Positions 1 through 64,000 of a stretch of DNA of 64,000 bases are shown piece by piece. The DNA comes from Thalassovita aquimarina (GTDB lineage Bacteria > Pseudomonadota > Alphaproteobacteria > Rhodobacterales > Rhodobacteraceae), in assembly GCF_018219815.1 (NCBI RefSeq), contig NZ_JADMKU010000001.1:310001-374000 (forward strand). Reading direction: 5' to 3'. A program made the position numbers and the translations under genes. The first letter of the stretch is position 1. Every line of letters begins with the position of its first letter. The notes beneath the pieces were generated by a model. It searched no databases, was not told where the DNA came from, and saw only the letters and a list, made by a program, of their open reading frames with translations.

Positions 1-638
1 ATCAGGATCGGCAGACCGGCCGCCTCGATTTCTTCGCGCTTCAGTTCGGTCCAGCGGCTGACCGGGATCACCATGTCATCGGAAAATCCGCGCAGGTAGG
101 GTGATGCGGGCGCGCAATTGCGGTGCCGGATGCAGCCGAATGCCTTATGGTCGAGCATATGCTTCGGCACGCCGTGGAAATAGTTGATCATCGCCATCGC
201 GCCCCAGCAGACGCCGAAGGTGGAATGCACATGCGTCTGGGTCCAGTCGAAAATGCGCTTCAACTCGTCCCAGTATGTGACACCGTCGAAATCGAGATGT
301 TCGATCGGGGCGCCAGTGATGATCAGACCGTCGAACTTGGTGCCCTCCGCCTCGACCTCGCAGAAGGGGCGGTAAAACGCCTCCATGTGGTCGGCGGCGG
401 TGTTCTTGGTCTCGTGCTCGCTCATCCGGATCAGGTGCAATTCGATCTGCAACGGCGTCGCGCCGATCAGCCTTGCGAACTGGGTTTCGGTCTGGATCTT
501 CTTCGGCATCAGGTTCAGAAGCCCGATGCGGATGGGGCGGATGTCCTGCTTTTCTGCCGCGCTTTCCGGCATGACCATCACTCCCTCGCGCGAAAGCACG
601 TCGAAGGCAGGCAGGTCGGCTGGAAGTTTGATCGGCAT
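1..638 (-). CDS. metA: MetA-family homoserine O-acyltransferase, 5' part (C-terminus outside window)
   Basis: Transfers an acyl group to the homoserine hydroxyl in the first committed step of methionine synthesis; cytoplasmic. The first 212 codons are present, starting [10 protein letters not shown]. The family block [12 protein letters not shown] lies at residues 40-51 and the nucleophile cysteine in the motif GVCWGAM; the catalytic His/Glu pair near residue 235 would lie beyond the window edge. Residue 113 is Glu in TGAPIEHL. In this family Glu at the equivalent of E. coli position 111 goes with acetyl-CoA use and Gly with succinyl-CoA, so I predict an acetyltransferase despite the usual succinyltransferase label. 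It lies 47 bp behind the ATPase gene in the same direction, so they are probably co-transcribed. Confidence 0.95.
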
Positions 639-685
639 TTATTCGGACTCCGTTAGCATGTGGAAGGGGTTAGATAGAACGGGGA

Positions 686-1546
686 TCAGCCCCTCTCAAG
701 GGCCTTTGCGACAAGATCCTCGAAATCCCCGGCGGTCTTGACCTGTGCGATTTCGTCCGCGGTCACCCTGATGCCCCAGTTTTTCGCCATCGCCGCATAG
801 CGCGGCTGCCGGTGCGCCAGCGCCTGGGCATAGGTCCAGCGGATGAAATCGTCCGGATCGACCTCGTCTTCGGTTTGCTGGAACAGGTCGAGGTATTCGT
901 GCCAGACCCGGTCAAGGAAAGCCGGCTGATAGGACATCGGCTTGGGGGCCTTGTCGAAGCGGCGGATCAATTCCTCGGTATGGGCCTCGTCGCCCTTGAT
1001 CCAGATCATCAGCGTGGAATTGGCCAGCGAGCGCAGCACCGGGTCATTCGCGTCCTCGGGATCGACCCATTCGCAGATCGACCCGCCGCTGTCGCAGATG
1101 AAATGCGGATAGCCGTACAGCGCCTCGGCCCGTTCGATGAAATAGGGGGTATCCATCAGCGCCTTGATCTCGGCCTGGCGGAACTGTTCCTGGCGGCGGG
1201 TGAATTCGGCGTAAGTGAGCCCGCCCTTGGCCGGATCGCCCGGCTTGCCCAGATAGGCCGCGACCGGGGTCAGGTTGTCGAAGGTAATGTTGGAACCGAT
1301 ATAGATCGAATCCGACATCAGCAGGTCGCGCAGGAAGGGAACCTTCATCGCCTCGCGCTTGGCGTTGTCGGCGATGTACTCGCCCATGTAGCGGGTGCCG
1401 ATGCGGTAATCGATCGAATAGTGGAACCAGTCGCCGTGATCGCGCAGGACATTGGACACATAGGTCTTGCCCAGCCCCGACATCCCGAAAAACAGCACCC
1501 GCTTCTTCGGCGCGTCCAGCCAGTCCCTGGCGTTTTGATAGATCAT
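686..1546 (-). CDS. P-loop ATPase of unknown role, Rhodobacteraceae-type
   Basis: A 286-aa soluble protein with a Walker A motif GMSGLGKT at residues 21-28, right after a hydrophobic beta strand (RVLFF). The rest resembles small nucleoside or shikimate-kinase-like P-loop folds only in general shape: IDYRIGTRYM near residues 45-54, and FICDSGGSICEW near 150 where a second acidic motif would be expected. I recognise it as a conserved roseobacter protein but know no function. Its position directly upstream of metA on the same strand suggests a shared transcript. No signal peptide or membrane segment is seen. Confidence 0.85.
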   Translation of the reverse strand: MIYQNARDWLDAPKKRVLFFGMSGLGKTYVSNVLRDHGDWFHYSIDYRIGTRYMGEYIADNAKREAMKVPFLRDLLMSDSIYIGSNITFDNLTPVAAYLGKPGDPAKGGLTYAEFTRRQEQFRQAEIKALMDTPYFIERAEALYGYPHFICDSGGSICEWVDPEDANDPVLRSLANSTLMIWIKGDEAHTEELIRRFDKAPKPMSYQPAFLDRVWHEYLDLFQQTEDEVDPDDFIRWTYAQALAHRQPRYAAMAKNWGIRVTADEIAQVKTAGDFEDLVAKALERG

Positions 1547-1596
1547 TCAGTCACCCCGTTTCGTTGCCAATGCATTAGCTTTGGCCGCGAAAGGGG

Positions 1597-2475
1597 TCAA
1601 ACCCTATTCCGCTTTCGCTCCGCCAGCCGCAGCACCCGCCCGTCGATCGCCAGCAACCCGGCGGCCAGCAGGACGAACCCGGCATAGGCGCGCGGCGGCA
1701 GGTCTTCGCCCAGGACCAGCGCGCCCAACAGGATGGCGAAAGGGGTCAGCAGCGGCGTGACAAGCATCAGGTTGCCAGCCCCGGCAATCGCCAGCACCCG
1801 GTAATACAGCAGGTACGCCCCGGCAGTGGCGAACACCGACAGGTACAGCAGCGCCATCCAGCTCGGCGCGGCAAGGGAAAGATCGGGAATGCCCTCGATC
1901 GACAGCGCGACCGGGATCATCATGAGAGTGCTCATGCTCAGCATCCCGGCGGCGGCCACTTGCGGCCGCAACCCGCCCAGCCGCGCCCGCGCCCAGCTGC
2001 CCGCCAATCCGTAGCTGACCGAAGAGGCCAGCATCGCCAGCTGCGCCAGCGAGGTCGGGTCGAACTGGGTCAGGGCAGAGGGGCCGATCACCATCGCCGA
2101 ACCGGCAAAGCCAAGCGTGATCCCGGTCAGCTTGCGCCGGCTGAGCCGTTCATCGGCGAACACCAGCGCCGCCATCAGCACGCCGAATATGGCGGTCGAG
2201 GCATTAAGGATACCGGTCAATCCCGTCGGGATATGTTGCTGCGCCCAGGTGATCAGGGTGAAGGGCACGGCATTGTTCAGCAGCCCCATCACCGCGAAGG
2301 CGCCCCAGATGCGCAGGTCTCGCGGCACCGGCAGGCCGCGGATCAGCACCACCGCCCAAAGCACCACAGCCGCCCCGAAAAGACGCAGCGCGACCGTGCT
2401 CAGGTAACCAAGCTCGCGCAGGACCAGCGCGGTGGACAGGAAGGACGCGCCCCAGATCGCCGCTAGCAGCAGCAA
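1597..2475 (-). CDS. EamA/DMT-family permease with a disrupted or unusual 5' end
   Basis: Inner-membrane protein with about ten hydrophobic helices and two EamA repeats; the first helix carries the family signature LLLLAAIWGASF. Substrate is unknown (drug/metabolite exporter superfamily). The longest frame can only begin at a TTG within helix 1 (2475), because an in-frame TGA lies 39 bases upstream. An ATG at 2515 in another frame encodes MTQKTLSLRA; dropping one base of the TT at 2484-2485 would join it as RAWSELLLLAAIW, a normal EamA start. So there is either a one-base insertion (true mutation or sequencing error) or a non-canonical start. Downstream of a second EamA gene on the same strand. 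Confidence 0.8.
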   Translation of the reverse strand: MLLLAAIWGASFLSTALVLRELGYLSTVALRLFGAAVVLWAVVLIRGLPVPRDLRIWGAFAVMGLLNNAVPFTLITWAQQHIPTGLTGILNASTAIFGVLMAALVFADERLSRRKLTGITLGFAGSAMVIGPSALTQFDPTSLAQLAMLASSVSYGLAGSWARARLGGLRPQVAAAGMLSMSTLMMIPVALSIEGIPDLSLAAPSWMALLYLSVFATAGAYLLYYRVLAIAGAGNLMLVTPLLTPFAILLGALVLGEDLPPRAYAGFVLLAAGLLAIDGRVLRLAERKRNRV

Positions 2476-2567
2476 TTCGGACCAAGGCGCGCAGGGAAAG
2501 CGTTTTCTGCGTCATGCGGCGACACTGGCGCGCGGGCAGGGCGCGTTCAATCCGATTGTTGCGTTTC

Positions 2568-3434
2568 TCACCGCCGGGTTTCGCCCCAGATATTGAGGTA
2601 GTTGCCGGCAAAGATCACCAGCGCGCCGACAATGACCCAGATGTCGACCATCTCGCCATAGATCAGCATGCCGACGACGGCCACGATCGGCAGCCGGGTG
2701 AAATCGATCGGCATCACCACGCTGGCCGGGGCCAGGGACAGCGCCGTGGTCAAGCAGAAATGCGCCAAGAGTCCGGCACAGCCGATCAGCACCAGCCAGG
2801 GCAGCGATTGCGCGGAGGGCACAGCGATGTCGCCGTCGAACCCGGCGCAGACCACGCCGAACACGGCCTGCATGACGGTCAGGTAGAACAGGATGCTGAT
2901 GATGGTTTCCCGCCGCGTCAGCTTGCGGGTGAAAATCGCCGTGCAGGCAAACCCGATCGCCGCCATCGCCGCCGCGGCCTGGCCGAATTCCAGCGGCGTG
3001 GCACCGGGACGGGCGACGATCAGGATGCCGACGAAGCCGATCAGCGCGGCGATGGCCCGGATCGGCGTGATCCGTTCGCCCAGCAGCAGCGGTGACAGCA
3101 CCACCACCCAAAGCGGCGAGGTGAATTCCAGCGCGAAAACCTGCGCCAGCGGGATCACGGTGATGGCGTAGAACCACAGGTTCTGACCGGTGAAGTGAAA
3201 CAGGTTACGGATCAGGTGCAGGCCCAGATTGTCGCGCCGGACCTGGCCCAGCCTGCCGGTTGCCAGCGCCACGCTCATCACGATGCAGATGCCGACGAAG
3301 CTGCGATACATCATGACTTCGAAGGTATCGAGCTCGAAACTGAGCGCGCGCCCGGCCACCGCCATCGAGGTGAAGGAGGCAATCGCGCCGCTCATCCACA
3401 GCGCCGCCTTCAAAACATCCGCCCCGGCCGTCAT
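2568..3434 (-). CDS. EamA/RhaT-type DMT permease
   Basis: A 288-aa integral membrane protein with ten predicted helices in two EamA repeats; typical elements are RNLFHFTGQNLWFYAI and LEFTSPLWVVVLSPLLLGE. Substrate cannot be assigned. I start it at MTAGADVLKAALWMSG (ATG at 3434, preceded by GGGGGG); the longer frame would translate the GC-hairpin repeat element between this gene and guaA, which is not coding. It precedes the other EamA gene with a 92-bp gap to that gene's frame, and the two may form a pair. It lies downstream of guaA on the same strand, separated by the repeat element. Confidence 0.9.
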   Translation of the reverse strand: MTAGADVLKAALWMSGAIASFTSMAVAGRALSFELDTFEVMMYRSFVGICIVMSVALATGRLGQVRRDNLGLHLIRNLFHFTGQNLWFYAITVIPLAQVFALEFTSPLWVVVLSPLLLGERITPIRAIAALIGFVGILIVARPGATPLEFGQAAAAMAAIGFACTAIFTRKLTRRETIISILFYLTVMQAVFGVVCAGFDGDIAVPSAQSLPWLVLIGCAGLLAHFCLTTALSLAPASVVMPIDFTRLPIVAVVGMLIYGEMVDIWVIVGALVIFAGNYLNIWGETRR

Positions 3435-3449
3435 CTTCCCCCCAAATCG

Positions 3450-3525
3450 CTTCTTCTGTTCAAAAATATCCCGGGGGAGTCGCCCAAGGGGCGACGGGGG
3501 CAGAGCCCCCTTTGGCCGCCCCTCA
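3450..3525 (-). repeat. 3'-end repeat element, copy A (GC hairpin plus conserved tag)
   Basis: Read on the minus strand directly after guaA: a GGGGGC-N3-GCCCCC hairpin, a second hairpin (GTCGCCC/GGGCGAC), then a tag beginning CCGGGATATTT and ending GAACAGAAGAAG (3450-3474). The same composite recurs at 14820-14904. It may serve as a terminator or 3' UTR element of guaA; no T-run follows the hairpins, so an ordinary intrinsic terminator is not clear. Confidence 0.75.
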
Positions 3526-3533
3526 GCCAAGCA

Positions 3534-5099
3534 TCATTCCAGCTCGATCGTGCCCGGCGGTTTCGAGGTGCAGTCGTAGAACACCCGGTTCACGCCCTTC
3601 ACCTCGTTGATGATCCGCGTCGCGGTCTCGCCGAGGAATTCATGGGTGAACGGGTAATAATCCGCCGTCATCCCGTCGACCGATGTCACCGCCCGCAGCG
3701 CCAGCGCGTAATCATAGGTCCGCCCGTCGCCCATCACGCCCACCGTGCGCATCGGCAGGATGGCGGCGAAGGCCTGCCAGATCTCGTCATAAAGCCCGTG
3801 CTTGCGGATCTGGTCGATGTAAACCGCATCCGCCTCGCGCAGGATGCGGAGCTTGTCGCGGCTGATCTCGCCGGGGCAGCGGATCGCCAGGCCCGGCCCG
3901 GGGAAGGGATGCCGGCCGATGAACGAGGCCGGAAGACCCAGCTCATGCCCAAGCGCGCGCACCTCGTCCTTGAACAGTTCGCGCAGCGGTTCGACCAGTT
4001 TCAGCCCCATCTTTTCCGGCAGCCCGCCCACGTTGTGGTGCGACTTGATGGTGACCGACGGCCCGCCCGAAAAGGACACGGATTCGATCACGTCAGGATA
4101 GAGCGTGCCTTGCGCGAGGAACTCCGCCCCCTCGATCTGGTTGGCGTATTTCTGGAACACGTCGATGAAGAGCCGACCGATGGTCTTGCGCTTGACCTCG
4201 GGGTCGGACACGCCCTCCAGTTCGCCCAAGAACAGGTCGGATTCATCGGCATGGATCAGGTTCAGATTATAGTTCTCGCGGAACATCTGGACGACCTGCT
4301 CGGCCTCGTTCTTGCGCAGCAAGCCGTGGTCGACAAAGACACAGGTCAGCTGATCGCCGATCGCTTCGTGCAGCAGGATGCCGGTGACCGAACTGTCGAC
4401 GCCGCCGGAAAGGGCGCAGATCACCTTCTTGTCGCCGACCTGTTCGCGGATCTTCTCGATCATCTCTTCGCGATAGGCGCCCATGGTCCAGTCGCCGCTG
4501 AACCCCGCCAGCTTGATGAAATTCTCGTAGAGCGTCGCGCCGTTCGGGGTGTGGTGCACTTCGGGGTGGAACTGCACCGCGAAGAAGTTGCGCGACAGGT
4601 CCGCGGTGATCGCGAAGGGCGCGCCGGGCGAGGTGCCGTAGACGTCAAACCCGGGGGCAATTTCGGCCACGTGGTCGCCGTGGCTCATCCAGACCTGTTC
4701 CTTGCCTTCCAGGAACCACCCGTTGAGGAATTCCGGACGGTCCTCGGAGGGCGTCACGTAGGCGCGGCCGAATTCGGCGGTAGCGTGTTCGCCGGCTTCC
4801 ACCTTGCCGCCCAGATCGTGCATCATCACCTGCTGGCCATAGCAGATGCCGAGGATCGGAACGCCCAGATCGTAGACCGTTTTCGGCGGCCGCGGAGACC
4901 CGTCGCGCATCACGCTGTCGGGCCCGCCCGAGAAGATCACCGCTTTCGGCCCGAATTCGGCCAGAAACGCGTCGGTGACGTTCTGATAGGGGTGTATTTC
5001 GCAATAGACGTTCAGTTCACGCAGACGACGCGCAATCAGCTGCGTCACCTGGCTTCCGAAGTCTATGATGAGAAGGCGGTCATGCGATGTCTGTGTCAT
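3534..5099 (-). CDS. guaA: GMP synthase (glutamine-hydrolysing)
   Basis: Converts XMP, glutamine and ATP to GMP in purine synthesis; cytoplasmic dimer. At 521 aa it has the usual length. The class I glutamine amidotransferase domain (about 1-195) carries the nucleophile Cys86 in GICYGQQ and the partner FHPE motif near residue 174. The ATP pyrophosphatase domain follows, with the P-loop SGGVDSS near 230, and the C-terminal dimerisation domain ends KPPGTIELE. The start is the ATG at 5099. Single gene, followed by a GC-hairpin repeat element. No frameshift or missing residue seen. Confidence 0.98.
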
Positions 5100-5261
5100 G
5101 TTTGCCTAGTAGGGCCGAAGCCGTGCAAGGTCAATGCAGGACAGCACCGCGATGCCCTCGGATCGGATTTCCGGTGCGTTTGCCAATTCTGTCGGTACCG
5201 CAGGCAGTAGGATTGATCCACCGCAAGGCAGCGCGAGCGCCGCAGTGAAATCCTGTGCTCA

Positions 5262-6377
5262 ATGGTTTCCGTCGTCCGTCCCATCGCCTACGCCTTCGCC
5301 GCCCTGTTGCTGCTGCTCGCCGCGAGCATGGCCACAACCGGAAGCCCGGGGCGTGCGGTTCTTCTTGTCCTAGCCGCCGTCGCGGTGTCGCCCGCGCTCG
5401 GTCATGTTGTGCAACGGCGGGGCGGGCAGGGGCGCGCGATCCTGCGTCGCGCCGCCATTATCATCGCCGCGCTCGGCGCTTTCGGGTTTATCACCGCCTC
5501 GAACAGCCGCGACAGCATTTATGCCAGCCAGGAAATCCGCGACCGGTTCCACGCCATGTATCGGGAAAAGCTCGCCGACTGGCCGGCCCCGTATGTTTCC
5601 GTCAGTGCTGCAACCGATTACGGCAACGTTCATGTGCTGGTGAGCGGCCCGACTGACGGACCGCCAATGCTTCTGCTACACGCTTCGGGTGTGGGAAGCT
5701 GGTCGTGGTACCACAATATCGGTGCGTTGAGCGGCCCTTATCGAACCTATGCAATCGACCTGATCGGCGACGCGGGCCTGAGCGAATACGACACCCTGCG
5801 GCACAGGATGAAGAACGGGCGGGATCAGGCAGAACATTACAGAGCGATCATGGATCATTTCGGGATAGACCGTGCCGTCGTGGTCGGCGCCTCCGAAGGC
5901 GGTTTCATTGCAACCTACCTTGCGCTTCACCACCCCGAGAGGGTGTCGCGGATGATCTTGCTGGGTCCGATGGGGTATTCGGGCGCGGTAGGCGCTATCG
6001 TCCGGATTACGCTGACGCAGATGTTTCCGTTTCGCTGGCTACAAGACGCGACTTTCCGCTGGGCTTTCAGCAATGACGAGGGGCTTAGGACCGAATACGC
6101 GCAATGGTTCCCGCTGCTGATGGAGGGCGTTTTCCCGCAAAAGGTCGCACCCCTGCCATTTTCAGCCGAAGAGCGTCAGAGGGTTACAGTGCCGACCATG
6201 TTCGTTTTCGGAATGCGCGACAACCTTGTCGGGGATGTCGAAAAGGCGCGGGCGCTGGTTCAGGACATGCCGGATGTGACTGTCGAAACCGTGGAGGCCG
6301 GTCATCTCATGGACGGTGAGGTTCCCGAAACCATCGACCGCCTGATCCTGGAATTTGCGGCCCGGGACAGGAGATGA
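5262..6377 (+). CDS. Membrane-anchored alpha/beta-fold hydrolase
   Basis: A 371-aa protein with two to three hydrophobic segments in the first 90 residues, then an alpha/beta hydrolase domain. The nucleophile elbow is VVGASEGGF (Gly-Ala-Ser-Glu-Gly), the acid is probably the Asp of FGMRDNLV and the base His is in EAGHLMDGE near the C-terminus, giving a complete triad; LLHASGVGSWSW supplies the oxyanion region. The anchor suggests the catalytic domain is periplasmic-facing or membrane-bound. Substrate unknown; esterase or lactonase are possible. No clear Shine-Dalgarno is seen before the ATG at 5262. It ends just before a terminator shared in position with the convergent porin gene. Confidence 0.85.
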   Translation: MVSVVRPIAYAFAALLLLLAASMATTGSPGRAVLLVLAAVAVSPALGHVVQRRGGQGRAILRRAAIIIAALGAFGFITASNSRDSIYASQEIRDRFHAMYREKLADWPAPYVSVSAATDYGNVHVLVSGPTDGPPMLLLHASGVGSWSWYHNIGALSGPYRTYAIDLIGDAGLSEYDTLRHRMKNGRDQAEHYRAIMDHFGIDRAVVVGASEGGFIATYLALHHPERVSRMILLGPMGYSGAVGAIVRITLTQMFPFRWLQDATFRWAFSNDEGLRTEYAQWFPLLMEGVFPQKVAPLPFSAEERQRVTVPTMFVFGMRDNLVGDVEKARALVQDMPDVTVETVEAGHLMDGEVPETIDRLILEFAARDRR

Positions 6378-6380
6378 AGC

Positions 6381-6413
6381 AAAGAAAAACGCGAGGCCCC
6401 TTAAGGCCCCGCG
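6381..6413 (-). terminator. Intrinsic terminator of the FadL-type porin gene
   Basis: On the minus strand a GC-rich stem (GCGGGGCC / GGGGCCTCGC around a TTAA loop, one mismatch) is followed by GTTTTTCTTT. It lies 25 bp beyond the porin stop codon and 4 bp after the convergent hydrolase stop, so it may stop both transcripts. Confidence 0.8.
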
Positions 6414-6437
6414 CGGAATCGTCCGATGGTCAGACGG

Positions 6438-7676
6438 TTACCATTTCCAGGTCATGGCGACGGACAGTTCGTCCTGGCTCATCTGGGTGGAAATCGGCGT
6501 TACACCGTCCAGGGCCATCACCCCCGACAGAGAATTGTCGAAGGCGTGGGAATAAGACACGTGGAATTCACGCCGGTCATTGATCCGCATCGTGCCGCCG
6601 ATCGTGGCATGCCATTGCGGCGTTGCCGGTGCCAGCGTGTTCAGCGTCACCTGCGAAGAATCGGTGAACATCGTGTTGTAGGACACGCCGCCGCGCACCG
6701 TCCATTTGTCGCTGGCGCGGTATTCGGCGCCGATGCGGATCACGTCCATGTCGTCCCAGCCGAAACCGGGGCCGTCGGCGGCGCCAAGCGGGCTGGCGGT
6801 CGGGAAGGGATTACCCAGAGCTGCGACCTTGGAATAGAAAATCCGTTCCCATTCCGCGGTTAAGGTCCAGGCCGCGTTCGATTGCGGGGTGTAGGACAGG
6901 CCGACCTTGGCGGTTGCCGGAATGTCGAAATCGCCGCCCTCGGCGAAGAGGCCGGAATATTTCTCGAACGGCTCCATGTAGATCCGCGACCGGTAGCTGG
7001 CGCCGAAGGTAAACCCGTTGCCCGCGTTGATCACCGCGCCGACCATGGCGCCGGCGCCGAACGACCAGTCGTCGCCATTATCAGACAGCGCCGTTGCATC
7101 CGCCGAAAAGCCGCCGAAACCCGCCAGGCCAGTGGCCGAGAACCGCTGCGCGGCGATGATCGGGGCAAAGCCCAGCGACAGGCCGTTATCCAGATCGGTG
7201 GCATAGTTCACCTGGATGAAAAGCTGTTCCAGATTCACCCCCAACGGCCCGGGGATCACGCCGCCGCCGAAGAAGTTGGTCTGATATTCGGTATTCATGC
7301 CGCCGTTGCCGTACATCAGCACGCCGAGCGTCGATCCGTTTTCCAACCGGAAATTGCCGCCGCCACAGGGGACGGGGAAGAATTCCTTGTCACTGTCGAA
7401 GGTTCCCATGCCGGTGATCGTGGTCGACCGCTTGGGCGAAAACAGGCTCAGGCAGGCGCCCGCCTGATCGGGGTAACGGGTGCCCATGGCGGGATTCGCG
7501 GTCAATCCCATGACACCGGTGCCGATGGCGACGCCGGACCCGGCCATGCCTTTCGATTCAACGCTTGTGCCGTTGGAAAAATACCCGGTGGTCGCCACAG
7601 CCGGGGCTGCGAATAGCACGAGCGAAGTTGTGGCCAGAACGCCCAAGGGGCGCCGGCCGGCGAATTGTCTTGTCAT
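6438..7676 (-). CDS. OmpP1/FadL-family outer-membrane transporter
   Basis: Beta-barrel of the FadL family, which takes up hydrophobic compounds such as long-chain fatty acids through the outer membrane. A signal peptide (LGVLATTSLVLFAAPAVA, then ATTGYF) precedes the family N-terminus TGYFSNGTSVESKGMAGSGVA (about residues 30-50), the plug region that binds substrate. The mature chain ends in Trp-Lys-Trp, giving the terminal aromatic expected of outer-membrane proteins. I start at 7676, where GGAGGAG stands six bases before the ATG; the longer frame includes an AT-rich intergenic stretch. 412 aa is normal for the family. Divergent from the MttB-family gene. Exact substrate unknown. Confidence 0.93.
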   Translation of the reverse strand: MTRQFAGRRPLGVLATTSLVLFAAPAVATTGYFSNGTSVESKGMAGSGVAIGTGVMGLTANPAMGTRYPDQAGACLSLFSPKRSTTITGMGTFDSDKEFFPVPCGGGNFRLENGSTLGVLMYGNGGMNTEYQTNFFGGGVIPGPLGVNLEQLFIQVNYATDLDNGLSLGFAPIIAAQRFSATGLAGFGGFSADATALSDNGDDWSFGAGAMVGAVINAGNGFTFGASYRSRIYMEPFEKYSGLFAEGGDFDIPATAKVGLSYTPQSNAAWTLTAEWERIFYSKVAALGNPFPTASPLGAADGPGFGWDDMDVIRIGAEYRASDKWTVRGGVSYNTMFTDSSQVTLNTLAPATPQWHATIGGTMRINDRREFHVSYSHAFDNSLSGVMALDGVTPISTQMSQDELSVAMTWKW

Positions 7677-7945
7677 ATTTTCTCCTCCCAGACGGGTAAA
7701 AACCCTGAAGACCGGCCTCATTATGTGTTTCCAGGGCGCGGTGCTCCGAAATGGATAATTATATGCGCATGTGTAAATGTAAACATAAAATGCGTTTTTT
7801 CGAATATAACCGGCCAGAGGCCCGCCCGGCAATGTCGTATTTTTCCCTTGGAAGCCGCAATTCGCGCAGGCCGTGACGCCTTCTTTGGCTTAAACATGTG
7901 GCAAAGGCGGTTTCCGCTGCGCGCATAGGACAAAGGCAGGACGAG

Positions 7946-9490
7946 ATGAACGAGACAACAGCACGTCGGCGGTCAAGGACAGGCGGAGGCGCGGCGCGTC
8001 GGGCGCAACGCAGCGCGGTGTCCTTCGAGACCGCGAAATACATCGAACGCAACATCCCCAATTTCGAGGTGTTGAACGACGAAGCGCTCGAGATTATCGA
8101 AGCCAATGCCGAAACGATCCTCGAAGAGATCGGCGTCAACTTCGTCAACAATCCCGCCGCGCTGCAACGCTGGCGTGACGCCGGGGCGGACGTGAGGGGC
8201 GAACGGGTTCACATTCCCCGTGGTCTGGCCCGCGAGTTGTGCAAGACGGTACCGGCGAAGTTCACCCAGCACGCGCGCAATCCCGAACGCAACGTGGAAA
8301 TCGGCGGCAAGAACCTGGTGCTGGCACCGGTTTACGGCCCGCCCTTCGTGCATGATGTCAAGGGTGGGCGCCGCTACGCCACGATGGAAGATTTCCGCAA
8401 CTTCGTGAAACTGGGCTACATGTCGAAATGGCTGCACCATTCCGGCGGCACCGTTTGCGAACCGACCGACGTAGCGGTGAACAAGCGGCATCTCGACATG
8501 CTGCATGCGCACATGACGCTGTCCGACAAACCCTTCATGGGCTCGGTCACCGATCCGTCACGGGCGCGCGATAGCGTCGAGATGTGCGAAATCCTGTTCG
8601 GCAAGGACTTCGTGCAGGACAACACGGTGATGACGTCGCTCGTCAACATCAATTCGCCGATGACCTTCGATGACGTGATGATGGGCGCGCTGGAAGTCTA
8701 TGCAAGCAACAATCAAGCCTGCATCGTGTCGCCCTTCATCGTCGGCGGCGCGATGGCGCCGGTATCGGTGGCCGGCACCCTGACGCAGGTTCTGGCCGAG
8801 GTTCTGGCCGGCGTCGCCTACAGCCAGCTGATCCGCAAGGGCGCGCCGGTGATCATGGGCGCCTTCGTGACCTCGATCGACATGAATTCCGGGGCCCCCA
8901 CATTCGGCACGCCCGAGGCAAGCCATATCACCTACGGCGCCGGTCAGCTGGCCCGCCGTCTGGGCCTTCCGTTCCGGTCGTCCGGGTCGTTCTGCGGTTC
9001 GAAACTGCCCGATGCGCAGGCGGCCTATGAAACCGCCAACAGCCTGAACATGGGATTGCTGTCGGGCGTGAACTTCATGCTGCACGCCTGTGGCTGGCTC
9101 GAAGGCGGTTTGGTGGCGTCCTACGAAAAATTCGTGATGGATGCCGATCAACTGGGCGCGCTGCACAAATTCGCCGCCGGGGTGGCGATCGACGTAAACG
9201 CGCAGGCGATGGATGCGATCCGCGAGGTCGGGCCCGGCGGGCATTACCTGGGCTGCACCCATACCCAGTCGAATTTCAAGTCGGCGTTCTGGCGCTCGGA
9301 CGTGTTCGATTACAAACCGTTCGAAACCTGGGCCGAAGAAGGCAGCCGCGACACGATGGCATTGGCCTCGGCCCGGGTGGACAAGTTGCTGGGCGAATAC
9401 CAGCAACCGGCAATGGATCCGGCACTGGCCGAAGCGCTCGCCGGCTATGTGGCCGACAAGAAGGCCTCGGTGCCCGACGCGATGGGCTGA
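7946..9490 (+). CDS. MttB-family (non-pyrrolysine) methyltransferase
   Basis: A 514-aa TIM-barrel protein of the trimethylamine methyltransferase superfamily. Members without pyrrolysine demethylate quaternary amines such as glycine betaine, proline betaine or carnitine and pass the methyl group to a corrinoid protein. The frame is continuous with no internal TAG, so no pyrrolysine is encoded. Visible family blocks are LEEIGVNFVNNP near 55-66, SLVNINSPMTFDD near 230 and GSFCGSKLPDAQAAYE near 350. The start ATG at 7946 follows AGGACGAG. No corrinoid protein, activase or MtvA/MtgA partner is present nearby, so the methyl acceptor must be encoded elsewhere. Specific substrate not assignable from sequence alone. 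Confidence 0.9.
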   Translation: MNETTARRRSRTGGGAARRAQRSAVSFETAKYIERNIPNFEVLNDEALEIIEANAETILEEIGVNFVNNPAALQRWRDAGADVRGERVHIPRGLARELCKTVPAKFTQHARNPERNVEIGGKNLVLAPVYGPPFVHDVKGGRRYATMEDFRNFVKLGYMSKWLHHSGGTVCEPTDVAVNKRHLDMLHAHMTLSDKPFMGSVTDPSRARDSVEMCEILFGKDFVQDNTVMTSLVNINSPMTFDDVMMGALEVYASNNQACIVSPFIVGGAMAPVSVAGTLTQVLAEVLAGVAYSQLIRKGAPVIMGAFVTSIDMNSGAPTFGTPEASHITYGAGQLARRLGLPFRSSGSFCGSKLPDAQAAYETANSLNMGLLSGVNFMLHACGWLEGGLVASYEKFVMDADQLGALHKFAAGVAIDVNAQAMDAIREVGPGGHYLGCTHTQSNFKSAFWRSDVFDYKPFETWAEEGSRDTMALASARVDKLLGEYQQPAMDPALAEALAGYVADKKASVPDAMG

Positions 9491-9789
9491 ACCGCGGTCA
9501 GATCGGGAAGCGATGTGCGCAGCAGGCGCGCTTCGCCCATGATAGCGATCAGAACCTCGACATGACGGGCGCAGGAATACCTGCAGCGGTCGGACTGCCG
9601 CTGCAGGTTCAAGTCGCGTTCGATCTCGATCAACTGGATCAGGCCCAGCCCGCTTCGCGGCAAGGCCTCGATTTCCAGAAGGCGGGCCAAGTGCTCGTTT
9701 CGATTGTATTGATCTGCACCGTTCCGCGCCGCGCGGATCAGCAGGCCAGGGCGCTTCATACGGCGTAGCATTCCAAAAACATCGGTCAT
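9445..9789 (-). CDS. DUF6477-family protein
   Basis: A 114-aa soluble protein I recognise as the roseobacter family DUF6477, with the typical opening MTDVFGMLRRMKRPGLLIRAAR, a central LIQLIEIERDLN, and ARHVEVLIAIMGEARLL. Function unknown. GGAG stands seven bases before the ATG. Its last 15 codons overlap the 3' end of the MttB-family gene tail to tail by 46 bp; the C-terminus EAFLSAT looks like the usual family ending, so the overlap is probably real and not an overrun. Divergent from the HTH/DUF6456 pair, its usual neighbour as far as I recall. Confidence 0.85.
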   Translation of the reverse strand: MTDVFGMLRRMKRPGLLIRAARNGADQYNRNEHLARLLEIEALPRSGLGLIQLIEIERDLNLQRQSDRCRYSCARHVEVLIAIMGEARLLRTSLPDLTAVQPIASGTEAFLSAT

Positions 9790-9923
9790 TTTTCATCTCC
9801 GCTCAAAATCACCGCTAAAAAGTAGCACCACCATAGAGGGTGTTGCGTCGCGGACGGACGACCGAACAGATCATTCCAATGTGATTCACATTTTGGGAAG
9901 AACGTAACTAACCGGGGAAGCCG

Positions 9924-9938
9924 TTAACCAACGATTAG
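9924..9938 (+). promoter_or_regulatory. Possible CtrA-like box
   Basis: The sequence TTAA-N7-TTAG differs by one base from the alphaproteobacterial CtrA site TTAA-N7-TTAA. It lies in the 231-bp divergent region between the DUF6477 gene and the HTH gene, 83 bp before the latter. One site of this simplicity can occur by chance. Confidence 0.25.
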
Positions 9939-10020
9939 CCTTAGAAAGCTTCAGTTGTGGATGGTTCTGGGGGAAAGTTGTGCAAAACCAGGACATTAGA
10001 ATTGACCTGGGAGAGTTGAA

Positions 10021-10314
10021 ATGTCCGACAGCCTGCGAAGGGAACCTGGTACGAAACATTTGCCCGATTGGGTGCCCGGATCGGTCCTGCTTTACCTGGA
10101 TCACACCGAAAGGGGGCTGTCGATGCGCAGGCTCGCGCGGCGCTCGGGTTGTCATGCCTCGACCGTGATGCGGCAAATTCGCAAGCTCGAAAACCGCCGC
10201 GATGACCGGTTGATGGACGAAGCGCTCAAGCGGTTGCGCGGCCAATATGTCGGTGAGACCCGGGCTGGTTTTCCTCGGAGCGAAACTCAAAAGGAATGCC
10301 AAATGAATGTTTAA
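10021..10314 (+). CDS. Helix-turn-helix protein, N-terminal half of an HTH/DUF6456 unit
   Basis: A 97-aa protein carrying a helix-turn-helix (GLSMRRLARRSGCHASTVMRQIRKLENRRDD, about residues 33-63, read here in two parts: GLSMRRLARRSGCHAS and TVMRQIRKLENRRDD). GGGAGAG stands five bases before the ATG. In relatives I remember, this HTH segment is fused to the DUF6456 domain in one longer chain; here a TAA at 10312 ends it and DUF6456 starts in the +1 frame with an 8-bp overlap. A real two-gene coupled arrangement, a frameshift mutation, or a sequencing error are all possible. Regulatory function inferred only from the HTH. Confidence 0.75.
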   Translation: MSDSLRREPGTKHLPDWVPGSVLLYLDHTERGLSMRRLARRSGCHASTVMRQIRKLENRRDDRLMDEALKRLRGQYVGETRAGFPRSETQKECQMNV

Positions 10315-11152
10315 AAAATCGTCTGCCTGCAAGCTACCGGACGAGGCCCACCTGAAGCAGGAGGCGCTGCGTATCCTGCCACGGCTGTGCGAAAAGACGG
10401 CCATGTTGGCGGTTGCGGCCGATATGGAAAAGGCGGTCGTGGTGCGCGAGGATGAAACCGGCGGCAACACCCGAACGGCGGTGGTCGATCGCGGCATCGC
10501 CGAAGCGATGGCGCTGAACAACTGGATCGATTGCGCCGATCCGGGCCGAATATCGCGCTATCACATCACGGCCGAAGGGCGCGCCGCGCTGGCCCGGCTT
10601 CTGGCGCAGGCCGAAATCCGTGCTCAGGCCGGCTTCGCAGAGGCACCTACCGCTTTCAATATGGCGCCCGATGATGGGGAGGGAACCGCTTCAATCCCCG
10701 GACAGGCACCGTTGCGTCGCCACCGCTACAACGCGGCGGAATCGCCGATGATGCTGCTGGCCCGGCGCAAGGACCGGAACGGCAAGCCGTTCCTGAGCCC
10801 GGACCTGGTGGCGGCGGGCGAAAGGCTGCGTGAAGATTTCGAGCTGGCGCGGATGGAAACGCCGACGCCCCAGGACTGGGACCGGGTGCTGTCGCCGGCC
10901 GAACCCGGCGACGTGCGGGATGGAAAAGAAGGGGCCACCGCGCGCGAAAGGGTCGCCAGTGCGCTGAGCGACCTCGGGCCGGGGCTGGGCGATGTCGCCT
11001 TGCGCTGCAGTTGCTACCTCGAAGGGCTGGAAGCCGCGGAAAAGCGGATGGGATGGTCGGCGTGGTCGGGCAAGATCGTTCTGCGCATCGCCTTGCAGCG
11101 GTTGAAGATGCACTACGAAAACCTGGGCGAATCCGCCGCGATGATCGGTTAA
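10307..11152 (+). CDS. DUF6456-domain protein
   Basis: A 281-aa protein. The N-terminal part has a winged-helix look (EALRILPRLCEKTAMLAVAADMEKAVVV, then VVDRGIAEAMALNNWIDC). The C-terminal 150 residues match DUF6456, an alphaproteobacterial domain of unknown function: the block ESPMMLLARRKDRNGKPFLS, then AGERLREDFELA, and the closing GWSAWSGKIVLRIALQRL. AAGGA lies 11 bases before the ATG at 10307, and a TGA immediately precedes that ATG in this frame, so it begins as a separate, probably coupled cistron behind the HTH gene. Its TAA overlaps the convergent VIT gene's stop codon. Confidence 0.8.
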   Translation: MFKKSSACKLPDEAHLKQEALRILPRLCEKTAMLAVAADMEKAVVVREDETGGNTRTAVVDRGIAEAMALNNWIDCADPGRISRYHITAEGRAALARLLAQAEIRAQAGFAEAPTAFNMAPDDGEGTASIPGQAPLRRHRYNAAESPMMLLARRKDRNGKPFLSPDLVAAGERLREDFELARMETPTPQDWDRVLSPAEPGDVRDGKEGATARERVASALSDLGPGLGDVALRCSCYLEGLEAAEKRMGWSAWSGKIVLRIALQRLKMHYENLGESAAMIG

Positions 11153-11865
11153 CCGCCCACCAGCCAGCCGACGAAGAACGCCACCGCCGCGCAGATCGAC
11201 CCGACGCCCAGCGTTTCGGTCACCGCGCGGCCGTAGCTTTCGCGCGTCGCCCAGCCGCGCAGCACACCCAGAAGCGCCAGCGCCAGCAGGGTCAGGCTCA
11301 GCGACAACCGGAAACTGGCCTCATCGGCGGTGCGAAACAGGTAGGGCAGGATCGGCAACAGCCCGAACACCACGAAGGCCGCGAAGGTGACCAGCCCGTT
11401 CAGCGCCGGGTTTTCGCTTTCCGGCGCGGCGCCGGCATTTTCCTGGCTCAGCAGCATGTCGGCCATCATAGGCGCATGTTTCGACATCGCCTCGGCCGCC
11501 TGTTGCGCCTCCGACGGCGGCAGCCCGCGTTTGCCGAAATGATCCGCCAGCCGGGCGGTTGCACCGCTCTGGTCCCGTTGGATCATTTCCAGCCGTTCGG
11601 ACCGGCGGCGGCGATACATCTGGTGCTGCGACCGGGCCGACAGGAATTCGCCCAACCCCATGCTGACGGCATCCGCAAAGAGGTTCGCCAGCCCGAACAC
11701 CACAACGGCCAGCCCGCCGATCTGCACCAAACCCTCTGCCTGTGCTCCCGCGAAACCCGCGACTATAGCGAAGGTTGTGACGATCCCGTCATTGCCGCCA
11801 TAAACGATCTGCTTGAGGTAATCGCGCACACGATCTAGGGTTCCGTTGGTTTTGTGCTCAGTCAT
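11149..11865 (-). CDS. VIT1/CCC1 transporter-family protein
   Basis: A 238-aa membrane protein of the vacuolar iron transporter family, which exports Fe2+ or Mn2+ from the cytoplasm. The signature YLKQIVYGGNDGIVTTFAIVAGFAGA lies at about residues 15-40 (helix 1), followed by LFADAVSMGLGEFLSARSQ (helix 2), both rich in the acidic and Met residues that line the metal path. A cytoplasmic charged stretch (about 85-150) precedes three more helices. I start at the ATG at 11865 rather than the upstream TTG at 11895. Its stop codon shares two bases with the convergent DUF6456 stop through a TTAA palindrome. Metal specificity not proven. Confidence 0.9.
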   Translation of the reverse strand: MTEHKTNGTLDRVRDYLKQIVYGGNDGIVTTFAIVAGFAGAQAEGLVQIGGLAVVVFGLANLFADAVSMGLGEFLSARSQHQMYRRRRSERLEMIQRDQSGATARLADHFGKRGLPPSEAQQAAEAMSKHAPMMADMLLSQENAGAAPESENPALNGLVTFAAFVVFGLLPILPYLFRTADEASFRLSLSLTLLALALLGVLRGWATRESYGRAVTETLGVGSICAAVAFFVGWLVGG

Positions 11866-12019
11866 GCGGATCAATCTGTTGTCTGTTCGGTTCAACTATA
11901 GAAACTGACGGGAAAAGAAACAGGGGGTCACACCCCCAGAGTCGAAAAGACTACCGAGCACGTTTCGGGCAACGATAAGCCCCCTTTGCCTCCGTGATGC
12001 AATACGATAATCGGAAGTT

Positions 12020-12979
12020 ATGAACATCACGCTCAGGCAACTGGAATATTTCATCGCACTGGCCGAGCTGCGCAATTTCGGCCGCGCCGCCGAAAGCGTG
12101 CATATTTCGCAGCCCGCGCTGTCGGTCCAGATCCGTGAACTCGAAGCCCAGCTGGGTCAGCAGCTGGTCGAACGCAAGGCGCGGGATGTTGCGCTGACGC
12201 CGTTCGGCCGCAAGATCCTCGACCATGCCGAACGGGTGCTGGGAGAAATGCAATCGCTGAAGGAACAGGCGCGCTGGCACGACGGTCTTGCCGGCAAGCT
12301 GCGGCTGGGGATGATCCCCACCATCGCCCCCTATGTCCTGCCCGCCGCACTGGCCGCGCTGCGTTCGCGTGATATCCGGCTCGACGTGCAGGTGCAGGAA
12401 GGCAAGACCGACCAGCTGATCGAGGCATTGCGCGCGGGCGAACTGGACGTGGCGCTGCTGGCGTTGCCGACGCTTGAAATGGACATGGCCGAGGTCCCGT
12501 TGTTCGAGGATCGTTTCGTGCTCGCGGGCACCGAAAAACGGCTGCAGGCCCTCGGGCCGATGCGTGAAAACCTGCGCCCCGACGCGCTTGGCCACAGCCA
12601 GCTGATGCTGCTCGAGGACGGCCACTGCCTGACCGATCAGGCGCTTGAAATCTGCGGCCGCAACCGTGGCCACGCCCAGATCAACATGGGCGCTTCGTCG
12701 CTGGCGACGCTGACGCGGCTGGTGGCGGCGGGATTCGGGCTGACCTTGATGCCGGAACTGGCGATCAGCGCCGAAACCCCGGCCAGCCCCACCTTGCGGA
12801 TGGTGCGCTTCGCCGGGACCGAGCCGGGGCGGCAGGTCGGACTGGTCCATCGTAAATCCACCCGGGGCGGTGCCTGGCTTGAGGCACTGGCCGAGATCCT
12901 GACCACGGCCGGGCTGGACCAGATCGAAAAGGCGCGGGGGCTGGTCGGGCAGGCCGCCGCATCATCCCGGACCGGCTAG
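12020..12979 (+). CDS. oxyR: OxyR, peroxide-sensing LysR-family regulator
   Basis: A 319-aa LysR-type protein that activates antioxidant genes when H2O2 oxidises its cysteine pair. The N-terminal winged HTH (about 1-60, LRQLEYFIALAELRNFGRAA) is canonical. The effector domain has LLEDGHCLTDQALEIC, placing Cys203 and Cys212 nine residues apart as C199 and C208 of E. coli OxyR, with the GHC context intact. This makes a peroxide sensor far more likely than a generic LysR protein. It is convergent with a peroxiredoxin gene rather than divergent from katG, and could regulate that gene. Start ATG at 12020. Confidence 0.93.
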   Translation: MNITLRQLEYFIALAELRNFGRAAESVHISQPALSVQIRELEAQLGQQLVERKARDVALTPFGRKILDHAERVLGEMQSLKEQARWHDGLAGKLRLGMIPTIAPYVLPAALAALRSRDIRLDVQVQEGKTDQLIEALRAGELDVALLALPTLEMDMAEVPLFEDRFVLAGTEKRLQALGPMRENLRPDALGHSQLMLLEDGHCLTDQALEICGRNRGHAQINMGASSLATLTRLVAAGFGLTLMPELAISAETPASPTLRMVRFAGTEPGRQVGLVHRKSTRGGAWLEALAEILTTAGLDQIEKARGLVGQAAASSRTG

Positions 12980-12980
12980 C

Positions 12981-13016
12981 AAAACAAAACCCGCGGGCCA
13001 AGCGGCGCCGCGGGTT
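12981..13016 (-). terminator. Intrinsic terminator behind the peroxiredoxin gene
   Basis: A nine-pair stem AACCCGCGG/CCGCGGGTT with an 11-base loop; on the minus strand it is followed by TTGTTTTG. It lies between the convergent oxyR and peroxiredoxin stops and suits the peroxiredoxin transcript best. Confidence 0.8.
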
Positions 13017-13039
13017 CCGTTCGGTGACTGGTAACGCGA

Positions 13040-13591
<552 letters not shown>

Positions 13592-13773
13592 TGGCAAATC
13601 CTCTTTTGTTCGGGTCTTCGGGTGAGCTACCTTTTAATCATTCTAAAATCGGCGGCAATCCCGTTTCTGCACGCGCAGCCTGAGAGAAGTTGTAAGAATT
13701 CATGGGCATATCGAGAGAAAGTCGTTATTTTCCCGCGACAATCGTGCAGCTGCGGCATTATGTCCTGCCCGAT

Positions 13774-13792
13774 CTGCATAACGGTTATGCAG
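13774..13792. promoter_or_regulatory. Perfect 19-bp palindrome upstream of lipA
   Basis: CTGCATAACGGTTATGCAG is a perfect 9-1-9 inverted repeat, 62 bp before the lipA start and just upstream of a possible -10 (TATAGT, 13819-13824). It has the size of a dimeric repressor or activator site. Which protein binds it is unknown. Confidence 0.5.
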
Positions 13793-13853
13793 TGCTGGCG
13801 GTTCCTTGATCGGCGAACTATAGTAGAAGCAGCCAAAACAACAGGACAGTCCC

Positions 13854-14804
13854 GTGCGCGATCTGAAAATCCCTCAGCAACGTCACCCGGAAAAGGCGCA
13901 TCGCCCCGACAATGCCCAGCCCAAGAAACCCGACTGGATTCGGGTCAAGGCGCCGGTTTCGGACGGTTACAAGCAGACCCACAAGATCATGCGCGAACAC
14001 AACCTGGTCACGGTTTGCGAAGAAGCGGGCTGCCCCAATGCCGGCGAATGCTGGAGCCAGGGCCACGCCACCATGATGATCATGGGCGACATCTGCACCC
14101 GCGGCTGCACCTTCTGCAACATCGCCACCGGCCGGCCCGATACGCTCGACGTGTTCGAACCGGGGCGGGTCGCCGACGCGGTGCAGAAGCTGGGGCTGAA
14201 CCACGTGGTGGTGACCAGCGTCGACCGTGACGACCTGAAGGACGGCGGCGCGGACCATTTCGCCCAGACCATCCGCGCCATTCGCCACCGTTCGCCCGGC
14301 ACCACGATCGAAATCCTGACCCCGGATTTCCTGAAATGCGATTCCTCGGTACTGGAAACGATTGTCGAAGCGAAACCGGACGTGTTTAACCACAACCTCG
14401 AAACCGTGCCCGGGCTTTACCCCGAAGTGCGCCCCGGCGCGCGCTATTTCCATTCGCTGCGCCTGTTGCAGCGTGTCAAGGAACTGGACCCGACCATGTT
14501 CACCAAGTCGGGCATCATGGTGGGGCTGGGCGAAGACAAGCAGGCGGTGCATCAGGTGATGGACGACATGCGCGCAGCCGATATCGATTTCCTCACCATC
14601 GGCCAATACCTGCAGCCGACGCCGAAACACCACGCAGTCGACCGGTTTGTGCACCCCGATGAATTCGCATCCTACGAAAAGGCGGCTTACGGCAAAGGTT
14701 TCCTGATGGTGTCGGCCACACCGCTGACCAGGTCGTCCTACCACGCCGGCGACGATTTCTCCCGGCTGCGCGCCGCGCGGCTGGAAAAGCTGGGTCAGGC
14801 TTGA
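13854..14804 (+). CDS. lipA: Lipoyl synthase
   Basis: Radical SAM enzyme that inserts two sulfurs into octanoyl-lipoyl domains to make lipoate cofactor. 316 aa. The auxiliary cluster cysteines are in [12 protein letters not shown] (about residues 55-66) and the radical SAM CxxxCxxC motif is CTRGCTFC (about 81-88); both [4Fe-4S] sites are complete, and the C-terminal SSYHA serine motif ([10 protein letters not shown]) is present. Translation probably begins at a GTG at 13854, seven bases after AGGA. Monocistronic as far as visible; followed by a repeat element in the sense orientation. Confidence 0.98.
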
Positions 14805-14817
14805 TTACATCATAGGC

Positions 14818-14904
14818 TGGGGGCGCCGCCCCCAGACCCCCGGGATATTTCTGAAAAGAAGAAGTTCAGGATATCACCGCCTTCTTCTTTTCAAAATATC
14901 CCCG
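14818..14904. repeat. 3'-end repeat element, inverted pair (copies B and C)
   Basis: Copy B follows lipA in sense: GGGGGC-GCC-GCCCCC, then the tag CCGGGATATTT...GAAGAAG (14840-14864). Copy C is the same tag on the minus strand (14881-14904), sense to the cytochrome gene that ends at 14984. The two tags form an inverted repeat with a 16-bp spacer, so the transcript could fold into a long hairpin. Copy A stands behind guaA. Confidence 0.8.
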
Positions 14905-14923
14905 CCGGAGGCAGGCCCGAAAG

Positions 14924-14974
14924 AAAATGCCGGAGGCATTTTATTGAGATATAAAGCGCGCCCGGAACGGGCGC
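14924..14974. terminator. Two hairpins between lipA and the cytochrome gene
   Basis: AAAATGCC/GGCATTTT with a 3-base loop (14924-14942) is a perfect inverted repeat ending in T4 on the plus strand and could terminate lipA. GCGCCCG/CGGGCGC (14958-14974) is followed on the minus strand by GCTTTATAT, a weak terminator for the diheme cytochrome gene. Confidence 0.5.
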
Positions 14975-14983
14975 ACAATCGGA

Positions 14984-15874
14984 TCACTCTACCGCCGGGA
15001 CGGCCTTGAGATAGGCGGCAATGGCGCGGCGATCCTCGATCGGCAATTTCGCGAGGTTCTGCACCACCTCGGCCATCTCGCCCCCGGCGCTGTCATAGTC
15101 CGGGGTGAAGCCGGAGGTGAAATATTCCACCAGATCGGCCACGGACCAGTCGAGCTTGCCCGGGGTGATATTGGGAATTCTGCCCTTGCCCGAGGGATTC
15201 GGCGCGCCCGCCAGCCAGCGGGTATAATCGATCCCGCCAAGGGCATTACGCGGGCTGTGACATTCGCCGCAATGGCCCAGTCCCTCGGCGAGGGTGCGGC
15301 CACGGGCGGCCTCGGGCGGCAAGTCGCCGGCGACCACCTGATCGGGGCCGGTGAACAGGAATTTCCAGCCCCCCAGCAAACGGCGGAGCGAGAAGGGGAA
15401 GCCGACCTCATGCGGCGTATCGGGAACCGTCGAGGCCGGCAGGGTCTGCAGGAAGGCCCACAGATCCACCATGTCCTGCAGGCTGGCGCGGGCATAGGAC
15501 GTGTAGGGGAAGGCCGGATAGTAATGATCGCCCCCCGGCGCCGTGCCGTGGCGCATCGCGTTGACCAGATCGGCCGCCTGCCAATCGCCGATCCCGTAGA
15601 CCGGGTCCGGGGAAATGTTTGGGGCATAGAACGTACCGAAATCGCTGGCGAAGGCGCGCCCGCCCGACAGAACCAGCCTTTCATCGCCCTCGGCGCCGGG
15701 GGCGGAATGGCAGGACGCGCAACCGCCTGCCCAGAACGCTGCTTCGCCGCGCACGGCATCGCCGGCCAGACCGGCGATATCGTTTTCGCGCACGCGTTCG
15801 GGGGTGGTGATCCACCAGAACGCCGCGCCCGCCAGAAGCATCGCGAAGGCGACGTATCCTGCAACCTTGAACAT
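14984..15874 (-). CDS. Membrane-anchored diheme c-type cytochrome
   Basis: A 296-aa periplasmic electron carrier anchored by an uncleaved N-terminal helix (VAGYVAFAMLLAGAAFWWI, residues 4-22). Two covalent heme sites are visible, CASCH at 52-56 and CGECH at 202-206; Met of GGEMAEV near the C-terminus is a candidate axial ligand for the second heme. The fold with YPAFPYTSY between the hemes resembles the cytochrome subunits of membrane-bound dehydrogenases, but no dehydrogenase gene is adjacent. It starts 15 bp after the stop of the monoheme cytochrome gene, so the two form an operon. Redox partner unknown. Confidence 0.92.
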   Translation of the reverse strand: MFKVAGYVAFAMLLAGAAFWWITTPERVRENDIAGLAGDAVRGEAAFWAGGCASCHSAPGAEGDERLVLSGGRAFASDFGTFYAPNISPDPVYGIGDWQAADLVNAMRHGTAPGGDHYYPAFPYTSYARASLQDMVDLWAFLQTLPASTVPDTPHEVGFPFSLRRLLGGWKFLFTGPDQVVAGDLPPEAARGRTLAEGLGHCGECHSPRNALGGIDYTRWLAGAPNPSGKGRIPNITPGKLDWSVADLVEYFTSGFTPDYDSAGGEMAEVVQNLAKLPIEDRRAIAAYLKAVPAVE

Positions 15875-15889
15875 ATCGCCCCGTCCGGA

Positions 15890-16348
15890 TCAGCTATCCG
15901 GCGCGCGATAGGCCTTGTGGCAGGCCCCGCAGGCCCCGCCCAGCGGCCCCATCGCACCCTGCAGCGCCTCGAGGCTTTGGCCGGCGGCCATTTCCATGCC
16001 TGCCGCGGCCTCGCCCAGGGCCATCACCTTTTTCATCACATCGTCGCCGTTTTCCCACATGGCGGGCAGGGCGCGGGTACCATCGGCCGACATTTCATCC
16101 GACCCTTCGGGCCACAGACGCGACGAATCGAGCTTGGTCAGCATTGCCAGGCTTGCAGCGGCGGCGCCGGCCTTGTCGGCGTCATAGGGTACGGCGCCTT
16201 TGGCCATGCCGCCCAGAAGCCCGAGGTAATGAGCATAGAGCTTCATCTGACCCTGACGGGCCTTGATTGCCGCCTCGTCGGCGGAAACCGCGCCGGCGAC
16301 CCCGCCAGCGAGGGTGAGAGCGAGGGTGAGCTTGGTAATGGCTTTCAT
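15890..16348 (-). CDS. Periplasmic cytochrome c' / c556-type protein
   Basis: A 152-aa secreted monoheme cytochrome. A signal peptide (LTLALTLAGGVAGAVSA) is followed by a four-helix-bundle region with RQGQMK near residues 31-36, where Met is the likely axial ligand in c556-like proteins. The heme motif CGACH is at the C-terminus (140-144), the placement typical of cytochrome c'. Start at the ATG at 16348, eight bases after GGAG; the longer frame adds twelve unlikely residues. First gene of a two-cytochrome operon. Role not defined: electron transfer or NO binding are known for the family. Confidence 0.9.
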   Translation of the reverse strand: MKAITKLTLALTLAGGVAGAVSADEAAIKARQGQMKLYAHYLGLLGGMAKGAVPYDADKAGAAAASLAMLTKLDSSRLWPEGSDEMSADGTRALPAMWENGDDVMKKVMALGEAAAGMEMAAGQSLEALQGAMGPLGGACGACHKAYRAPDS

Positions 16349-16432
16349 CGGTGAAACTCCGCTTTGGCTGCTAATAAGACGCACCTTAAACGGCGGGCAG
16401 GCGGAAGGAATTCACAACTTCGTCAGAACCGT

Positions 16433-16606
16433 TCAGGGACGCATGAATCGTCCGCGCCCTTCGACCGTCGCCCAGTCCGGCCAGCCAATCCAGCGTTCCA
16501 CCGCATAAACGACCAAGCAGATCACGATGATGAGAAGAACCAGCCGGACCCGGCGCGCGGAGGGCGGATTGCGCGCCCATTTCGACATCCGGAACAACCA
16601 GTGCAT
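16433..16606 (-). CDS. 57-aa small membrane protein downstream of hpt
   Basis: A short frame with an ATG at 16606, seven bases after the hpt stop codon. The product starts MHWLFRMSKWARNPPSARRV, has one hydrophobic helix (LVLLIIVICLVVYAV, residues 22-36) and then a short Trp-rich tail (ERWIGWPDWATVEGRGRF). The basic N-terminus before the helix predicts an N-in topology. I believe similar short proteins follow hpt in related genomes. Function unknown. No strong Shine-Dalgarno, so translation is probably coupled to hpt. Confidence 0.75.
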   Translation of the reverse strand: MHWLFRMSKWARNPPSARRVRLVLLIIVICLVVYAVERWIGWPDWATVEGRGRFMRP

Positions 16607-16613
16607 CGCGGTC

Positions 16614-17165
16614 TCAGGCCTTGTCCTCGTCGACGAAGCGGACCTTGCCGATATGGGGCAGGTTGCGGTTGCGCTGCGCGAAATCGATGCCGTAGCCGAC
16701 GACGAATTCGTCGGGGATCTCGAACCCGATCCAGTCGGCCTTTACGTCGGTTTCCCGGCGCGTCGGTTTGTCCAGAAGGGCGATGGTTTTCAGCCGCTTC
16801 GGGTTGCGCGATTTCAGCAGGCCCAGCACGTGGGTCAGCGTGTAGCCTGTATCGACGATGTCTTCGACGACCAGCACGTCGCGGCCTTCGATTTCGCCGC
16901 GCAGATCCTTCAGGATGCGCACCTCGCGGCTGCTTTCCATCGCGTTGCCGTAGGACGATGCTTCGAGGAAATCGACCTCCACCGGCAGGTCCAATTCGCG
17001 CACCAGATCGGCAATGAATACGAAACTGCCGCGCAGTAGCCCGACCACGACGAGCTTCCTGGTATCGGAGAATTCCTTTTCGATCTCGCGCGCCAGGGCT
17101 TCGATCCGCGCGGCGATCTGTTTGGCTGAAATCATCTCGTCGATGACATATGGACGCTCCGGCAT
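16614..17165 (-). CDS. hpt: Hypoxanthine phosphoribosyltransferase
   Basis: Salvages hypoxanthine or guanine with PRPP to IMP or GMP. 183 aa, family-typical. The PRPP-binding loop is [14 protein letters not shown] (about residues 97-110), the early catalytic loop GLLRGSFVF lies near 42-50, and the purine-contact region [16 protein letters not shown] near 146-161. I start at the ATG at 17165, preceded by AAGGGGG; the much longer frame upstream overlaps the divergent RatA-like gene and is a shadow. Likely transcribed with the small membrane protein downstream. Confidence 0.96.
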
Positions 17166-17234
17166 GACACCCCCTTGCATTTCCGGGCCCAGTCTACGAA
17201 ATGATCCCCCACTGTCACGCGAAAAAGGGGCAAC

Positions 17235-17687
17235 ATGCCGACCCATTCCGAAACCCGGCACCTGCCATACACGGCGCAGCAGATGTACGATCTGGTGGCC
17301 GATGTGGCGGCCTATCCGAAATTCCTGCCCTGGTGCGCTGCAGCGCGGATACGCAAGGTCACGCCGCAGGGCGACGGGACCGAGGTGATGGAGGCCGATC
17401 TGGTGATCAGCTTCAAGGTGTTTCGCGAACGCTTCGGCAGTCGGGTCGCCCTGAATCCGCAGGCGCTGTCGATCGACACCGAATATCTGGAAGGGCCGTT
17501 CAAGTACATGAAATCGAACTGGTCCTTCGCCGCGGCCGGGGATGGCTGCGACGTGTCCTTCTTCGTCGATTTCGAATTCAAGAACGCGGTGTTGCAGGGC
17601 ATCATCGGCGTGGTGTTCAACGAAGCGATGCATCGCATCGTGCGGGCCTTCGAAAGCCGGGCGGAAGCGCTTTACGGCAGCCGCTGA
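17235..17687 (+). CDS. RatA/COQ10-type START-domain protein
   Basis: A 150-aa protein of the polyketide-cyclase/START superfamily. The opening [21 protein letters not shown] and the Trp-Cys in [10 protein letters not shown] are diagnostic of the RatA/COQ10 family. In mitochondria and alphaproteobacteria COQ10-like proteins bind and deliver ubiquinone; the RatA toxin label in gamma-proteobacteria is probably not apt here. Cytoplasmic or membrane-peripheral, no signal peptide. Divergent from hpt with a 69-bp shared promoter region. I favour a ubiquinone chaperone. Confidence 0.88.
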
Positions 17688-17723
17688 ATCGCTAACCTGC
17701 CTCGCGAGACGAGGGAGGATGTC

Positions 17724-19028
17724 GTGACAGGTATCACGCAGAGCATCGCCGCATTCGCGGCAGGCACAGCACCGGAACGCAGCGCCCTGGAGGCAATGGC
17801 CGTCATGCGGTTGTCGCTTCTCGACTGGCTGTCGGTGGGCATCGCCGGGCGGGACGAACCGGTCTCACGCATCGTGCGCGACTTGGTACAGGAGGAAGCC
17901 GGGGCAGCACAGGCCACGGTCTTCGGCAGCGACGCGAAGGTCCCGGCGCGGGCGGCGGCGCTTGCCAATGGCACCATCGCCCATGCGCTGGATTACGACG
18001 ACACCCATTTCGCCAACATTGGCCATCCTTCGGCGCCGGTGGTGGCGGCGGCGCTGGCGGTGGCGGAAAAGATCGGGGCGGACGGCGAAGCGTTTCAGAC
18101 CGCCTGCCTGATCGGGGTGGAGTGTTCGACCCGCGTCGGGATCTGGCTGGGCCGCGATCACTACCAGGGCGGGTTCCACCAGACCGGAACCGCAGGGACC
18201 TTCGGCGCGGCGATGGCGGCGGCGCGGTTGTTGGGTCTGGACGCGGATCAGTGCGAAATGGTGCTGGGATTGGCCGCGACCCGCGCATCGGGGCTGAAAT
18301 CGCAATTCGGCACCATGGCGAAACCGTACAATGCCGGGCTTGCCGCGTCGAACGGCGTGGAAGCCGCGGAACTGGTGGCGCGCGGCTTCGTCGGCAACCC
18401 GCTGGGGCTGGAAACGGCGCAGGGTTTTGGGCCCACCCATATGGGACAAGCGGACATGTCCGCATTGGACGGGCTGGGGCACGATTGGGTGTTCCCGCGG
18501 GTCAGTCACAAGTTCCACGCCTGCTGCCACGGTCTGCACGCGGTACTGGAGGCGGCGCGGTCGCTGGACCGGATCGATCCCGGCAAGATCGCGGCAATCC
18601 GAGTGCGTACCCATCCGCGCTGGATGACCGTGTGCAACCAGCCAGAGCCGATGACGGGCTTGGGGGCGAAATTCAGCTATGCGACAGTGTTGCCGATGCA
18701 TTTCCAGGGTTTCGATACCGGCACGCTGGACAGCTATACCGACGCGCTCTGCGCCGATCCCGAGATCCAGCGGCTGCGGAAGCTGGTCGAGGTGACTGCG
18801 GATGACACGGTCAGCGAAACCGGCGCGGTGCTGGAGGTGAGCCTGAGAGATGGCGAGAGCGTGATCGCGACCCATGACCTGAACGCACCGATGCCGCTCG
18901 AGGCGCGCGAGGCGAAGGTCAGGGCGAAATCGGCAAGCCTGATCGGGGCAGGGCGGTCCGACGCGGCGTGGCAGGCGATTTGCGCAAATGCAGCCGTTTC
19001 GGACTTTTCAGCTTTCCTGTCATCATGA
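17724..19028 (+). CDS. MmgE/PrpD-family protein
   Basis: A 434-aa protein of the family that includes 2-methylcitrate dehydratase and the itaconate-forming CAD enzyme. The all-helical N-terminal domain has [24 protein letters not shown] (read as [14 protein letters not shown], then NIGHPSAP), the family's most conserved block near residues 78-102, and [17 protein letters not shown] near 193-209. The substrate cannot be assigned: no prpB, prpC or acnD is adjacent, so a general hydratase/isomerase annotation is safest. Translation starts at a GTG (17724) behind GAGGGAGGA. Ends at a strong bidirectional terminator. Confidence 0.88.
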
Positions 19029-19070
19029 CGGAAACGGGCCCCGTTTGGGGCCCGTTCCGTGTTGTCTTTT
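19028..19070. terminator. Bidirectional intrinsic terminator
   Basis: A long GC stem (ACGGGCCCC/GGGGCCCGT with GTTT loop, extended by ACGGAA/TTCCGT with one bulged A) is followed by GTTGTCTTTT on the plus strand. It separates the convergent MmgE/PrpD and amtB genes. Confidence 0.85.
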
Positions 19071-19078
19071 CATCGCGC

Positions 19079-20257
19079 TCACGATCTGTGATCGTAGGCA
19101 CGTTCCCCGTGAACGCTGAGGTCCAGACCGTTTGTTTCGGTTTCGGCGTCCACCCGCAGCGGGGTGATCATGGCGACGACCTTGGCGATGATGACCGAGG
19201 CCACCAGGGTGAAGGCGCCGACGATCGCAAGGCTGCCCAGCTGCGCCATCCAGCTTCCCGCGCCGAATGCAGCGATCATGATCGTGCCGAAAATACCGCC
19301 GACGCCATGCACCGCGAACACGTCCAGCGTATCGTCGATGTGCAGCTTGTTGCGGATCACGTTGACCATTTCCTGACACAGCACACCGGCGATCGCGCCG
19401 ATGATCAGCGCCTCGACCGGGCCGACGAAGCCGCTGGCCGGAGTGATCGAGGCCAGCCCGGCGATGGTGCCGGTCACTAGCCCCACCAACGACGCCTTAC
19501 CGTATTTGATCCGTTCCCACAGCGCCCAGCTCAGCGACGCGGTGGCGGCCGAAATGTGGGTCACGGTCAGCGCCATCGCGGCGCCACCATCAGCGGCCAG
19601 CTGCGACCCGCCGTTGAAGCCGAACCAGCCGACCCACAGCATCGCGGCGCCGATCATCACGTAGCCGGGATTGTGCGGCGGCGTCGTCCTGTTGCGGCGC
19701 GCGCCCAGCATGACGGCCAGCACCAGCGCCGCGATGCCTGCGGTTTCATGCACCACGATGCCGCCGGCGAAATCCTTCACGCCCGTGTCGCCGAAGATGC
19801 CGCCATCGGCCAGCATCCCGCCGCCCCAGATCCAGTGCGTGACCGGCGCGTAGACGACCAGCATCCATAACGCCGAAAACAGCAGCACGAAGCCGAAGCC
19901 GATCCGTTCCACATAGGCACCGACGATCAGCGCGGGCGTGATGATGGCGAATGTCATCTGGAAGGCGAAGAACAGCACTTCGGGCAGGGTGCCCGACAGG
20001 GTGTCTGTGGTGATCCCGTTGAGGAACAGCTTGCCCAAGCCACCCCACAGCGCGCCGCCGTCGCCAAAGGCCACCGAATAGCCAAGCGCGAACCACAGCA
20101 CGCTCATCAGGCAGGCGATGGCATAGCAATGCATGAAGACGCTCAGCACGTTGCGCGCGCGTACGAGGCCGCCGTAAAACAGCGCCAGTCCGGGCAACGT
20201 CATGAACAACACAAGCGCTGTGGCGACGATGATCCAGGCGGTATCCGCTCCGTTCAT
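19079..20257 (-). CDS. amtB: Ammonium transporter AmtB
   Basis: A 392-aa inner-membrane ammonium channel with about eleven helices. The conserved Asp and pore His are in DFAGGIVVHETAGIAAL and the second pore His in FAVHGVGGIFGTI, so the twin-His centre is intact; Glu follows the first His where E. coli has Ile-Asn. No glnK/glnB gene accompanies it, although a PII protein would normally gate AmtB; it must be encoded elsewhere. The 150-bp upstream region contains several GGCGC/GCGCC half-repeats, but I cannot define an NtrC site with confidence. ATG at 20257 follows GGAAGGAAGGA. Confidence 0.96.
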   Translation of the reverse strand: MNGADTAWIIVATALVLFMTLPGLALFYGGLVRARNVLSVFMHCYAIACLMSVLWFALGYSVAFGDGGALWGGLGKLFLNGITTDTLSGTLPEVLFFAFQMTFAIITPALIVGAYVERIGFGFVLLFSALWMLVVYAPVTHWIWGGGMLADGGIFGDTGVKDFAGGIVVHETAGIAALVLAVMLGARRNRTTPPHNPGYVMIGAAMLWVGWFGFNGGSQLAADGGAAMALTVTHISAATASLSWALWERIKYGKASLVGLVTGTIAGLASITPASGFVGPVEALIIGAIAGVLCQEMVNVIRNKLHIDDTLDVFAVHGVGGIFGTIMIAAFGAGSWMAQLGSLAIVGAFTLVASVIIAKVVAMITPLRVDAETETNGLDLSVHGERAYDHRS

Positions 20258-20410
20258 TGATCCTTCCTTCCCTTTTCAAGTTGGCGCGGATCAAATGTGA
20301 ATGCGGCGCAAAAGAAAGCATCAATGCGCCCCGGGGGGCGTTTAAACAGGCGTCAGTTTGCAAAATGATTAATTGTTAGGCGCAAAAAGCGGCTAATGGC
20401 GCATTGGTGA

Positions 20411-20887
20411 TCAACTGTTGTCTGCCGCATATTTCAGCAAGTCGAACGCTTTTTGCACAGACCGGGCGCGAACATTGGCGCGACCCAACGGGCCGAACTC
20501 TACGGTTTCGGTCAGGACAGGGCGGCCTTTCACGGCCAGTCCGAAGCAAACCCGGCCCTCGGGTTTGTGTTCCGAACCGCCCGGCCCGGCGATACCGGTG
20601 ATCGAAACGGTCACGTCGGCGTTGGAAAATTCCAGCGCCCCTTCGGCCATTTCGCGCGCCACTTCCTCGGACACCGCGCCGACAGCGTAAAGCGACTGTT
20701 CCTTCACGCCCAGCATTTCGACCTTGGCGGCGTTGGAATAGGTGACGAAACCGCGCTCGACCACATCCGAGGACCCGGGCACATCGGTCAAGGCGGCCAT
20801 CACCATGCCGCCGGTGCAGCTTTCGGCGGCCGCAATGCGCCATCCAAGCGCCCGGTAGCGGTCCAGGATATCTGACGCCGCGCTCAT
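20411..20887 (-). CDS. CinA C-terminal domain protein (PncC-type nicotinamide-nucleotide amidohydrolase)
   Basis: A stand-alone 158-aa CinA C-terminal domain. Known members deamidate NMN to nicotinate mononucleotide, recycling pyridine nucleotides after DNA ligase use. The signature AESCTGGMVMAALTDVPGSS (about 21-40), FVTYSNAAK (47-55) and ITGIAGPGG (96-104) are all present. It lacks the N-terminal molybdopterin-like COG1058 domain. Its ATG overlaps the pgpA stop as ATGA, so it is the last gene of the coupled ispDF-pgpA chain, followed by amtB 153 bp on. Confidence 0.93.
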   Translation of the reverse strand: MSAASDILDRYRALGWRIAAAESCTGGMVMAALTDVPGSSDVVERGFVTYSNAAKVEMLGVKEQSLYAVGAVSEEVAREMAEGALEFSNADVTVSITGIAGPGGSEHKPEGRVCFGLAVKGRPVLTETVEFGPLGRANVRARSVQKAFDLLKYAADNS

Positions 20888-21375
20888 AGCCCCAGCACCC
20901 CGTGCGAGATGCCGGCGCCGATCATCACCACGATGCCGGCGAACACCCCGGCGATCACGTCGTCCAGCATTACCCCCATCGGACCGCCGCGCCGGTCGGC
21001 CCAGCCGACGGGACCGGGTTTCCAGATGTCGAACAGCCGGAACGCCACGAAGGCGGTGACCCAGCCGGGCCAGAGCGCAAGAACGTCCGCCCCGTTCATG
21101 TCGGCCCCGATCAGGGCAGGCGCGAGCGCGATCCACTGGCCCGCCACCTCGTCGATGACGATCTCGCTGGGGTCCTTGTCGGCCTTGCCTTCGGTTTCCT
21201 TTGCCGTCGCCCACCAGCCCAGAGCGAACACCGCGACGGTGGCGATCAGGAACAGCGGCACACCACCCAGCAGGTAAAGCGCGTAGGCCGCGGGCAGGGC
21301 GGCCAGCGATCCCCAGGTGCCGGGGGCAGGGCGCAGGTGGCCGACATAGAAGAAGGTCGCGATCAAATGTGTCAT
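20884..21375 (-). CDS. pgpA: Phosphatidylglycerophosphatase A
   Basis: Membrane enzyme that dephosphorylates phosphatidylglycerophosphate to phosphatidylglycerol. 163 aa. The three family motifs are visible: [15 protein letters not shown] near 15-29, [15 protein letters not shown] near 72-86 with the metal-binding acidic residues, and [16 protein letters not shown] near 112-127. Four hydrophobic helices. The true start is the ATG at 21375, overlapping the ispDF stop as ATGA; the longer frame is a read-through of ispDF in another frame. Coupled with ispDF and the CinA-type gene. Confidence 0.95.
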
Positions 21376-22511
21376 GGTTTCACCAAGGTTGCGGTCGCCA
21401 ACGCGGCGATGCCTTCGCCGCGCCCGGTAAAGCCCAGCCGTTCGCTGGTCGTGGCCTTGACCGATACGCGGTCGGGATCGAGCCCCATGATCCGGGCCAT
21501 TTCCGCCTGCATCGCGGCGGCATGCGGCCCCACCTTGGGGTATTCGCAAACCAGAGTGCAATCGACATTGCCGATCTTGAACCCTTTCGAGGCGGCCAGA
21601 TCGACAGCGTGCTTCAGGAAAATCTCGCTTGCCGCGCCTTTCCATTGCGGGTCCGACGGCGGGAAATGGCGGCCGATATCGCCCTCTGCCAGTGCGCCAT
21701 AGATCGCGTCGGTGACCGCGTGCATGCCGACATCGGCATCCGAATGCCCCTGCAGCCCGCGATCATGCGGCACCTGTACGCCGCACAGGATCACGTAATC
21801 GCCATCACCGAAACGGTGCACGTCGTAACCATTGCCAAGACGGATATCCATCTGTCCCCCAAGTATGCGTTCAGCCCGCGCGAAGTCCTCGGGCCGGGTG
21901 ATTTTCAGATTGCTTTCTTCGCCCGGAACGATGGCCACTTCAACCCCGGCGGCACGCGCCACCTCGACATCGTCCGCCGCCCCGCCGGGATGGGCGCGGT
22001 GCGCCGCCAGCAGGGTGGCGAAATCGAACCCCTGCGGCGTCTGCGCCCGGTAAAGCCCCTCGCGGTCCTGCACCCCCTGCACGATCCCGTCCTCACCACG
22101 CCATAGCGCATCGACGACGGCCAAACCCGGTGCGGCCCCGCAATGGGTGTCGAGTGCCGCCAGAACCGCCTCGATCAGCGCCGGGCCCACACAGAGGCGC
22201 GCCACGTCATGGACCAGAACCTTGCCGACACCGTCACCCTCCAGCGCCTCGAGCCCGTTCAGCACCGAGGCGTCGCGCGTCGCGCCGCCATGGGCGATGC
22301 GGAGCTTGGGGTGATCGGACCAGTCGCCAAGGAATGCATGATCGTCGGGATGGATGACCAGCATGACGATGTCGATACCCGGATGGTCGGCAAAGGCCCG
22401 CAGGGTCCAGTCCGCCACCCGGCGCCCGGCCAGCGCGCGCCATTGCTTGGGCAGCCCGCCCCCGGCACGGCTGCCGCGGCCGGCGGCAACGATGAGCGCA
22501 GCGGTTTTCAT
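21372..22511 (-). CDS. ispDF: Bifunctional IspD/IspF isoprenoid synthesis enzyme
   Basis: Fused MEP-pathway enzyme: IspD (MEP cytidylyltransferase, about 1-220) and IspF (MECDP synthase, about 222-379). IspD shows [20 protein letters not shown] with the CTP-binding loop; IspF shows [11 protein letters not shown] with the metal Asp/His and [15 protein letters not shown]. Such fusions are standard in alphaproteobacteria. I start at [11 protein letters not shown] (ATG at 22511), 11 bases after AAGGA; the longer frame adds 24 residues without family support. Divergent from the dusB-ntrBC operon across a 204-bp region holding a palindrome; coupled to pgpA downstream. Confidence 0.97.
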
Positions 22512-22606
22512 CTCGGAACGCATCCTTCGGCAGATTGCGGTTTGCTCGTCACAGTGCATAGGACGTGCGGCGAAGAAGGGCAATCCACACAGACACCCGG
22601 CTTGTG

Positions 22607-22623
22607 TGCCTAAAAATTAGGCA
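22607..22623. promoter_or_regulatory. Palindromic operator candidate upstream of dusB-ntrBC
   Basis: TGCCTAAAAATTAGGCA is a perfect 7-3-7 inverted repeat, also readable as GCC-N9-GGC. Rhodobacter NtrC sites have been described as CGCC-N9-GGC-like dyads, so autoregulation by NtrC is a fair hypothesis. It lies 93 bp before the dusB start and 96 bp before ispDF. Confidence 0.55.
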
Positions 22624-22715
22624 TATGTATGGAGGCAGGTTCAAAACTGGGCGGGTTTCATTGCGGATCGGCCCCCTCTGGGTTAGCCAGAGGCAAATGC
22701 ACAAGGATTAGGCAC

Positions 22716-23699
22716 GTGTCTCTGACGCTCGCTGACAACACCCTCACACCGCCCGTCTTCCTGGCCCCGCTGGCCGGAATCACCGATCTGCCATTCCGCG
22801 ACCTGGTTGCGGGATTCGGCGCCGGATTGGTAGTCAGCGAAATGGTTGCCAGCCAGGAAATGGTGCAGGCCAAGCCCGGTGTGCGGGAACGGGCCGAACT
22901 GGGGTTCGGCAAGGCCAATACCGCGGTGCAACTGGCCGGGCGCGATGCCGAATGGATGAGCCGCGCCGCCAGGATGGTCGCGGATAACGGCGCCAAGCTG
23001 ATCGACATCAACATGGGCTGCCCGGCGAAGAAGGTGGTGAACGGCTATTCCGGGTCGGCGCTGCTGAAGGACCTGGACCATGCGCTGACCCTGATCGAGG
23101 CGGTGGTCGACGCGGTCGACCTGCCGGTGACGCTGAAAACCCGGCTGGGCTGGGACGACGACCTGTTGAACGCGGCTGATCTGGCGCGGCGGGCTGAAGA
23201 TGCCGGCATCCGGATGATCACCATCCATGGCCGCACCCGGTGCCAGTTCTACAAGGGCCGCGCCGACTGGGCCGCGATCCGCGAGGTGAAAGAGGCCGTG
23301 TCGATCCCGGTGATCGCGAATGGCGACATCTGTTCGGCCGAGGATGCGCGTCGGGCGATGGCGCTGTCGGGCGCCGATGGGGTGATGATCGGGCGCGGCG
23401 CGCAGGGCAAACCGTGGCTGCTGGCGCAGGTCGCGGCAGAACTGTTTGGACAAGAGGCACCGAAAGTGCCCGAAGGCGAGGAATTTGCAGACATGGTGAT
23501 CGCGCATTACGAAGCGATGCTGGATTTCTACGGGCCCAATCTGGGCCTGCGCGTGGCGCGCAAGCATCTGGGCTGGTACATGGATGGCGCCGGCACCGGG
23601 CCGGTCGCCCGCCGCGCCATCCTGACCGAACGTGATCCTGCACGGGTGATCGCGCAGTTGCCCGCGGCACTGCTGTATCCGGAACGGGCCGCAGCATGA
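22716..23699 (+). CDS. dusB: tRNA-dihydrouridine synthase (nifR3-type)
   Basis: FMN enzyme that reduces specific uridines in tRNA D-loops; 327 aa. The TIM barrel opens VFLAPLAGITDLPFRDL; the catalytic Cys is in INMGCPAKKVVNGYSGSALL, and TIHGRTRCQFYKG plus IGRGAQGKPWLL complete the FMN and phosphate sites. I start at a GTG at 22716 eight bases after AGGA; the longer frame has 29 unsupported residues. It is the first gene of the alphaproteobacterial nifR3-ntrB-ntrC operon and overlaps ntrB by ATGA. Confidence 0.96.
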   Translation: MSLTLADNTLTPPVFLAPLAGITDLPFRDLVAGFGAGLVVSEMVASQEMVQAKPGVRERAELGFGKANTAVQLAGRDAEWMSRAARMVADNGAKLIDINMGCPAKKVVNGYSGSALLKDLDHALTLIEAVVDAVDLPVTLKTRLGWDDDLLNAADLARRAEDAGIRMITIHGRTRCQFYKGRADWAAIREVKEAVSIPVIANGDICSAEDARRAMALSGADGVMIGRGAQGKPWLLAQVAAELFGQEAPKVPEGEEFADMVIAHYEAMLDFYGPNLGLRVARKHLGWYMDGAGTGPVARRAILTERDPARVIAQLPAALLYPERAAA

Positions 23700-24793
23700 G
23701 CGCGCAGACCGAGGACAAGATGATCTGGTCGTCGCTGCCCATTCCCGGCGTGATCGTCGATCCGCAGGACAACATCTGCGACATCAACCCGGCCGCCGAA
23801 GGATTCCTGAACGCCTCCGTGAAAACCATCCTGGGCGAACCGGTCTGGGACCGGATCATGATCGACGCGCCGCTTGAAGAAGCGTTCGAGCGCGCCCGCG
23901 CCACCAATTCGCCGCTGTTCGTCAACGATGTCGATGTCGGCACCGGCAGCCGCGCGCCGCTGCATTGCAACCTGCAGATCGCGCCGTTGCAGGGGCAGCC
24001 CGGGCACATGATTTTCCTGATCTCGCCGCGCGAACTCGCGGGGCGCATGACCCAGAACCATTCGGTGAAGTCGGCCGCGAAATCGGCCATCGGCATGGCC
24101 GAGATGCTGGCCCATGAAATCAAGAACCCGCTGGCCGGCATCACCGGCGCTGCGCAGCTTCTGTCGATGAACCTCAGCGCCGAGGACATGGAAATGACCG
24201 ACCTGATCGTGTCGGAAAGCCGCCGCATCGTGAAGCTGCTTGAACAGGTGGAACAGTTCGGCAACCTGAGCGAACCGCACCGGGTGCCGGTCAATCTTCA
24301 TGATGTCCTGGATCGGGCACGGCGCTCGGCGCTGCTGGGCTTCGGCGCCCACATGAAGATCGTCGAGGATTACGACCCCTCGTTGCCGCTGGCGCTCGGC
24401 GATCCCGACCAGTTGCTCCAGGTCGTTCTCAACCTGATCAAGAACGCCGCGCAAGCCGCTGACAAGGAAGGCGGAACCATCCGCCTGCACACGTTCTACG
24501 AACATTCCTTCCGGCTGCGCCGGGCCGATGGCACCGGGCAGTCCCTGCCGCTTCAGATCGAAATCATCGATGACGGCCCGGGCCTGCCCGACGACATCAA
24601 GGGCGATATTTTCGATCCCTTCGTATCAGGCCGCGAAAACGGCACCGGGCTGGGGCTGGCGCTGGTCAGCAAGATCATTTCCGATCACGACGGCTGGATT
24701 TCCGTCGACTCCGTCCCCGGACGGACTGTGTTCAAGATTTCGCTACCGATGGCGCCCGATCCCAAACGGCGCGGTAAAAAGGAGAGCAGCTGA
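23696..24793 (+). CDS. ntrB: Nitrogen-regulation sensor kinase NtrB
   Basis: Cytosolic PII-controlled histidine kinase/phosphatase acting on NtrC; 365 aa. A PAS domain occupies about 12-110, the H-box with His140 is [12 protein letters not shown], the N-box is [11 protein letters not shown], and the ATP lid has DDGPGLP and GTGLGLALV. No membrane segment, as expected. Its ATG overlaps the dusB stop and its TGA overlaps the ntrC ATG by one base, so the three are translationally coupled. Confidence 0.97.
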
Positions 24794-26166
24794 TGGACGG
24801 CACGGTACTTGTCGCTGATGACGATCGCACGATCCGAACGGTTCTGACCCAGGCCCTGACACGGGCCGGATGCAAGGTGCACGCGACCTCGTCGCTGACC
24901 ACGTTGATGCGGTGGGTCGGCGAAGGCAAGGGCGACGTGGTGATTTCCGACGTCATGATGCCGGACGGAAACGGGCTGGAAATGCTGCCCAAGATCGCCG
25001 AGGACCGGCCCGGCCTGCCGGTGATCGTGATTTCGGCGCAGAACACGATCATGACCGCGATCCAGGCGGCCGAGGCCGAGGCTTACGATTACCTGCCCAA
25101 GCCCTTCGACCTGCCCGACCTGATGAAACGCACCGCCAAGGCGTTGGAACAGCGCCGCCGCGCCGTGCCGACCGGCCCGGCGTCGGAGGAGGAAAAAGAA
25201 CGCCCCGACGACCTGCCTCTGGTCGGGCGTACCCCGGCGATGCAGGCGCTGTACCGGCTGGTGGCGAAGGTGATGAATACCGACCTTCCGGTACTGATCG
25301 CGGGCGAATCCGGCACCGGAAAATCGCTGATCGCACGGGCGATCCACGATTTTTCCGACCGTCGCACCTTGCCCTTCGTCACCGTCACCGCCACTGAGTT
25401 GCAGGATATCGAAGGTCCGGCGCGTGTTCTGGCGCGGGTCAAGGGCGGTACGGTCCTGTTCGACGAAATCGGCGATGTCGACGCCGAAATACAGGCCCGC
25501 ATCGTGCGGATGATGGACAATCCGGGTGAACACACGCCGCGCTTCATGGCCACCAGCCAGGGCGGCCTGTCCGACGCGCTGGACAACGGCGAGATGCGCC
25601 AGGACCTGTATTACCGGCTGAGCGGCGCGACGATCCAGGTGCCCAGCTTGCGTGAACGGGTCGAAGACATTCCGCTGCTGGCGGAACATTTCCTGCAGCG
25701 GGCCGAACGCGATGGCGCACCGTCGCGTACGCTTTCCGACGAGGCGCTGGAACTGATGCGCGCCTATAGCTGGCCGGGCAACGTGCGCCAGCTGGAAAAC
25801 GCGGTGCGGCGGCTGGTGCTGACTTCGCGGGCCGAGGAAATCACCCGGTCGGAAGTGGAATCCGTGTTGGGCAACCAGCCCGATATGGAACCGGTGCTGG
25901 GCGGCGGTGACAGCGAGAAACTGTCGGCGTCGGTCGCCAGACATCTGCGGCGCTATTTCGACCTGCATGGCAACATGCTGCCGCCGCCGGGTCTGTACGC
26001 GCGAATCCTGCGAGAAGTGGAACTGCCGCTGATCGAAATCGCGTTGGAAGCGACCGGCGGAAATCAGGCGAAATGCGCCGACCTGCTGGGCATCAACCGC
26101 AATACGCTGCGCAAGAAGATAAACGATCTGGATATTCGCGTGACACGCCGCCGAAAGTTGATGTAA
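24793..26166 (+). CDS. ntrC: Response regulator NtrC lacking the GAFTGA loop
   Basis: Regulator of nitrogen-assimilation genes, phosphorylated by NtrB; 457 aa. The receiver domain has Asp53 in [11 protein letters not shown]. The AAA+ domain has Walker A GESGTGKS (171-178) and Walker B VLFDEIGD (221-228), but the segment between them is short and lacks the ELFGH...GAFTGA loop that contacts sigma-54. This matches the Rhodobacter type, which activates sigma-70 promoters. The C-terminal Fis-like HTH ([23 protein letters not shown], here split as [17 protein letters not shown]) is intact. Coupled to ntrB; ntrY follows about 100 bp on. Confidence 0.96.
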
Positions 26167-26267
26167 AATCGCAACAATAACGTGGCAAATAGGTGCCTTG
26201 CGTATCTATGCCAACAATATTTAGCGGTAAGCCGCGCAAAGCGGCACATCAGGAAGAGGGGCAGCGG

Positions 26268-28523
26268 GTGGCAACCCGGGCACATAAATTGCGCAGTTGG
26301 GCGAAAATCAGCCGATTGCGACGGCAGCGCCGGGTGCAGACTACCGCCACGATCGGGCTGGTGATTCTGGGGCCTGTTCTGGCGATGGCGACCTTCCTTA
26401 TTCTCGGTCCCTTGGACAAGGGCGCGGCGGCCACCAGCCTGCGGATGATCCTGCTGGCCGATTTCGTCTATGTGCTGCTGGTGGCGGCGCTGGTCCTGCA
26501 ACGGATCGTGGCTCTGATTTCGGCACGCAGGGCCAAATCCGCCGGGTCGCGGCTGCACATGCGTCTGACCGGCGTTTTCGCGATCCTCGCGCTTATCCCG
26601 ACGGTGACGGTGGCGATCTTCGCGGCGTTGACGGTGAATATCGGGCTCGAGGGCTGGTTTTCCGACCGGGTCCGGCAGGTGGTCGGGTCGTCGCTGGAAG
26701 CGGCGCAGGCATACGAGGGCGAACACCGCCGCGACCTGACCGTTGATGTCACCGCCCTGGCCGCGCATATCAACCAGACGCGGCAAAACACCTTCTTCAT
26801 GACCGACGCCGACATCCGGCAGGTGCTGACCACCGGTCAGACCCAGATTCAACGCGGATTGCGCGAAGCCTACGTGATCGACGGAACCGGCGAAATCCGC
26901 GCCCGCGGAGACCGGTCCTACCTGTTCGACTACGAACGCCCGACTGCGGAACAGTTCGAACGCGCCAACGCCGAGGGCGTGCAGATCATCGAGGATTGGG
27001 CCAACAACGAATTCCGCGCGCTGGTGCGGCTAGAGGCCTTCGTCGACCGCTTCCTCTATGTCAGCCGCGACGTGGATGGCGAATTGCTCAGCCTGCTGGA
27101 TGACACCAAGGAAACCGCACAGTTCTACCAGCAACTGGAAAGCGAACGCGGCCGGGTTCTGTTCGAATTCGGCCTGATCTATCTCGGCTTCGCGGTGATC
27201 CTGATCCTGGCCGCGATCTGGCTTGGCCTGTGGTTCGCCGAACGGCTGTCGCGCCCGGTGGGACGGCTGACCGGGGCGGCGCAGCGGGTCGGGTCCGGCG
27301 ACCTGGACGTGCAGGTGGTCGAGGAAGAGGGCGACGACGAAATCGCCATGCTGGGGCGTTACTTCAACCAGATGACCCGGCAGCTAAAGGCGCAGCGCGA
27401 AACCCTGTTGCAGAACACCGATCAGATCGAACGCCGCCGCAGGTTGTTCGATTCCGTGCTCAGTTCGGTCACCTCGGGCGTGGTGGGGCTTGACTCCGAC
27501 GGACGGGTGACCTTCGTCAACCGGTCCGCCAAACGCTTGCTGGACTGGAACGAGGATCAGCAATCGGTGGCGATTTCCGTCGCCGTGCCGGAATTCAGCG
27601 CCCTGTTCGAACGCTTGCAGAGCGATGACCTGCGCACGGTGCAGGACGAAATCAAGGTGAGCCGGGGCGGGCGGCTGGAAAACCTGCTGGTGCGGATGTC
27701 GACGCGTTACAGCGAAGATGGCCTGCTCGAAGGCTACGTGGTCGCCTTCGACGATGTCAGCGACCTGGTGGCGGCGCAAAGAATGGCGGCCTGGGGCGAC
27801 GTGGCGCGCCGCATCGCCCATGAAATCAAGAACCCGCTAACCCCGATCCAGCTGTCGGCGGAACGGATCAAGCGCAAGTTCAGCCGTCATCTGGCCGAGG
27901 CCGAAGCCGACAGCCTGGCGCAGTTGACCGAAGTTATCGTGCGTCAAACCAATGACTTGCGCCGCATTGTTGACGAGTTTTCCAAATTCGCCCGGATGCC
28001 CGAACCCGAACGCCGGCCCGAAAGCCTGACCCAGCTGGTTCAGAACGCCGTGCTGCTGCAGCAGGCGGGTCAGCCTGACGTGGACATCGTCAGCGACCTT
28101 GTCGACGACCCGCTGCTTGCGGAACTGGACGGGACGATGATCAATCAGGCGCTCACCAATTTGCTGAAGAATGCCGGGGAAGCGATTGTTTCCTATAAGA
28201 AAGAGTCCAAAAAAGACGATTTCAAGGGGATCATCCGCGTCAAAACGGAACTGGATGGCCGCAACGCGATCTTACGGATCGCCGACAACGGCATAGGCCT
28301 GCCCGAGGACCGCACCCGGCTGTTCGAACCCTATGTGACGACGCGGTCCGAGGGCACCGGGCTGGGCCTGCCGATCGTCAAGAAGATCATCGAGGAACAT
28401 GGCGGCAGCCTGCAGCTGGAGGATGCGCCGATTTTCGACACCGATGCCAACGATCCCCATGCGGGCGCGATGGCGGTGATCCGGCTTTCCGTCAGCGCAG
28501 TCCGGGACAGGGCCGCGGAATAA
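26268..28523 (+). CDS. ntrY: Membrane sensor kinase NtrY
   Basis: Sensor histidine kinase paired with NtrX, linked in alphaproteobacteria to nitrogen, redox and envelope control. From the GTG at 26268 (AGAGGGG seven bases before) it has 751 aa: three N-terminal helices, a large periplasmic sensor loop, a further helix (LIYLGFAVILILAAIWLGLWF), a HAMP region (RPVGRLTGAAQRV), a PAS domain (FVNRSAKRLLDW), the H-box [18 protein letters not shown], and an ATPase domain with NLLKNAGEA and GTGLGLPIV. Longer starts at 26208 or 26193 are possible but lack a good ribosome site. Followed by ntrX 21 bp on. Confidence 0.95.
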   Translation: MATRAHKLRSWAKISRLRRQRRVQTTATIGLVILGPVLAMATFLILGPLDKGAAATSLRMILLADFVYVLLVAALVLQRIVALISARRAKSAGSRLHMRLTGVFAILALIPTVTVAIFAALTVNIGLEGWFSDRVRQVVGSSLEAAQAYEGEHRRDLTVDVTALAAHINQTRQNTFFMTDADIRQVLTTGQTQIQRGLREAYVIDGTGEIRARGDRSYLFDYERPTAEQFERANAEGVQIIEDWANNEFRALVRLEAFVDRFLYVSRDVDGELLSLLDDTKETAQFYQQLESERGRVLFEFGLIYLGFAVILILAAIWLGLWFAERLSRPVGRLTGAAQRVGSGDLDVQVVEEEGDDEIAMLGRYFNQMTRQLKAQRETLLQNTDQIERRRRLFDSVLSSVTSGVVGLDSDGRVTFVNRSAKRLLDWNEDQQSVAISVAVPEFSALFERLQSDDLRTVQDEIKVSRGGRLENLLVRMSTRYSEDGLLEGYVVAFDDVSDLVAAQRMAAWGDVARRIAHEIKNPLTPIQLSAERIKRKFSRHLAEAEADSLAQLTEVIVRQTNDLRRIVDEFSKFARMPEPERRPESLTQLVQNAVLLQQAGQPDVDIVSDLVDDPLLAELDGTMINQALTNLLKNAGEAIVSYKKESKKDDFKGIIRVKTELDGRNAILRIADNGIGLPEDRTRLFEPYVTTRSEGTGLGLPIVKKIIEEHGGSLQLEDAPIFDTDANDPHAGAMAVIRLSVSAVRDRAAE

Positions 28524-28544
28524 CAAGACAAGATTGAGGATGAC

Positions 28545-29957
28545 ATGAGTGACATTTTGATCGTCGACGATGAACGCGACATTCGGGAGCTGATTTCGGA
28601 TATCCTCGGGGACGAGGGCTACACCACCCGACTGGCCGGCAATTCCGAAGAGGCGATGACCGAAATCAACAGTGAACCGCCGGCGCTGCTGATCCTCGAT
28701 ATCTGGCTGAAGGACAGCAAGATGGACGGGATCGACATCCTCAAGACCGTCAAGCGCGACAATCCCGACGTGCCGGTGGTGATCATTTCAGGCCACGGCA
28801 ACATCGAGATCGCTGTCGCCGCGATCAAGCAGGGCGCCTATGACTTCATCGAAAAGCCGTTCAACATCGACCAGCTGCTGGTTGTGATCCGGCGCGCGAT
28901 GGAAACCTCGCGGCTGCGGCGGGAAAATCAGGAATTGCGCCGCAACGATGTGCAAACCGCGGAAATGGTCGGCCAGTCGGCATCGTTCCGGGCGATGCTG
29001 GGGCAGCTCGACAAGGTGACGAAATCCAACGGCCGGGTGATGCTGTCGGGGCCTTCCGGTGTCGGCAAGGAAGTCGCGGCGCGTTATATCCATGCGCAGT
29101 CGAACCGCGCCTCCGCCCCCTTCGTCACGGTCAGCTGCGCCAGCATCGAACCGGACCGGATGGAAGAGGTGCTGTTCGGCCGCGAAACCCCCGAGCGTGG
29201 AATCGAACAGGGGTTGCTGGAACAGGCGCACGGCGGCGTGGTGTTCTTCGACGAAGTGGCTGACATGCCGCTGGGGTCGCAATCCAAAATCCTGCGCGTG
29301 CTGGTCGATCAGCAGTTCCAGCGTGTCGGCGGCACCGGCAAGGTGCGGGTCGACCTGCGGGTGATTTCATCGACCAGCCGAGATCTGGATGCCGAAATTG
29401 AGGCCGGGCGGTTCCGGCAGGAACTGTATCACCGGCTGAATGTCGTGCCGATCGCGGTGCCGTCGCTGGCGGAACGGCGCGAAGACATCCCGGTGCTGGC
29501 GGCACATTTCATCGAGGCGCTGAACAAATCGCAGGGTCTGCCGCTGCGCGAGCTGAGCGAGGACGCCTCGGCGCTGATGCAGACGATGGTCTGGCCTGGA
29601 AACGTGCGCCAGTTGCGCAACCTGATCGAACGGGTGCTGATCCTCGGCGACGGCAACGGCCCGATCGAGGCCAAGGAACTGCCCAGCAGCGAAGAGGGCG
29701 TCACGGATGATGACGGCGTGGTCTTGAGCGGCACGCTGGCGACGCTGCCGCTGCGCGAGGCGCGCGAGGTGTTCGAACGCGAATACCTGCTGACCCAGAT
29801 CAACCGGTTCGGCGGCAATATCAGCCGCACCGCCAATTTCGTCGGCATGGAACGCAGCGCGCTGCACCGCAAGCTGAAATCGCTCGGCGTGGTGACCACC
29901 AACAAGTCCGGGGCCCGGGTGGCGCGGGTGGAAAAGGTCGAAGAGGACGCCGAATAG
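28545..29957 (+). CDS. ntrX: Response regulator NtrX (no GAFTGA motif)
   Basis: Partner of NtrY; 470 aa. Receiver domain with Asp52 in LILDIWL, AAA+ domain with Walker A GPSGVGKE (169-176) and Walker B VVFFDEVAD near 232-240. The L1-loop position reads VLFGRETPERGIEQG instead of ELFGHEKGAFTGA, so direct sigma-54 activation is unlikely, as reported for other NtrX proteins. A C-terminal HTH (RFGGNISRTANFVGMERSALH) is present. AGGATGAC stands before the ATG at 28545. Converges on the lipoprotein gene. Confidence 0.95.
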   Translation: MSDILIVDDERDIRELISDILGDEGYTTRLAGNSEEAMTEINSEPPALLILDIWLKDSKMDGIDILKTVKRDNPDVPVVIISGHGNIEIAVAAIKQGAYDFIEKPFNIDQLLVVIRRAMETSRLRRENQELRRNDVQTAEMVGQSASFRAMLGQLDKVTKSNGRVMLSGPSGVGKEVAARYIHAQSNRASAPFVTVSCASIEPDRMEEVLFGRETPERGIEQGLLEQAHGGVVFFDEVADMPLGSQSKILRVLVDQQFQRVGGTGKVRVDLRVISSTSRDLDAEIEAGRFRQELYHRLNVVPIAVPSLAERREDIPVLAAHFIEALNKSQGLPLRELSEDASALMQTMVWPGNVRQLRNLIERVLILGDGNGPIEAKELPSSEEGVTDDDGVVLSGTLATLPLREAREVFEREYLLTQINRFGGNISRTANFVGMERSALHRKLKSLGVVTTNKSGARVARVEKVEEDAE

Positions 29958-29962
29958 CGCGA

Positions 29963-30433
29963 TCAGCCCGGCGTCACGATCTGCCAGCGACCGCCGCCGC
30001 GCTGGATCGAGCAGGATTCCGGTGTCAGCCGCGGCAGCACCGTCGTCACCGATTTCGGCGCCGCATTCGCCACCGTGGAAGGGCAGGGCGGCAGTTCCAC
30101 CCATTCATAGCCCTTTCGGGTCATGCATTGCGCCTCGACCCGTTTTCGCAGGCGCTTGTTGACATCGACCGTGTAGGGATCGCCGCCTTCCAATTCGTAG
30201 GTGACGATACAGTTTGCCCCGCTGGCATCGCATCTGCGCACCGGTACCATCCTCAGCGGTGTGAAGCGGGTTTCCTTGACCACGGGCACTTTTTGCAATG
30301 CGCTGACCTGGCAATCGGTCAGGTCATTGTTCATCCGCGACACCGCGACACCTTCGCGGTAGTAAAGCCCAAGCGGCGCGCATCCCGCCAAAACAGCGAC
30401 GGCGGCGAGCGTGAAAAGCATCGATCGTGACAT
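29963..30433 (-). CDS. Putative lipoprotein of unknown function
   Basis: A 156-aa protein with a lipoprotein signal: basic MSRSMLF, hydrophobic TLAAVAVL and lipobox LAGC with the acylated Cys near residue 18. The mature part contains several cysteines (DCQVS, RRCDASGANC, AQCM, LPPCP, ESCS) that could form disulfides, and ends with a Trp-rich GGGRWQIVTPG. GGAGG stands five bases before the ATG at 30433. It sits opposite the ntrX-trkA direction. Family not recognised; periplasmic, attached to a membrane lipid. Confidence 0.85.
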   Translation of the reverse strand: MSRSMLFTLAAVAVLAGCAPLGLYYREGVAVSRMNNDLTDCQVSALQKVPVVKETRFTPLRMVPVRRCDASGANCIVTYELEGGDPYTVDVNKRLRKRVEAQCMTRKGYEWVELPPCPSTVANAAPKSVTTVLPRLTPESCSIQRGGGRWQIVTPG

Positions 30434-30557
30434 CCTGGCCTCCTTTCGGGGCAGTGTGCCCCGCCAGCATGACCGCGTCTTTGATTTTTGACAAATCAAT
30501 TGACCATTAACCGGCACCATGCCATCCAATGCCTCTGAAACCAGGGGACCGGGGACA

Positions 30558-31934
30558 ATGAAAGTCATCATCTGCGGGGCCGGCCAGGTCGGGTGGCAAA
30601 TCGCGCGGCATCTGTCTGGCGAAAAAAATGATGTCACCGTGGTCGACAACAATCCCGAACTGGTGCGCCGTGCCACCGATACGCTGGATGTGCAGGGGAT
30701 CGCGGGCTTTGCCAGCTATCCCGATGTGCTTGAACAGGCCGGTGCGCGCGACGCCGACATGATCATCGCCGCCACCTATTCGGACGAGGTCAACATGGTG
30801 ACCTGCCAGATGGCGCATTCGGTGTTTTCGGTCCCGCGCAAGATCGCCCGGCTGCGCTCGCAAAGTTACCTGACGGCGATCTATTCCGACCTCTACCGGC
30901 GCGAACACCTGCCGATCGACGTTGTGATCAGCCCCGAACGCGAAGTGGCCGAGGCGGCCTTGCAGCGGATCGCGTCGCCCGCCGCCTTCGATACCGAAAA
31001 ATTCCTTGGCGGCCGGGCGCATCTGCTGGGCATCACCATCAACGATGCCTGCCCGATCGTGAACACGCCGCTGCGTCAGTTGACCGATCTGTTTTCGACG
31101 CTGCGCACCATCGTGGTGGGCATCCGCCGCGACGGCCGCCTGTTCGCGCCGGAACCCACCGACCAGATCTTTCCCGGCGACGAATGCTATGTCTTCACGG
31201 TGAACGAAGACATTCCGCGCACGATGGAAATTTTCGGCAAGGTGTCGAAGAAACGCGAACGGGTGGTGATCATCGGCGGCGGCAATGTCGGGCTGTCGGT
31301 CGCCCGTGCGCTGGAAGAACAGACAAGCCGGATCCGCGCCAAGGTGATCGAGCGCAACCGCAAGATCGCCGAAAAGGCCGCCGACGCGCTGGAAAAGACC
31401 ATCGTTTTGCATGGTGACGGGCTCGATGCAACGCTGCTCGCCGAGGCCAATATCGAACGCGCCGACGTGGTGCTGTGCGTCACCGATGACGACAAGACGA
31501 ACATGCTGGCCGCGGTGCGCGCCAAGGCCGAAGGCTGCCCGATGGCGATCGCGCTGGTCAACGACCCGACGCTGGCGCCAATGATGGCGCCGCTGGGGAT
31601 CGACGCCTTCGTCAACCCGCGCGCCACCACCGTCAGCTCGATCCTGCGCCACATCCGCCACGGCAAGGTGCGCGAGGTCTATTCGATCGGCGATGCCGAA
31701 GCCGAGATGATCGAGGCCGAGGTGTTGTCGACCTCGCCCATCGCGGGGCAAAAGATCCGAGACATTGATTTCCCCGAAGGCGTGTTGGTCGGCGGCATCC
31801 TGAAAGGCGAAAAGGTGATCAAGCCAGGCGCCGACACCCGGATCGAGGAAGGCGACGTGATCGCGCTGTTCTCGATGGCCGATGACGTGCCCGAAGTCGA
31901 ACGCCTGCTTCAGGTGTCGATCGATTTCTTCTGA
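30558..31934 (+). CDS. trkA: Trk potassium uptake regulatory subunit TrkA
   Basis: Peripheral NAD(H)-binding protein that gates the TrkH potassium channel; 458 aa, the same length as E. coli TrkA. Two RCK modules, each with a Rossmann motif: VIICGAGQVGWQIAR at the N-terminus and VVIIGGGNVGLSVARAL near 236, each followed by a TrkA-C domain. The ATG at 30558 follows CGGGGAC; an in-frame ATG 39 bases upstream is less likely. Two bases of gap plus TrkH form the operon downstream. Confidence 0.96.
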   Translation: MKVIICGAGQVGWQIARHLSGEKNDVTVVDNNPELVRRATDTLDVQGIAGFASYPDVLEQAGARDADMIIAATYSDEVNMVTCQMAHSVFSVPRKIARLRSQSYLTAIYSDLYRREHLPIDVVISPEREVAEAALQRIASPAAFDTEKFLGGRAHLLGITINDACPIVNTPLRQLTDLFSTLRTIVVGIRRDGRLFAPEPTDQIFPGDECYVFTVNEDIPRTMEIFGKVSKKRERVVIIGGGNVGLSVARALEEQTSRIRAKVIERNRKIAEKAADALEKTIVLHGDGLDATLLAEANIERADVVLCVTDDDKTNMLAAVRAKAEGCPMAIALVNDPTLAPMMAPLGIDAFVNPRATTVSSILRHIRHGKVREVYSIGDAEAEMIEAEVLSTSPIAGQKIRDIDFPEGVLVGGILKGEKVIKPGADTRIEEGDVIALFSMADDVPEVERLLQVSIDFF

Positions 31935-31937
31935 CCG

Positions 31938-33452
31938 ATGACCGATCGCATCCTCAACCAACCCCTGTTCCTGCTGCTGATGGGCATCGGGAGTCTGGCG
32001 ATGTTCATCCCCTCGATGCATGCGACGCTTCTGGGCAGCCACCACGAAGCGCGGTCGTTTTTCTATGCCGGGCTGCTGGGCCTGCTGGCGGTGGTGATGG
32101 TCGCGCTGGCGATGTCGTCGCGACAGCGCAAGCGCGGCGAAATGGGCAACCTGCTGGCACTGTTCGCCGGGTTCAGCTTGCTGCCGCTGCTGCTCGCCTT
32201 GCCTTTCCACGAAGCGCTGCGCACCACCAGTTATCTGAACGCCTATGTCGAAATGGTGTCGAGCCTCAGCACCACCGGCGCGACCTTGTTCGACCCCGAA
32301 CGGCTGAGCCCGACGCTGCACCTGTGGCGGGCGATGGTCGGCTGGATGGGCGGGATGCTGATGTGGGTGGCCGCCGCCGCGATCCTGGCGCCGCTGAACC
32401 TTGGCGGCTTCGAGGTGACCGCGACCGCGACACCGGGACAAAGCGATTTGCTGCACGGCCGTTTCGAACGGGCCGATCCGCAAAAGCGGATCCTGCGGGT
32501 GACGGCAAAGCTGTTCCCGGTCTATGCCGGGCTGACGCTGGCGCTGTGGATCATGCTGGCGGTCAGCGGCGACCGGCCGCTGGTGGCGCTGTGCCACGCG
32601 ATGTCGGTGATGGCGACCAGTGGCATTTCCCCGATCGGCGGTTTGCAGGAACACGGATCGTCGATCACCGGCGAAGTCGTGATGGCGCTGTTCATGCTGT
32701 TCGCCCTGTCGCGGCTGACCTTTTCCACCGACACGCTCAATTCCAAGCAACGCGGAATCCAGACCGATCCCGAATTCCGGCTCGGCATCTTGATCGTGAT
32801 CGGGGTGCCGGTGCTGCTGTTCCTGCGGCACTGGCTGGGATCCTACAGCATGGACGAAGGCCAGAACCTGCTGGTGGCGCTGCGGGCGCTGTGGGGCGGG
32901 GTGTTCACCACCTTGTCCTTCCTGACCACCACCGGGTTCGAAAGCGCCGAATGGGGCACCGCACGCGACTGGTCGGGGCTCAGCACGCCGGGGCTGATCT
33001 TCCTCGGGCTGGCGATGATCGGCGGCGGCGTCGCCACCACCGCCGGCGGGGTGAAGCTGCTCCGGGTCTGGGCGCTCTACCTCAACGGATTGCGGGAAAT
33101 GGAAAAGCTGGTCCACCCGTCGTCCGTGGGTCATTCGGTCGGCAATTCGCGCCGCGTCCGCAAGCAGGGCGCCTATATCGCCTGGATCTTCTTCATGCTG
33201 TTCGCCCTGTCGCTAACCGCGTTTTCGCTGGTCTTTGCCGCCTTCGGGTCGAGCTTCGAAAACGCGCTGGTGATTTCGGTTGCGGCGCTGTCGACCACCG
33301 GGCCGCTGATTTCCATCGCGCCGGAAACCGAAATCCTGCTGGTCGACCTGGCGCCGGCGGCCAAGCTGGTATTCTGCAGCGCCATGGTCCTGGGGCGGCT
33401 GGAAATGCTTGCCATCATCGCGCTTCTCAGCAGCGACATCTGGCGACGATAG
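31938..33452 (+). CDS. trkH: TrkH-family potassium uptake protein
   Basis: Potassium-translocating membrane subunit of the Trk system; 504 aa with four M1-P-M2 repeats. The selectivity-filter loops are seen as LSTTGATL, ATSGISP, LTTTGFES and LSTTGPLI, in order; Gly is present in each. It starts three bases after the trkA stop, so both subunits are made from one transcript. hfq follows after 135 bp. Confidence 0.95.
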   Translation: MTDRILNQPLFLLLMGIGSLAMFIPSMHATLLGSHHEARSFFYAGLLGLLAVVMVALAMSSRQRKRGEMGNLLALFAGFSLLPLLLALPFHEALRTTSYLNAYVEMVSSLSTTGATLFDPERLSPTLHLWRAMVGWMGGMLMWVAAAAILAPLNLGGFEVTATATPGQSDLLHGRFERADPQKRILRVTAKLFPVYAGLTLALWIMLAVSGDRPLVALCHAMSVMATSGISPIGGLQEHGSSITGEVVMALFMLFALSRLTFSTDTLNSKQRGIQTDPEFRLGILIVIGVPVLLFLRHWLGSYSMDEGQNLLVALRALWGGVFTTLSFLTTTGFESAEWGTARDWSGLSTPGLIFLGLAMIGGGVATTAGGVKLLRVWALYLNGLREMEKLVHPSSVGHSVGNSRRVRKQGAYIAWIFFMLFALSLTAFSLVFAAFGSSFENALVISVAALSTTGPLISIAPETEILLVDLAPAAKLVFCSAMVLGRLEMLAIIALLSSDIWRR

Positions 33453-33587
33453 AAATTCTTGCGTCTAACCGCTTTAACAGGCTGATTTTTGGGCTGGAAA
33501 CTCGGTAAAGGCCAAGACATAGTAGGTGCAATAGCTCTACAGGGACGCCGGCCGCGGCACCGAGAACAAGAATAAAGGTAACAATGA

Positions 33588-33824
33588 ATGGCTTCCGACA
33601 AGCAAAACCTGCAAGACGCGTTTTTGAATCACACCCGGAAGACGAAGATTCCGGTGACCATTTTCCTGATCAACGGCGTCAAACTGCAAGGTGTCATCAC
33701 CTGGTTTGACAATTTCTGTGTCCTGCTGCGCCGCGATGGTCAATCGCAGCTGGTCTACAAGCACGCAATTTCGACTATCATGCCGGCGCAACCCATCAAC
33801 CTTTACGATGGCGAAGAAAGCTAA
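33588..33824 (+). CDS. hfq: RNA chaperone Hfq
   Basis: Hexameric Sm-like protein that pairs small RNAs with mRNAs; 78 aa, the short alphaproteobacterial form. Sm1 runs from [20 protein letters not shown] to [16 protein letters not shown] (the frame reads [14 protein letters not shown]), and Sm2 is [11 protein letters not shown] with the conserved KH. The ATG at 33588 follows AAAGG. Two bases separate its stop from the hflX TTG start, forming the classical hfq-hflX pair. Its presence is relevant to the sRNA candidate at 47714-47791. Confidence 0.98.
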
Positions 33825-33826
33825 GC

Positions 33827-35104
33827 TTGGAAATACATGAAAGGGAACCGACCCGCGCCTGGGTCCTGCATCCCGACCTGAAATCCGACCAACACCGCCG
33901 CATGGCCGAATACGCCTTGGAAGAGGCGGTGGCGCTGGCTGCGGCCCTGCCTGACCTCGAAGTGGTCGGGTCCGAAACCGTGCGCCTGCAACGGCCCCAT
34001 CCGGGGCTTTTGTTCGGCACCGGCAAGATCGCCGAACTGAAACAGCGGATGGAAGAGGCCGAGGTCGAACTGGTTCTGATCGACGGACCGGTGACACCGG
34101 TGCAGCAGCGCAACCTGGAAAAGGAATGGGGCGTGAAGCTCCTGGACCGGACCGGGCTGATCCTCGAGATTTTCTCCGACCGCGCGCGCACCCGCGAAGG
34201 CGTGCTGCAGGTCGAAATGGCGGCGCTGAAATATCAGCGCACCCGGCTGGTGCGGGCCTGGACCCACCTGGAACGCCAGCGCGGCGGGCTCGGTTTCGTC
34301 GGCGGTCCCGGCGAAACCCAGATCGAGGCCGACCGGCGCGCCATCGACGAACAGCTGGTGCGGTTGCGCCGGCAGCTCGACAAGGTGGTCAAGACGCGCG
34401 AACTGCATCGTTCGGCCCGCGCCAAGGTGCCGTTTCCAGTGGTCGCGCTAGTGGGCTACACCAACGCCGGCAAGTCGACGCTGTTCAACCGGCTGACCGG
34501 GGCCGAGGTGATGGCCAAGGACATGCTGTTCGCGACGCTGGACCCGACCATGCGGCGGGTCGACCTGCCCGAAGGCGGGCCCGAGGTGATCCTGTCCGAT
34601 ACGGTGGGGTTCATCAGCGATCTGCCGACCGAACTGGTCGCGTCGTTCCGCGCCACGCTGGAAGAAGTGCTGAGCGCCAACCTGATCCTGCATGTGCGCG
34701 ATATTTCCCACCCAGAGACCGAAAACCAGTGCGCCAACGTGCTGGAAATCATGGAATCGCTGGGCGTCAACAAGGACACCACGGTGCTGGAGGTCTGGAA
34801 CAAGATCGACCTGCTGCCCGAGGATGAGCGCGCCGCCACCCGGCAGCGGGCGGACCGGGACGGCAACATCTTCGCCATCTCGGCGGTGACCGGCGAAGGC
34901 ATCCTCGACCTGATGCAGGAAGTCGCCCGTCAGCTGGCCTCTGAGACCCATGAAAGCAAGGTGTCGCTGAGCTTCTCCGAGGGGCGCAAGCGGGCCTGGC
35001 TTTTCGATCATGACGTGGTCGAGAAGGAAGAACAGACAGACACGGGTTTCGAGCTGACGGTGCGCTGGACCGCGCGTCAGGAAAAACGGTTCCGCGACCT
35101 GTAA
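33827..35104 (+). CDS. hflX: Ribosome-associated GTPase HflX
   Basis: GTPase that splits stalled 70S ribosomes under stress; 425 aa. The N-terminal HflX domain has PGLLFGTGKIAEL, the coiled linker LRRQLDKVVKTRELH, then the G domain with G1 GYTNAGKST, G3 DTVGF and G4 NKID. GFVGGPGETQIEADRR is the family signature. Translation most likely starts at the TTG at 33827, directly after hfq, because the frame has no earlier start and an ATG would truncate conserved sequence. Converges on the hybrid kinase gene. Confidence 0.95.
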   Translation: MEIHEREPTRAWVLHPDLKSDQHRRMAEYALEEAVALAAALPDLEVVGSETVRLQRPHPGLLFGTGKIAELKQRMEEAEVELVLIDGPVTPVQQRNLEKEWGVKLLDRTGLILEIFSDRARTREGVLQVEMAALKYQRTRLVRAWTHLERQRGGLGFVGGPGETQIEADRRAIDEQLVRLRRQLDKVVKTRELHRSARAKVPFPVVALVGYTNAGKSTLFNRLTGAEVMAKDMLFATLDPTMRRVDLPEGGPEVILSDTVGFISDLPTELVASFRATLEEVLSANLILHVRDISHPETENQCANVLEIMESLGVNKDTTVLEVWNKIDLLPEDERAATRQRADRDGNIFAISAVTGEGILDLMQEVARQLASETHESKVSLSFSEGRKRAWLFDHDVVEKEEQTDTGFELTVRWTARQEKRFRDL

Positions 35105-35119
35105 CCGGCAGGGAATGTT

Positions 35120-37063
35120 TCACGAACCGGGCGCGACGGCGCGGGCCAGCGCCGTTTCCAGCTGGTTTTTCCTGAACGGTTTCTGCAGCACCTGTCCCGC
35201 CCCGCCATCCGGCCCCAGAACATCGGCGGCGCCGTGGGCGGTCATCAGGATCACCGGCAGGTTAGCATGCCGCTTTCCGATCTCGTCGCGCAGGTCGATG
35301 CCCGTCATCTTCCCGGTCAGCGAAATATCGGACAGCACCAGGTCGAAGGGCGTTTTGGTCTCGATCGTCAGCATCGCTTCCTCGGCCGATTCCGCTTCGC
35401 TGACGCGGGCGCCAAGCGCCTCCACCTGCCGCCGCACCACGTCGCGGACAAGCGGGTTATCCTCGACCAGAAGCACCTCCATGCCGTCCAGCTCCACACG
35501 TTCGCCGGCCACTGGATCCGGTGAGGGCGGCGCTTCTTCCTGCGGGTCTATCGACGGCAGGTAAAGCGTGAAGGCGGATCCCACTTTTTCCTCGCTCGTC
35601 ACCGTGATCGCGCCGCCCGACAATTCGGCAAAGGCATAGACCATCGCCAGGCCGAGGCCGGATCCCTTGTCCGGCTTGCGGGAATAGAACGGGTCGAAAA
35701 CCCGCTGCATCACCTCTTCGCTCATGCCGTGGCCGGTATCGCTGACCGTGATCGTGCAATAGCGGCCCGGATTAAGCTTCAGCGTCCGCGCATGCGCAAG
35801 GTCAAGCACGGTTTCATTGCAGGAAACCGTTATCCGACCGGGACCGCTGATGGCCTCGCTGCTGTTGACCGCAAGGTTGATGAGGGCCATTTCCAACTGC
35901 CCGCGATCGACGTTGACCCAAGGGGCGCAGGGATCTTCAGGGCCTACCAGTTTTATGTCGCTGGGCAGCGAAGCGGTCAGGATCCTGAGCGTGCTCGCAA
36001 TCGATTCCGATGTTTTTATCGGGGCCGCGAGGGATTTGCTCTGCTTGGTCAGGCTGAGCAGTCGGGTCGTCAAATCATTGCCCCGGCTGGCCGCGGATAT
36101 GGCCGGCAACAGATATTCCCGCCGAAGATCTTCATCCCCCATCTCCTGCTCGAGCGGGGTCAGGTTGCCAAGGATGATGGTCAGCAGATTGTTGAAATCA
36201 TGCGCGATCCCCGCCGACAGCGTGCCCAGGGCCTCCATCTTCTGCGCCCGGATAAGAGCGAGGTCGGATTCCCTTTGCCGCGTCATGTCGACGGTCAGCA
36301 GGTAAAAACCGGTGACCCGCCCCTCATCCGAAATCTCGGGGCGCAGATAGCTTCGCACGAACATCTTCCGGCCGTCGGGCAGGTCCGCATCGATATCGTA
36401 GGTCGCGGATTCCCCAGTCAGCGCCCTTTCGAACCAGGGCATGGCGGCCTTGATCATGTTCGGCGACAACACCTCCTCGGCCTGCTTGCCGCGAATGGTT
36501 TCGGGGGTGAAGCCAAGTGGTTTGGCAAATCCCCGGTTGGCGTATTCGAAGACGAACCCGGTATCCAGAAACGCGATCCCGGCGGGCACCTCGTTGGTGA
36601 TCAGCGACAGGCGCGCCTGGTTCCGGCGCAATTTCTCGGTCCGGGCTTTCACCCGGCTTTCAAGTTCGGCTTCGCGTTTGCGATCCTTCGTCACGTCGGT
36701 GTAGACGGCGACGAAACCGCCCTCGGGCAAGGGGGTGCCGGTCACCTTGAGAATGGTCCCGTCCGGCCGCACACGTTCGAAACAATGCGCTTCGAATTTC
36801 CGCGCCTGGTTGACGCGTTCAGCCACGAGGGCTTCGATATCGCCTTCACCGTATTCGCCCCGCACCGCGTTGTAGCGCATGAATTCGGCAAAGTCGGTTC
36901 CCGGTTCCCCTAGTTCCGCAGGGATATCAAGCAATTCCAGGAATCTTGCGTTGAGTGCGACAAGTCGCAAATCGGCGTCGAAAACGGTGATGCCCTGTTC
37001 GATATGTTCCAGTGCCGATCTTACTGTCGCAAGGTTATTCTGACTGCCGCCGGAGGATGTCAC
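35120..37063 (-). CDS. PAS-PAS hybrid histidine kinase with C-terminal receiver
   Basis: A 647-aa soluble hybrid sensor kinase. PAS-like domains at about 12-128 (ALEHIEQGITVFDADLRL) and 150-262; HisKA with His288 in SAGIAHDFNNLLT; ATPase domain with NLAVNSSEA, DTGHGM and GSGLGLAMV; a receiver domain near 533-645 with the phospho-Asp in DLVLSDISLTG. No membrane helix, so it senses a cytoplasmic signal or partners with another protein. Start is a GTG at 37063, seven bases after AAGGGGGA. No cognate regulator adjacent, so the output is unknown. Confidence 0.92.
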   Translation of the reverse strand: MTSSGGSQNNLATVRSALEHIEQGITVFDADLRLVALNARFLELLDIPAELGEPGTDFAEFMRYNAVRGEYGEGDIEALVAERVNQARKFEAHCFERVRPDGTILKVTGTPLPEGGFVAVYTDVTKDRKREAELESRVKARTEKLRRNQARLSLITNEVPAGIAFLDTGFVFEYANRGFAKPLGFTPETIRGKQAEEVLSPNMIKAAMPWFERALTGESATYDIDADLPDGRKMFVRSYLRPEISDEGRVTGFYLLTVDMTRQRESDLALIRAQKMEALGTLSAGIAHDFNNLLTIILGNLTPLEQEMGDEDLRREYLLPAISAASRGNDLTTRLLSLTKQSKSLAAPIKTSESIASTLRILTASLPSDIKLVGPEDPCAPWVNVDRGQLEMALINLAVNSSEAISGPGRITVSCNETVLDLAHARTLKLNPGRYCTITVSDTGHGMSEEVMQRVFDPFYSRKPDKGSGLGLAMVYAFAELSGGAITVTSEEKVGSAFTLYLPSIDPQEEAPPSPDPVAGERVELDGMEVLLVEDNPLVRDVVRRQVEALGARVSEAESAEEAMLTIETKTPFDLVLSDISLTGKMTGIDLRDEIGKRHANLPVILMTAHGAADVLGPDGGAGQVLQKPFRKNQLETALARAVAPGS

Positions 37064-37381
37064 GAAACGTCCCCCTTGGGATGTATCCCGTTGCGACCGG
37101 GGCGAAGAGGGGAATGGCGAACGTGCAATCCAGGTCTTTTCAATGTTCTCACTACTTTAACCGCAACCATGCCCCGCGCATCGTATTCGCGGGTGAAGAG
37201 ACGCCGACAAAGCGGCCATATCCCGGTCATCCGGGATGGCAGTGGCCTCGACGGTCTCAGGCCACTTTCTTGCATCGGTCGGTTTTCGTCAAACTATCCT
37301 TACCGGTAGGCCGAACGCCCACGGCTGCCGAAGGACGCCCAAATCGGCCATGACTTCGGGCTGCGTACATCGCAGCCCTTC
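37064..37381. other. 318-bp intergenic region
   Basis: Between the hybrid kinase start and the acylase stop, both on the minus strand. It should contain the kinase promoter. I see a hairpin GTGGCCT/AGGCCAC (37249-37264 region) and a perfect eight-pair hairpin GGGCTGCG/CGCAGCCC (37358-37378) just beyond the acylase stop, the latter a possible terminator without T-run. No convincing gene. Confidence 0.5.
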
Positions 37382-39853
37382 CTAGCGCGGGCTGAGTATC
37401 GTGACACCGACCGCGGCGGCGCGGGCCAGGTCTTCGTCCAGCGACATCGGGATGTATTCGCCGCGGCGCCACAATTCGCCCAGATCGTCGTAATGACGCG
37501 ACAGGAAATGGCCCGACTGGCCGGTCGCGGTGATGAAGACCGAACTGTCGGGATCGGCGAAATCGTACACCCCGCGATAGCTGGCGCCATGCACGTTGCT
37601 GAACGGCGCCTCCGCGCTGCCGTCGGTCAGCCCGCGCATCAGCGTCTGGTCGCCGCCCGAGGTCGATTGGCGGATATTGACGAAATTGCGCAGCACCGGC
37701 ACCTGACCCAGCACCGGGTGATCGTGGACGGCCTGATGCGCGTCGCCCCAACGCAGGCTTTCGAGCTGCTGGCCGTATTCCTCGTCGATCCACAGAAGCG
37801 CATCGTCCAGCGCCAGCCGCGCCATGTCGGTGCAGGTTTCCACCGGGGCGCTCTGGATCACGTCGCACCAGACGGCGGCGCCGTTGACATCGCGGAACAC
37901 CCGTTCGATGAACAGCGGTTCGACATGGATGAAACGGTCTGCCAGCGGCCCGATATCGTCACGGATCAACCGGTCCTGCAGGGCCCGGACCCAGGCCGCG
38001 TAGATCAGCGGTTCGGGCAGGTGTTCGTTCATCTCGCCGTTCCAGTTGGCCAGCAGCGCCAGCGCGCGCTGGCGCTGGCGTTCCGGCGTACCCTCGGGCG
38101 CGGCTTCGCCGGTGAACCACAGATCGGCGCCGATCAGCGGCAGCAGCGTGCGGGCGGCGGGGCTGACGGTGTCGAGCTGGGTTTCGATGAAACTGTCGCG
38201 GGTATGGACCTGGCGCGACTGCATCAGCCTTTGCCAGCGCTGGATCCGCTGGGTGTCGCCCCAGTCGAAGGACATGTGTAGCGGGAAGGGGCGGTCGACG
38301 ATCTTGTTGTTCGTGTTGCCGACGATGCCGCCAATCGGATTGACGAATTCGGGGTTGGCGGCATAGGAATTCCGGCCCTGCCAGCGGTTGTCGGCGATCC
38401 AGCCGGGTGACGGCATCCGGCCCTGGCTCTGGTGATTGGCCGACCGCCGCGGCATGGCGCCCAGCGTCTTCAGCGCGATCTGTTCGCCATCGGCCAGCGT
38501 CAGGTTCAACGAGGGCGCGATCATCTTCCTGCCCTCCGATATCGCGTCCTGAACGGTGCGGGCATACATCAGCCCGATCATCGCACTGATCGATGTGTCC
38601 TCGGGGCTGAGCGCGGTCCAGGACAGGCTGACGACGTGATCCTTCGGCGTGATCGTGCCCAGATCGAACATGGTGCCGGGCAGGACTGGACCGTTTTCGG
38701 TCCAGCGCAGGGTCAGCGTCAGCGGCTTGCCATCGGCCACCCCGATGATCGTCTTGCGCGTGACGAAGGGTTTGTAGCCGCTGGGCGTCAGGTATTCTTC
38801 GGGGTTGTCGGGATTGAGCTTTTCGACGAACAGGTCCTGATCATCGAGGTAGGACGCGGTGATGCCCCAGCCCAGATCGCCGGACCGGCCCGACAGGATG
38901 GCGGGAATCCCGGGAATCGTTGCACCGATCGCACCGCCCTGGGCCAGTTCCAGCCGGGCCAGAAACCAGGTGCCGGGCGCGGTGAAATCCATGTGCGGAT
39001 CATTGGCGATCAGCGTGCCGCCCGCGGCCGAACGGCTGGCGGCGGCGGCCCAGGCGTTGGAGGCGCCGGCGAAATCGGTGCGCCGGAACGGTGACAGCGG
39101 CGTCCGCGGCAGCGGCGTGGTGTCGGCATATCTCGGCAGCGGCGCATCGAACAGGTCGGCATAGCGCGGCAGCGCGGCGATGCCGCTGCCCGGCGCGTCG
39201 GGCAGCAGATCGGCCAGCCGGTCGGGATCGGGCAGCAACAGCGCGGTGCGGGCGCGCAGCACCTCATTGTCGATCTGCCCGGTCATCTTCAGCACCATCA
39301 GCTTGACCAGAGCGATGGAATCCGCCGGCTGCCAAGGCGCCACCGGCATGTTGAACAGGAACATTTCGGGCGCACCACGGCCAAGCGCGTCGCGGTTGAT
39401 CTCGTCCAGCCGCGCATTGACCCCGTCGGCATAGGCCCGCAGAGCGGCGCGGCTGCGCGCGTCCTGCGCCGCCAGCGATTTCTGCGCCAGCGGATAGAGG
39501 TCGAGCCGGCGCATCATCTTGTCGACGGGCAGGGTGCGCGGACCGAAGACTTCGGACAACCGCCCCTGCACCGTGCGGCGCTGCGTCACCATCTGCCAAA
39601 GCCGGTCCTGCGCATGGGCATAGCCGAGGCCGAAGAACACGTCTTCGTCGCTGTCGCCGAAGATATGCGGCACGTTGGCATGGTCGCGCACGATTTCCAC
39701 CGGCGCGGTGATCCCGGCGACCTCGAGGTCCTTGCTGTATTCGGGCAACGATCGCGACGCCAGATAGTAAACCACCAGCAGGGCCAGCACCGCCAATACG
39801 ATCATCCCGCCGGCCAGACGCAGCAGCCACTTGAAGACGATTACCATGCTCAT
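37382..39853 (-). CDS. Penicillin-acylase-family N-terminal-nucleophile hydrolase, membrane-anchored
   Basis: An 823-aa Ntn hydrolase precursor. It begins with an uncleaved hydrophobic helix (LAGGMIVLAVLALLVVYYLA), then an alpha-chain region with VEIVRDHANVPHIFG, QDRLWQM and QGRLSEVFG. The autocatalytic nucleophile is Ser265 in FAGASNAWA, with NDPHM further on. Family members cleave penicillins, cephalosporins or acyl-homoserine lactones; the sequence does not decide which. Start at the ATG at 39853 (GGAAA before it); the longer frame is unlikely. Divergent from the dehydrogenase gene. Anchoring suggests a periplasmic enzyme. Confidence 0.9.
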   Translation of the reverse strand: MSMVIVFKWLLRLAGGMIVLAVLALLVVYYLASRSLPEYSKDLEVAGITAPVEIVRDHANVPHIFGDSDEDVFFGLGYAHAQDRLWQMVTQRRTVQGRLSEVFGPRTLPVDKMMRRLDLYPLAQKSLAAQDARSRAALRAYADGVNARLDEINRDALGRGAPEMFLFNMPVAPWQPADSIALVKLMVLKMTGQIDNEVLRARTALLLPDPDRLADLLPDAPGSGIAALPRYADLFDAPLPRYADTTPLPRTPLSPFRRTDFAGASNAWAAAASRSAAGGTLIANDPHMDFTAPGTWFLARLELAQGGAIGATIPGIPAILSGRSGDLGWGITASYLDDQDLFVEKLNPDNPEEYLTPSGYKPFVTRKTIIGVADGKPLTLTLRWTENGPVLPGTMFDLGTITPKDHVVSLSWTALSPEDTSISAMIGLMYARTVQDAISEGRKMIAPSLNLTLADGEQIALKTLGAMPRRSANHQSQGRMPSPGWIADNRWQGRNSYAANPEFVNPIGGIVGNTNNKIVDRPFPLHMSFDWGDTQRIQRWQRLMQSRQVHTRDSFIETQLDTVSPAARTLLPLIGADLWFTGEAAPEGTPERQRQRALALLANWNGEMNEHLPEPLIYAAWVRALQDRLIRDDIGPLADRFIHVEPLFIERVFRDVNGAAVWCDVIQSAPVETCTDMARLALDDALLWIDEEYGQQLESLRWGDAHQAVHDHPVLGQVPVLRNFVNIRQSTSGGDQTLMRGLTDGSAEAPFSNVHGASYRGVYDFADPDSSVFITATGQSGHFLSRHYDDLGELWRRGEYIPMSLDEDLARAAAVGVTILSPR

Positions 39854-39926
39854 TTTCCGTTCGCCCTTGCCTTTGGTCCGATAGCTAGCCACAAACTTTA
39901 AAAAAGACAAACGATTGGGAGTTGAT

Positions 39927-40799
39927 ATGGCTAAAGTTGCATTCCTGGGTCTCGGCGTCATGGGCTATCCGATGGCCGGGCACCTGCAGAAGGCCGGCCA
40001 CGAGGTGACCGTTTACAACCGCACCGCCGCCAAGGCGGACAAATGGGTGTCCGACTACGGTGGGTCGATGGCCGCGACACCGCGCGAAGCGGCAGAGGGC
40101 TGCGATTTCGTGATGTCCTGCGTCGGCAATGACGACGACCTGCGCGCGGTCTGCCTCGGCGATGACGGCGCCTTTGCCGGCATGGGCGAGGGCGCGATCT
40201 TCGTCGATCACACCACGGTGTCGGCCAAGGTGACGGCGGAACTTTACGCGGCGGCCAAGGATATTGGCGTCAGCTTCGTCGACGCGCCCGTTTCCGGCGG
40301 TCAGGCGGGCGCGGAAAACGGCCAACTGGTGGTGATGTGCGGCGGCGATGAAGCCGCCTACGCCAAGGCCGAACCGATGATCGGCGCCTTCGCCAAGCAA
40401 TGCAAGCGGCTGGGCGACAGCGGGGCGGGCCAGATGTGCAAGATGGTCAACCAGATCTGCATCGCCGGATTGGTGCAGGGCCTGTCCGAGGGGCTGCATT
40501 TCGCGGAAAAGGCGGGGCTCGATGGCCGCGCCGTGGTCGAGGTGATCGGCGGCGGTGCCGCCGGCAGCTGGCAGATGGTGAACCGGTACGAAACCATGCT
40601 CGACGACGAATTCGAACACGGATTCGCGGTCGACTGGATGCGCAAGGATCTGGGCATCTGCCTGTCCACCGGCGACGAAATCGGCGCGTCGCTGCCGGTG
40701 ACGGCGCTGATCGACCAGTTCTACAAGGACGTGCAGGCGCTTGGCGGCGGTCGCTGGGACACGTCGAGCCTGATCAAGCGGCTGCGCGCGCTGTCATGA
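39927..40799 (+). CDS. NAD(P)-dependent beta-hydroxyacid dehydrogenase
   Basis: A 290-aa enzyme of the 3-hydroxyisobutyrate/tartronate-semialdehyde reductase family. Rossmann motif FLGLGVMGYPMAGHL at the N-terminus with TVYNRT (Arg after the Asn suggests NADPH); substrate motif DAPVSGGQAGAENG; catalytic Lys in GAGQMCKMVNQ. Start at the ATG at 39927, five bases after GGGAG; the frame opens four codons earlier at a TTG. Physiological substrate unknown; no valine-degradation genes lie nearby. Confidence 0.92.
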   Translation: MAKVAFLGLGVMGYPMAGHLQKAGHEVTVYNRTAAKADKWVSDYGGSMAATPREAAEGCDFVMSCVGNDDDLRAVCLGDDGAFAGMGEGAIFVDHTTVSAKVTAELYAAAKDIGVSFVDAPVSGGQAGAENGQLVVMCGGDEAAYAKAEPMIGAFAKQCKRLGDSGAGQMCKMVNQICIAGLVQGLSEGLHFAEKAGLDGRAVVEVIGGGAAGSWQMVNRYETMLDDEFEHGFAVDWMRKDLGICLSTGDEIGASLPVTALIDQFYKDVQALGGGRWDTSSLIKRLRALS

Positions 40800-40828
40800 C
40801 CGGTTGACGGCCTTGGGAACGCGGCGCG

Positions 40829-41164
40829 TCAGTGATGCGTCGCGTTCGAAAACAGGTTGATGACCACGATACCGGCCAGGATCAGGCCCATGCCCAATAT
40901 CGCGGCAAGATCCAGTTTCTGGCCGAACACGGCAAAGCCGATCAGCGCGATCAGCAGAATGCCCAATCCCGACCACAGCGCATAGACGACGCCCACCGGC
41001 AGCGCCTTCAGGGTGAGTGACAGCAGCCAGAAGCTCAGCCCGTAGGCCACCACGACAAGGACCGAGGGGCCGGTGCGGCTGAATTGCTGGCTGGCCTGCA
41101 GCGCGGTGGTTCCAATGGTTTCGGCGGCAACCGCCGCCAACAGGATCAGGTAAGTGTTCAGCAC
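40829..41164 (-). CDS. SMR-family multidrug/quaternary-ammonium exporter
   Basis: A 111-aa four-helix membrane protein of the small multidrug resistance family; dimeric proton antiporter. The essential membrane Glu15 is in AAVAAETIGTTAL, and VVYALWSGLGILLI is the family block of helix 3. Translation starts at a GTG six bases after GGAGG. Substrate may be toxic cations, guanidinium or polyamine-like compounds. Followed upstream on the same strand by a Bcr/CflA exporter, 70 bp apart. Confidence 0.92.
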   Translation of the reverse strand: MLNTYLILLAAVAAETIGTTALQASQQFSRTGPSVLVVVAYGLSFWLLSLTLKALPVGVVYALWSGLGILLIALIGFAVFGQKLDLAAILGMGLILAGIVVINLFSNATHH

Positions 41165-41234
41165 GACCGCCTCCGAATAAAATCAAACAACCCCAAGCCT
41201 GTTTCGCGCCGCGCCCGGCGCCGGTCAACCCAGA

Positions 41235-42449
41235 TCAGGCGAAACCGCGCTGTTCGAGCCGGCGCATGTATTGCAGTGCGCTCCAGGCCAGCCCGGCCGC
41301 CAGCGTGATGCCCATCGACAGCGGCAGCGGCGTGCCGTCGAAAGCCAGCCCCACCGGCGCCGCGATCGCCGCACCGATCACCGTGGCAAGCCCGCCGCTG
41401 ACGCTGGCCGCGGTGCCCGCGATGTGGCCCAGCGGCTCCATCGTGATGGCGTTGAGGTTGCCAAGGGTCAATCCGACCTGGAAAAACACCGAGGTCATCC
41501 AGACCAGGAAAATATAGAACATCGGATCGCCCCGCAGTCCGGACATCCAGATCACGGTCATGGCAATCGAAATGCTAGCCTGAACCCCGAGCGCAAGGGA
41601 CGCCAGCGCCCGCATGCCGAAACGCATCACCAGCGCCGCATTCAGCAGGCTGGCCGAACCGGACAGCAGCGCCATCCCTGCGAACCAGTAGGGAAAACTT
41701 TCCCCCTTGCCGAACACGTCGTCAAAAATCGGCTGGATCATGCTGATCGTCATGAACAGCAGCGAGAAACACAAGGTTTGCGCCAGGATCGAATAGCGCA
41801 CCGACGGGTGGCTGAACATTTCCTGCACCGCATCCCACAGCGTGCCCAGATGCAGCGGCCGGCGATCGGCAGGCAACAGGGTTTCAGGCTGCCGCAGCCC
41901 CAGCCAGCCGGAGGAAATCAGCGCAAAGAGGACAAAGGCAATGAAAATCCCGCGCCAGTCCGACAGCGCGATGATCCACGATCCCAGCAGCGGCGCCACC
42001 GCCGGCACCAGCGTGAACACCATCATGGCGAAAGACATGATCCGCGCCATTTCCCGCCCCGAATACAGGTCGCGCACGATGGCCAGGCCGACGACTCGCG
42101 GCGCCGCCGCGCCCAGCCCCTGGATCACCCGCGCCGCCAACACCAGTTCCAGACCCTGCGCCACCGAGGACAAAATCGCCCCGGCGATATACAGCGCGGC
42201 CCCGCACAGGATCACCGGCTTGCGTCCGAACCGGTCCGACAGCGGCCCGGTGAAAAACGTGCCCACGCCCATGCCCAACACAAAGCTGGTCAGCACCAGC
42301 TGCGCCCGGTTGGTGTTGCCCGGGCTCAGTTCCTGCGCGATCTCGGGCAGGGCGGGCAGCATCGAATCGATGGAAAAGGCGACGGTTGCGAACAGCATCG
42401 CCAGAAGTGCGATGAATTCGACGCGGGACAACGGGGCGGATCTGGACAT
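41235..42449 (-). CDS. Bcr/CflA-type multidrug MFS exporter
   Basis: A 404-aa, twelve-helix major facilitator transporter. The motif-A loop is GPLSDRFGRKPVI, helix 1 has DSMLPALPEIA (Bcr/CflA signature with the membrane Asp), and FTLVPAVAPLLGSWI marks helix 5. Family members export chloramphenicol, bicyclomycin or sulfonamides, but the substrate here is not known. I start at the ATG at 42449; a TTG two codons earlier is possible. Same strand as the SMR gene downstream; no regulator adjacent. Confidence 0.92.
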   Translation of the reverse strand: MSRSAPLSRVEFIALLAMLFATVAFSIDSMLPALPEIAQELSPGNTNRAQLVLTSFVLGMGVGTFFTGPLSDRFGRKPVILCGAALYIAGAILSSVAQGLELVLAARVIQGLGAAAPRVVGLAIVRDLYSGREMARIMSFAMMVFTLVPAVAPLLGSWIIALSDWRGIFIAFVLFALISSGWLGLRQPETLLPADRRPLHLGTLWDAVQEMFSHPSVRYSILAQTLCFSLLFMTISMIQPIFDDVFGKGESFPYWFAGMALLSGSASLLNAALVMRFGMRALASLALGVQASISIAMTVIWMSGLRGDPMFYIFLVWMTSVFFQVGLTLGNLNAITMEPLGHIAGTAASVSGGLATVIGAAIAAPVGLAFDGTPLPLSMGITLAAGLAWSALQYMRRLEQRGFA

Positions 42450-42553
42450 GTGCAACCTGAACTAGAGACGACCGCAAGCCGCTATCACGGCTTCCGGGCG
42501 AAGGCCAGACGTGGAAGATACGGTATGGATTGGCGCGGGAAACGCGCTATCCG

Positions 42554-43198
42554 CTACTCTTCGGTCGCCATGATTTCGTCGATCACCTTCAACCACAGGT
42601 CAGTGGGCTGCGCGCCGGGCACGGCGTGCTGGCTGGCCACGATGAAGGTGGGCACCGAATTCACACCCATTTCCCGCGCGGCCGTGTCGCGATCGCGAAT
42701 GTTCTGCTCATCGGCGTCGGACTCCAGCAGGCGGCGCGCTACCGCGGCATCCATGCCGATGCTGTCGGCGATATCGGCCAGCGTATCGCGGTCGCCAATA
42801 TCGCGGCCTTCCTGGAAATAGGCGCGGAACAGCGCGGAAACGGCCGCAGTCTGCCGCCCCTCGATCGCCGCCCAATGGATCAGGCGATGCGCGTTCAGCG
42901 TGTTGGGTGTTCTTTCGATGGCGTCGAAATTGATCGTCAACCCGGCCTGCTCGGCATGTTCGACCACCGGCATGTAGGCCTTGATCGCGCCGTCCTTGCC
43001 GCCGAACTTCGATTCGAGATAGGCACGCCGGTCGACGCCTTCGCGCGGCATGTCGGGGTTCAGCTGGAACGGATGCCATTCGATCACGAAGGGATGATTG
43101 GGGCGCTGTTCCAGCGCCCGGTCCAGATAGGTCTTGCCGATGTAACACCAGGGGCAGATCGGGTCTGACAGGATATCGAGCTTGACCGCTTTTTCCAT
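42554..43198 (-). CDS. DsbA-family oxidoreductase, FrnE type
   Basis: A 214-aa cytoplasmic thioredoxin-fold protein. The active site CPWC is at residues 15-18 in DPICPWCYIGK, and the cis-Pro is in GVNSVPTFIV; the helical insert (RLIHWAAIEGRQ) fits FrnE-like 2-hydroxychromene isomerase/DsbA proteins. No signal peptide, so it acts in the cytoplasm, perhaps in redox or polyketide-type chemistry. AAAGGAA stands before the ATG at 43198. Single gene. Confidence 0.92.
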   Translation of the reverse strand: MEKAVKLDILSDPICPWCYIGKTYLDRALEQRPNHPFVIEWHPFQLNPDMPREGVDRRAYLESKFGGKDGAIKAYMPVVEHAEQAGLTINFDAIERTPNTLNAHRLIHWAAIEGRQTAAVSALFRAYFQEGRDIGDRDTLADIADSIGMDAAVARRLLESDADEQNIRDRDTAAREMGVNSVPTFIVASQHAVPGAQPTDLWLKVIDEIMATEE

Positions 43199-43254
43199 GA
43201 TCGGGTTCCTTTCCTAGACGGTCTACCTAGGGCGAAACGGGCCGGGATGGAAGG

Positions 43255-43282
43255 GCAAGCGGGCGGCTCGCGCCCCGCTTGC
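43255..43282. terminator. GC hairpin behind the acyl-CoA ligase gene
   Basis: A nine-pair stem GCAAGCGGG/CCCGCTTGC with a 10-base loop. On the minus strand it lies 28 bp beyond the ligase stop but is followed only by CCTTCC, so it may be a weak or Rho-assisted terminator. Confidence 0.4.
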
Positions 43283-43309
43283 GATGCGATCACGAGATCG
43301 TGTCGTCTC

Positions 43310-44827
43310 TTACCCCGCGAACAAAGGCTTCAGCGCCTTGCGCGACAGCTTTCCGTTCGGATTGGTCGGCAGCTGATCCAGCCGCACCCAGGCGCGCGGT
43401 TGCTTGTAACGGGCGAGGTTGTCCTGCGCGAAAGCGTTCAGAGCGGCGTCGTCGAGCGGTTCGTCGGAAGTATAGAAGGCCACGATAATCCTCGTGTCGG
43501 CCTTGATTTCCACATCCGTCACGCCGACGTCGCGGATACCGGGACAGCCGTGCAGCGCGGTTTCGACCTCCAGCGGCGACACCCGGTAACCGCCGGCATT
43601 CATCATGTCGTCGCCGCGTCCGGCATAGTCGATCTGCCCGTCCTCGCGCATCACGCCATGATCGCCGGTCAGGAACCAGTCGCCCTGGAACCGGGCCCTG
43701 GTTTCGTCTTCGGCGCCATAATAGCCCATCATCAGACCGGGGTCGTTCCGATCGATGGCGATGACACCTTCTTCGCCGCGTTCAACCGGCCCGTCGGGGC
43801 CGAGGATGGCGATGCGGCGGCCCTGTTGCGGCCGGCCCAGAGATCCGCCGGTGGCCGGATTGGCCGGGCTGGCGGAAATGAAGGTGGAACATTCCGACAT
43901 GCCGTAGGCCTCGAAGATCTGCTTGCCGCCGGTGGCCGCGCCCCAGCGTGACCGGAGCGTTTCGGGCAGTTTTTCCCCGGCGGCCAACCCGTGGCGAAGT
44001 TTGGGCAGGTCCAGACTGTCGTGATGATTGAGCAGCTTTCGGTAAACCCCCGGGGCTGCGGCGAAAATCGTCGCGTCATGGCGTTTCAGCAGCAGCGGCA
44101 GCGCCTCGATCGGAACGTCCTTGGCGGGGATCAGCGCGGTGGCGCCGACCGACCACGGGTCCATCAGCCCGGTGCCGAGCGTGAAGGTCCAGTTGAACGC
44201 GCCCGCATGCAGCAGCCGGTCGTCGGGGCCCAGCCCGTACCAGCCCTGATGCATCATCCGCCGCGCCCAGATCGCCCGGTGCGCATGGCAGACCGCGCGC
44301 GGGTTCCCCGAAGTCCCCGAAGTATAGATGATATAGGCCAGCCGATCCGGATCGCCCATGTCATACGCGACGGGCGGCAGATCGCGCATTTTCAGCAGCT
44401 CGTCGGCGCCGATCACCGGCAATCCGGTGTCGTCCGGGCAGGCCACGTCCTTATCGCGCAAGATGCCCGCAGGGCTGAGCTGCGCCACCATCTTGGCCAC
44501 TTCCGGCGCGGTCAGCATTGACGAGGTCGGCACCGGCACCATCCCGGCGGCGATCGCCGCCAGATAGGCGATGGGAAATTCGACCGTGTTTCCCAACCGC
44601 ATCAACAGGATGTCGCCCGGTTTGAACCCTGCCTGCTTGAGCCCCGTCGCGGTGCCCAGTACCGCCGATTTCAGCTTGGCATAGTTCCAGCGATCCGACC
44701 GGGTCGGCGACAGCACGGCCAGCGCGATCTTGTCGGGCAGGTCATCGGCATGGGCCAGAACATGGGCGGCCAGGTTGAACGGGGCGGGGCAGGGCGCGGG
44801 CGCGCCTTCGTCGAATATCGCTTGCAT
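43310..44827 (-). CDS. AMP-dependent acyl-CoA synthetase/ligase
   Basis: A 505-aa ANL-superfamily enzyme that activates a carboxylic acid with ATP and joins CoA. AMP motif YIIYTSGTSGNPRAV near 165-180, YGMSEC near 310, the hinge region GDHGVMREDGQIDYAGRGDDM and the catalytic Lys in NPNGKLSRKAL at the C-terminus. It looks close to benzoate-CoA-ligase-like proteins, but the acid is unknown. It is divergent from an XRE-cupin regulator 63 bp away, which probably controls it. Confidence 0.9.
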   Translation of the reverse strand: MQAIFDEGAPAPCPAPFNLAAHVLAHADDLPDKIALAVLSPTRSDRWNYAKLKSAVLGTATGLKQAGFKPGDILLMRLGNTVEFPIAYLAAIAAGMVPVPTSSMLTAPEVAKMVAQLSPAGILRDKDVACPDDTGLPVIGADELLKMRDLPPVAYDMGDPDRLAYIIYTSGTSGNPRAVCHAHRAIWARRMMHQGWYGLGPDDRLLHAGAFNWTFTLGTGLMDPWSVGATALIPAKDVPIEALPLLLKRHDATIFAAAPGVYRKLLNHHDSLDLPKLRHGLAAGEKLPETLRSRWGAATGGKQIFEAYGMSECSTFISASPANPATGGSLGRPQQGRRIAILGPDGPVERGEEGVIAIDRNDPGLMMGYYGAEDETRARFQGDWFLTGDHGVMREDGQIDYAGRGDDMMNAGGYRVSPLEVETALHGCPGIRDVGVTDVEIKADTRIIVAFYTSDEPLDDAALNAFAQDNLARYKQPRAWVRLDQLPTNPNGKLSRKALKPLFAG

Positions 44828-44890
44828 GGAGGAGGTCTACGCAAGCTGCTCGATTGTTGCAAGAATTCACCGCGCTGCTATGTAAAGGCC

Positions 44891-45517
44891 ATGAAAGAAA
44901 CCCGCGACCCAAAATCCCTGATCCGCATCGCCCGCGAAAGCGGAGCGGAGGCGGCACCGGAACCGCTCGACCTGCCCGCGCGGGTGCGCGAACTGCGCAA
45001 ATCACTGGGGCTGACGCTGGAACAGGCGGCCAACCAGGCCGGGCTGGCGCGCTCGACCCTGTCGAAGATCGAGAACGGCCAGATGTCGCCGACCTACGAG
45101 GCACTGAAGAAACTGGCGACCGGGCTGGAAATTTCTGTGCCGCAACTGTTCACCCCGCCGATGCGGGAAAAGGTCAACGGCCGGATGGCGGTCACCCGGT
45201 CTGATGAGGGCGTGGCACATGCCACCGCCACCTACGAACATGAATTGCTGGCCTCGAGCCTGACCAAGAAACAGATGCTGCCCTATCGCGCCCGGGTTCG
45301 GGCGCGGTCGATGGATGAATTCGACGGCTGGGTGCGCCATGACGGCGAGGAATTCCTGTACGTGCTGACCGGGGTGGTCCGGCTTTACACCGAATTCTAT
45401 GAACCGGTCGAAATGCGCCGTGGCGACAGCGCCTATTACGATTCCACCATGGGCCATAACGTGGTGTCGGTCAGCGATGACGACGCCACGATCCTGTGGG
45501 TGACCTCGCTGGCCTGA
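44891..45517 (+). CDS. XRE-cupin transcriptional regulator
   Basis: A 208-aa regulator: N-terminal XRE helix-turn-helix (VRELRKSLGLTLEQAANQAG, then LARSTLSKIENGQMSPTYEAL, about residues 31-73) and a C-terminal cupin domain (HDGEEFLYVLTGVVRLYTEF) with the Glu typical of the ligand barrel. Such proteins sense a small molecule and often control the neighbouring catabolic gene. AAAGG precedes the ATG at 44891 closely. Divergent from the acyl-CoA ligase gene, its likely target. Confidence 0.92.
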   Translation: MKETRDPKSLIRIARESGAEAAPEPLDLPARVRELRKSLGLTLEQAANQAGLARSTLSKIENGQMSPTYEALKKLATGLEISVPQLFTPPMREKVNGRMAVTRSDEGVAHATATYEHELLASSLTKKQMLPYRARVRARSMDEFDGWVRHDGEEFLYVLTGVVRLYTEFYEPVEMRRGDSAYYDSTMGHNVVSVSDDDATILWVTSLA

Positions 45518-45671
45518 CGCGCCGTCCGGTTCGTTTCGACCCGACGAGGGCGGGAAACGAGCACCCCGTGCCCGATCACACCCTGTCGGACTTCAATGCT
45601 TGTCTCTATTCCGGCCTGAGATCGCCGCCTCGGGACTGCCTTTGGCGGGATCGTTTTCGAACAGACGGACC

Positions 45672-45785
45672 TTAGAGAATGCTCTGCACCCGGCGGGCTC
45701 CGCCGGAAATATCCTGGCCGATACCGTCGATGGTGGCACAGCCGGCCAGAGTTGCGATCAGCAAAAGAAGGGTCAGTTTTTTCAT
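45672..45785 (-). CDS. Entericidin A/B-like small lipoprotein
   Basis: A 37-aa lipoprotein, too short for many gene callers. It begins MKKLTLLLLIATLAGCATID, with a lipobox LAGC placing the acylated Cys at residue 16, and ends GGARRVQSIL. The GIGQD motif and overall shape match the entericidin family of small envelope lipoproteins (toxin-antidote-like in E. coli, role unclear elsewhere). AGGAG is seven bases before the ATG and overlaps the stop codon of the YejA-type gene, 4 bp upstream, so the two are co-translated. Confidence 0.85.
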   Translation of the reverse strand: MKKLTLLLLIATLAGCATIDGIGQDISGGARRVQSIL

Positions 45786-45789
45786 CGGT

Positions 45790-47601
45790 TCACTCCTGAT
45801 ACCACCAGACGTCGGGCGCCCAGCCGATACGGTCGCCATAAATCGGTGTATTTGATGGAAAATGCAACGCCCTTGAATGGGCGATGCGGCTCGGACCGCC
45901 GCCCCAGATCGGGATCACGTAGCGCCCGGCCATCAGCAACCGGTCGAGCGCCCGCGCGGCGGCGGTGAAATCTTCGCTGCTGCGTGCGGTCAGCATGGTG
46001 TCGATCATCGCGTCGATGGCAGGGTTTTTCACCCCCATGAGGTTACGCGACCCTTCGATATCGGCGCGGTCGCTGCCCCAGTAGAGGGCCTGTTCGTTGC
46101 CCGGGCTGAGCGACAGGTAGCGGATGAAGGGCATCATGTCGAAATCCTGCCGTGCCTCGCGTTCGGCATATTGGGCGTTGTCGACCTCGTCGATCCGCAT
46201 CTCGATGCCCAACCGCTGCAGCGCAGCGCGGTAGATTTCCATCACCGTGCGGGTCTGCTTGTCGCCCTGCCGCATCAGCATGGTGAAGGCGAAGGGCTGA
46301 CCGTCCTTGGCGAGCTTTCCTTCGGTCACGGTCCAACCCGCCTGCCGAAGCAGTTTCTGCGCCCGGACCAGATCGCGGCGATTGCGCGCCTTGGCGTCGC
46401 CTTCGGGCAGGGTGATCCCTTCAAGCGTACCGGGCAGCAGATCGGCGGCGAAGGGTTGCAGTAATTCACGGGTGCGCCCTTCGGCCGGGCCGGGGCGCAG
46501 GCCGAGAGCCGAGTTGGAGAAATAGGAGGAGATGCGCGGCTGGCGCCCGCCGGTGACGGTGCCGTTGATGTAGGGAAAATTGAAGGCCAGGATCATCGCC
46601 TCGCGCACGCGCCAGTCTGCGAAAACCGGGCTGCGCGCATTCATCACATACCCCACCATGCCGGTCGGACGTTGATGCGGTATCTCGGATTTGACGATAT
46701 CGCCCGAACGCACCGCGGGGAAATCGTATTGCGCGGCCCATTTTTCGGCGTTGGTTTCACGGTAGAAGGTTACCGCCCCGGCCTTGAAGGCCTCGAACAG
46801 CACCGACTGGTCGCCGAAGAATTCCAGCCGGATTTCATCCAGGTTGTTGGTGCCCCTGCGGAACGGCAGGTCCTTGCCCCAGTAGTCGGGGTTGCGCGAC
46901 AACGTGACATAGCGGCCCTGTTCGTAATCGCCCACGACGTAAGGACCGGTGCCCAGAGGGATGTCGTGCAGCGACGATTCAGTGAAATCCTTACCCTGCC
47001 ACTGCGCCTTTTTCAGGATCGGCCGCATCCCGGCGATCAGCGCCAGTTCGCGGTCTTCGATATTGAAGCTGATCCGCAGTGTGCGCGGGCCGGTCTGTTC
47101 GATCCGCTCCACCTTGTCCCAGAAGCCGCGGTAACGCGGGTGGCCGGCGGTGCCGAGGGTTTCATAGGACCAAATCACGTCCTCGACCGTGACCGGGCTG
47201 CCATCGGAAAACGCCGCTTCCTCGCGCAGGGTGAATTCGACCCAGGACCGGTCGTCGGGCACTTCGACGGTTTCGGCCAGCAGTCCGTAAAGGGTGAAGG
47301 GTTCGTCCCAATTGCGTGCCATCAGCGATTCGTAGCCGAGGAATCGCAGCTGCCAGGGCGACGTCCCCTTCAGGATGAACGGGTTGAGCGAATCGAATCC
47401 GCCGGTATTCCCCACGACCATCGCCCCGCCTTTGGGCGCGTCGGGGTTGGCATAGGGCAATGCGCTGAAATTGGCCGGCAGCGCCGGTTCGCCATACATC
47501 GCGATTCCGTGACTGGGGCCGGCCTGCCCCATGGAGGCCAATAAAACAAGAGCCGTGACGCCGATGCCCCGCGTAAAGGACCGGAAAATCTCTGATCGCA
47601 T
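45790..47601 (-). CDS. YejA-type extracellular peptide-binding protein
   Basis: A 603-aa ABC-transporter substrate-binding protein of the oligopeptide class. A signal peptide (GIGVTALVLLASMGQA) precedes HGIAMYGEPALPANFSALPY (the YejA-like start) and NPDAPKGGAMVVGNTGGFDS; FWDKVERIEQTG and GTGPYVVGDYEQGRYVTLSRNPDYWG are further family blocks, the latter split here as GTGPYVVGDYEQGRY. YejA proteins bind peptides, including microcin C or peptidoglycan peptides. No yejB, yejE or yejF permease genes are adjacent, so it is an orphan here. Followed by the entericidin-like gene. Confidence 0.9.
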   Translation of the reverse strand: MRSEIFRSFTRGIGVTALVLLASMGQAGPSHGIAMYGEPALPANFSALPYANPDAPKGGAMVVGNTGGFDSLNPFILKGTSPWQLRFLGYESLMARNWDEPFTLYGLLAETVEVPDDRSWVEFTLREEAAFSDGSPVTVEDVIWSYETLGTAGHPRYRGFWDKVERIEQTGPRTLRISFNIEDRELALIAGMRPILKKAQWQGKDFTESSLHDIPLGTGPYVVGDYEQGRYVTLSRNPDYWGKDLPFRRGTNNLDEIRLEFFGDQSVLFEAFKAGAVTFYRETNAEKWAAQYDFPAVRSGDIVKSEIPHQRPTGMVGYVMNARSPVFADWRVREAMILAFNFPYINGTVTGGRQPRISSYFSNSALGLRPGPAEGRTRELLQPFAADLLPGTLEGITLPEGDAKARNRRDLVRAQKLLRQAGWTVTEGKLAKDGQPFAFTMLMRQGDKQTRTVMEIYRAALQRLGIEMRIDEVDNAQYAEREARQDFDMMPFIRYLSLSPGNEQALYWGSDRADIEGSRNLMGVKNPAIDAMIDTMLTARSSEDFTAAARALDRLLMAGRYVIPIWGGGPSRIAHSRALHFPSNTPIYGDRIGWAPDVWWYQE

Positions 47602-47680
47602 TGTGGCAACAATCCTACTCTGCCTTTATTTTCTTTGGACTTAGCCTAGGGGGGGATTCAGGCCAATTCAATTTTTTAGC

Positions 47681-47708
47681 TTGGAAGGTGGCGCTTCATT
47701 GCTTATAA
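47681..47708 (+). promoter_or_regulatory. Sigma-70-like promoter of the sRNA candidate
   Basis: -35 TTGGAA (47681-47686), 16-bp spacer, -10 TTATAA (47703-47708). It points at the hairpin RNA ending at 47791 and away from the YejA-type gene. Confidence 0.55.
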
Positions 47709-47713
47709 AGGGG

Positions 47714-47791
47714 TTACTGCTCGATAGGTTTCTTGCCTGTATGAAACCTGCCTCAATAACTTAACGCCGGCTTCGTGCCGGCGTTTTTTTT
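47714..47791 (+). ncRNA. Candidate small RNA with its own promoter and terminator
   Basis: A roughly 78-nt transcript predicted between the YejA-type gene and the 3-hydroxybutyrate dehydrogenase gene. It would start about six bases after TTATAA, contain a first hairpin AGGTTTC/GAAACCT (47726-47749, loop TTGCCTGTAT), a single-stranded stretch CTGCCTCAATAACTTA, and a strong intrinsic terminator AACGCCGGC/GCCGGCGTT followed by T7 (47763-47791). The two-hairpin form with a terminal U-run fits Hfq-dependent regulatory RNAs, and hfq is present. I do not recognise a known family. Its T-run end lies 77 bp before the dehydrogenase start, so a leader role for that gene is less likely. Confidence 0.6.
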
Positions 47792-47867
47792 GCGTATTTC
47801 CCCCGACTCGTCAGGGCCACGGGCTTGCGATATTCTGCGCCTGCAAAATGAGGCAGAGGAGAGCTCA

Positions 47868-48641
47868 ATGACATTGCAGGGAAAAACCGCCGTCATCACC
47901 GGGTCGAATTCCGGGATCGGGCTGGGCGTGGCGCGGGAACTGGCGCGCGCGGGCGCCGATATCGTTTTAAATTCCTTTACCGACCGGGATGAGGATCATG
48001 CGCTGGCGGCGGCGATCGGCTCGGAATTCGGCGTCACCGCGCGCTATGTGGCGGCCGACATGTCGAAGGCCGGCGACTGCCGGGCGCTGATCGAAAGCGC
48101 CGGAACCTGCGATATCCTGGTCAACAATGCCGGTATCCAGCACGTCGCGCCGATCGACGAATTTCCGGCCGACAAGTGGGACGCGATCATCGCCATCAAC
48201 ATGAATTCGGCCTTTCACACCACCGCCGCCGCTTTGCCGAAGATGCGGGCTGCGGGCTGGGGCAGGGTGGTGAATATCGCCTCCGCCCACGGTCTGACCG
48301 CGTCGCCCTACAAATCGGCCTATGTGGCGGCCAAGCACGGTGTGGTGGGGCTGACCAAGGTGACCGCGCTGGAAACCGCCGAGGAACCGATCACCGCCAA
48401 CGCGATCTGCCCCGGTTACGTGCTGACCCCGCTGGTCGAGGCGCAGATCCCCGACACGATGGAAAAATACTGCATGGGCCGTGAAGAGGTGATCAAGAAG
48501 GTGATGCTGGATCGCCAGCCGAGCCGCGAGTTTGCCACCGTGGAACAGTTGGGCGGCACCACCGTGTTCCTGTGTTCGGACGCGGCGGCGCAGATCACCG
48601 GCACCACGATCAGCGTCGATGGCGGTTGGACCGCGCTTTAA
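47868..48641 (+). CDS. bdhA: 3-Hydroxybutyrate dehydrogenase (SDR family)
   Basis: Interconverts D-3-hydroxybutyrate and acetoacetate with NAD, in PHB/ketone-body use. 257 aa. Cofactor loop TGSNSGIGLGVA, NNAG motif, catalytic Ser in NIASAHG and Tyr-Lys in YVAAK; the C-terminal QPSREFATVEQLGGTTVFLCS is typical of 3-hydroxybutyrate dehydrogenases. GAGGAGAG is seven bases before the ATG at 47868. Monocistronic, converging on the DUF502 gene. Confidence 0.93.
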   Translation: MTLQGKTAVITGSNSGIGLGVARELARAGADIVLNSFTDRDEDHALAAAIGSEFGVTARYVAADMSKAGDCRALIESAGTCDILVNNAGIQHVAPIDEFPADKWDAIIAINMNSAFHTTAAALPKMRAAGWGRVVNIASAHGLTASPYKSAYVAAKHGVVGLTKVTALETAEEPITANAICPGYVLTPLVEAQIPDTMEKYCMGREEVIKKVMLDRQPSREFATVEQLGGTTVFLCSDAAAQITGTTISVDGGWTAL

Positions 48642-48655
48642 GCTGCGGAAGGGGC

Positions 48656-49363
48656 TCAGGCTTCTGGCTTGGATTTCTTGCCTGGCGTTTGCACCGGTTT
48701 CTTGGGGTTGGGATAAACCAGACCGGCCGAGATCACCAACTTGGCGGCGTCTTCCACGGTCATGTCGAGTTCGATCACGTCGCGGCGCGGAAAATAGAGC
48801 AGGAAGCCCGAGGTCGGGTTCGGCGTGGTCGGCACGAAGACGCTAAGCAGATCGTCGTCCTCGGGATGACCGGCGCGGCTGACGATTTCGCCCTTGGCCT
48901 CGGTCGACACGAAACCGACGGCCCAGATGCCCTTGCGCGGGTATTCGACCATGCAGGCCTTTTCGAAGCTGCGTTCGGACTGGGCGAAGACGGTTTCGGC
49001 GATCTGCTTCACTCCGGAATAGATCGAGCGCACCACCGGCATCCGTTCCACCAGCGATTCCGCGAAGCGGATCAGCGACCGCCCCATCAGCCCCTTGGCG
49101 ATCCAGCCCACCAGGATGGTGAAGAACAGGAAGAAGAAGATGCCGACGCCACGCAGATTGATGCCGATATACTGTTCCGGCTGGAACCGTTCGGGCACCA
49201 GCGGCAGCACGAAACTGTCGACCCAGCCGGCGAAGGACCACAGGAACCAGATAGTCAATCCGACCGGCGCGATCACCACGATCCCGGTCAGGAAACTGGA
49301 GCGCAGCCGGGCAAACAGCCCCGGGCGTCGGGGCGGCATATCTGGATCGAACGGCGTGTTCAT
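48656..49363 (-). CDS. DUF502-family membrane protein
   Basis: A 235-aa inner-membrane protein with two helices: FLTGIVVIAPVGLTIWFLW and IFFFLFFTILVGWIAKGLM, followed by a soluble region with the family block VRSIYSGVKQIAETVF and SVFVPTTPNPTSGFLLYFP. Plant relatives (LCV-like/COV) act in membrane trafficking; bacterial function unknown. I start at MNTPFDPDMPP (ATG at 49363); the longer frame needs a TTG. No operon partner visible. Confidence 0.9.
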   Translation of the reverse strand: MNTPFDPDMPPRRPGLFARLRSSFLTGIVVIAPVGLTIWFLWSFAGWVDSFVLPLVPERFQPEQYIGINLRGVGIFFFLFFTILVGWIAKGLMGRSLIRFAESLVERMPVVRSIYSGVKQIAETVFAQSERSFEKACMVEYPRKGIWAVGFVSTEAKGEIVSRAGHPEDDDLLSVFVPTTPNPTSGFLLYFPRRDVIELDMTVEDAAKLVISAGLVYPNPKKPVQTPGKKSKPEA

Positions 49364-49468
49364 TCTGAGCGGTTCCCGCGGCGGTTTCACAAGCGTCAAC
49401 GCTTAGATAGGCGCTTTGCCGTCGCGTCACAATGACTGGTTTAATCCGCGGCGGCTATTGCGGGCCGC

Positions 49469-50374
49469 TCAGCCCAATTCGCGGGCTATTGCGGCGGCGA
49501 GCCGGGCATTGTTCAGCACCAGCGCGATATTCGCCTCGAGGGATCGGCCCTCGGTCAGTTCGAAGATCCGCTGCAGCAGGAACGGGGTCACCGCCTTGCC
49601 GGCAATGCCTTGCGCTCCGGCTTCGGCCATCGCCTGCACGATGATGGGGTCGATCTCCGTTTTCGCGATCTCGGCCTCGGCCGGGATCGGGTTGGCGATC
49701 AGCTGACCGCCGGGCAGTCCCAGTTGCGCGCGCAGCGCGTGCGCGGCGGCGATATCGGCGGCGCTGTCCATCCGCAGCGGCGCGATGAGGTCGGAGGCGG
49801 CGGACCAGAAGGCGGGGAAGACATCCTGCCCATAGGCGATGACCGGCACGCCGTAGGTTTCCAGCACTTCCAGCGTTTTCGGCAGATCGAGGATCGCCTT
49901 GGCCCCGGCGGCCACCACGGTGACCGGTGTTTCCGACAGTTCGCGCAGGTCGGCCGAAATGTCGAAGCTGTCCTCGGCCCCCTTGTGCACGCCGCCGATA
50001 CCGCCGGTGGCGAAGACCTTGATCCCGGCCAGATGCGCCCCGATCATGGTCGCCGCGACGGTGGTGGCGCCGGTGCCGCCCGCGGCCATGCAGGCGGCCA
50101 GATCGGCGCGGCTGAGTTTGGACACCCCCTGCGCCTGGGCCAGGTTTTCCAGCTGCGCATCGGTCAACCCGGCATGCAATTGCCCGTCGATCACCGCGAT
50201 GGTGGCGGGAACGGCACCCGCGGCGCGGACCTCGGCCTCGACCCGGCGGGCGGTTTCGAGGTTCTGCGGATAGGGCATGCCATGGGTGATGATGGTGCTT
50301 TCCAGCGCCACCAGGGCGTGGCCTTCGGACTTGGCTGTGGCAACTTCGGGGGACAGGATCGGGGCGTATGTCAT
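49469..50374 (-). CDS. psuG: Pseudouridine-5'-phosphate glycosidase
   Basis: Cleaves pseudouridine 5'-phosphate to uracil and ribose 5-phosphate (reversible C-glycosidase). 301 aa. The opening ALVALESTIITHGMPYPQNLE, the GGTGATTVAATM loop, FATGGIGGVHKGAEDSFDIS with the metal-binding Asp and VVAAGAKAILDLPKTLE with the catalytic Lys are all family-typical. Its ATG overlaps the psuK-like stop by 4 bp (ATGA), so kinase and glycosidase are coupled, giving a complete pseudouridine breakdown route. Confidence 0.95.
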   Translation of the reverse strand: MTYAPILSPEVATAKSEGHALVALESTIITHGMPYPQNLETARRVEAEVRAAGAVPATIAVIDGQLHAGLTDAQLENLAQAQGVSKLSRADLAACMAAGGTGATTVAATMIGAHLAGIKVFATGGIGGVHKGAEDSFDISADLRELSETPVTVVAAGAKAILDLPKTLEVLETYGVPVIAYGQDVFPAFWSAASDLIAPLRMDSAADIAAAHALRAQLGLPGGQLIANPIPAEAEIAKTEIDPIIVQAMAEAGAQGIAGKAVTPFLLQRIFELTEGRSLEANIALVLNNARLAAAIARELG

Positions 50375-51264
50375 GCGGGTTCTACTCCGGAAACGAAGGT
50401 GGCGGCGGCGGCAAGCGCGCGATCGAGGGCCTGTTCACGCGATGCACCGGTGGTTTCGGCGGCCATGTGGGCCGCCATGAACGTATCCCCCGCGCCGGTG
50501 ACACGGGCAACCGGAACGGCGGCGGGCTTGGCAAGGATCAGGCCCGCGGCGCTGGCGTCGCAGGCGGGATTGGCACCGTCTGTGACCAACGCACGCGCCG
50601 CGCCGTGCCGCAGCAGCGTCTTCGCCGCCTCGGCCGCGCTGTCGAAGCGCAGTTGGCACAGGATGCCCGCCTCTTCGAGGTTGACGTACAGCACCGCACG
50701 CGGATGGCGCAGGAACGGCAGCAGCCGGTCGGCCTTGCCCGGGGAGGCCGGGGCGACGCGCAGATCGGCACGGGCAAAGGCGGCGTTGGTGGCGATTTCT
50801 TCCAGCAGGGCGACGGTCAGGTTGCCGTCGAGCGCGATCAAACCGTCGTAGGGGCTGTCCGTCGTGCCCAGCGGGCCCTGCATCAGCGGGCGCAGGATGT
50901 TGACGCCCGCCGCTTCCAGCGAATGCGCATCGGCGATCGCCGCGATCAGACCGTTGGCGCCCTCGACCGCGAGGTAACGGTCGGTCGGCAGGTTATCGGC
51001 ACGGTAGACATGGCGGGTGCACACGCCAAGCGCGTCACACGCCGTAAGCAATTCGTCTCCCTCCGCATCGCGGCCGATGGCGGTTAATACGGAGGGCGAC
51101 AGCCCGAACCGGCCCAGGGCGACCGCTATATTCATCGCCACGCCACCGGGCAGCCGTTCGATCCGGCCCGGCACGTCCTGCCCTTGCCGCATCGCGATGG
51201 TGGCACGGCCGATCACATCCCACAGGACCGATCCGATGCACAGGATATCTGGAGCTGTTGTCAT
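50371..51264 (-). CDS. psuK: PfkB-family carbohydrate kinase, likely pseudouridine kinase
   Basis: A 297-aa ribokinase-like enzyme. N-terminal SVLWDVIGRA, PfkB-1 region RLPGGVAMNIAVALGRFG near 38-55 and the PfkB-2 signature VTGAGDTFMAAHMA near the C-terminus with the catalytic Asp. Its coupling to psuG suggests it phosphorylates pseudouridine to pseudouridine 5'-phosphate. No pseudouridine transporter (psuT) is adjacent. I start at the ATG at 51264; the longer frame adds 35 unsupported residues. Confidence 0.9.
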   Translation of the reverse strand: MTTAPDILCIGSVLWDVIGRATIAMRQGQDVPGRIERLPGGVAMNIAVALGRFGLSPSVLTAIGRDAEGDELLTACDALGVCTRHVYRADNLPTDRYLAVEGANGLIAAIADAHSLEAAGVNILRPLMQGPLGTTDSPYDGLIALDGNLTVALLEEIATNAAFARADLRVAPASPGKADRLLPFLRHPRAVLYVNLEEAGILCQLRFDSAAEAAKTLLRHGAARALVTDGANPACDASAAGLILAKPAAVPVARVTGAGDTFMAAHMAAETTGASREQALDRALAAAATFVSGVEPA

Positions 51265-51558
51265 GGAATCGCTTTGACACCGAATAATGGGGCGTTTCAA
51301 GAAGTTACTGCGGGCGATATGAAAACAGCAGCGTGACGTCGGGGCAGGCCCGCATGACCTGCCCGGCACTATTGAGAGAGGTGAAAGAGAAGGCGGTACA
51401 GCGTCATCATGGATGCGATCGATGCACCGGCCGATTCGCTTTACAAATCCTGCGGCTTCGGCGAAACCACGCGCCGGGCCAAAGGCTGCGGGGCAGGGGA
51501 GTGGCGTCTGCCGCCGGCCCGAGGTGGCAGGTTTTTCCGTTTCGCGACGGTGTAGGGG

Positions 51559-51587
51559 TTGCCATCACCACAAATATCCCTTAAACG
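51559..51587 (+). promoter_or_regulatory. Possible rpsB promoter
   Basis: TTGCCA, 17 bp, TAAACG. The -10 is poor, but a start near 51594 would place the folded leader at 51603-51675 at the 5' end of the rpsB transcript. The rest of the 440-bp gap (51265-51704) shows no gene. Confidence 0.3.
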
Positions 51588-51602
51588 CGCGCTCACTTCA
51601 CA

Positions 51603-51675
51603 GGCGGGGTTGGGCCCAGCGGGGAGACATCCCGCAAAGGTCCACCGGTTGGGCATATGCCCTGAAAGCCCCGCC
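51603..51675 (+). promoter_or_regulatory. Folded 5' leader of rpsB
   Basis: An outer stem GGCGGGG/CCCCGCC (51603-51609 with 51669-51675) encloses two local hairpins, GCGGG/CCCGC (51619-51635) and the palindrome GGGCATATGCCC (51651-51662). The junction ends 29 bases before the start codon. The layout suits an autoregulatory leader for ribosomal protein S2. Confidence 0.45.
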
Positions 51676-51704
51676 CAGGCGCAAACCGGAAAAGGAATAT
51701 GGAC

Positions 51705-52472
51705 ATGGCGCTTCCTGAATTCACTCTGCGTCAGCTGCTCGAAGCTGGCGTTCACTTTGGTCACCAAACCCAACGCTGGAATCCGCGTATGGGCGAGTAC
51801 ATCTACGGCTCGCGCAACGGCATCCACATCCTGGACCTGACCCAGACCGTCCCGATGCTGGACCAGGCTCTGAAAGTCGTCGGCGACACCGTTGCCAAGG
51901 GCGGCCGGGTTCTGTTCGTCGGCACCAAGCGCCAGGCTTCGGCTCCGATTGCGGAAGCAGCCGAGAAATGCGCGCAGTATTACATGAACCACCGTTGGCT
52001 CGGCGGCACGCTAACCAACTGGCAGACCGTTTCGCAGTCGATCAACCGTCTGAAAGCCATCGACGAACAGCTGCAGACCGGCGCTGAAGGCCTGACCAAG
52101 AAAGAGCGTCTGAACATGGAACGCGACCAGCAGAAGCTCGAAGCTTCGCTCGGCGGTATCCGTGACATGGGCGGCGTTCCGGACCTTCTATTCGTGATCG
52201 ACGTCAAGAAAGAAGCGCTGGCAATCGCTGAAGCCAACAAGCTGGGTATCCCCGTCGTGGCCGTGGTCGACACCAACTGCTCGCCCGATGGCGTGGATTA
52301 CATCATCCCCGGCAACGATGACGCAGCGCGCGCGATCTCGCTTTACTGCGACCTGATCAGCCGCGCAGCTCTGGACGGCATGTCGGCACAGCTGGGCGCT
52401 GCAGGCGTCGATCTGGGCGCGCTGGAAGACGCCCCGGTCGAAGAAGCCGCCGAAGAAGGCGCCGAAGCCTAA
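51705..52472 (+). CDS. rpsB: 30S ribosomal protein S2
   Basis: Small-subunit protein needed for S1 binding; 255 aa. The family block [17 protein letters not shown] near residues 11-27, HILDLTQT, and [11 protein letters not shown] are all present; the C-terminus has an alphaproteobacterial acidic tail ([15 protein letters not shown]). I start at the ATG at 51705, eight bases after AAGGA; an ATG two codons earlier sits too close to it. tsf follows after 81 bp in the usual order. Confidence 0.98.
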
Positions 52473-52494
52473 GCCGCTGTCATGAAACTGATAC

Positions 52495-52521
52495 CGGGCG
52501 CGGGCTATCCCGCGTCCCGGG
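52495..52521 (+). promoter_or_regulatory. Hairpin between rpsB and tsf
   Basis: CCGGG-C-GCGGG with loop CTAT and CCCGC-GT-CCCGG forms a near-perfect GC stem. With no T-run after it, it is better seen as an attenuator, processing site or RNA stabiliser setting the rpsB/tsf ratio than as a full terminator. Confidence 0.5.
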
Positions 52522-52553
52522 ACGTACAATACTTATTCCGAGGAGAGCCACTC

Positions 52554-53429
52554 ATGGCGATCACTGCTGCACAGGTTAAAGAACTGCGCGACACGACGGG
52601 CGCAGGCATGATGGATGCGAAAAAAGCGCTGACCGAAACCGATGGCGACATGGAAGCCGCCATCGACTGGCTGCGCACCAAGGGTCTGGCCAAGGCGGCC
52701 AAGAAATCGGGCCGTACCGCGGCCGAAGGCCTGGTGGCCGTTGCCGTCGAAGGCGGCAAGGGTGTCGCGGTCGAGGTGAACTCCGAAACCGACTTCGTCG
52801 CCAAGAACGCCGAATTCCAGGAAATGGTCAAAGCCATCGCCGGCGCGGCCCTGAACGTGGCCGATGTCGAGGCGCTGGTTGCTGCCGATCTGGGCGGCAA
52901 GACCGTTGCCGACACCATCACCGACAAGATCGCCACCATCGGCGAAAACATGGGCGTGCGCCGCATGGCGTCGGTCGAAGGCAACACCGTCGTTTCCTAT
53001 GTCCACAACGCCGTTGCCGGCGGCATGGGCAAGATCGGCGTTCTGGTTGCGCTGTCGGGCGACAATGAAGCCTTCGGCAAGCAGGTCGCGATGCACATCG
53101 CAGCTGCGAACCCCGCAGCCCTGGCCGAAGCGGACATGGATCCGGCGCTGGTCGAAAAAGAACGTTCGATCCAGATCGATATCGCACGTGAATCGGGCAA
53201 GCCCGAGCAGGTCATCGAAAAGATGATCGTCGGCCGGATGAAGAAATTCATCGCCGAAAGCACCCTGCTGGGTCAGGCCTTCGTGGTGAATCCCGATCTG
53301 ACCGTGGAAGCCGCCGCCAAGGAAGCCGGCGTCGAAATCACCGGTTTCGTGCGCCTGGAAGTGGGCGAAGGGATCGAGAAGAAAGAAGAAGATTTCGCAG
53401 CCGAAGTGGCCAAGGCTGCCCAAGGCTGA
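52554..53429 (+). CDS. tsf: Translation elongation factor Ts
   Basis: Nucleotide exchange factor that releases GDP from EF-Tu; 291 aa. The UBA-like N-terminus has [19 protein letters not shown], and the core [10 protein letters not shown] follows near residue 80. I start at [11 protein letters not shown] (ATG at 52554), seven bases after GAGGAGAG; the longer frame includes the intergenic hairpin. Ends in a strong terminator. Confidence 0.98.
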
Positions 53430-53452
53430 TCTTCCGATCAGATATGACTTTG

Positions 53453-53484
53453 AAACGCTCCGCCTTTGGCGGGGCGTTTTTTCT
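53453..53484 (+). terminator. Intrinsic terminator of rpsB-tsf
   Basis: A twelve-pair stem AAACGCTCCGCC/GGCGGGGCGTTT with loop TTT, followed by TTTC, 24 bp past the tsf stop. Confidence 0.9.
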
Positions 53485-53509
53485 TTGTGCCGCATCCCGG
53501 CAAAGCCGC

Positions 53510-53544
53510 AAAAAAAGAGCGGTGCCGTTTTATAGGCACCGCTC
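53510..53544 (-). terminator. Strong minus-strand intrinsic terminator
   Basis: A perfect ten-pair stem GAGCGGTGCC/GGCACCGCTC with an 8-base loop, followed on the minus strand by seven Ts. The nearest upstream minus-strand gene ends 300 bp away (53847), so it may serve a separate RNA. Confidence 0.9.
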
Positions 53545-53745
53545 CAATCTAAGGATACGCCCCTTAAAATTGGGGATGAGAAGACGCGCATCCAGTGCTG
53601 GTTGCGGACCGAAAATATTGGCCGCAAACCAGCGCCCGGTAGGACCGGTCGGAAAGCAGGGCCCAGAAATCACTGGGGTGCTATCCGATTGCTCCCTGGC
53701 CAAAGCCACCACTCACGGAACACGTAAATTGTGTCCGCAGAAAAC
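53510..53745 (-). ncRNA. Candidate structured non-coding RNA
   Basis: Upstream of the T7 terminator, the minus strand holds a chain of inverted repeats: CGGACAC/GTGTTCCG, CAGGG/CCCTG enclosing CCCAG/CTGGG, an eleven-pair stem GCTGGTTTGCGG/CCGCAACCAGC (one bulge), and CCCC/GGGG. The only frame here (60 codons) has third-position GC well below that of neighbouring genes, arguing against a protein. Boundaries are uncertain: the 3' end is fixed by the terminator, the 5' end is a guess. It may be an independent RNA (6S-like RNAs have this size) or the 3' UTR of the luxR gene. I cannot match a known family. Confidence 0.5.
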
Positions 53746-53846
53746 TTTTTAAGAAAGTAAGGGATTCCCTACCTTTTCGAACAAAACCCAGCAGTGTTTT
53801 GATTTTTATACACTTTTCCGGTCTGCGGGGTGTCCGGGCCGCGGTT

Positions 53847-54599
53847 TTAGGCTTCCACGACGAACATCTGGTTCTGCAAAGCGGCCTTCAGAACCGCCTG
53901 TGCGGTCGTTTCCACATTCAGCGCTTCGCGCGCGAGACGCAGGTGTTTTTCGACCGTGGCCGATGTCAATCCCATCAGCAGCGCGATGTCCTGCGTTGTC
54001 TTGCCGTCGCCCACCCATTCCAGTGCCTCGCGCTGACGCTTTGTCAGCCTGTGCCCGGCGGAATAGGGCAGGGTCATGATCTTCAGATGCGCGACGTTGT
54101 TCATCACGATGATGTCTTCGCCATGCTCGGCCCAGACCTCATCGATTTCGTCCTGGCTGATATCGGCTTGCGCAGTCAGTGCGATCGCCCCCTTGGAGCG
54201 CGGCGAGATGGATTTGAAACTGACGGTGTAGCCTGCCACCACATCCATCGAGACGTTGAATTCGACCACGCGGCGTTCGCTTTCGCTCAGCGTGCCGCTT
54301 TCCATCATCTTCTGCAGGATGTTCCAGCTGCTGGCGCCTTCGTTTTCCAGCACCCATTTCACCATCGGGGCCTGGAAATAAAGCCCTTGGCCCATGAACA
54401 CATCCGTATAAGCCGGAGAATGATTTGTCAGAACGATGAAATCTTCGGGATTACCCAGCGACGTAGTGGTACGATAGCGGGTATAGCCATAGAGCAGCCG
54501 ATCGAAACCGTACTCGGCCATCTTCTTGGTGTGCATATCCCAAAGCTCTTCAATGCTCGGCGCATTGGTCATTGCCTTCAGATACTTCCTGAGGCTCAT
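53847..54599 (-). CDS. LuxR-family regulator with autoinducer-binding domain (solo, copy 1)
   Basis: A 250-aa quorum-sensing-type regulator. The N-terminal ligand domain (about 12-165) contains WDMHTKKMAEYGFDRLLYG, TDVFMGQGLYFQAPMVKW and ISPRSKGAIALT; the C-terminal GerE HTH is LTKRQREALEWVGDGKTTQD, IALLMGLTSATVEKHLRLA. Several residues that contact acyl-homoserine lactones in classic LuxR proteins (the first Trp, the Asp-Pro pair) are not clearly conserved, so the ligand may differ. No luxI is present in the window. The ATG at 54599 follows GGGGATGGA. The next gene upstream is a close paralogue. Confidence 0.92.
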   Translation of the reverse strand: MSLRKYLKAMTNAPSIEELWDMHTKKMAEYGFDRLLYGYTRYRTTTSLGNPEDFIVLTNHSPAYTDVFMGQGLYFQAPMVKWVLENEGASSWNILQKMMESGTLSESERRVVEFNVSMDVVAGYTVSFKSISPRSKGAIALTAQADISQDEIDEVWAEHGEDIIVMNNVAHLKIMTLPYSAGHRLTKRQREALEWVGDGKTTQDIALLMGLTSATVEKHLRLAREALNVETTAQAVLKAALQNQMFVVEA

Positions 54600-54697
54600 T
54601 CCATCCCCATTATTCTGGTCCCACGAGCACGAAGCAGGCGAGTTCAACTTTTAAAAAAACAACCGTAATATATATTTTTAGCTTTTGTGAATGGGAG

Positions 54698-54706
54698 TGT
54701 CGATAG
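54698..54706 (+). promoter_or_regulatory. TGTCGATAG motif upstream of luxR copy 1
   Basis: TGTCGATAG lies 99 bp before the start of copy 1 and recurs 82 bp before the start of copy 2, each near an AT-rich stretch. It may be a shared regulator site or a relic of the duplication. Confidence 0.4.
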
Positions 54707-54823
54707 CAGCGATGATATGTTTTCAAAAACTGTCGTTCAGACGCAACTTTAAACGCAGTTCTATCGCGCCTCTGTTAACCGCGGTTGCGCACCCCGGGAG
54801 GAACTGGGGAGCGCCGCATCCTG

Positions 54824-55579
54824 TCAAAGCTCGATCACGAACATCTGATTCTTCAAAGCGGCCTTCAGAACCGCCTGCGCGGTCGTTTCCACGTTCAGGG
54901 CTTCACGGGCCAGGCGCAGGTGCTTTTCGACGGTGGCTGGCGTCAGCCCCATCAGCAGCGCGATATCCTGCGTGGTCTTGCCGTCGCCCACCCATTCCAA
55001 AACTTCTCTCTGCCGCTTGGTCAGGCCTCGGCCAGCGCCCGAATGGGGCAGGGTCATGATCTTCAGATGCGCGACGTTATTCATCAAGACGATATCTTCA
55101 CCATGCTCGGCCCAGACCTCATCAATTTCGTCCTGACTGATATCGGCCCGCGCGGTCAGCGCGATCACCCCCTTGTTGCGCGGTGAAATGGATTTGAAGC
55201 TGATCGTATATCCTGCCAGCACGTCCTGCGAGATGTTGAATTCGATCACGCGGCGTTCGCTTTCGCTCAGCATGCCGCCCTGCATCATTTTCTGCAGGAT
55301 GTTCCAGCTGCAGGCGCCTTCGTTTTCCAGCACCCATTTCGTCATCGGCGCCTGAAAATACAGGCCCTGGCCGATGAACACATCTGTGTAGTCCGGTTTG
55401 TGATTGGTCAGGACGATGCAATCTTCCGGATCGCCGAACGACCTTTTGCTGCGATAGCGGGTGAAGCCATAGATCAACCGGTCGAAACCATATTCGGCCA
55501 TCTTCTTGGTGTGCATATCCCAAAGCTCTGCGATGCTTTGCGCATTCGTGATCGCTTTCAGATACTGGGTGAATTGCAT
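54824..55579 (-). CDS. LuxR-family regulator with autoinducer-binding domain (solo, copy 2)
   Basis: A 251-aa paralogue of the gene downstream; by hand alignment the two differ at about 43 of 250 positions and are colinear throughout. The ligand-domain core (GLYFQAPMTKWVLENEGACSWNILQ, shortened here to GLYFQAPMTKW) and the HTH (LTKRQREVLEWVGDGKTTQD) are intact. Differences concentrate in residues 43-61 and 96-120, in the ligand domain, which suggests diverged ligand response with the same DNA target. 224 bp of AT-rich DNA separates the two genes, so each probably has its own promoter. Confidence 0.92.
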   Translation of the reverse strand: MQFTQYLKAITNAQSIAELWDMHTKKMAEYGFDRLIYGFTRYRSKRSFGDPEDCIVLTNHKPDYTDVFIGQGLYFQAPMTKWVLENEGACSWNILQKMMQGGMLSESERRVIEFNISQDVLAGYTISFKSISPRNKGVIALTARADISQDEIDEVWAEHGEDIVLMNNVAHLKIMTLPHSGAGRGLTKRQREVLEWVGDGKTTQDIALLMGLTPATVEKHLRLAREALNVETTAQAVLKAALKNQMFVIEL

Positions 55580-55660
55580 CCCTTCCTCATTCCGCCGGCA
55601 CTATCGCTTTGCTCTCAAACACCGCGATAAATATTATATTATCTGAGATCTTTTTAAATC

Positions 55661-55669
55661 TGTCGATAG
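55661..55669 (+). promoter_or_regulatory. TGTCGATAG motif upstream of luxR copy 2
   Basis: Second copy of the motif described at 54698, next to TATTATATTATC on the same side of the gene. Also here: an inverted repeat CAATAC/GTATTG at 55701-55723 with an 11-base centre, function unknown. Confidence 0.4.
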
Positions 55670-55780
55670 TCGCAAAGCTAAATGTATAAACCCGCAGGAT
55701 CAATACAATGCAGAATAGTATTGCCCCTTTAAACCCGGCTCAACCCAGCCGATTATCTAGGGCTGTCACGCCTACGTGGA

Positions 55781-56536
55781 TCAAAGCACCCGGCTCAGCC
55801 CGATCTGCACCTTCTTCAGCGCCGGCAGGTACTGCGCCACGACCTGTTGCGGATCGTTTTGTGTCGCCGCCATGCCGGTATTCAGCGCCGCCACCACATT
55901 GCCACGACCGTCGCGCAGCGGCACCGCCAGCGACCGCAGCCCGGTTTCGATTTCCTGATCGTTCAGGGCATAGCCATTGTCCCGCACTTTGGCGATTTCC
56001 GCCATGATGTCATCCGGGTCGGTCAGGCTGCGCGGGCTGCGCGGCGTCAGGTCCGAGGCATCGAGCAGCGCGCGGGCCTGGTCGTTGGGCAGGGCGGCCA
56101 GCAACACGCGCCCCATCGAGGTGCAATGCGCCGGCAGGCGCGACCCCGGCATCAGCCCGATCGACATCACCCGTTTCTGTGCCGCGCGCGCCAGGTAGAC
56201 GATTTCGGTCCCGTCGAGGATCGACACCGAACAGCTTTCGCCGATCTGTTCGGTCAGTTGATCCAGCCAGGGCTGCACGATCTGCGGCAACGGCAGCGAA
56301 GCGATCGCCCCCATACCCAACCGCAACACCCGCGGCGTCAGGGTGAAATACTTGCCGTCGTAATCGGCATAGCCTTCGGCATGCAGCGTCAGCAGGCAGC
56401 GCCGCGCGGTGGCCCGGTCCAGTCCGGTGTCCTGCGCCACCTGGGAAATCGTCAGGCGCGGCGCATCGGCGCGGAAACATTCCAGAACCCGCAGCCCCTT
56501 GGCGAGAGAATGGATGTGATCGGTGGTTTTGTTCAT
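55781..56536 (-). CDS. pcaR: IclR-family regulator PcaR
   Basis: A 251-aa regulator of the beta-ketoadipate genes. IclR HTH at the N-terminus (LRVLECFRADAPRLTISQVA, then TGLDRATARRCLLTL) and an IclR effector domain with SCSVSILDGTEIVYLARAA and SRLPAHCTSMGRVLLA. Divergent from pcaIJF across 110 bp, the classical arrangement for an activator responding to beta-ketoadipate. I start at the ATG at 56536; the longer frame adds 16 residues from the promoter region. Confidence 0.92.
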   Translation of the reverse strand: MNKTTDHIHSLAKGLRVLECFRADAPRLTISQVAQDTGLDRATARRCLLTLHAEGYADYDGKYFTLTPRVLRLGMGAIASLPLPQIVQPWLDQLTEQIGESCSVSILDGTEIVYLARAAQKRVMSIGLMPGSRLPAHCTSMGRVLLAALPNDQARALLDASDLTPRSPRSLTDPDDIMAEIAKVRDNGYALNDQEIETGLRSLAVPLRDGRGNVVAALNTGMAATQNDPQQVVAQYLPALKKVQIGLSRVL

Positions 56537-56646
56537 GATACGCACATCTTTGGACGGGATATGAACAAAAATCACTATTCGCACAAAAACCTTAGCGCAA
56601 GCGCCATTCTGTCCTATGTCCGTTCTGAGGAGGAACCGGAACGATC

Positions 56647-57366
56647 ATGGACAAGACCATAGACAACCTTGATGAGGCAGTATCAGGCATACCCGACGGT
56701 GCCGTGCTGATGATCGGTGGCTTCGGCGGTTCAGGCGCGCCGATCGAGCTGATCCATGCGCTGATCGACCGCTACCGCGCCACCGGGTCGCCCAAGGACC
56801 TGACGGTGGTGAACAACAATGCCGGCACCGGGAAGATCGGAATTTCGGCGATGATCGATGCCGGAATGGTGCGGAAAATCATCTGTTCCTATCCGCGCAC
56901 CAAAGACCATGAATCCTTTGCAAGCAAATACCTGTCCGGCGAACTTGAACTGGAGTTGGTGCCGCAGGGCACGCTGTCGGAACGTATCCGTGCCGCCGGC
57001 GCCGGTATTCCCGCCTTCTTCACGCCGACCAGTTACGGCACCGATCTGGCCGAGGGCAAGCAGATTCAGGAATTCGATGGCAAACCGTATGTGATGGAAC
57101 GCTGGCTGAAGGCCGACTTCGCCTTCGTGAAGGCGGAATTGGGCGATCCGCATGGCAATCTGACCTATCGCTTGGCGGCACGCAACTTCAACCCGATCAT
57201 GTGCATGGCTGCCGACACCGCGATCGCACAGGTCAGCAGGGCCGTACCGCTGGGCGGGATAAATCCGGTCGACGTGATCACCCCCGGCATATTCGTCAGC
57301 GGCATTGTCGAGGTGCCAGATCCGCAACAGGAAGAAGACCTGATCCGCGCCGGGGAGGTGTATTGA
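56647..57366 (+). CDS. pcaI: 3-Oxoadipate CoA-transferase subunit A
   Basis: With PcaJ transfers CoA from succinyl-CoA to beta-ketoadipate. 239 aa. The CoA-transferase family I signature is seen as DGAVLMIGGFGGSGAPIELI, and NNNAGTGKIGISAMIDAG and ELELVPQGTLSERIRAAGAG (shortened here to VPQGTLSERIRAAGAG) are family blocks. GAGGAGGAA lies ahead of the ATG at 56647. Its TGA overlaps the pcaJ ATG by one base. Broad 3-oxoacid CoA-transferases look alike, so the pca label leans on the pcaR and pcaF neighbours. Confidence 0.93.
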   Translation: MDKTIDNLDEAVSGIPDGAVLMIGGFGGSGAPIELIHALIDRYRATGSPKDLTVVNNNAGTGKIGISAMIDAGMVRKIICSYPRTKDHESFASKYLSGELELELVPQGTLSERIRAAGAGIPAFFTPTSYGTDLAEGKQIQEFDGKPYVMERWLKADFAFVKAELGDPHGNLTYRLAARNFNPIMCMAADTAIAQVSRAVPLGGINPVDVITPGIFVSGIVEVPDPQQEEDLIRAGEVY

Positions 57367-58043
57367 TGAACTGGCAGAAACTGACCAACGCGCAAATCGC
57401 CTGGCGCGCGGCGCAGGACATCGAAGACGGCGCTTATGTCAACCTTGGCATCGGCTTTCCCGAAATGGTCGCCAAGTACCCGCCCGAAGGCCGCGACGTG
57501 ATCTATCACAGCGAAAACGGCATCCTTGGTTTCGGCGAAGCGCCGCCCGAGGGCGAAGAAGATTGGGATCTGATCAATGCCGGCAAGAAGGCGGTGACGC
57601 TCAATCCCGGGGCATCGATTTTCCACCATACCGACAGTTTCGCCATGGTGCGCGGCGGGCATCTGGACGTGGCGATCCTCGGTGCTTACCAGGTGGCGCA
57701 GAACGGCGACCTGGCGAATTGGCGCATCGGAACGTCGGGCATTCCGGCGGTGGGCGGCGCGATGGACCTGGTGCATGGGGCAGGGCGCGTGGCCGTGGTC
57801 ACCGACCACACCACCAAGGACGGCAAGCCGAAACTGGTCGAACGCTGTTCCTTCCCGCTGACCGGGGTCGGTTGCGTGACCCGCGTCTACACCTCGCTCG
57901 CGGTGGTTGACATCGAAGACGGCCATTTCGTGCTGCGCGAAAAAATCCCCGATATTTCAATGGATAACCTGCAATCCTTGACCGGCGCACCGCTGCATCT
58001 GGACGGCGCCGTTCTGGACCTCATCACACCGGAGCTGACATGA
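57366..58043 (+). CDS. pcaJ: 3-Oxoadipate CoA-transferase subunit B
   Basis: Catalytic subunit of the CoA-transferase; 225 aa. The glutamate that forms the CoA thioester is Glu50 in YHSENGILGFG; LNPGASIFHHTDSFAMVRGGH and GVGCVTRVYTSLAVVDI are family blocks (the first given as NPGASIFHHTDSFAMV). Coupled by TGATG to pcaI upstream and by ATGA to pcaF downstream, so all three enzymes are made together. Confidence 0.94.
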   Translation: MNWQKLTNAQIAWRAAQDIEDGAYVNLGIGFPEMVAKYPPEGRDVIYHSENGILGFGEAPPEGEEDWDLINAGKKAVTLNPGASIFHHTDSFAMVRGGHLDVAILGAYQVAQNGDLANWRIGTSGIPAVGGAMDLVHGAGRVAVVTDHTTKDGKPKLVERCSFPLTGVGCVTRVYTSLAVVDIEDGHFVLREKIPDISMDNLQSLTGAPLHLDGAVLDLITPELT

Positions 58044-59248
58044 TGAAAGACGTCTTTATCTGCGATTACATCCGCACGCCCATTGGCCGTTTCGGCGGCT
58101 CTCTGGCCTCGGTGCGCCCCGATGACCTTGGCGCGATCCCGCTGAAAGCGCTGGCCGAACGCAACCCCGGAATGGACCTTGCCGCGATCGAGGAAGTGAT
58201 CTTTGGCTGCGCCAACCAGGCCGGTGAAGACAATCGAAACGTGGCTCGCATGTCCTTGTTATTGGCGGGTTTTCCGGATTGTGTTCCGGGCAGCACCGTG
58301 AACCGTTTGTGCGGTTCGGGGATGGATGCGGTGATCACCGCCGCGCGGACGATCAAGGCGGGCGAAGCCGACCTGATCGTTGCCGGCGGCGTCGAAAGCA
58401 TGTCGCGCGCGCCCTTCGTGATGCCCAAGGCCGAAAGCGCGTTTTCACGCTCGAACACGGTCTTCGACACCACCATCGGCTGGCGCTTCATCAACCCGTT
58501 GATGAAGGCGCAATATGGCGTGGATTCGATGCCGGAAACCGCCGAGAACGTGGTTGAGGAATTCGGCATAAGCCGCGAAGATCAGGACCTTTTCGCGGTT
58601 CGATCGCAGCAGAAAGCCGGTATGGCGCAGGAAAACGGGCGACTGGCGCATGAAATCACGTCTGTGACGATCCCGCAGCGAAAAGGCGATCCGATCATCG
58701 TCAATACGGACGAACATCCGCGCCCGTCGACCACGCTGGAAGCCCTCGGCAAGCTGCGCGCGCCGTTCCGCGACGGCGGATCGGTGACGGCCGGCAATGC
58801 CAGCGGTGTCAATGACGGCGCCGCCGCGCTGATTATCGCCAGTGAGGAAGCCGTTAAGAAACATGGCCTTACGCCGATCGCCCGTATCCTGGGCGGCGCC
58901 ACGGCAGGCGTTCCGCCACGGATCATGGGGATCGGGCCGGCACCGGCATCGAAGAAGCTGATGGCGCGGCTGGGGCTGACGCCAAGCGATTTCGACGTGA
59001 TCGAGCTAAACGAAGCGTTTGCCTGCCAGGGGCTCGCCACGTTGCGCGAACTGGGTGTTGCCGACGACGATCCGCGGGTGAACCCGAATGGCGGCGCGAT
59101 TTCGCTGGGCCATCCGCTGGGCATGTCGGGGGCTCGGATCACCGGGACGGCGGCGCTGGAAATGAAGCTGAACGGCGGTAAGCGGTCTCTGTCGACGATG
59201 TGTATCGGTGTCGGTCAGGGCATCGCGATCGCGCTGGAAGCCGTTTAA
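58040..59248 (+). CDS. pcaF: 3-Oxoadipyl-CoA thiolase
   Basis: Last step of the beta-ketoadipate pathway, splitting 3-oxoadipyl-CoA to succinyl-CoA and acetyl-CoA. 402 aa. Acyl-enzyme Cys91 in VNRLCGSGMDAV, the His of GHPLGMSGARI and the C-terminal Cys of CIGVGQGIA form the thiolase triad; the opening VFICDYIRTPIGRFGG is typical of PcaF. Overlaps pcaJ by 4 bp and ends before a strong terminator. No upstream pca genes (pcaGHBCD) are in the window. Confidence 0.94.
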   Translation: MMKDVFICDYIRTPIGRFGGSLASVRPDDLGAIPLKALAERNPGMDLAAIEEVIFGCANQAGEDNRNVARMSLLLAGFPDCVPGSTVNRLCGSGMDAVITAARTIKAGEADLIVAGGVESMSRAPFVMPKAESAFSRSNTVFDTTIGWRFINPLMKAQYGVDSMPETAENVVEEFGISREDQDLFAVRSQQKAGMAQENGRLAHEITSVTIPQRKGDPIIVNTDEHPRPSTTLEALGKLRAPFRDGGSVTAGNASGVNDGAAALIIASEEAVKKHGLTPIARILGGATAGVPPRIMGIGPAPASKKLMARLGLTPSDFDVIELNEAFACQGLATLRELGVADDDPRVNPNGGAISLGHPLGMSGARITGTAALEMKLNGGKRSLSTMCIGVGQGIAIALEAV

Positions 59249-59253
59249 ACGCA

Positions 59254-59285
59254 AAAGGCCGGGTGAAAACCCGGCCTTTGTTTGT
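59254..59285 (+). terminator. Intrinsic terminator of pcaIJF
   Basis: Eleven-pair stem AAAGGCCGGGT/ACCCGGCCTTT with a GAAA tetraloop, followed by GTTTGTTG, 5 bp past the pcaF stop. Confidence 0.9.
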
Positions 59286-59458
59286 TGCTGTATGCAATTG
59301 TTAATACTTGGCAATTCATGACTTGCCCGGTCGTTCGCAGCAAATTATTTTTAACATAATACTGATTATACGTTTCTCTTATAGTGAGATAGTCTAGCGC
59401 CTTGGCGTGCCGGAATATGCGTGGGACGCGGCAGAACCGCGCCACCTGCCTTTGACGA

Positions 59459-60679
59459 TCAGAAGAACGCCTGCAGCCCGGTCTGTGCCCGGCCAAGGAT
59501 CAGCGCGTGCACGTCATGCGCGCCCTCGTAGGTGTTCACGGTTTCCAGATTGACCATATGGCGGATGACGCCGAATTCCAGGCTGATGCCGTTCCCGCCA
59601 TGCATGTCGCGCGACAGACGCGCGATATCCAGCGCCTTGCCGCAGTTGTTGCGCTTGATGATCGAAATCATCTCAGGCGCCGCTTCGGCCTTGTCCATCA
59701 GGCGCCCAACCCGCAACGACGCCTGCAGCCCCAGGGAAATCTCGGTCTGCATGTCGGCCAGCTTCTTCTGATAAAGCTGCGTCTGCGCCAGCGGTCGCTT
59801 GAACTGGTGCCGGTCGAGCCCGTATTGACGCGCCGCGTGCCAGCAGAATTCTGCGGCGCCCAGAACGCCCCAGCTGATGCCGTAGCGCGCCCGGTTCAGG
59901 CAACCGAACGGCCCCTTGAGCCCCTCGACATACGGCAGCAGCGCGTCTTCGCCGACTTCGACGTTGTCCAGCACGATTTCCCCGGTGATCGAGGCGCGCA
60001 GGCTCATCTTGTTCTGGATCTTCGGCGCCGACAGGCCCTTCATGCCTTTTTCCAGAACGAAGCCGCGAATCTTGCCGCCATGGGCGTCGGATTTCGCCCA
60101 GACGACGAACACGTCGGCGATCGGGCTGTTGGAAATCCACATCTTCGATCCGTTCAGCACGTAACCGTTGTCGGTCTTGGTGGCGCGGGTTTTCATCCCC
60201 GCCGGATCCGACCCGGCATCGGGTTCGGTCAGGCCGAAACAGCCGATCCATTCGCCGCTGGACAGTTTCGGCAGGTATTTCTGCCGCTGTTCCTCGCTGC
60301 CGTAGGCATAGATCGGGTACATCACCAGGCTCGATTGCACCGACATCATCGACCGGTAGCCGGAATCGACCCGCTCAACCTCGCGCGCGACCAGACCGTA
60401 GGACACGTACCCTGCCCCAATGCCGCCGTACTGTTCCGGCACGGTGACGCCCAGCAGACCCATTTCACCCATCTCGCGGAAAATCTCGGGGTCGGTATGT
60501 TCCTCGGCAAAGGCTTTCAGAACCCGCGGCTGCAGCTTTTCCTGACAATACGCATGGGCACTGTCGCGGATCATCCGCTCGTCTTCGTTCAGCTGATCGT
60601 CGAACTTGAAGGCATCGGCCCAATCGAACGTGTTCAGATCGGGGGCGTCCTTGGCGCGCAATGCTGGGCGATCGGTCAT
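59459..60679 (-). CDS. gcdH: Glutaryl-CoA dehydrogenase (acyl-CoA dehydrogenase family)
   Basis: FAD enzyme that oxidises and decarboxylates glutaryl-CoA to crotonyl-CoA in lysine, tryptophan and aromatic catabolism. 406 aa. [17 protein letters not shown] and [20 protein letters not shown] are the FAD/substrate blocks; the catalytic Glu is in [17 protein letters not shown], and the Arg of [12 protein letters not shown]-type context fits the decarboxylating subgroup. The N-terminus [19 protein letters not shown] is characteristic of GcdH. Divergent from a LysR regulator 103 bp away. Confidence 0.93.
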
Positions 60680-60691
60680 GATAAGGTCCCT

Positions 60692-60776
60692 TTCATGAGT
60701 TTTCCTTGCGTTTATACAAGCGATACGCCAAAGATGCCCGTCAACACAGCGAAATTATCGCATCACTTCATGAGTT
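60692..60776. promoter_or_regulatory. Direct repeats TTCATGAGTT in the gcdH/LysR divergent region
   Basis: TTCATGAGTT occurs exactly twice, at 60692-60701 and 60767-60776, one near each start codon. Binding of the LysR protein to both could regulate gcdH and its own gene. The core TCATGA is palindromic. Confidence 0.45.
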
Positions 60777-60782
60777 AAACGC

Positions 60783-61694
60783 ATGATCGCACCGCAAAGG
60801 CGCCTGTTGCCCTCGATCGCCTCGCTGCGCGCGCTGGAAGCGCTGGACCGTTTGGGCAGCGCAACGGCGGTGGCCGAGGAACTGAACCAGACCCAAAGCG
60901 CGGTCAGCCGCCAGTTGCAGGCACTGGAAACCCAGCTGGGCACCACCCTGATCATCCGCGAGCGCAAAACCATGCGGCTGACACCGGCGGCGGCGGAGTA
61001 TGCCGGGACGATCCGGGGGGCGCTGCAGGTGATCGCGCAGGCCTCGGTCAAGGTGCAGGTCAACCCGCAGGGCGGCAGCCTGAACCTGGCGATCCTGCCC
61101 ACCTTCGGGATGCGCTGGCTGGTGCCCCGACTGCCCGATTTTGCCGCCCGTCACCCGGATATCACCATCAACATGGCGACCCGGCTGAAACCCTTCGATT
61201 TCGCCCGCGAAACCTTCGATGCGGCGATCCATTTCGGCAATGCCGAATGGCCGGGAACGGAACACCTGAAGCTGAAGACGGAAAACCTTTTGCCGGTCTG
61301 TGCGCCGCAGGTGTTGCGCGATGTGACCATCGCCCATCCGCGCGACATGGCGCAGATGCCGCTTCTGCACATCGAAACCCGCCCCGCCGCTTGGGCACAA
61401 TGGTTCGAAAGCTACGGCGTCGATGCCAGCGGCGTCAGCGGCACGCTGTTCGACCAGTTTTCCACCATCCTACAGGCGGCGGTACACGGGCTCGGCGTGG
61501 CGCTGCTGCCCGATTACCTCGTCCAGCAGGACCTGGAAGACGGCAGGCTGGTGGTCGCCTATGGCGGGCCGACCCGGCCGTTGGGCGCCTATTACCTGGT
61601 CTGGCCGGTGACGAAATCCAACGACAACGCACTGAAGACCTTTCGCGACTGGCTGGCAACGCAGGCCGAGGACGAAGACCCCCTGCCCCGTTGA
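60783..61694 (+). CDS. GcvA-like LysR-family regulator
   Basis: A 303-aa LysR protein of the GcvA subgroup: opening RLLPSIASLRALEALDRLGS with the winged HTH (ATAVAEELNQTQSAVSRQLQ), then LNLAILPTFGMRWLVPRLPDF, typical of GcvA-type effector domains. It lies divergent from gcdH, and LysR proteins in this position (GcdR-like) activate glutaryl-CoA dehydrogenase. Ends convergent to phoB. The ATG at 60783 overlaps the region of the second TTCATGAGTT repeat, allowing autorepression. Confidence 0.9.
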   Translation: MIAPQRRLLPSIASLRALEALDRLGSATAVAEELNQTQSAVSRQLQALETQLGTTLIIRERKTMRLTPAAAEYAGTIRGALQVIAQASVKVQVNPQGGSLNLAILPTFGMRWLVPRLPDFAARHPDITINMATRLKPFDFARETFDAAIHFGNAEWPGTEHLKLKTENLLPVCAPQVLRDVTIAHPRDMAQMPLLHIETRPAAWAQWFESYGVDASGVSGTLFDQFSTILQAAVHGLGVALLPDYLVQQDLEDGRLVVAYGGPTRPLGAYYLVWPVTKSNDNALKTFRDWLATQAEDEDPLPR

Positions 61695-61721
61695 TCTGTC
61701 AGCTGCCGGGAATCGGCGCGT

Positions 61722-61748
61722 TTTCCGCCGCGAATGCCGCGACGGAAA
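61722..61748. terminator. Hairpin between the LysR gene and phoB
   Basis: TTTCCGCCGCG/CGCGACGGAAA, eleven pairs with one wobble or mismatch, loop AATGC. It lies between the two convergent stops and could act on either; the T-runs are short. Confidence 0.45.
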
Positions 61749-61757
61749 TTGCCCGGC

Positions 61758-62447
61758 TCAGCCCAAGGCATATCCGGCGCCGCGCACGGTGCGCAGCGGA
61801 TCCGAACCGCCGAACCGGGTCAGCGCCTTGCGCAACCGGCCGATATGGACATCCACGGTGCGGGTATCGACATAAATGTCGCGGCCCCAGACCCGGTCGA
61901 GAAGCTGTTCACGGCTCCACACCCGGCCGGGTTTTTCCATGAAGGTCGACAGCAGCCGGAATTCGGTCGGCCCCAGTTTCAGCGCTTCGCCGTCACGGGT
62001 CACCCGGTGGGTTTCGGCATCCAGCACGATATCTTCGTATTCCAGACGTTCGCCCACCGTGGCCGGCCGGGTCCGGCGCAGTTGCGCCCGCACCCGCGCC
62101 ATCAGTTCGACCAGCGAATAGGGCTTGACGACGTAATCGTCGGCCCCGGTTTCCAGCCCGCGCACCCGGTCGACTTCCTCGGACCGGGCCGACAGCATGA
62201 TGATCGGGATACCACGGGTTTCCGGCCGGGTTTTCAGCCGGCGGCAAACCTCGATCCCAGACACGCTGGGCAGCATCCAGTCCAGCACGATGATGTCGGG
62301 GTTTTCCTCCTCCACCATGATCAGGGCATCTTCGCCATTCTCGGCCTTAACAAGCCGGAATCCCTCGGCTTCGAGGTTATAGGCCAGAACTTCGCGCTGT
62401 GCCGGTTCATCCTCTACGACAAGAACCGTCGGTTGCGTTGTCGACAT
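61758..62447 (-). CDS. phoB: Phosphate regulon response regulator PhoB
   Basis: OmpR-type regulator activated by PhoR under phosphate limitation; 229 aa. Receiver with phospho-Asp56 in IIVLDWMLPSVSG, Lys in VVKPYS, and a winged-helix output domain with LGPTEFRLLSTFMEKPGRVWSR (shortened: GPTEFRLLSTFMEKPG) and TVDVHIGRLRKAL. Last gene of the pst-phoU-phoB transcript, 5 bp behind phoU. phoR is not in the visible part. Confidence 0.97.
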   Translation of the reverse strand: MSTTQPTVLVVEDEPAQREVLAYNLEAEGFRLVKAENGEDALIMVEEENPDIIVLDWMLPSVSGIEVCRRLKTRPETRGIPIIMLSARSEEVDRVRGLETGADDYVVKPYSLVELMARVRAQLRRTRPATVGERLEYEDIVLDAETHRVTRDGEALKLGPTEFRLLSTFMEKPGRVWSREQLLDRVWGRDIYVDTRTVDVHIGRLRKALTRFGGSDPLRTVRGAGYALG

Positions 62448-62452
62448 CGTTC

Positions 62453-63169
62453 TCAGACCTTTCCAAGTTTCGGATCAATCGAGGTCTGGTCGCCTTTCGG
62501 CCGCCCCGCTTCGGGCAGTTCACCCTTGACCAGATACACCACCTGTTCGGCGATCGAGGTGACGTGATCCCCCATCCGTTCGGTGTTCTTGGCAATGAAA
62601 TGCAGATGCATGCAGGCGGTGATGTTGCGCGGATCTTCCATCATGAAGGTCAGGAATTCGCGGAACAATGCGTTATACATCTGGTCGACGTCTTCGTCGC
62701 GATGGATCACGTCCATCGCCAGTTCCGCGTCGCGCTGGATATAGGCATCGAGCGCGTCCTTCAGCATCAACTGAACCTCGCGCGCCATCCGGCGCAGCGC
62801 CGCGTGCGATCCGGTGATCGGCGACATCTGCACTAGAACGCCGGTGCGCTTGGCCATGTTCTTGGCGTAATCGCCGATCCGTTCGAGGTTACCGGCGATC
62901 TTCATCACGCTCAGGATCACCCGCAGGTCCGACGCCGCCGGTGCCCGGAGCGCGATCAACTGGGCGGTGTTTTCGTTGATCAGAAGCTCCAGGTCGTCGA
63001 TCGCCTGATCGCCGTTACGAACCTTTTCGGCCAGTTCCTCATCGCGTTCTTCAAGCGATTGCGACGCCTTGAGGATCGCTTCCTCGACCAGCCCGCCCAT
63101 CTTCATGATCTGCGCCTGGATCGCTTCCAGGTCGCGGTCAAAGGATTTTACGATATGTTGTTCGCTCAT
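62453..63169 (-). CDS. phoU: Phosphate transport regulatory protein PhoU
   Basis: Dimeric three-helix-repeat protein that links the Pst transporter to PhoR signalling; 238 aa. Two PhoU repeats with metal-binding motifs ERIGDYAKNMAKR (about 96-108) and ERMGDHVTSIAEQ (about 197-209). I start at the ATG at 63169, preceded by AGGA; the much longer frame overlaps pstB and is a shadow. Between pstB and phoB in the usual order. Confidence 0.97.
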   Translation of the reverse strand: MSEQHIVKSFDRDLEAIQAQIMKMGGLVEEAILKASQSLEERDEELAEKVRNGDQAIDDLELLINENTAQLIALRAPAASDLRVILSVMKIAGNLERIGDYAKNMAKRTGVLVQMSPITGSHAALRRMAREVQLMLKDALDAYIQRDAELAMDVIHRDEDVDQMYNALFREFLTFMMEDPRNITACMHLHFIAKNTERMGDHVTSIAEQVVYLVKGELPEAGRPKGDQTSIDPKLGKV

Positions 63170-63198
63170 TACGGAGTCCTCAATATTGGTCCGTTGAA

Positions 63199-63996
63199 TC
63201 AGCCGATCCGGCCGGTGATGTAGCTTTCGGTGCGCGGGTCGACCGGGTTGGTGAATATCTGGCTGGTTTCGCCGAATTCGACCAGGTTGCCGAGATGGAA
63301 GAAGGCGGTCTTCTGGCTGACCCGGGCCGCCTGCTGCATCGAGTGGGTGACGATCACCACCGAATAATCCTGGCGCAGTTCGTCGATCAGTTCCTCGACC
63401 TGCGCCGTGGCGATCGGGTCGAGCGCCGAACAGGGTTCGTCCATCAGCAGGACCTCGGGTTCGGTGGCCACCGCGCGGGCAATGCACAGGCGCTGCTGCT
63501 GGCCGCCGGACAAGCCGGTGCCGGGCTGGTCCAGGCGGTCCTTGACCTCGTCCCAGATGGCGCCGCGGCGCAGCGATTTTTCGACGATTTCGTCGAGGTC
63601 GGCCTTGTTGCGCGCCAGCCCGTGGATGCGCGGACCATAGGCGATATTGTCATAGATCGATTTCGGGAACGGGTTCGGTTTCTGGAACACCATGCCCACC
63701 TTGGCGCGCAGCTGCACCGGGTCGACCTGCTTGTCGTAGATGTCTTCGCCGTCCAGCAGGATCTTGCCCTCGACCCGGCAGATGTCGATGGTGTCGTTCA
63801 TCCGGTTCAGGCAGCGCAGGAAGGTGGATTTACCGCAACCCGACGGCCCGATGAAGGCGGTGACCGTCTTGTCCTCGATCTTGACCGAAACGTCCTTGAT
63901 CGCGTGGGTGTCGCCATAGAAAACCTGTACGTTCTCGGCGTCGATCTTGATTTCTTTCTGCTCCACGGCGTTCTCCGGAGTGAGTGTGTCGTACAT
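63199..63996 (-). CDS. pstB: Phosphate ABC transporter ATP-binding protein
   Basis: ATPase of the high-affinity phosphate importer PstSCAB; 265 aa. Walker [11 protein letters not shown]-loop [16 protein letters not shown] typical of PstB, signature LSGGQQQRL, Walker [14 protein letters not shown] and the switch His in VTHSMQQ. The ATG at 63996 lies four bases from the window edge, so pstA, pstC and pstS are expected just outside on the same strand. Confidence 0.97.
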
Positions 63997-64000
63997 TGGA

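Follow-up and report, generated by a model that had tools for sequence, protein, structure and literature searches.

Does the short interval between two divergent genes of Thalassovita aquimarina hold a small RNA (sRNA) gene of its own and, if so, what kind of RNA would it make? The window analysed here is a stretch of 64,000 nucleotides (contig NZ_JADMKU010000001.1, positions 310,001 to 374,000), and all coordinates below are positions within it. At 47681-47791 the window carries a predicted sRNA gene, flanked by a divergent solute-binding protein gene on one side and a 3-hydroxybutyrate dehydrogenase gene, here called bdhA, on the other (Table 1). An earlier sequence-only reading had proposed an independent, trans-acting sRNA of the Hfq type at this place. 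Our analyses indicate that the locus is very probably a real sRNA gene, that it represents a new family within a known kind, and that its trans-acting and Hfq-type character can plausibly be inferred.

Table 1. Features of the sRNA locus and its neighbours, with positions in the window and the basis of each assignment.
Feature	Position	Strand	Basis
Upstream block TTCAATTTTTTAGC	47667-47680	+	Abuts the -35 hexamer; identity 0.70-0.96 per position among 180 loci
-35-like hexamer TTGGAA	47681-47686	+	Sequence; TTGG kept at 0.89-1.00 among 180 distinct loci
-10-like hexamer TATAAA	47704-47709	+	17-nt spacing from TTGGAA; TATAA kept at 0.81-0.99
Predicted sRNA, about 74-76 nt	47716-47791	+	Near-invariance from A47716; covariance model matches
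Exposed conserved 5' end ACUGCUCGAU	47716-47725	+	Mean unpaired probabilities, 37 relatives
Nearly invariant hairpin AGGUUUC-(UUGCCUGUAU)-GAAACCU	47726-47749	+	
Linker GCCUCAAUAACUUA	47750-47763	+	Initial GCCUC is part of the conserved core
Rho-independent terminator, 8-9 pairs, UUCGU loop, eight T	47764-47791	+	Covarying stem
SBP_bac_5 neighbour, extracellular solute-binding protein family 5, divergent	45790-47601	-	Pfam PF00496, E 1.3e-63
3-hydroxybutyrate dehydrogenase neighbour (bdhA)	47868-48641	+	TIGR01963, 356 bits (cut-off 307)

All the elements that had been claimed for the locus can be found by inspection. The seven-pair hairpin is present, with the arms AGGTTTC (47726-47732) and GAAACCT (47743-47749) enclosing a 10-nt loop. 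So is the terminator with its T run: the arms ACGCCGGC (47764-47771) and GCCGGCGT (47777-47784) form a stem that runs into eight T (47784-47791). Among the listed forward frames of at least 40 codons none ends at the terminator, as had been stated, and the stop codon of a 7-codon frame lies at its foot (47764). The gene layout was likewise described correctly, with the upstream gene divergent (45790-47601, minus strand) and the ATG of bdhA, at 47868, 77 nt past the terminator. Beyond bdhA, on the minus strand (48656-51369), the window holds genes for a DUF502 protein and an Indigoidine_A family protein, which is ordinary gene content; by our own reading of its translation, the frame adjoining the Indigoidine_A gene may encode a PfkB-like sugar kinase.

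Sequence statistics on their own are mixed. The predicted folding energy of the 80-nt stretch is -28.9 kcal/mol, whereas shuffled versions average -15.7 (z -4.72), and none of 200 shuffles was as good. A consensus promoter scan called 0 promoters at the locus, and the number of terminator-like sites in 46000-50000 is 4, equal to the shuffled mean of 4.0. Simple pattern scans alone make an unconvincing case; it is because of its conservation that the locus stands far above chance.

Homologues of the locus are found throughout the family. BLAST searches with a 121-nt region returned one in each of 37 Rhodobacteraceae genomes (E 3.1e-15 or better), and no convincing one in 24 other members of the class (best E 0.0016). 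A covariance model, R1, built from 30 loci, matches 193 of 198 evenly drawn family genomes (172 of the 174 good ones), all 196 genomes drawn from the order Rhodobacterales, every one of them shown as the same family, and 123 of 125 genomes of one large genus. This leaves five family genomes and two genus genomes without a match to the model; the five family misses persist after scoring more candidates, and three of the five are less than 80% complete. In 289 genomes of the class there are four strong matches (at least 108 bits), all in the same family, and the next best scores 37.6 bits. In the 28 genomes that were rescored with more candidates second matches reach at most 32.3 bits, and on these genomes the gene looks single-copy.

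The 37.6-bit match lies outside the family, in genome G438 (L063, 1501-1598, minus strand), and has the linker AAAGCCUCCCUGUAAAACUU and a strong terminator. We rejected it as a homologue, as its linker reads CCUCCCU; it looks like an alphaR8-type sRNA, to judge by its sequence, of a distant alphaproteobacterium.

A scan of named genomes for the exact 39-nt core of the RNA (A47716-47754) gave at least 118 stretches, and the 80 titles listed are, going by their genera, Rhodobacterales or give "Alphaproteobacteria" only (4). Neomegalonema, which carries the exact core, is placed in Rhodobacterales. Viral contigs hold no exact core and phages gave no BLAST match. In a plasmid collection the exact core occurs in four Paracoccus records, on replicons of 1.5-2.2 Mb.

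The degree of constraint on the core is high. It is exact in 35 of the 37 BLAST relatives and has one mismatch in the other two. In a set of 23 genomes, 21 of them picked as low scorers, it is exact in 17 and has one mismatch in two, while the remaining four show 2, 3 and 6 mismatches and one inserted base (11 in an ungapped count). These core figures are free of selection by the core for the 37 BLAST relatives and for the low scorers among the set of 23. The profile of 180 loci used in Table 1 was partly chosen by the exact core and cut on part of it, so its values of 1.00 are partly there by construction.

The two hairpins are constrained in different ways. In the 29 distinct rows of a free alignment none of the seven pairs of the first stem varies, and six of the seven never vary in the 34 rows of alignment A2, low-scoring family members included. 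This stem is nearly invariant, without covariation support of its own. In the terminator stem, compensatory changes affect 3 of 8 pairs over the 29 rows of the free alignment and all 8 pairs over the 34 rows of A2, an alignment that holds the set of 23 genomes and was fitted to the model, and so leans towards structure. The 3' end carries a run of 7 or more T in 30 rows and of 6 or more in 34 rows. Long 3' T runs are usual in Hfq sRNAs, and such U tails are of the sort that Hfq holds. Loss of the hairpins in relatives had been named beforehand as an outcome that would count against an sRNA; the hairpins are conserved, and the claim stands.

The conservation profile also speaks to the promoter. 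Among the relatives, the bases that separate the -10 box from A47716 are less conserved, and near-invariance then sets in sharply at A47716 itself, 7 nt past that box. From this pattern we place the -10 box at TATAAA, with 17-nt spacing, and the predicted start at A47716, the A of ACTGCTCG. The promoter had been read as TTGGAA-16-TTATAA; its TTGGAA holds, and the -10 hexamer moves one base later. Transcription is thus likely to begin at A47716 and to yield an RNA of about 74-76 nt, and the sRNA seems to have a promoter of its own. Together, the order-wide conservation, the conserved promoter and the covarying terminator strongly support the proposal of an independent sRNA gene.

A strongly conserved, AT-rich block of 14-16 nt precedes the -35 box, between the two divergent genes, and the relatives' consensus of this block is approximately TTCAAACTTTTAGC, followed by TTGG. 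The 16-mer CAAAYTTTTARCTTGR is found at the sRNA locus with at most one mismatch in 20 of 20 picked genomes, and the same 20 genomes have only three other sites at this level (two in G077 and one in G011); at two mismatches the 16-mer has about as many sites as a reversed control. We therefore rejected the 16-mer as a shared regulon box, since at up to one mismatch it is nearly confined to the sRNA locus in these 20 genomes. The block may act as an UP-like element, or a dedicated regulator may bind there.

Could the conserved stretch encode a small peptide, or a dual-function RNA, rather than a purely regulatory RNA? The window has a 7-codon frame, ATGAAACCTGCCTCAATAACTTAA (ATG AAA CCT GCC TCA ATA ACT TAA, 47741-47764), and a stop after seven codons is shared by 98 of the 180 distinct loci. 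The frame has no in-frame stop within the stretch in 56 of these partly core-selected loci, one has no ATG, and 25 others stop at 5, 8, 11 or 19-21 codons. Moreover, the 39-letter core shows no synonymous change in 35 of 37 genomes, the opposite of what coding on either strand would produce. With the mini-ORF not kept and synonymous changes absent, the core is, on the sequences compared, not protein-coding, and we regard a peptide as highly improbable.

A divergent homologue of the solute-binding protein (SBP) gene accompanies the RNA at 187 of 199 oriented loci, and five of the twelve exceptions have fewer than 300 nt on that side. A bdhA gene is adjacent (more than 50% identity, same strand, within 1500 nt) in 151 of the 183 loci that have at least 900 nt downstream. 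In these counts some genomes were fetched twice, so that not all loci are independent, and orienting a locus required part of the core. The genome that resembles R. sphaeroides 2.4.1 (G083, identified by an exact match to the StsR probe) has the same gene arrangement around its homologue. The SBP and bdhA synteny is widely conserved; this says nothing for either gene as a target.

The frequent presence of bdhA downstream on the same strand would also be expected if the RNA were the terminated leader, or attenuator, of this gene, with transcription either stopping at the terminator or reading through into bdhA. There is a precedent in the same family, UpsM of R. sphaeroides, which is reported to arise as the terminated leader of the dcw gene cluster (PMC5089854). 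However, the 32 of 183 loci without an adjacent bdhA, by the criterion used, still carry the core. Among the leaders listed, bdhA begins anywhere between 119 and 1052 nt from the core, and 64 of 151 bdhA leaders have a TGCAGCA box of their own. A leader of bdhA is in our view an unlikely account of the locus.

The bdhA leaders downstream of the sRNA (e.g. L045 and L120) often carry a box like TTTGCAGGTGCAGCA, which we presume to resemble a PhaR-type site. Besides TGCAGCA, the longer GCAGNTGCAGCA occurs in 30 of the 151 leaders; the window's own bdhA leader is without an exact TGCAGCA.

We then asked whether the RNA belongs to a family that is already described. A scan of the locus against Rfam 15 gave no family at its gathering score, and so the sequence-only reading, which did not recognise the family, was right as far as Rfam 15 goes. 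Two matches below threshold run over the full length, SorX at 22.3 bits and suhB/mmgR at 21.4 bits. A known RNA of similar general plan is alphaR8 (mmgR of S. meliloti, SisA-D of Caulobacter; RF00519), which like the present sRNA is about 77 nt long and has a weak hairpin, a C/U-rich linker and a Rho-independent terminator.

According to a study of alphaR8 (PMC12559287), this RNA is described in all Alphaproteobacteria except the Rickettsiales and has the 10-mer UUUCCUCCCU as a feature; the same source relates mmgR to polyhydroxybutyrate storage, and the sRNA described here lies near a 3-hydroxybutyrate gene. In most species a copy of alphaR8 lies next to an N-formylglutamate amidohydrolase gene. 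The order of hairpin, C-rich linker, ACUU and terminator is also common to alphaR8, SorX and our locus. These likenesses would suit an RNA of the alphaR8/mmgR or SorX families that has diverged in the Rhodobacterales. Against this, the scores are about half of the gathering scores (46.6 for SorX and 41 for RF00519), the 10-mer occurs in 0 of the 64 aligned rows of A1 (whose rows are the best 30 of the 37 BLAST relatives) and A2, the window included, and the neighbours are SBP_bac_5 and bdhA, with no N-formylglutamate amidohydrolase gene. In addition, five of the 37 family genomes that carry the sRNA have a separate RF00519 locus above the cut-off. The co-occurrence, the missing 10-mer, the sub-threshold score and the neighbours rule out that the sRNA is alphaR8/mmgR itself, and we consider membership of either family as a divergent branch very improbable. 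An ancient duplication linking the sRNA and alphaR8 is possible, their layouts being alike.

RF00519 reaches its gathering score in only 5 of the 37 family genomes. In most Rhodobacterales it has either diverged beyond the model or been lost.

SorX (RF02784), from R. sphaeroides, has a 73-nt model that aligns over its full length and shares the plan of a hairpin plus a terminator. It is ruled out by the score of the sRNA, 22.3 of the 46.6 bits required; further, SorX is derived from a 3' UTR, going by a title cited in PMC8307010, whereas the sRNA has a predicted promoter of its own. StsR, an RpoH-dependent RNA of R. sphaeroides, is, like the one here, a short terminated sRNA of the same bacterial family. 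The published StsR probe matches C4:858073 in G083 and the sRNA homologue lies at C4:1443994-1444073 (minus strand, model coordinates), so that StsR is ruled out by position; the probe has no site in the genome of the window (G000) with up to two mismatches.

A further comparison is with Intergenic 134 of P. denitrificans PD1222. Its report (PMC5107571) gives it as 84 nt, confirmed by RT-PCR, with 5,830-17,250 normalised reads, present in many Rhodobacteraceae, and sharing sequence and genetic context with a putative R. sphaeroides sRNA. It resembles our sRNA in size and in its occurrence in Rhodobacteraceae. From the numbering of the table in that report, Intergenic 134 appears to lie on chromosome 2, and we find the sRNA on a secondary replicon of 1.5-2.2 Mb in P. 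pantotrophus, P. versutus and P. ferrooxidans. However, the species list given there for Intergenic 134 is without Dinoroseobacter and Roseobacter and includes Rhizobiales and Actinobacteria (PMC5107571), unlike the sRNA, for which class genomes outside the family gave no strong match. Because that list fits only partly, Intergenic 60 of the same report, 80 nt long and with Dinoroseobacter and Roseobacter in its species list, remains a second candidate. Compared by description, size, replicon and context, the sRNA may be Intergenic 134. The trans-sRNAs of R. pomeroyi are given as 101-351 nt, with sizes and no sequences in the section consulted, and are not comparable with the sRNA. In the literature searched, with older R. 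sphaeroides sRNA surveys lying outside it, an order-wide family of this kind is not described, bar the possible Intergenic 134; a literature search by sequence fragment returned only unrelated Salmonella work.

What might the RNA do? Its predicted structure leaves much of the conserved sequence accessible. Averaged over the 37 relatives, the first seven bases of the 5' end (ACUGCUC) are unpaired at 0.87-1.00 and the next three at 0.29, 0.71 and 0.15, and the loop and most of the linker also have high predicted unpaired probabilities. As these probabilities are high in the 5' end, the loop and the linker, the three segments would be the ones offered for pairing.

We searched for partners of these segments in the neighbouring genes and at distant loci. 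The bdhA leader of the window contains TGAGGCAG, an exact complement of the sRNA segment CUGCCUCA, beside the ribosome site. The leader was rejected as a conserved target because GAGGCAG is found in only 6 of 151 bdhA leaders. GAGCAG occurs in 28 of 157 SBP leaders, compared with a mono-shuffled mean of 4.2 (two of the 28 are the sRNA's own antisense), and the SBP leader was not convincing as a target, there being no clear gain in duplex energy. Duplex energies of the sRNA with the SBP and bdhA leaders are near those of shuffled sequences (mean z -0.26 and -0.25), and a reversed-sRNA control on both leaders gave z values of 0.09 and 0.02.

For distant targets, 61 genomes were searched for exact 10-mer complements of the linker, the loop and the 5' end within 30 nt of an ATG, a search that is blind to shorter or wobble pairing. 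One match per genome and at most 30 per search were taken as loci, recurrence was judged on two of the three seed searches, and no recurrent orthologous target was seen among the loci examined. One gene did recur, in four loci, and was rejected as an in-frame coincidence inside a long open frame; we take the segment concerned to be a helicase P-loop. Reversed-pattern controls fall far below the pattern counts in two of the three seed searches. By our estimate the seed-match counts are near plain random expectation, and we claim no enrichment.

That these searches found no pairing target, and that stem and loop are near-invariant together, is what one might expect of an RNA that acts mainly through protein binding, by sequestration or as a scaffold, with the protein fixing the sequence and shape of the hairpin. 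Outside the hairpin, though, the exposed 5' end and the first part of the linker are about equally invariant. We know of no protein partner of the sRNA, and a mainly protein-binding role seems to us unlikely.

The reading we prefer, with a probability of roughly 0.7, is a stand-alone base-pairing sRNA that is transcribed independently, probably depends on Hfq and exposes three nearly invariant segments. It would be transcribed from its own promoter, starting at about A47716 and ending near 47791 at the Rho-independent terminator. The RNA would then present its 5' end ACUGCUC, the loop UUGCCUGUAU and the beginning of the linker that follows the stem, arranged around the nearly invariant 7-pair stem and followed by the terminator with its U tail. 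Hfq would hold this tail, and at least one of the exposed segments would pair in trans with several mRNAs or with other sRNAs, altering the translation or stability of the partner. Several partners sharing the core would account for letters that are fixed beyond what a fixed structure asks for. A bolder version, which we put forward tentatively and think less probable than not by a good distance, is that the sRNA is a Rhodobacterales-specific core riboregulator, lineage-defining and absent from Rfam, whose roughly 40 nt, stem included, are fixed by long pairing with equally fixed partners, either an sRNA sponge or a core set of mRNAs.

The near-invariance of this sRNA across the whole order Rhodobacterales is its notable feature. 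With a homologue in nearly all tested members, mostly in one syntenic place, and no strong match in the genomes searched outside the family, the sRNA makes a strong candidate core regulator. The order comprises major bacteria of the sea and the soil, among them the well-used models R. sphaeroides, R. pomeroyi and P. denitrificans. For work in these model strains, the alignment and the covariance model mark out the gene, its predicted start and the segments that lie exposed.
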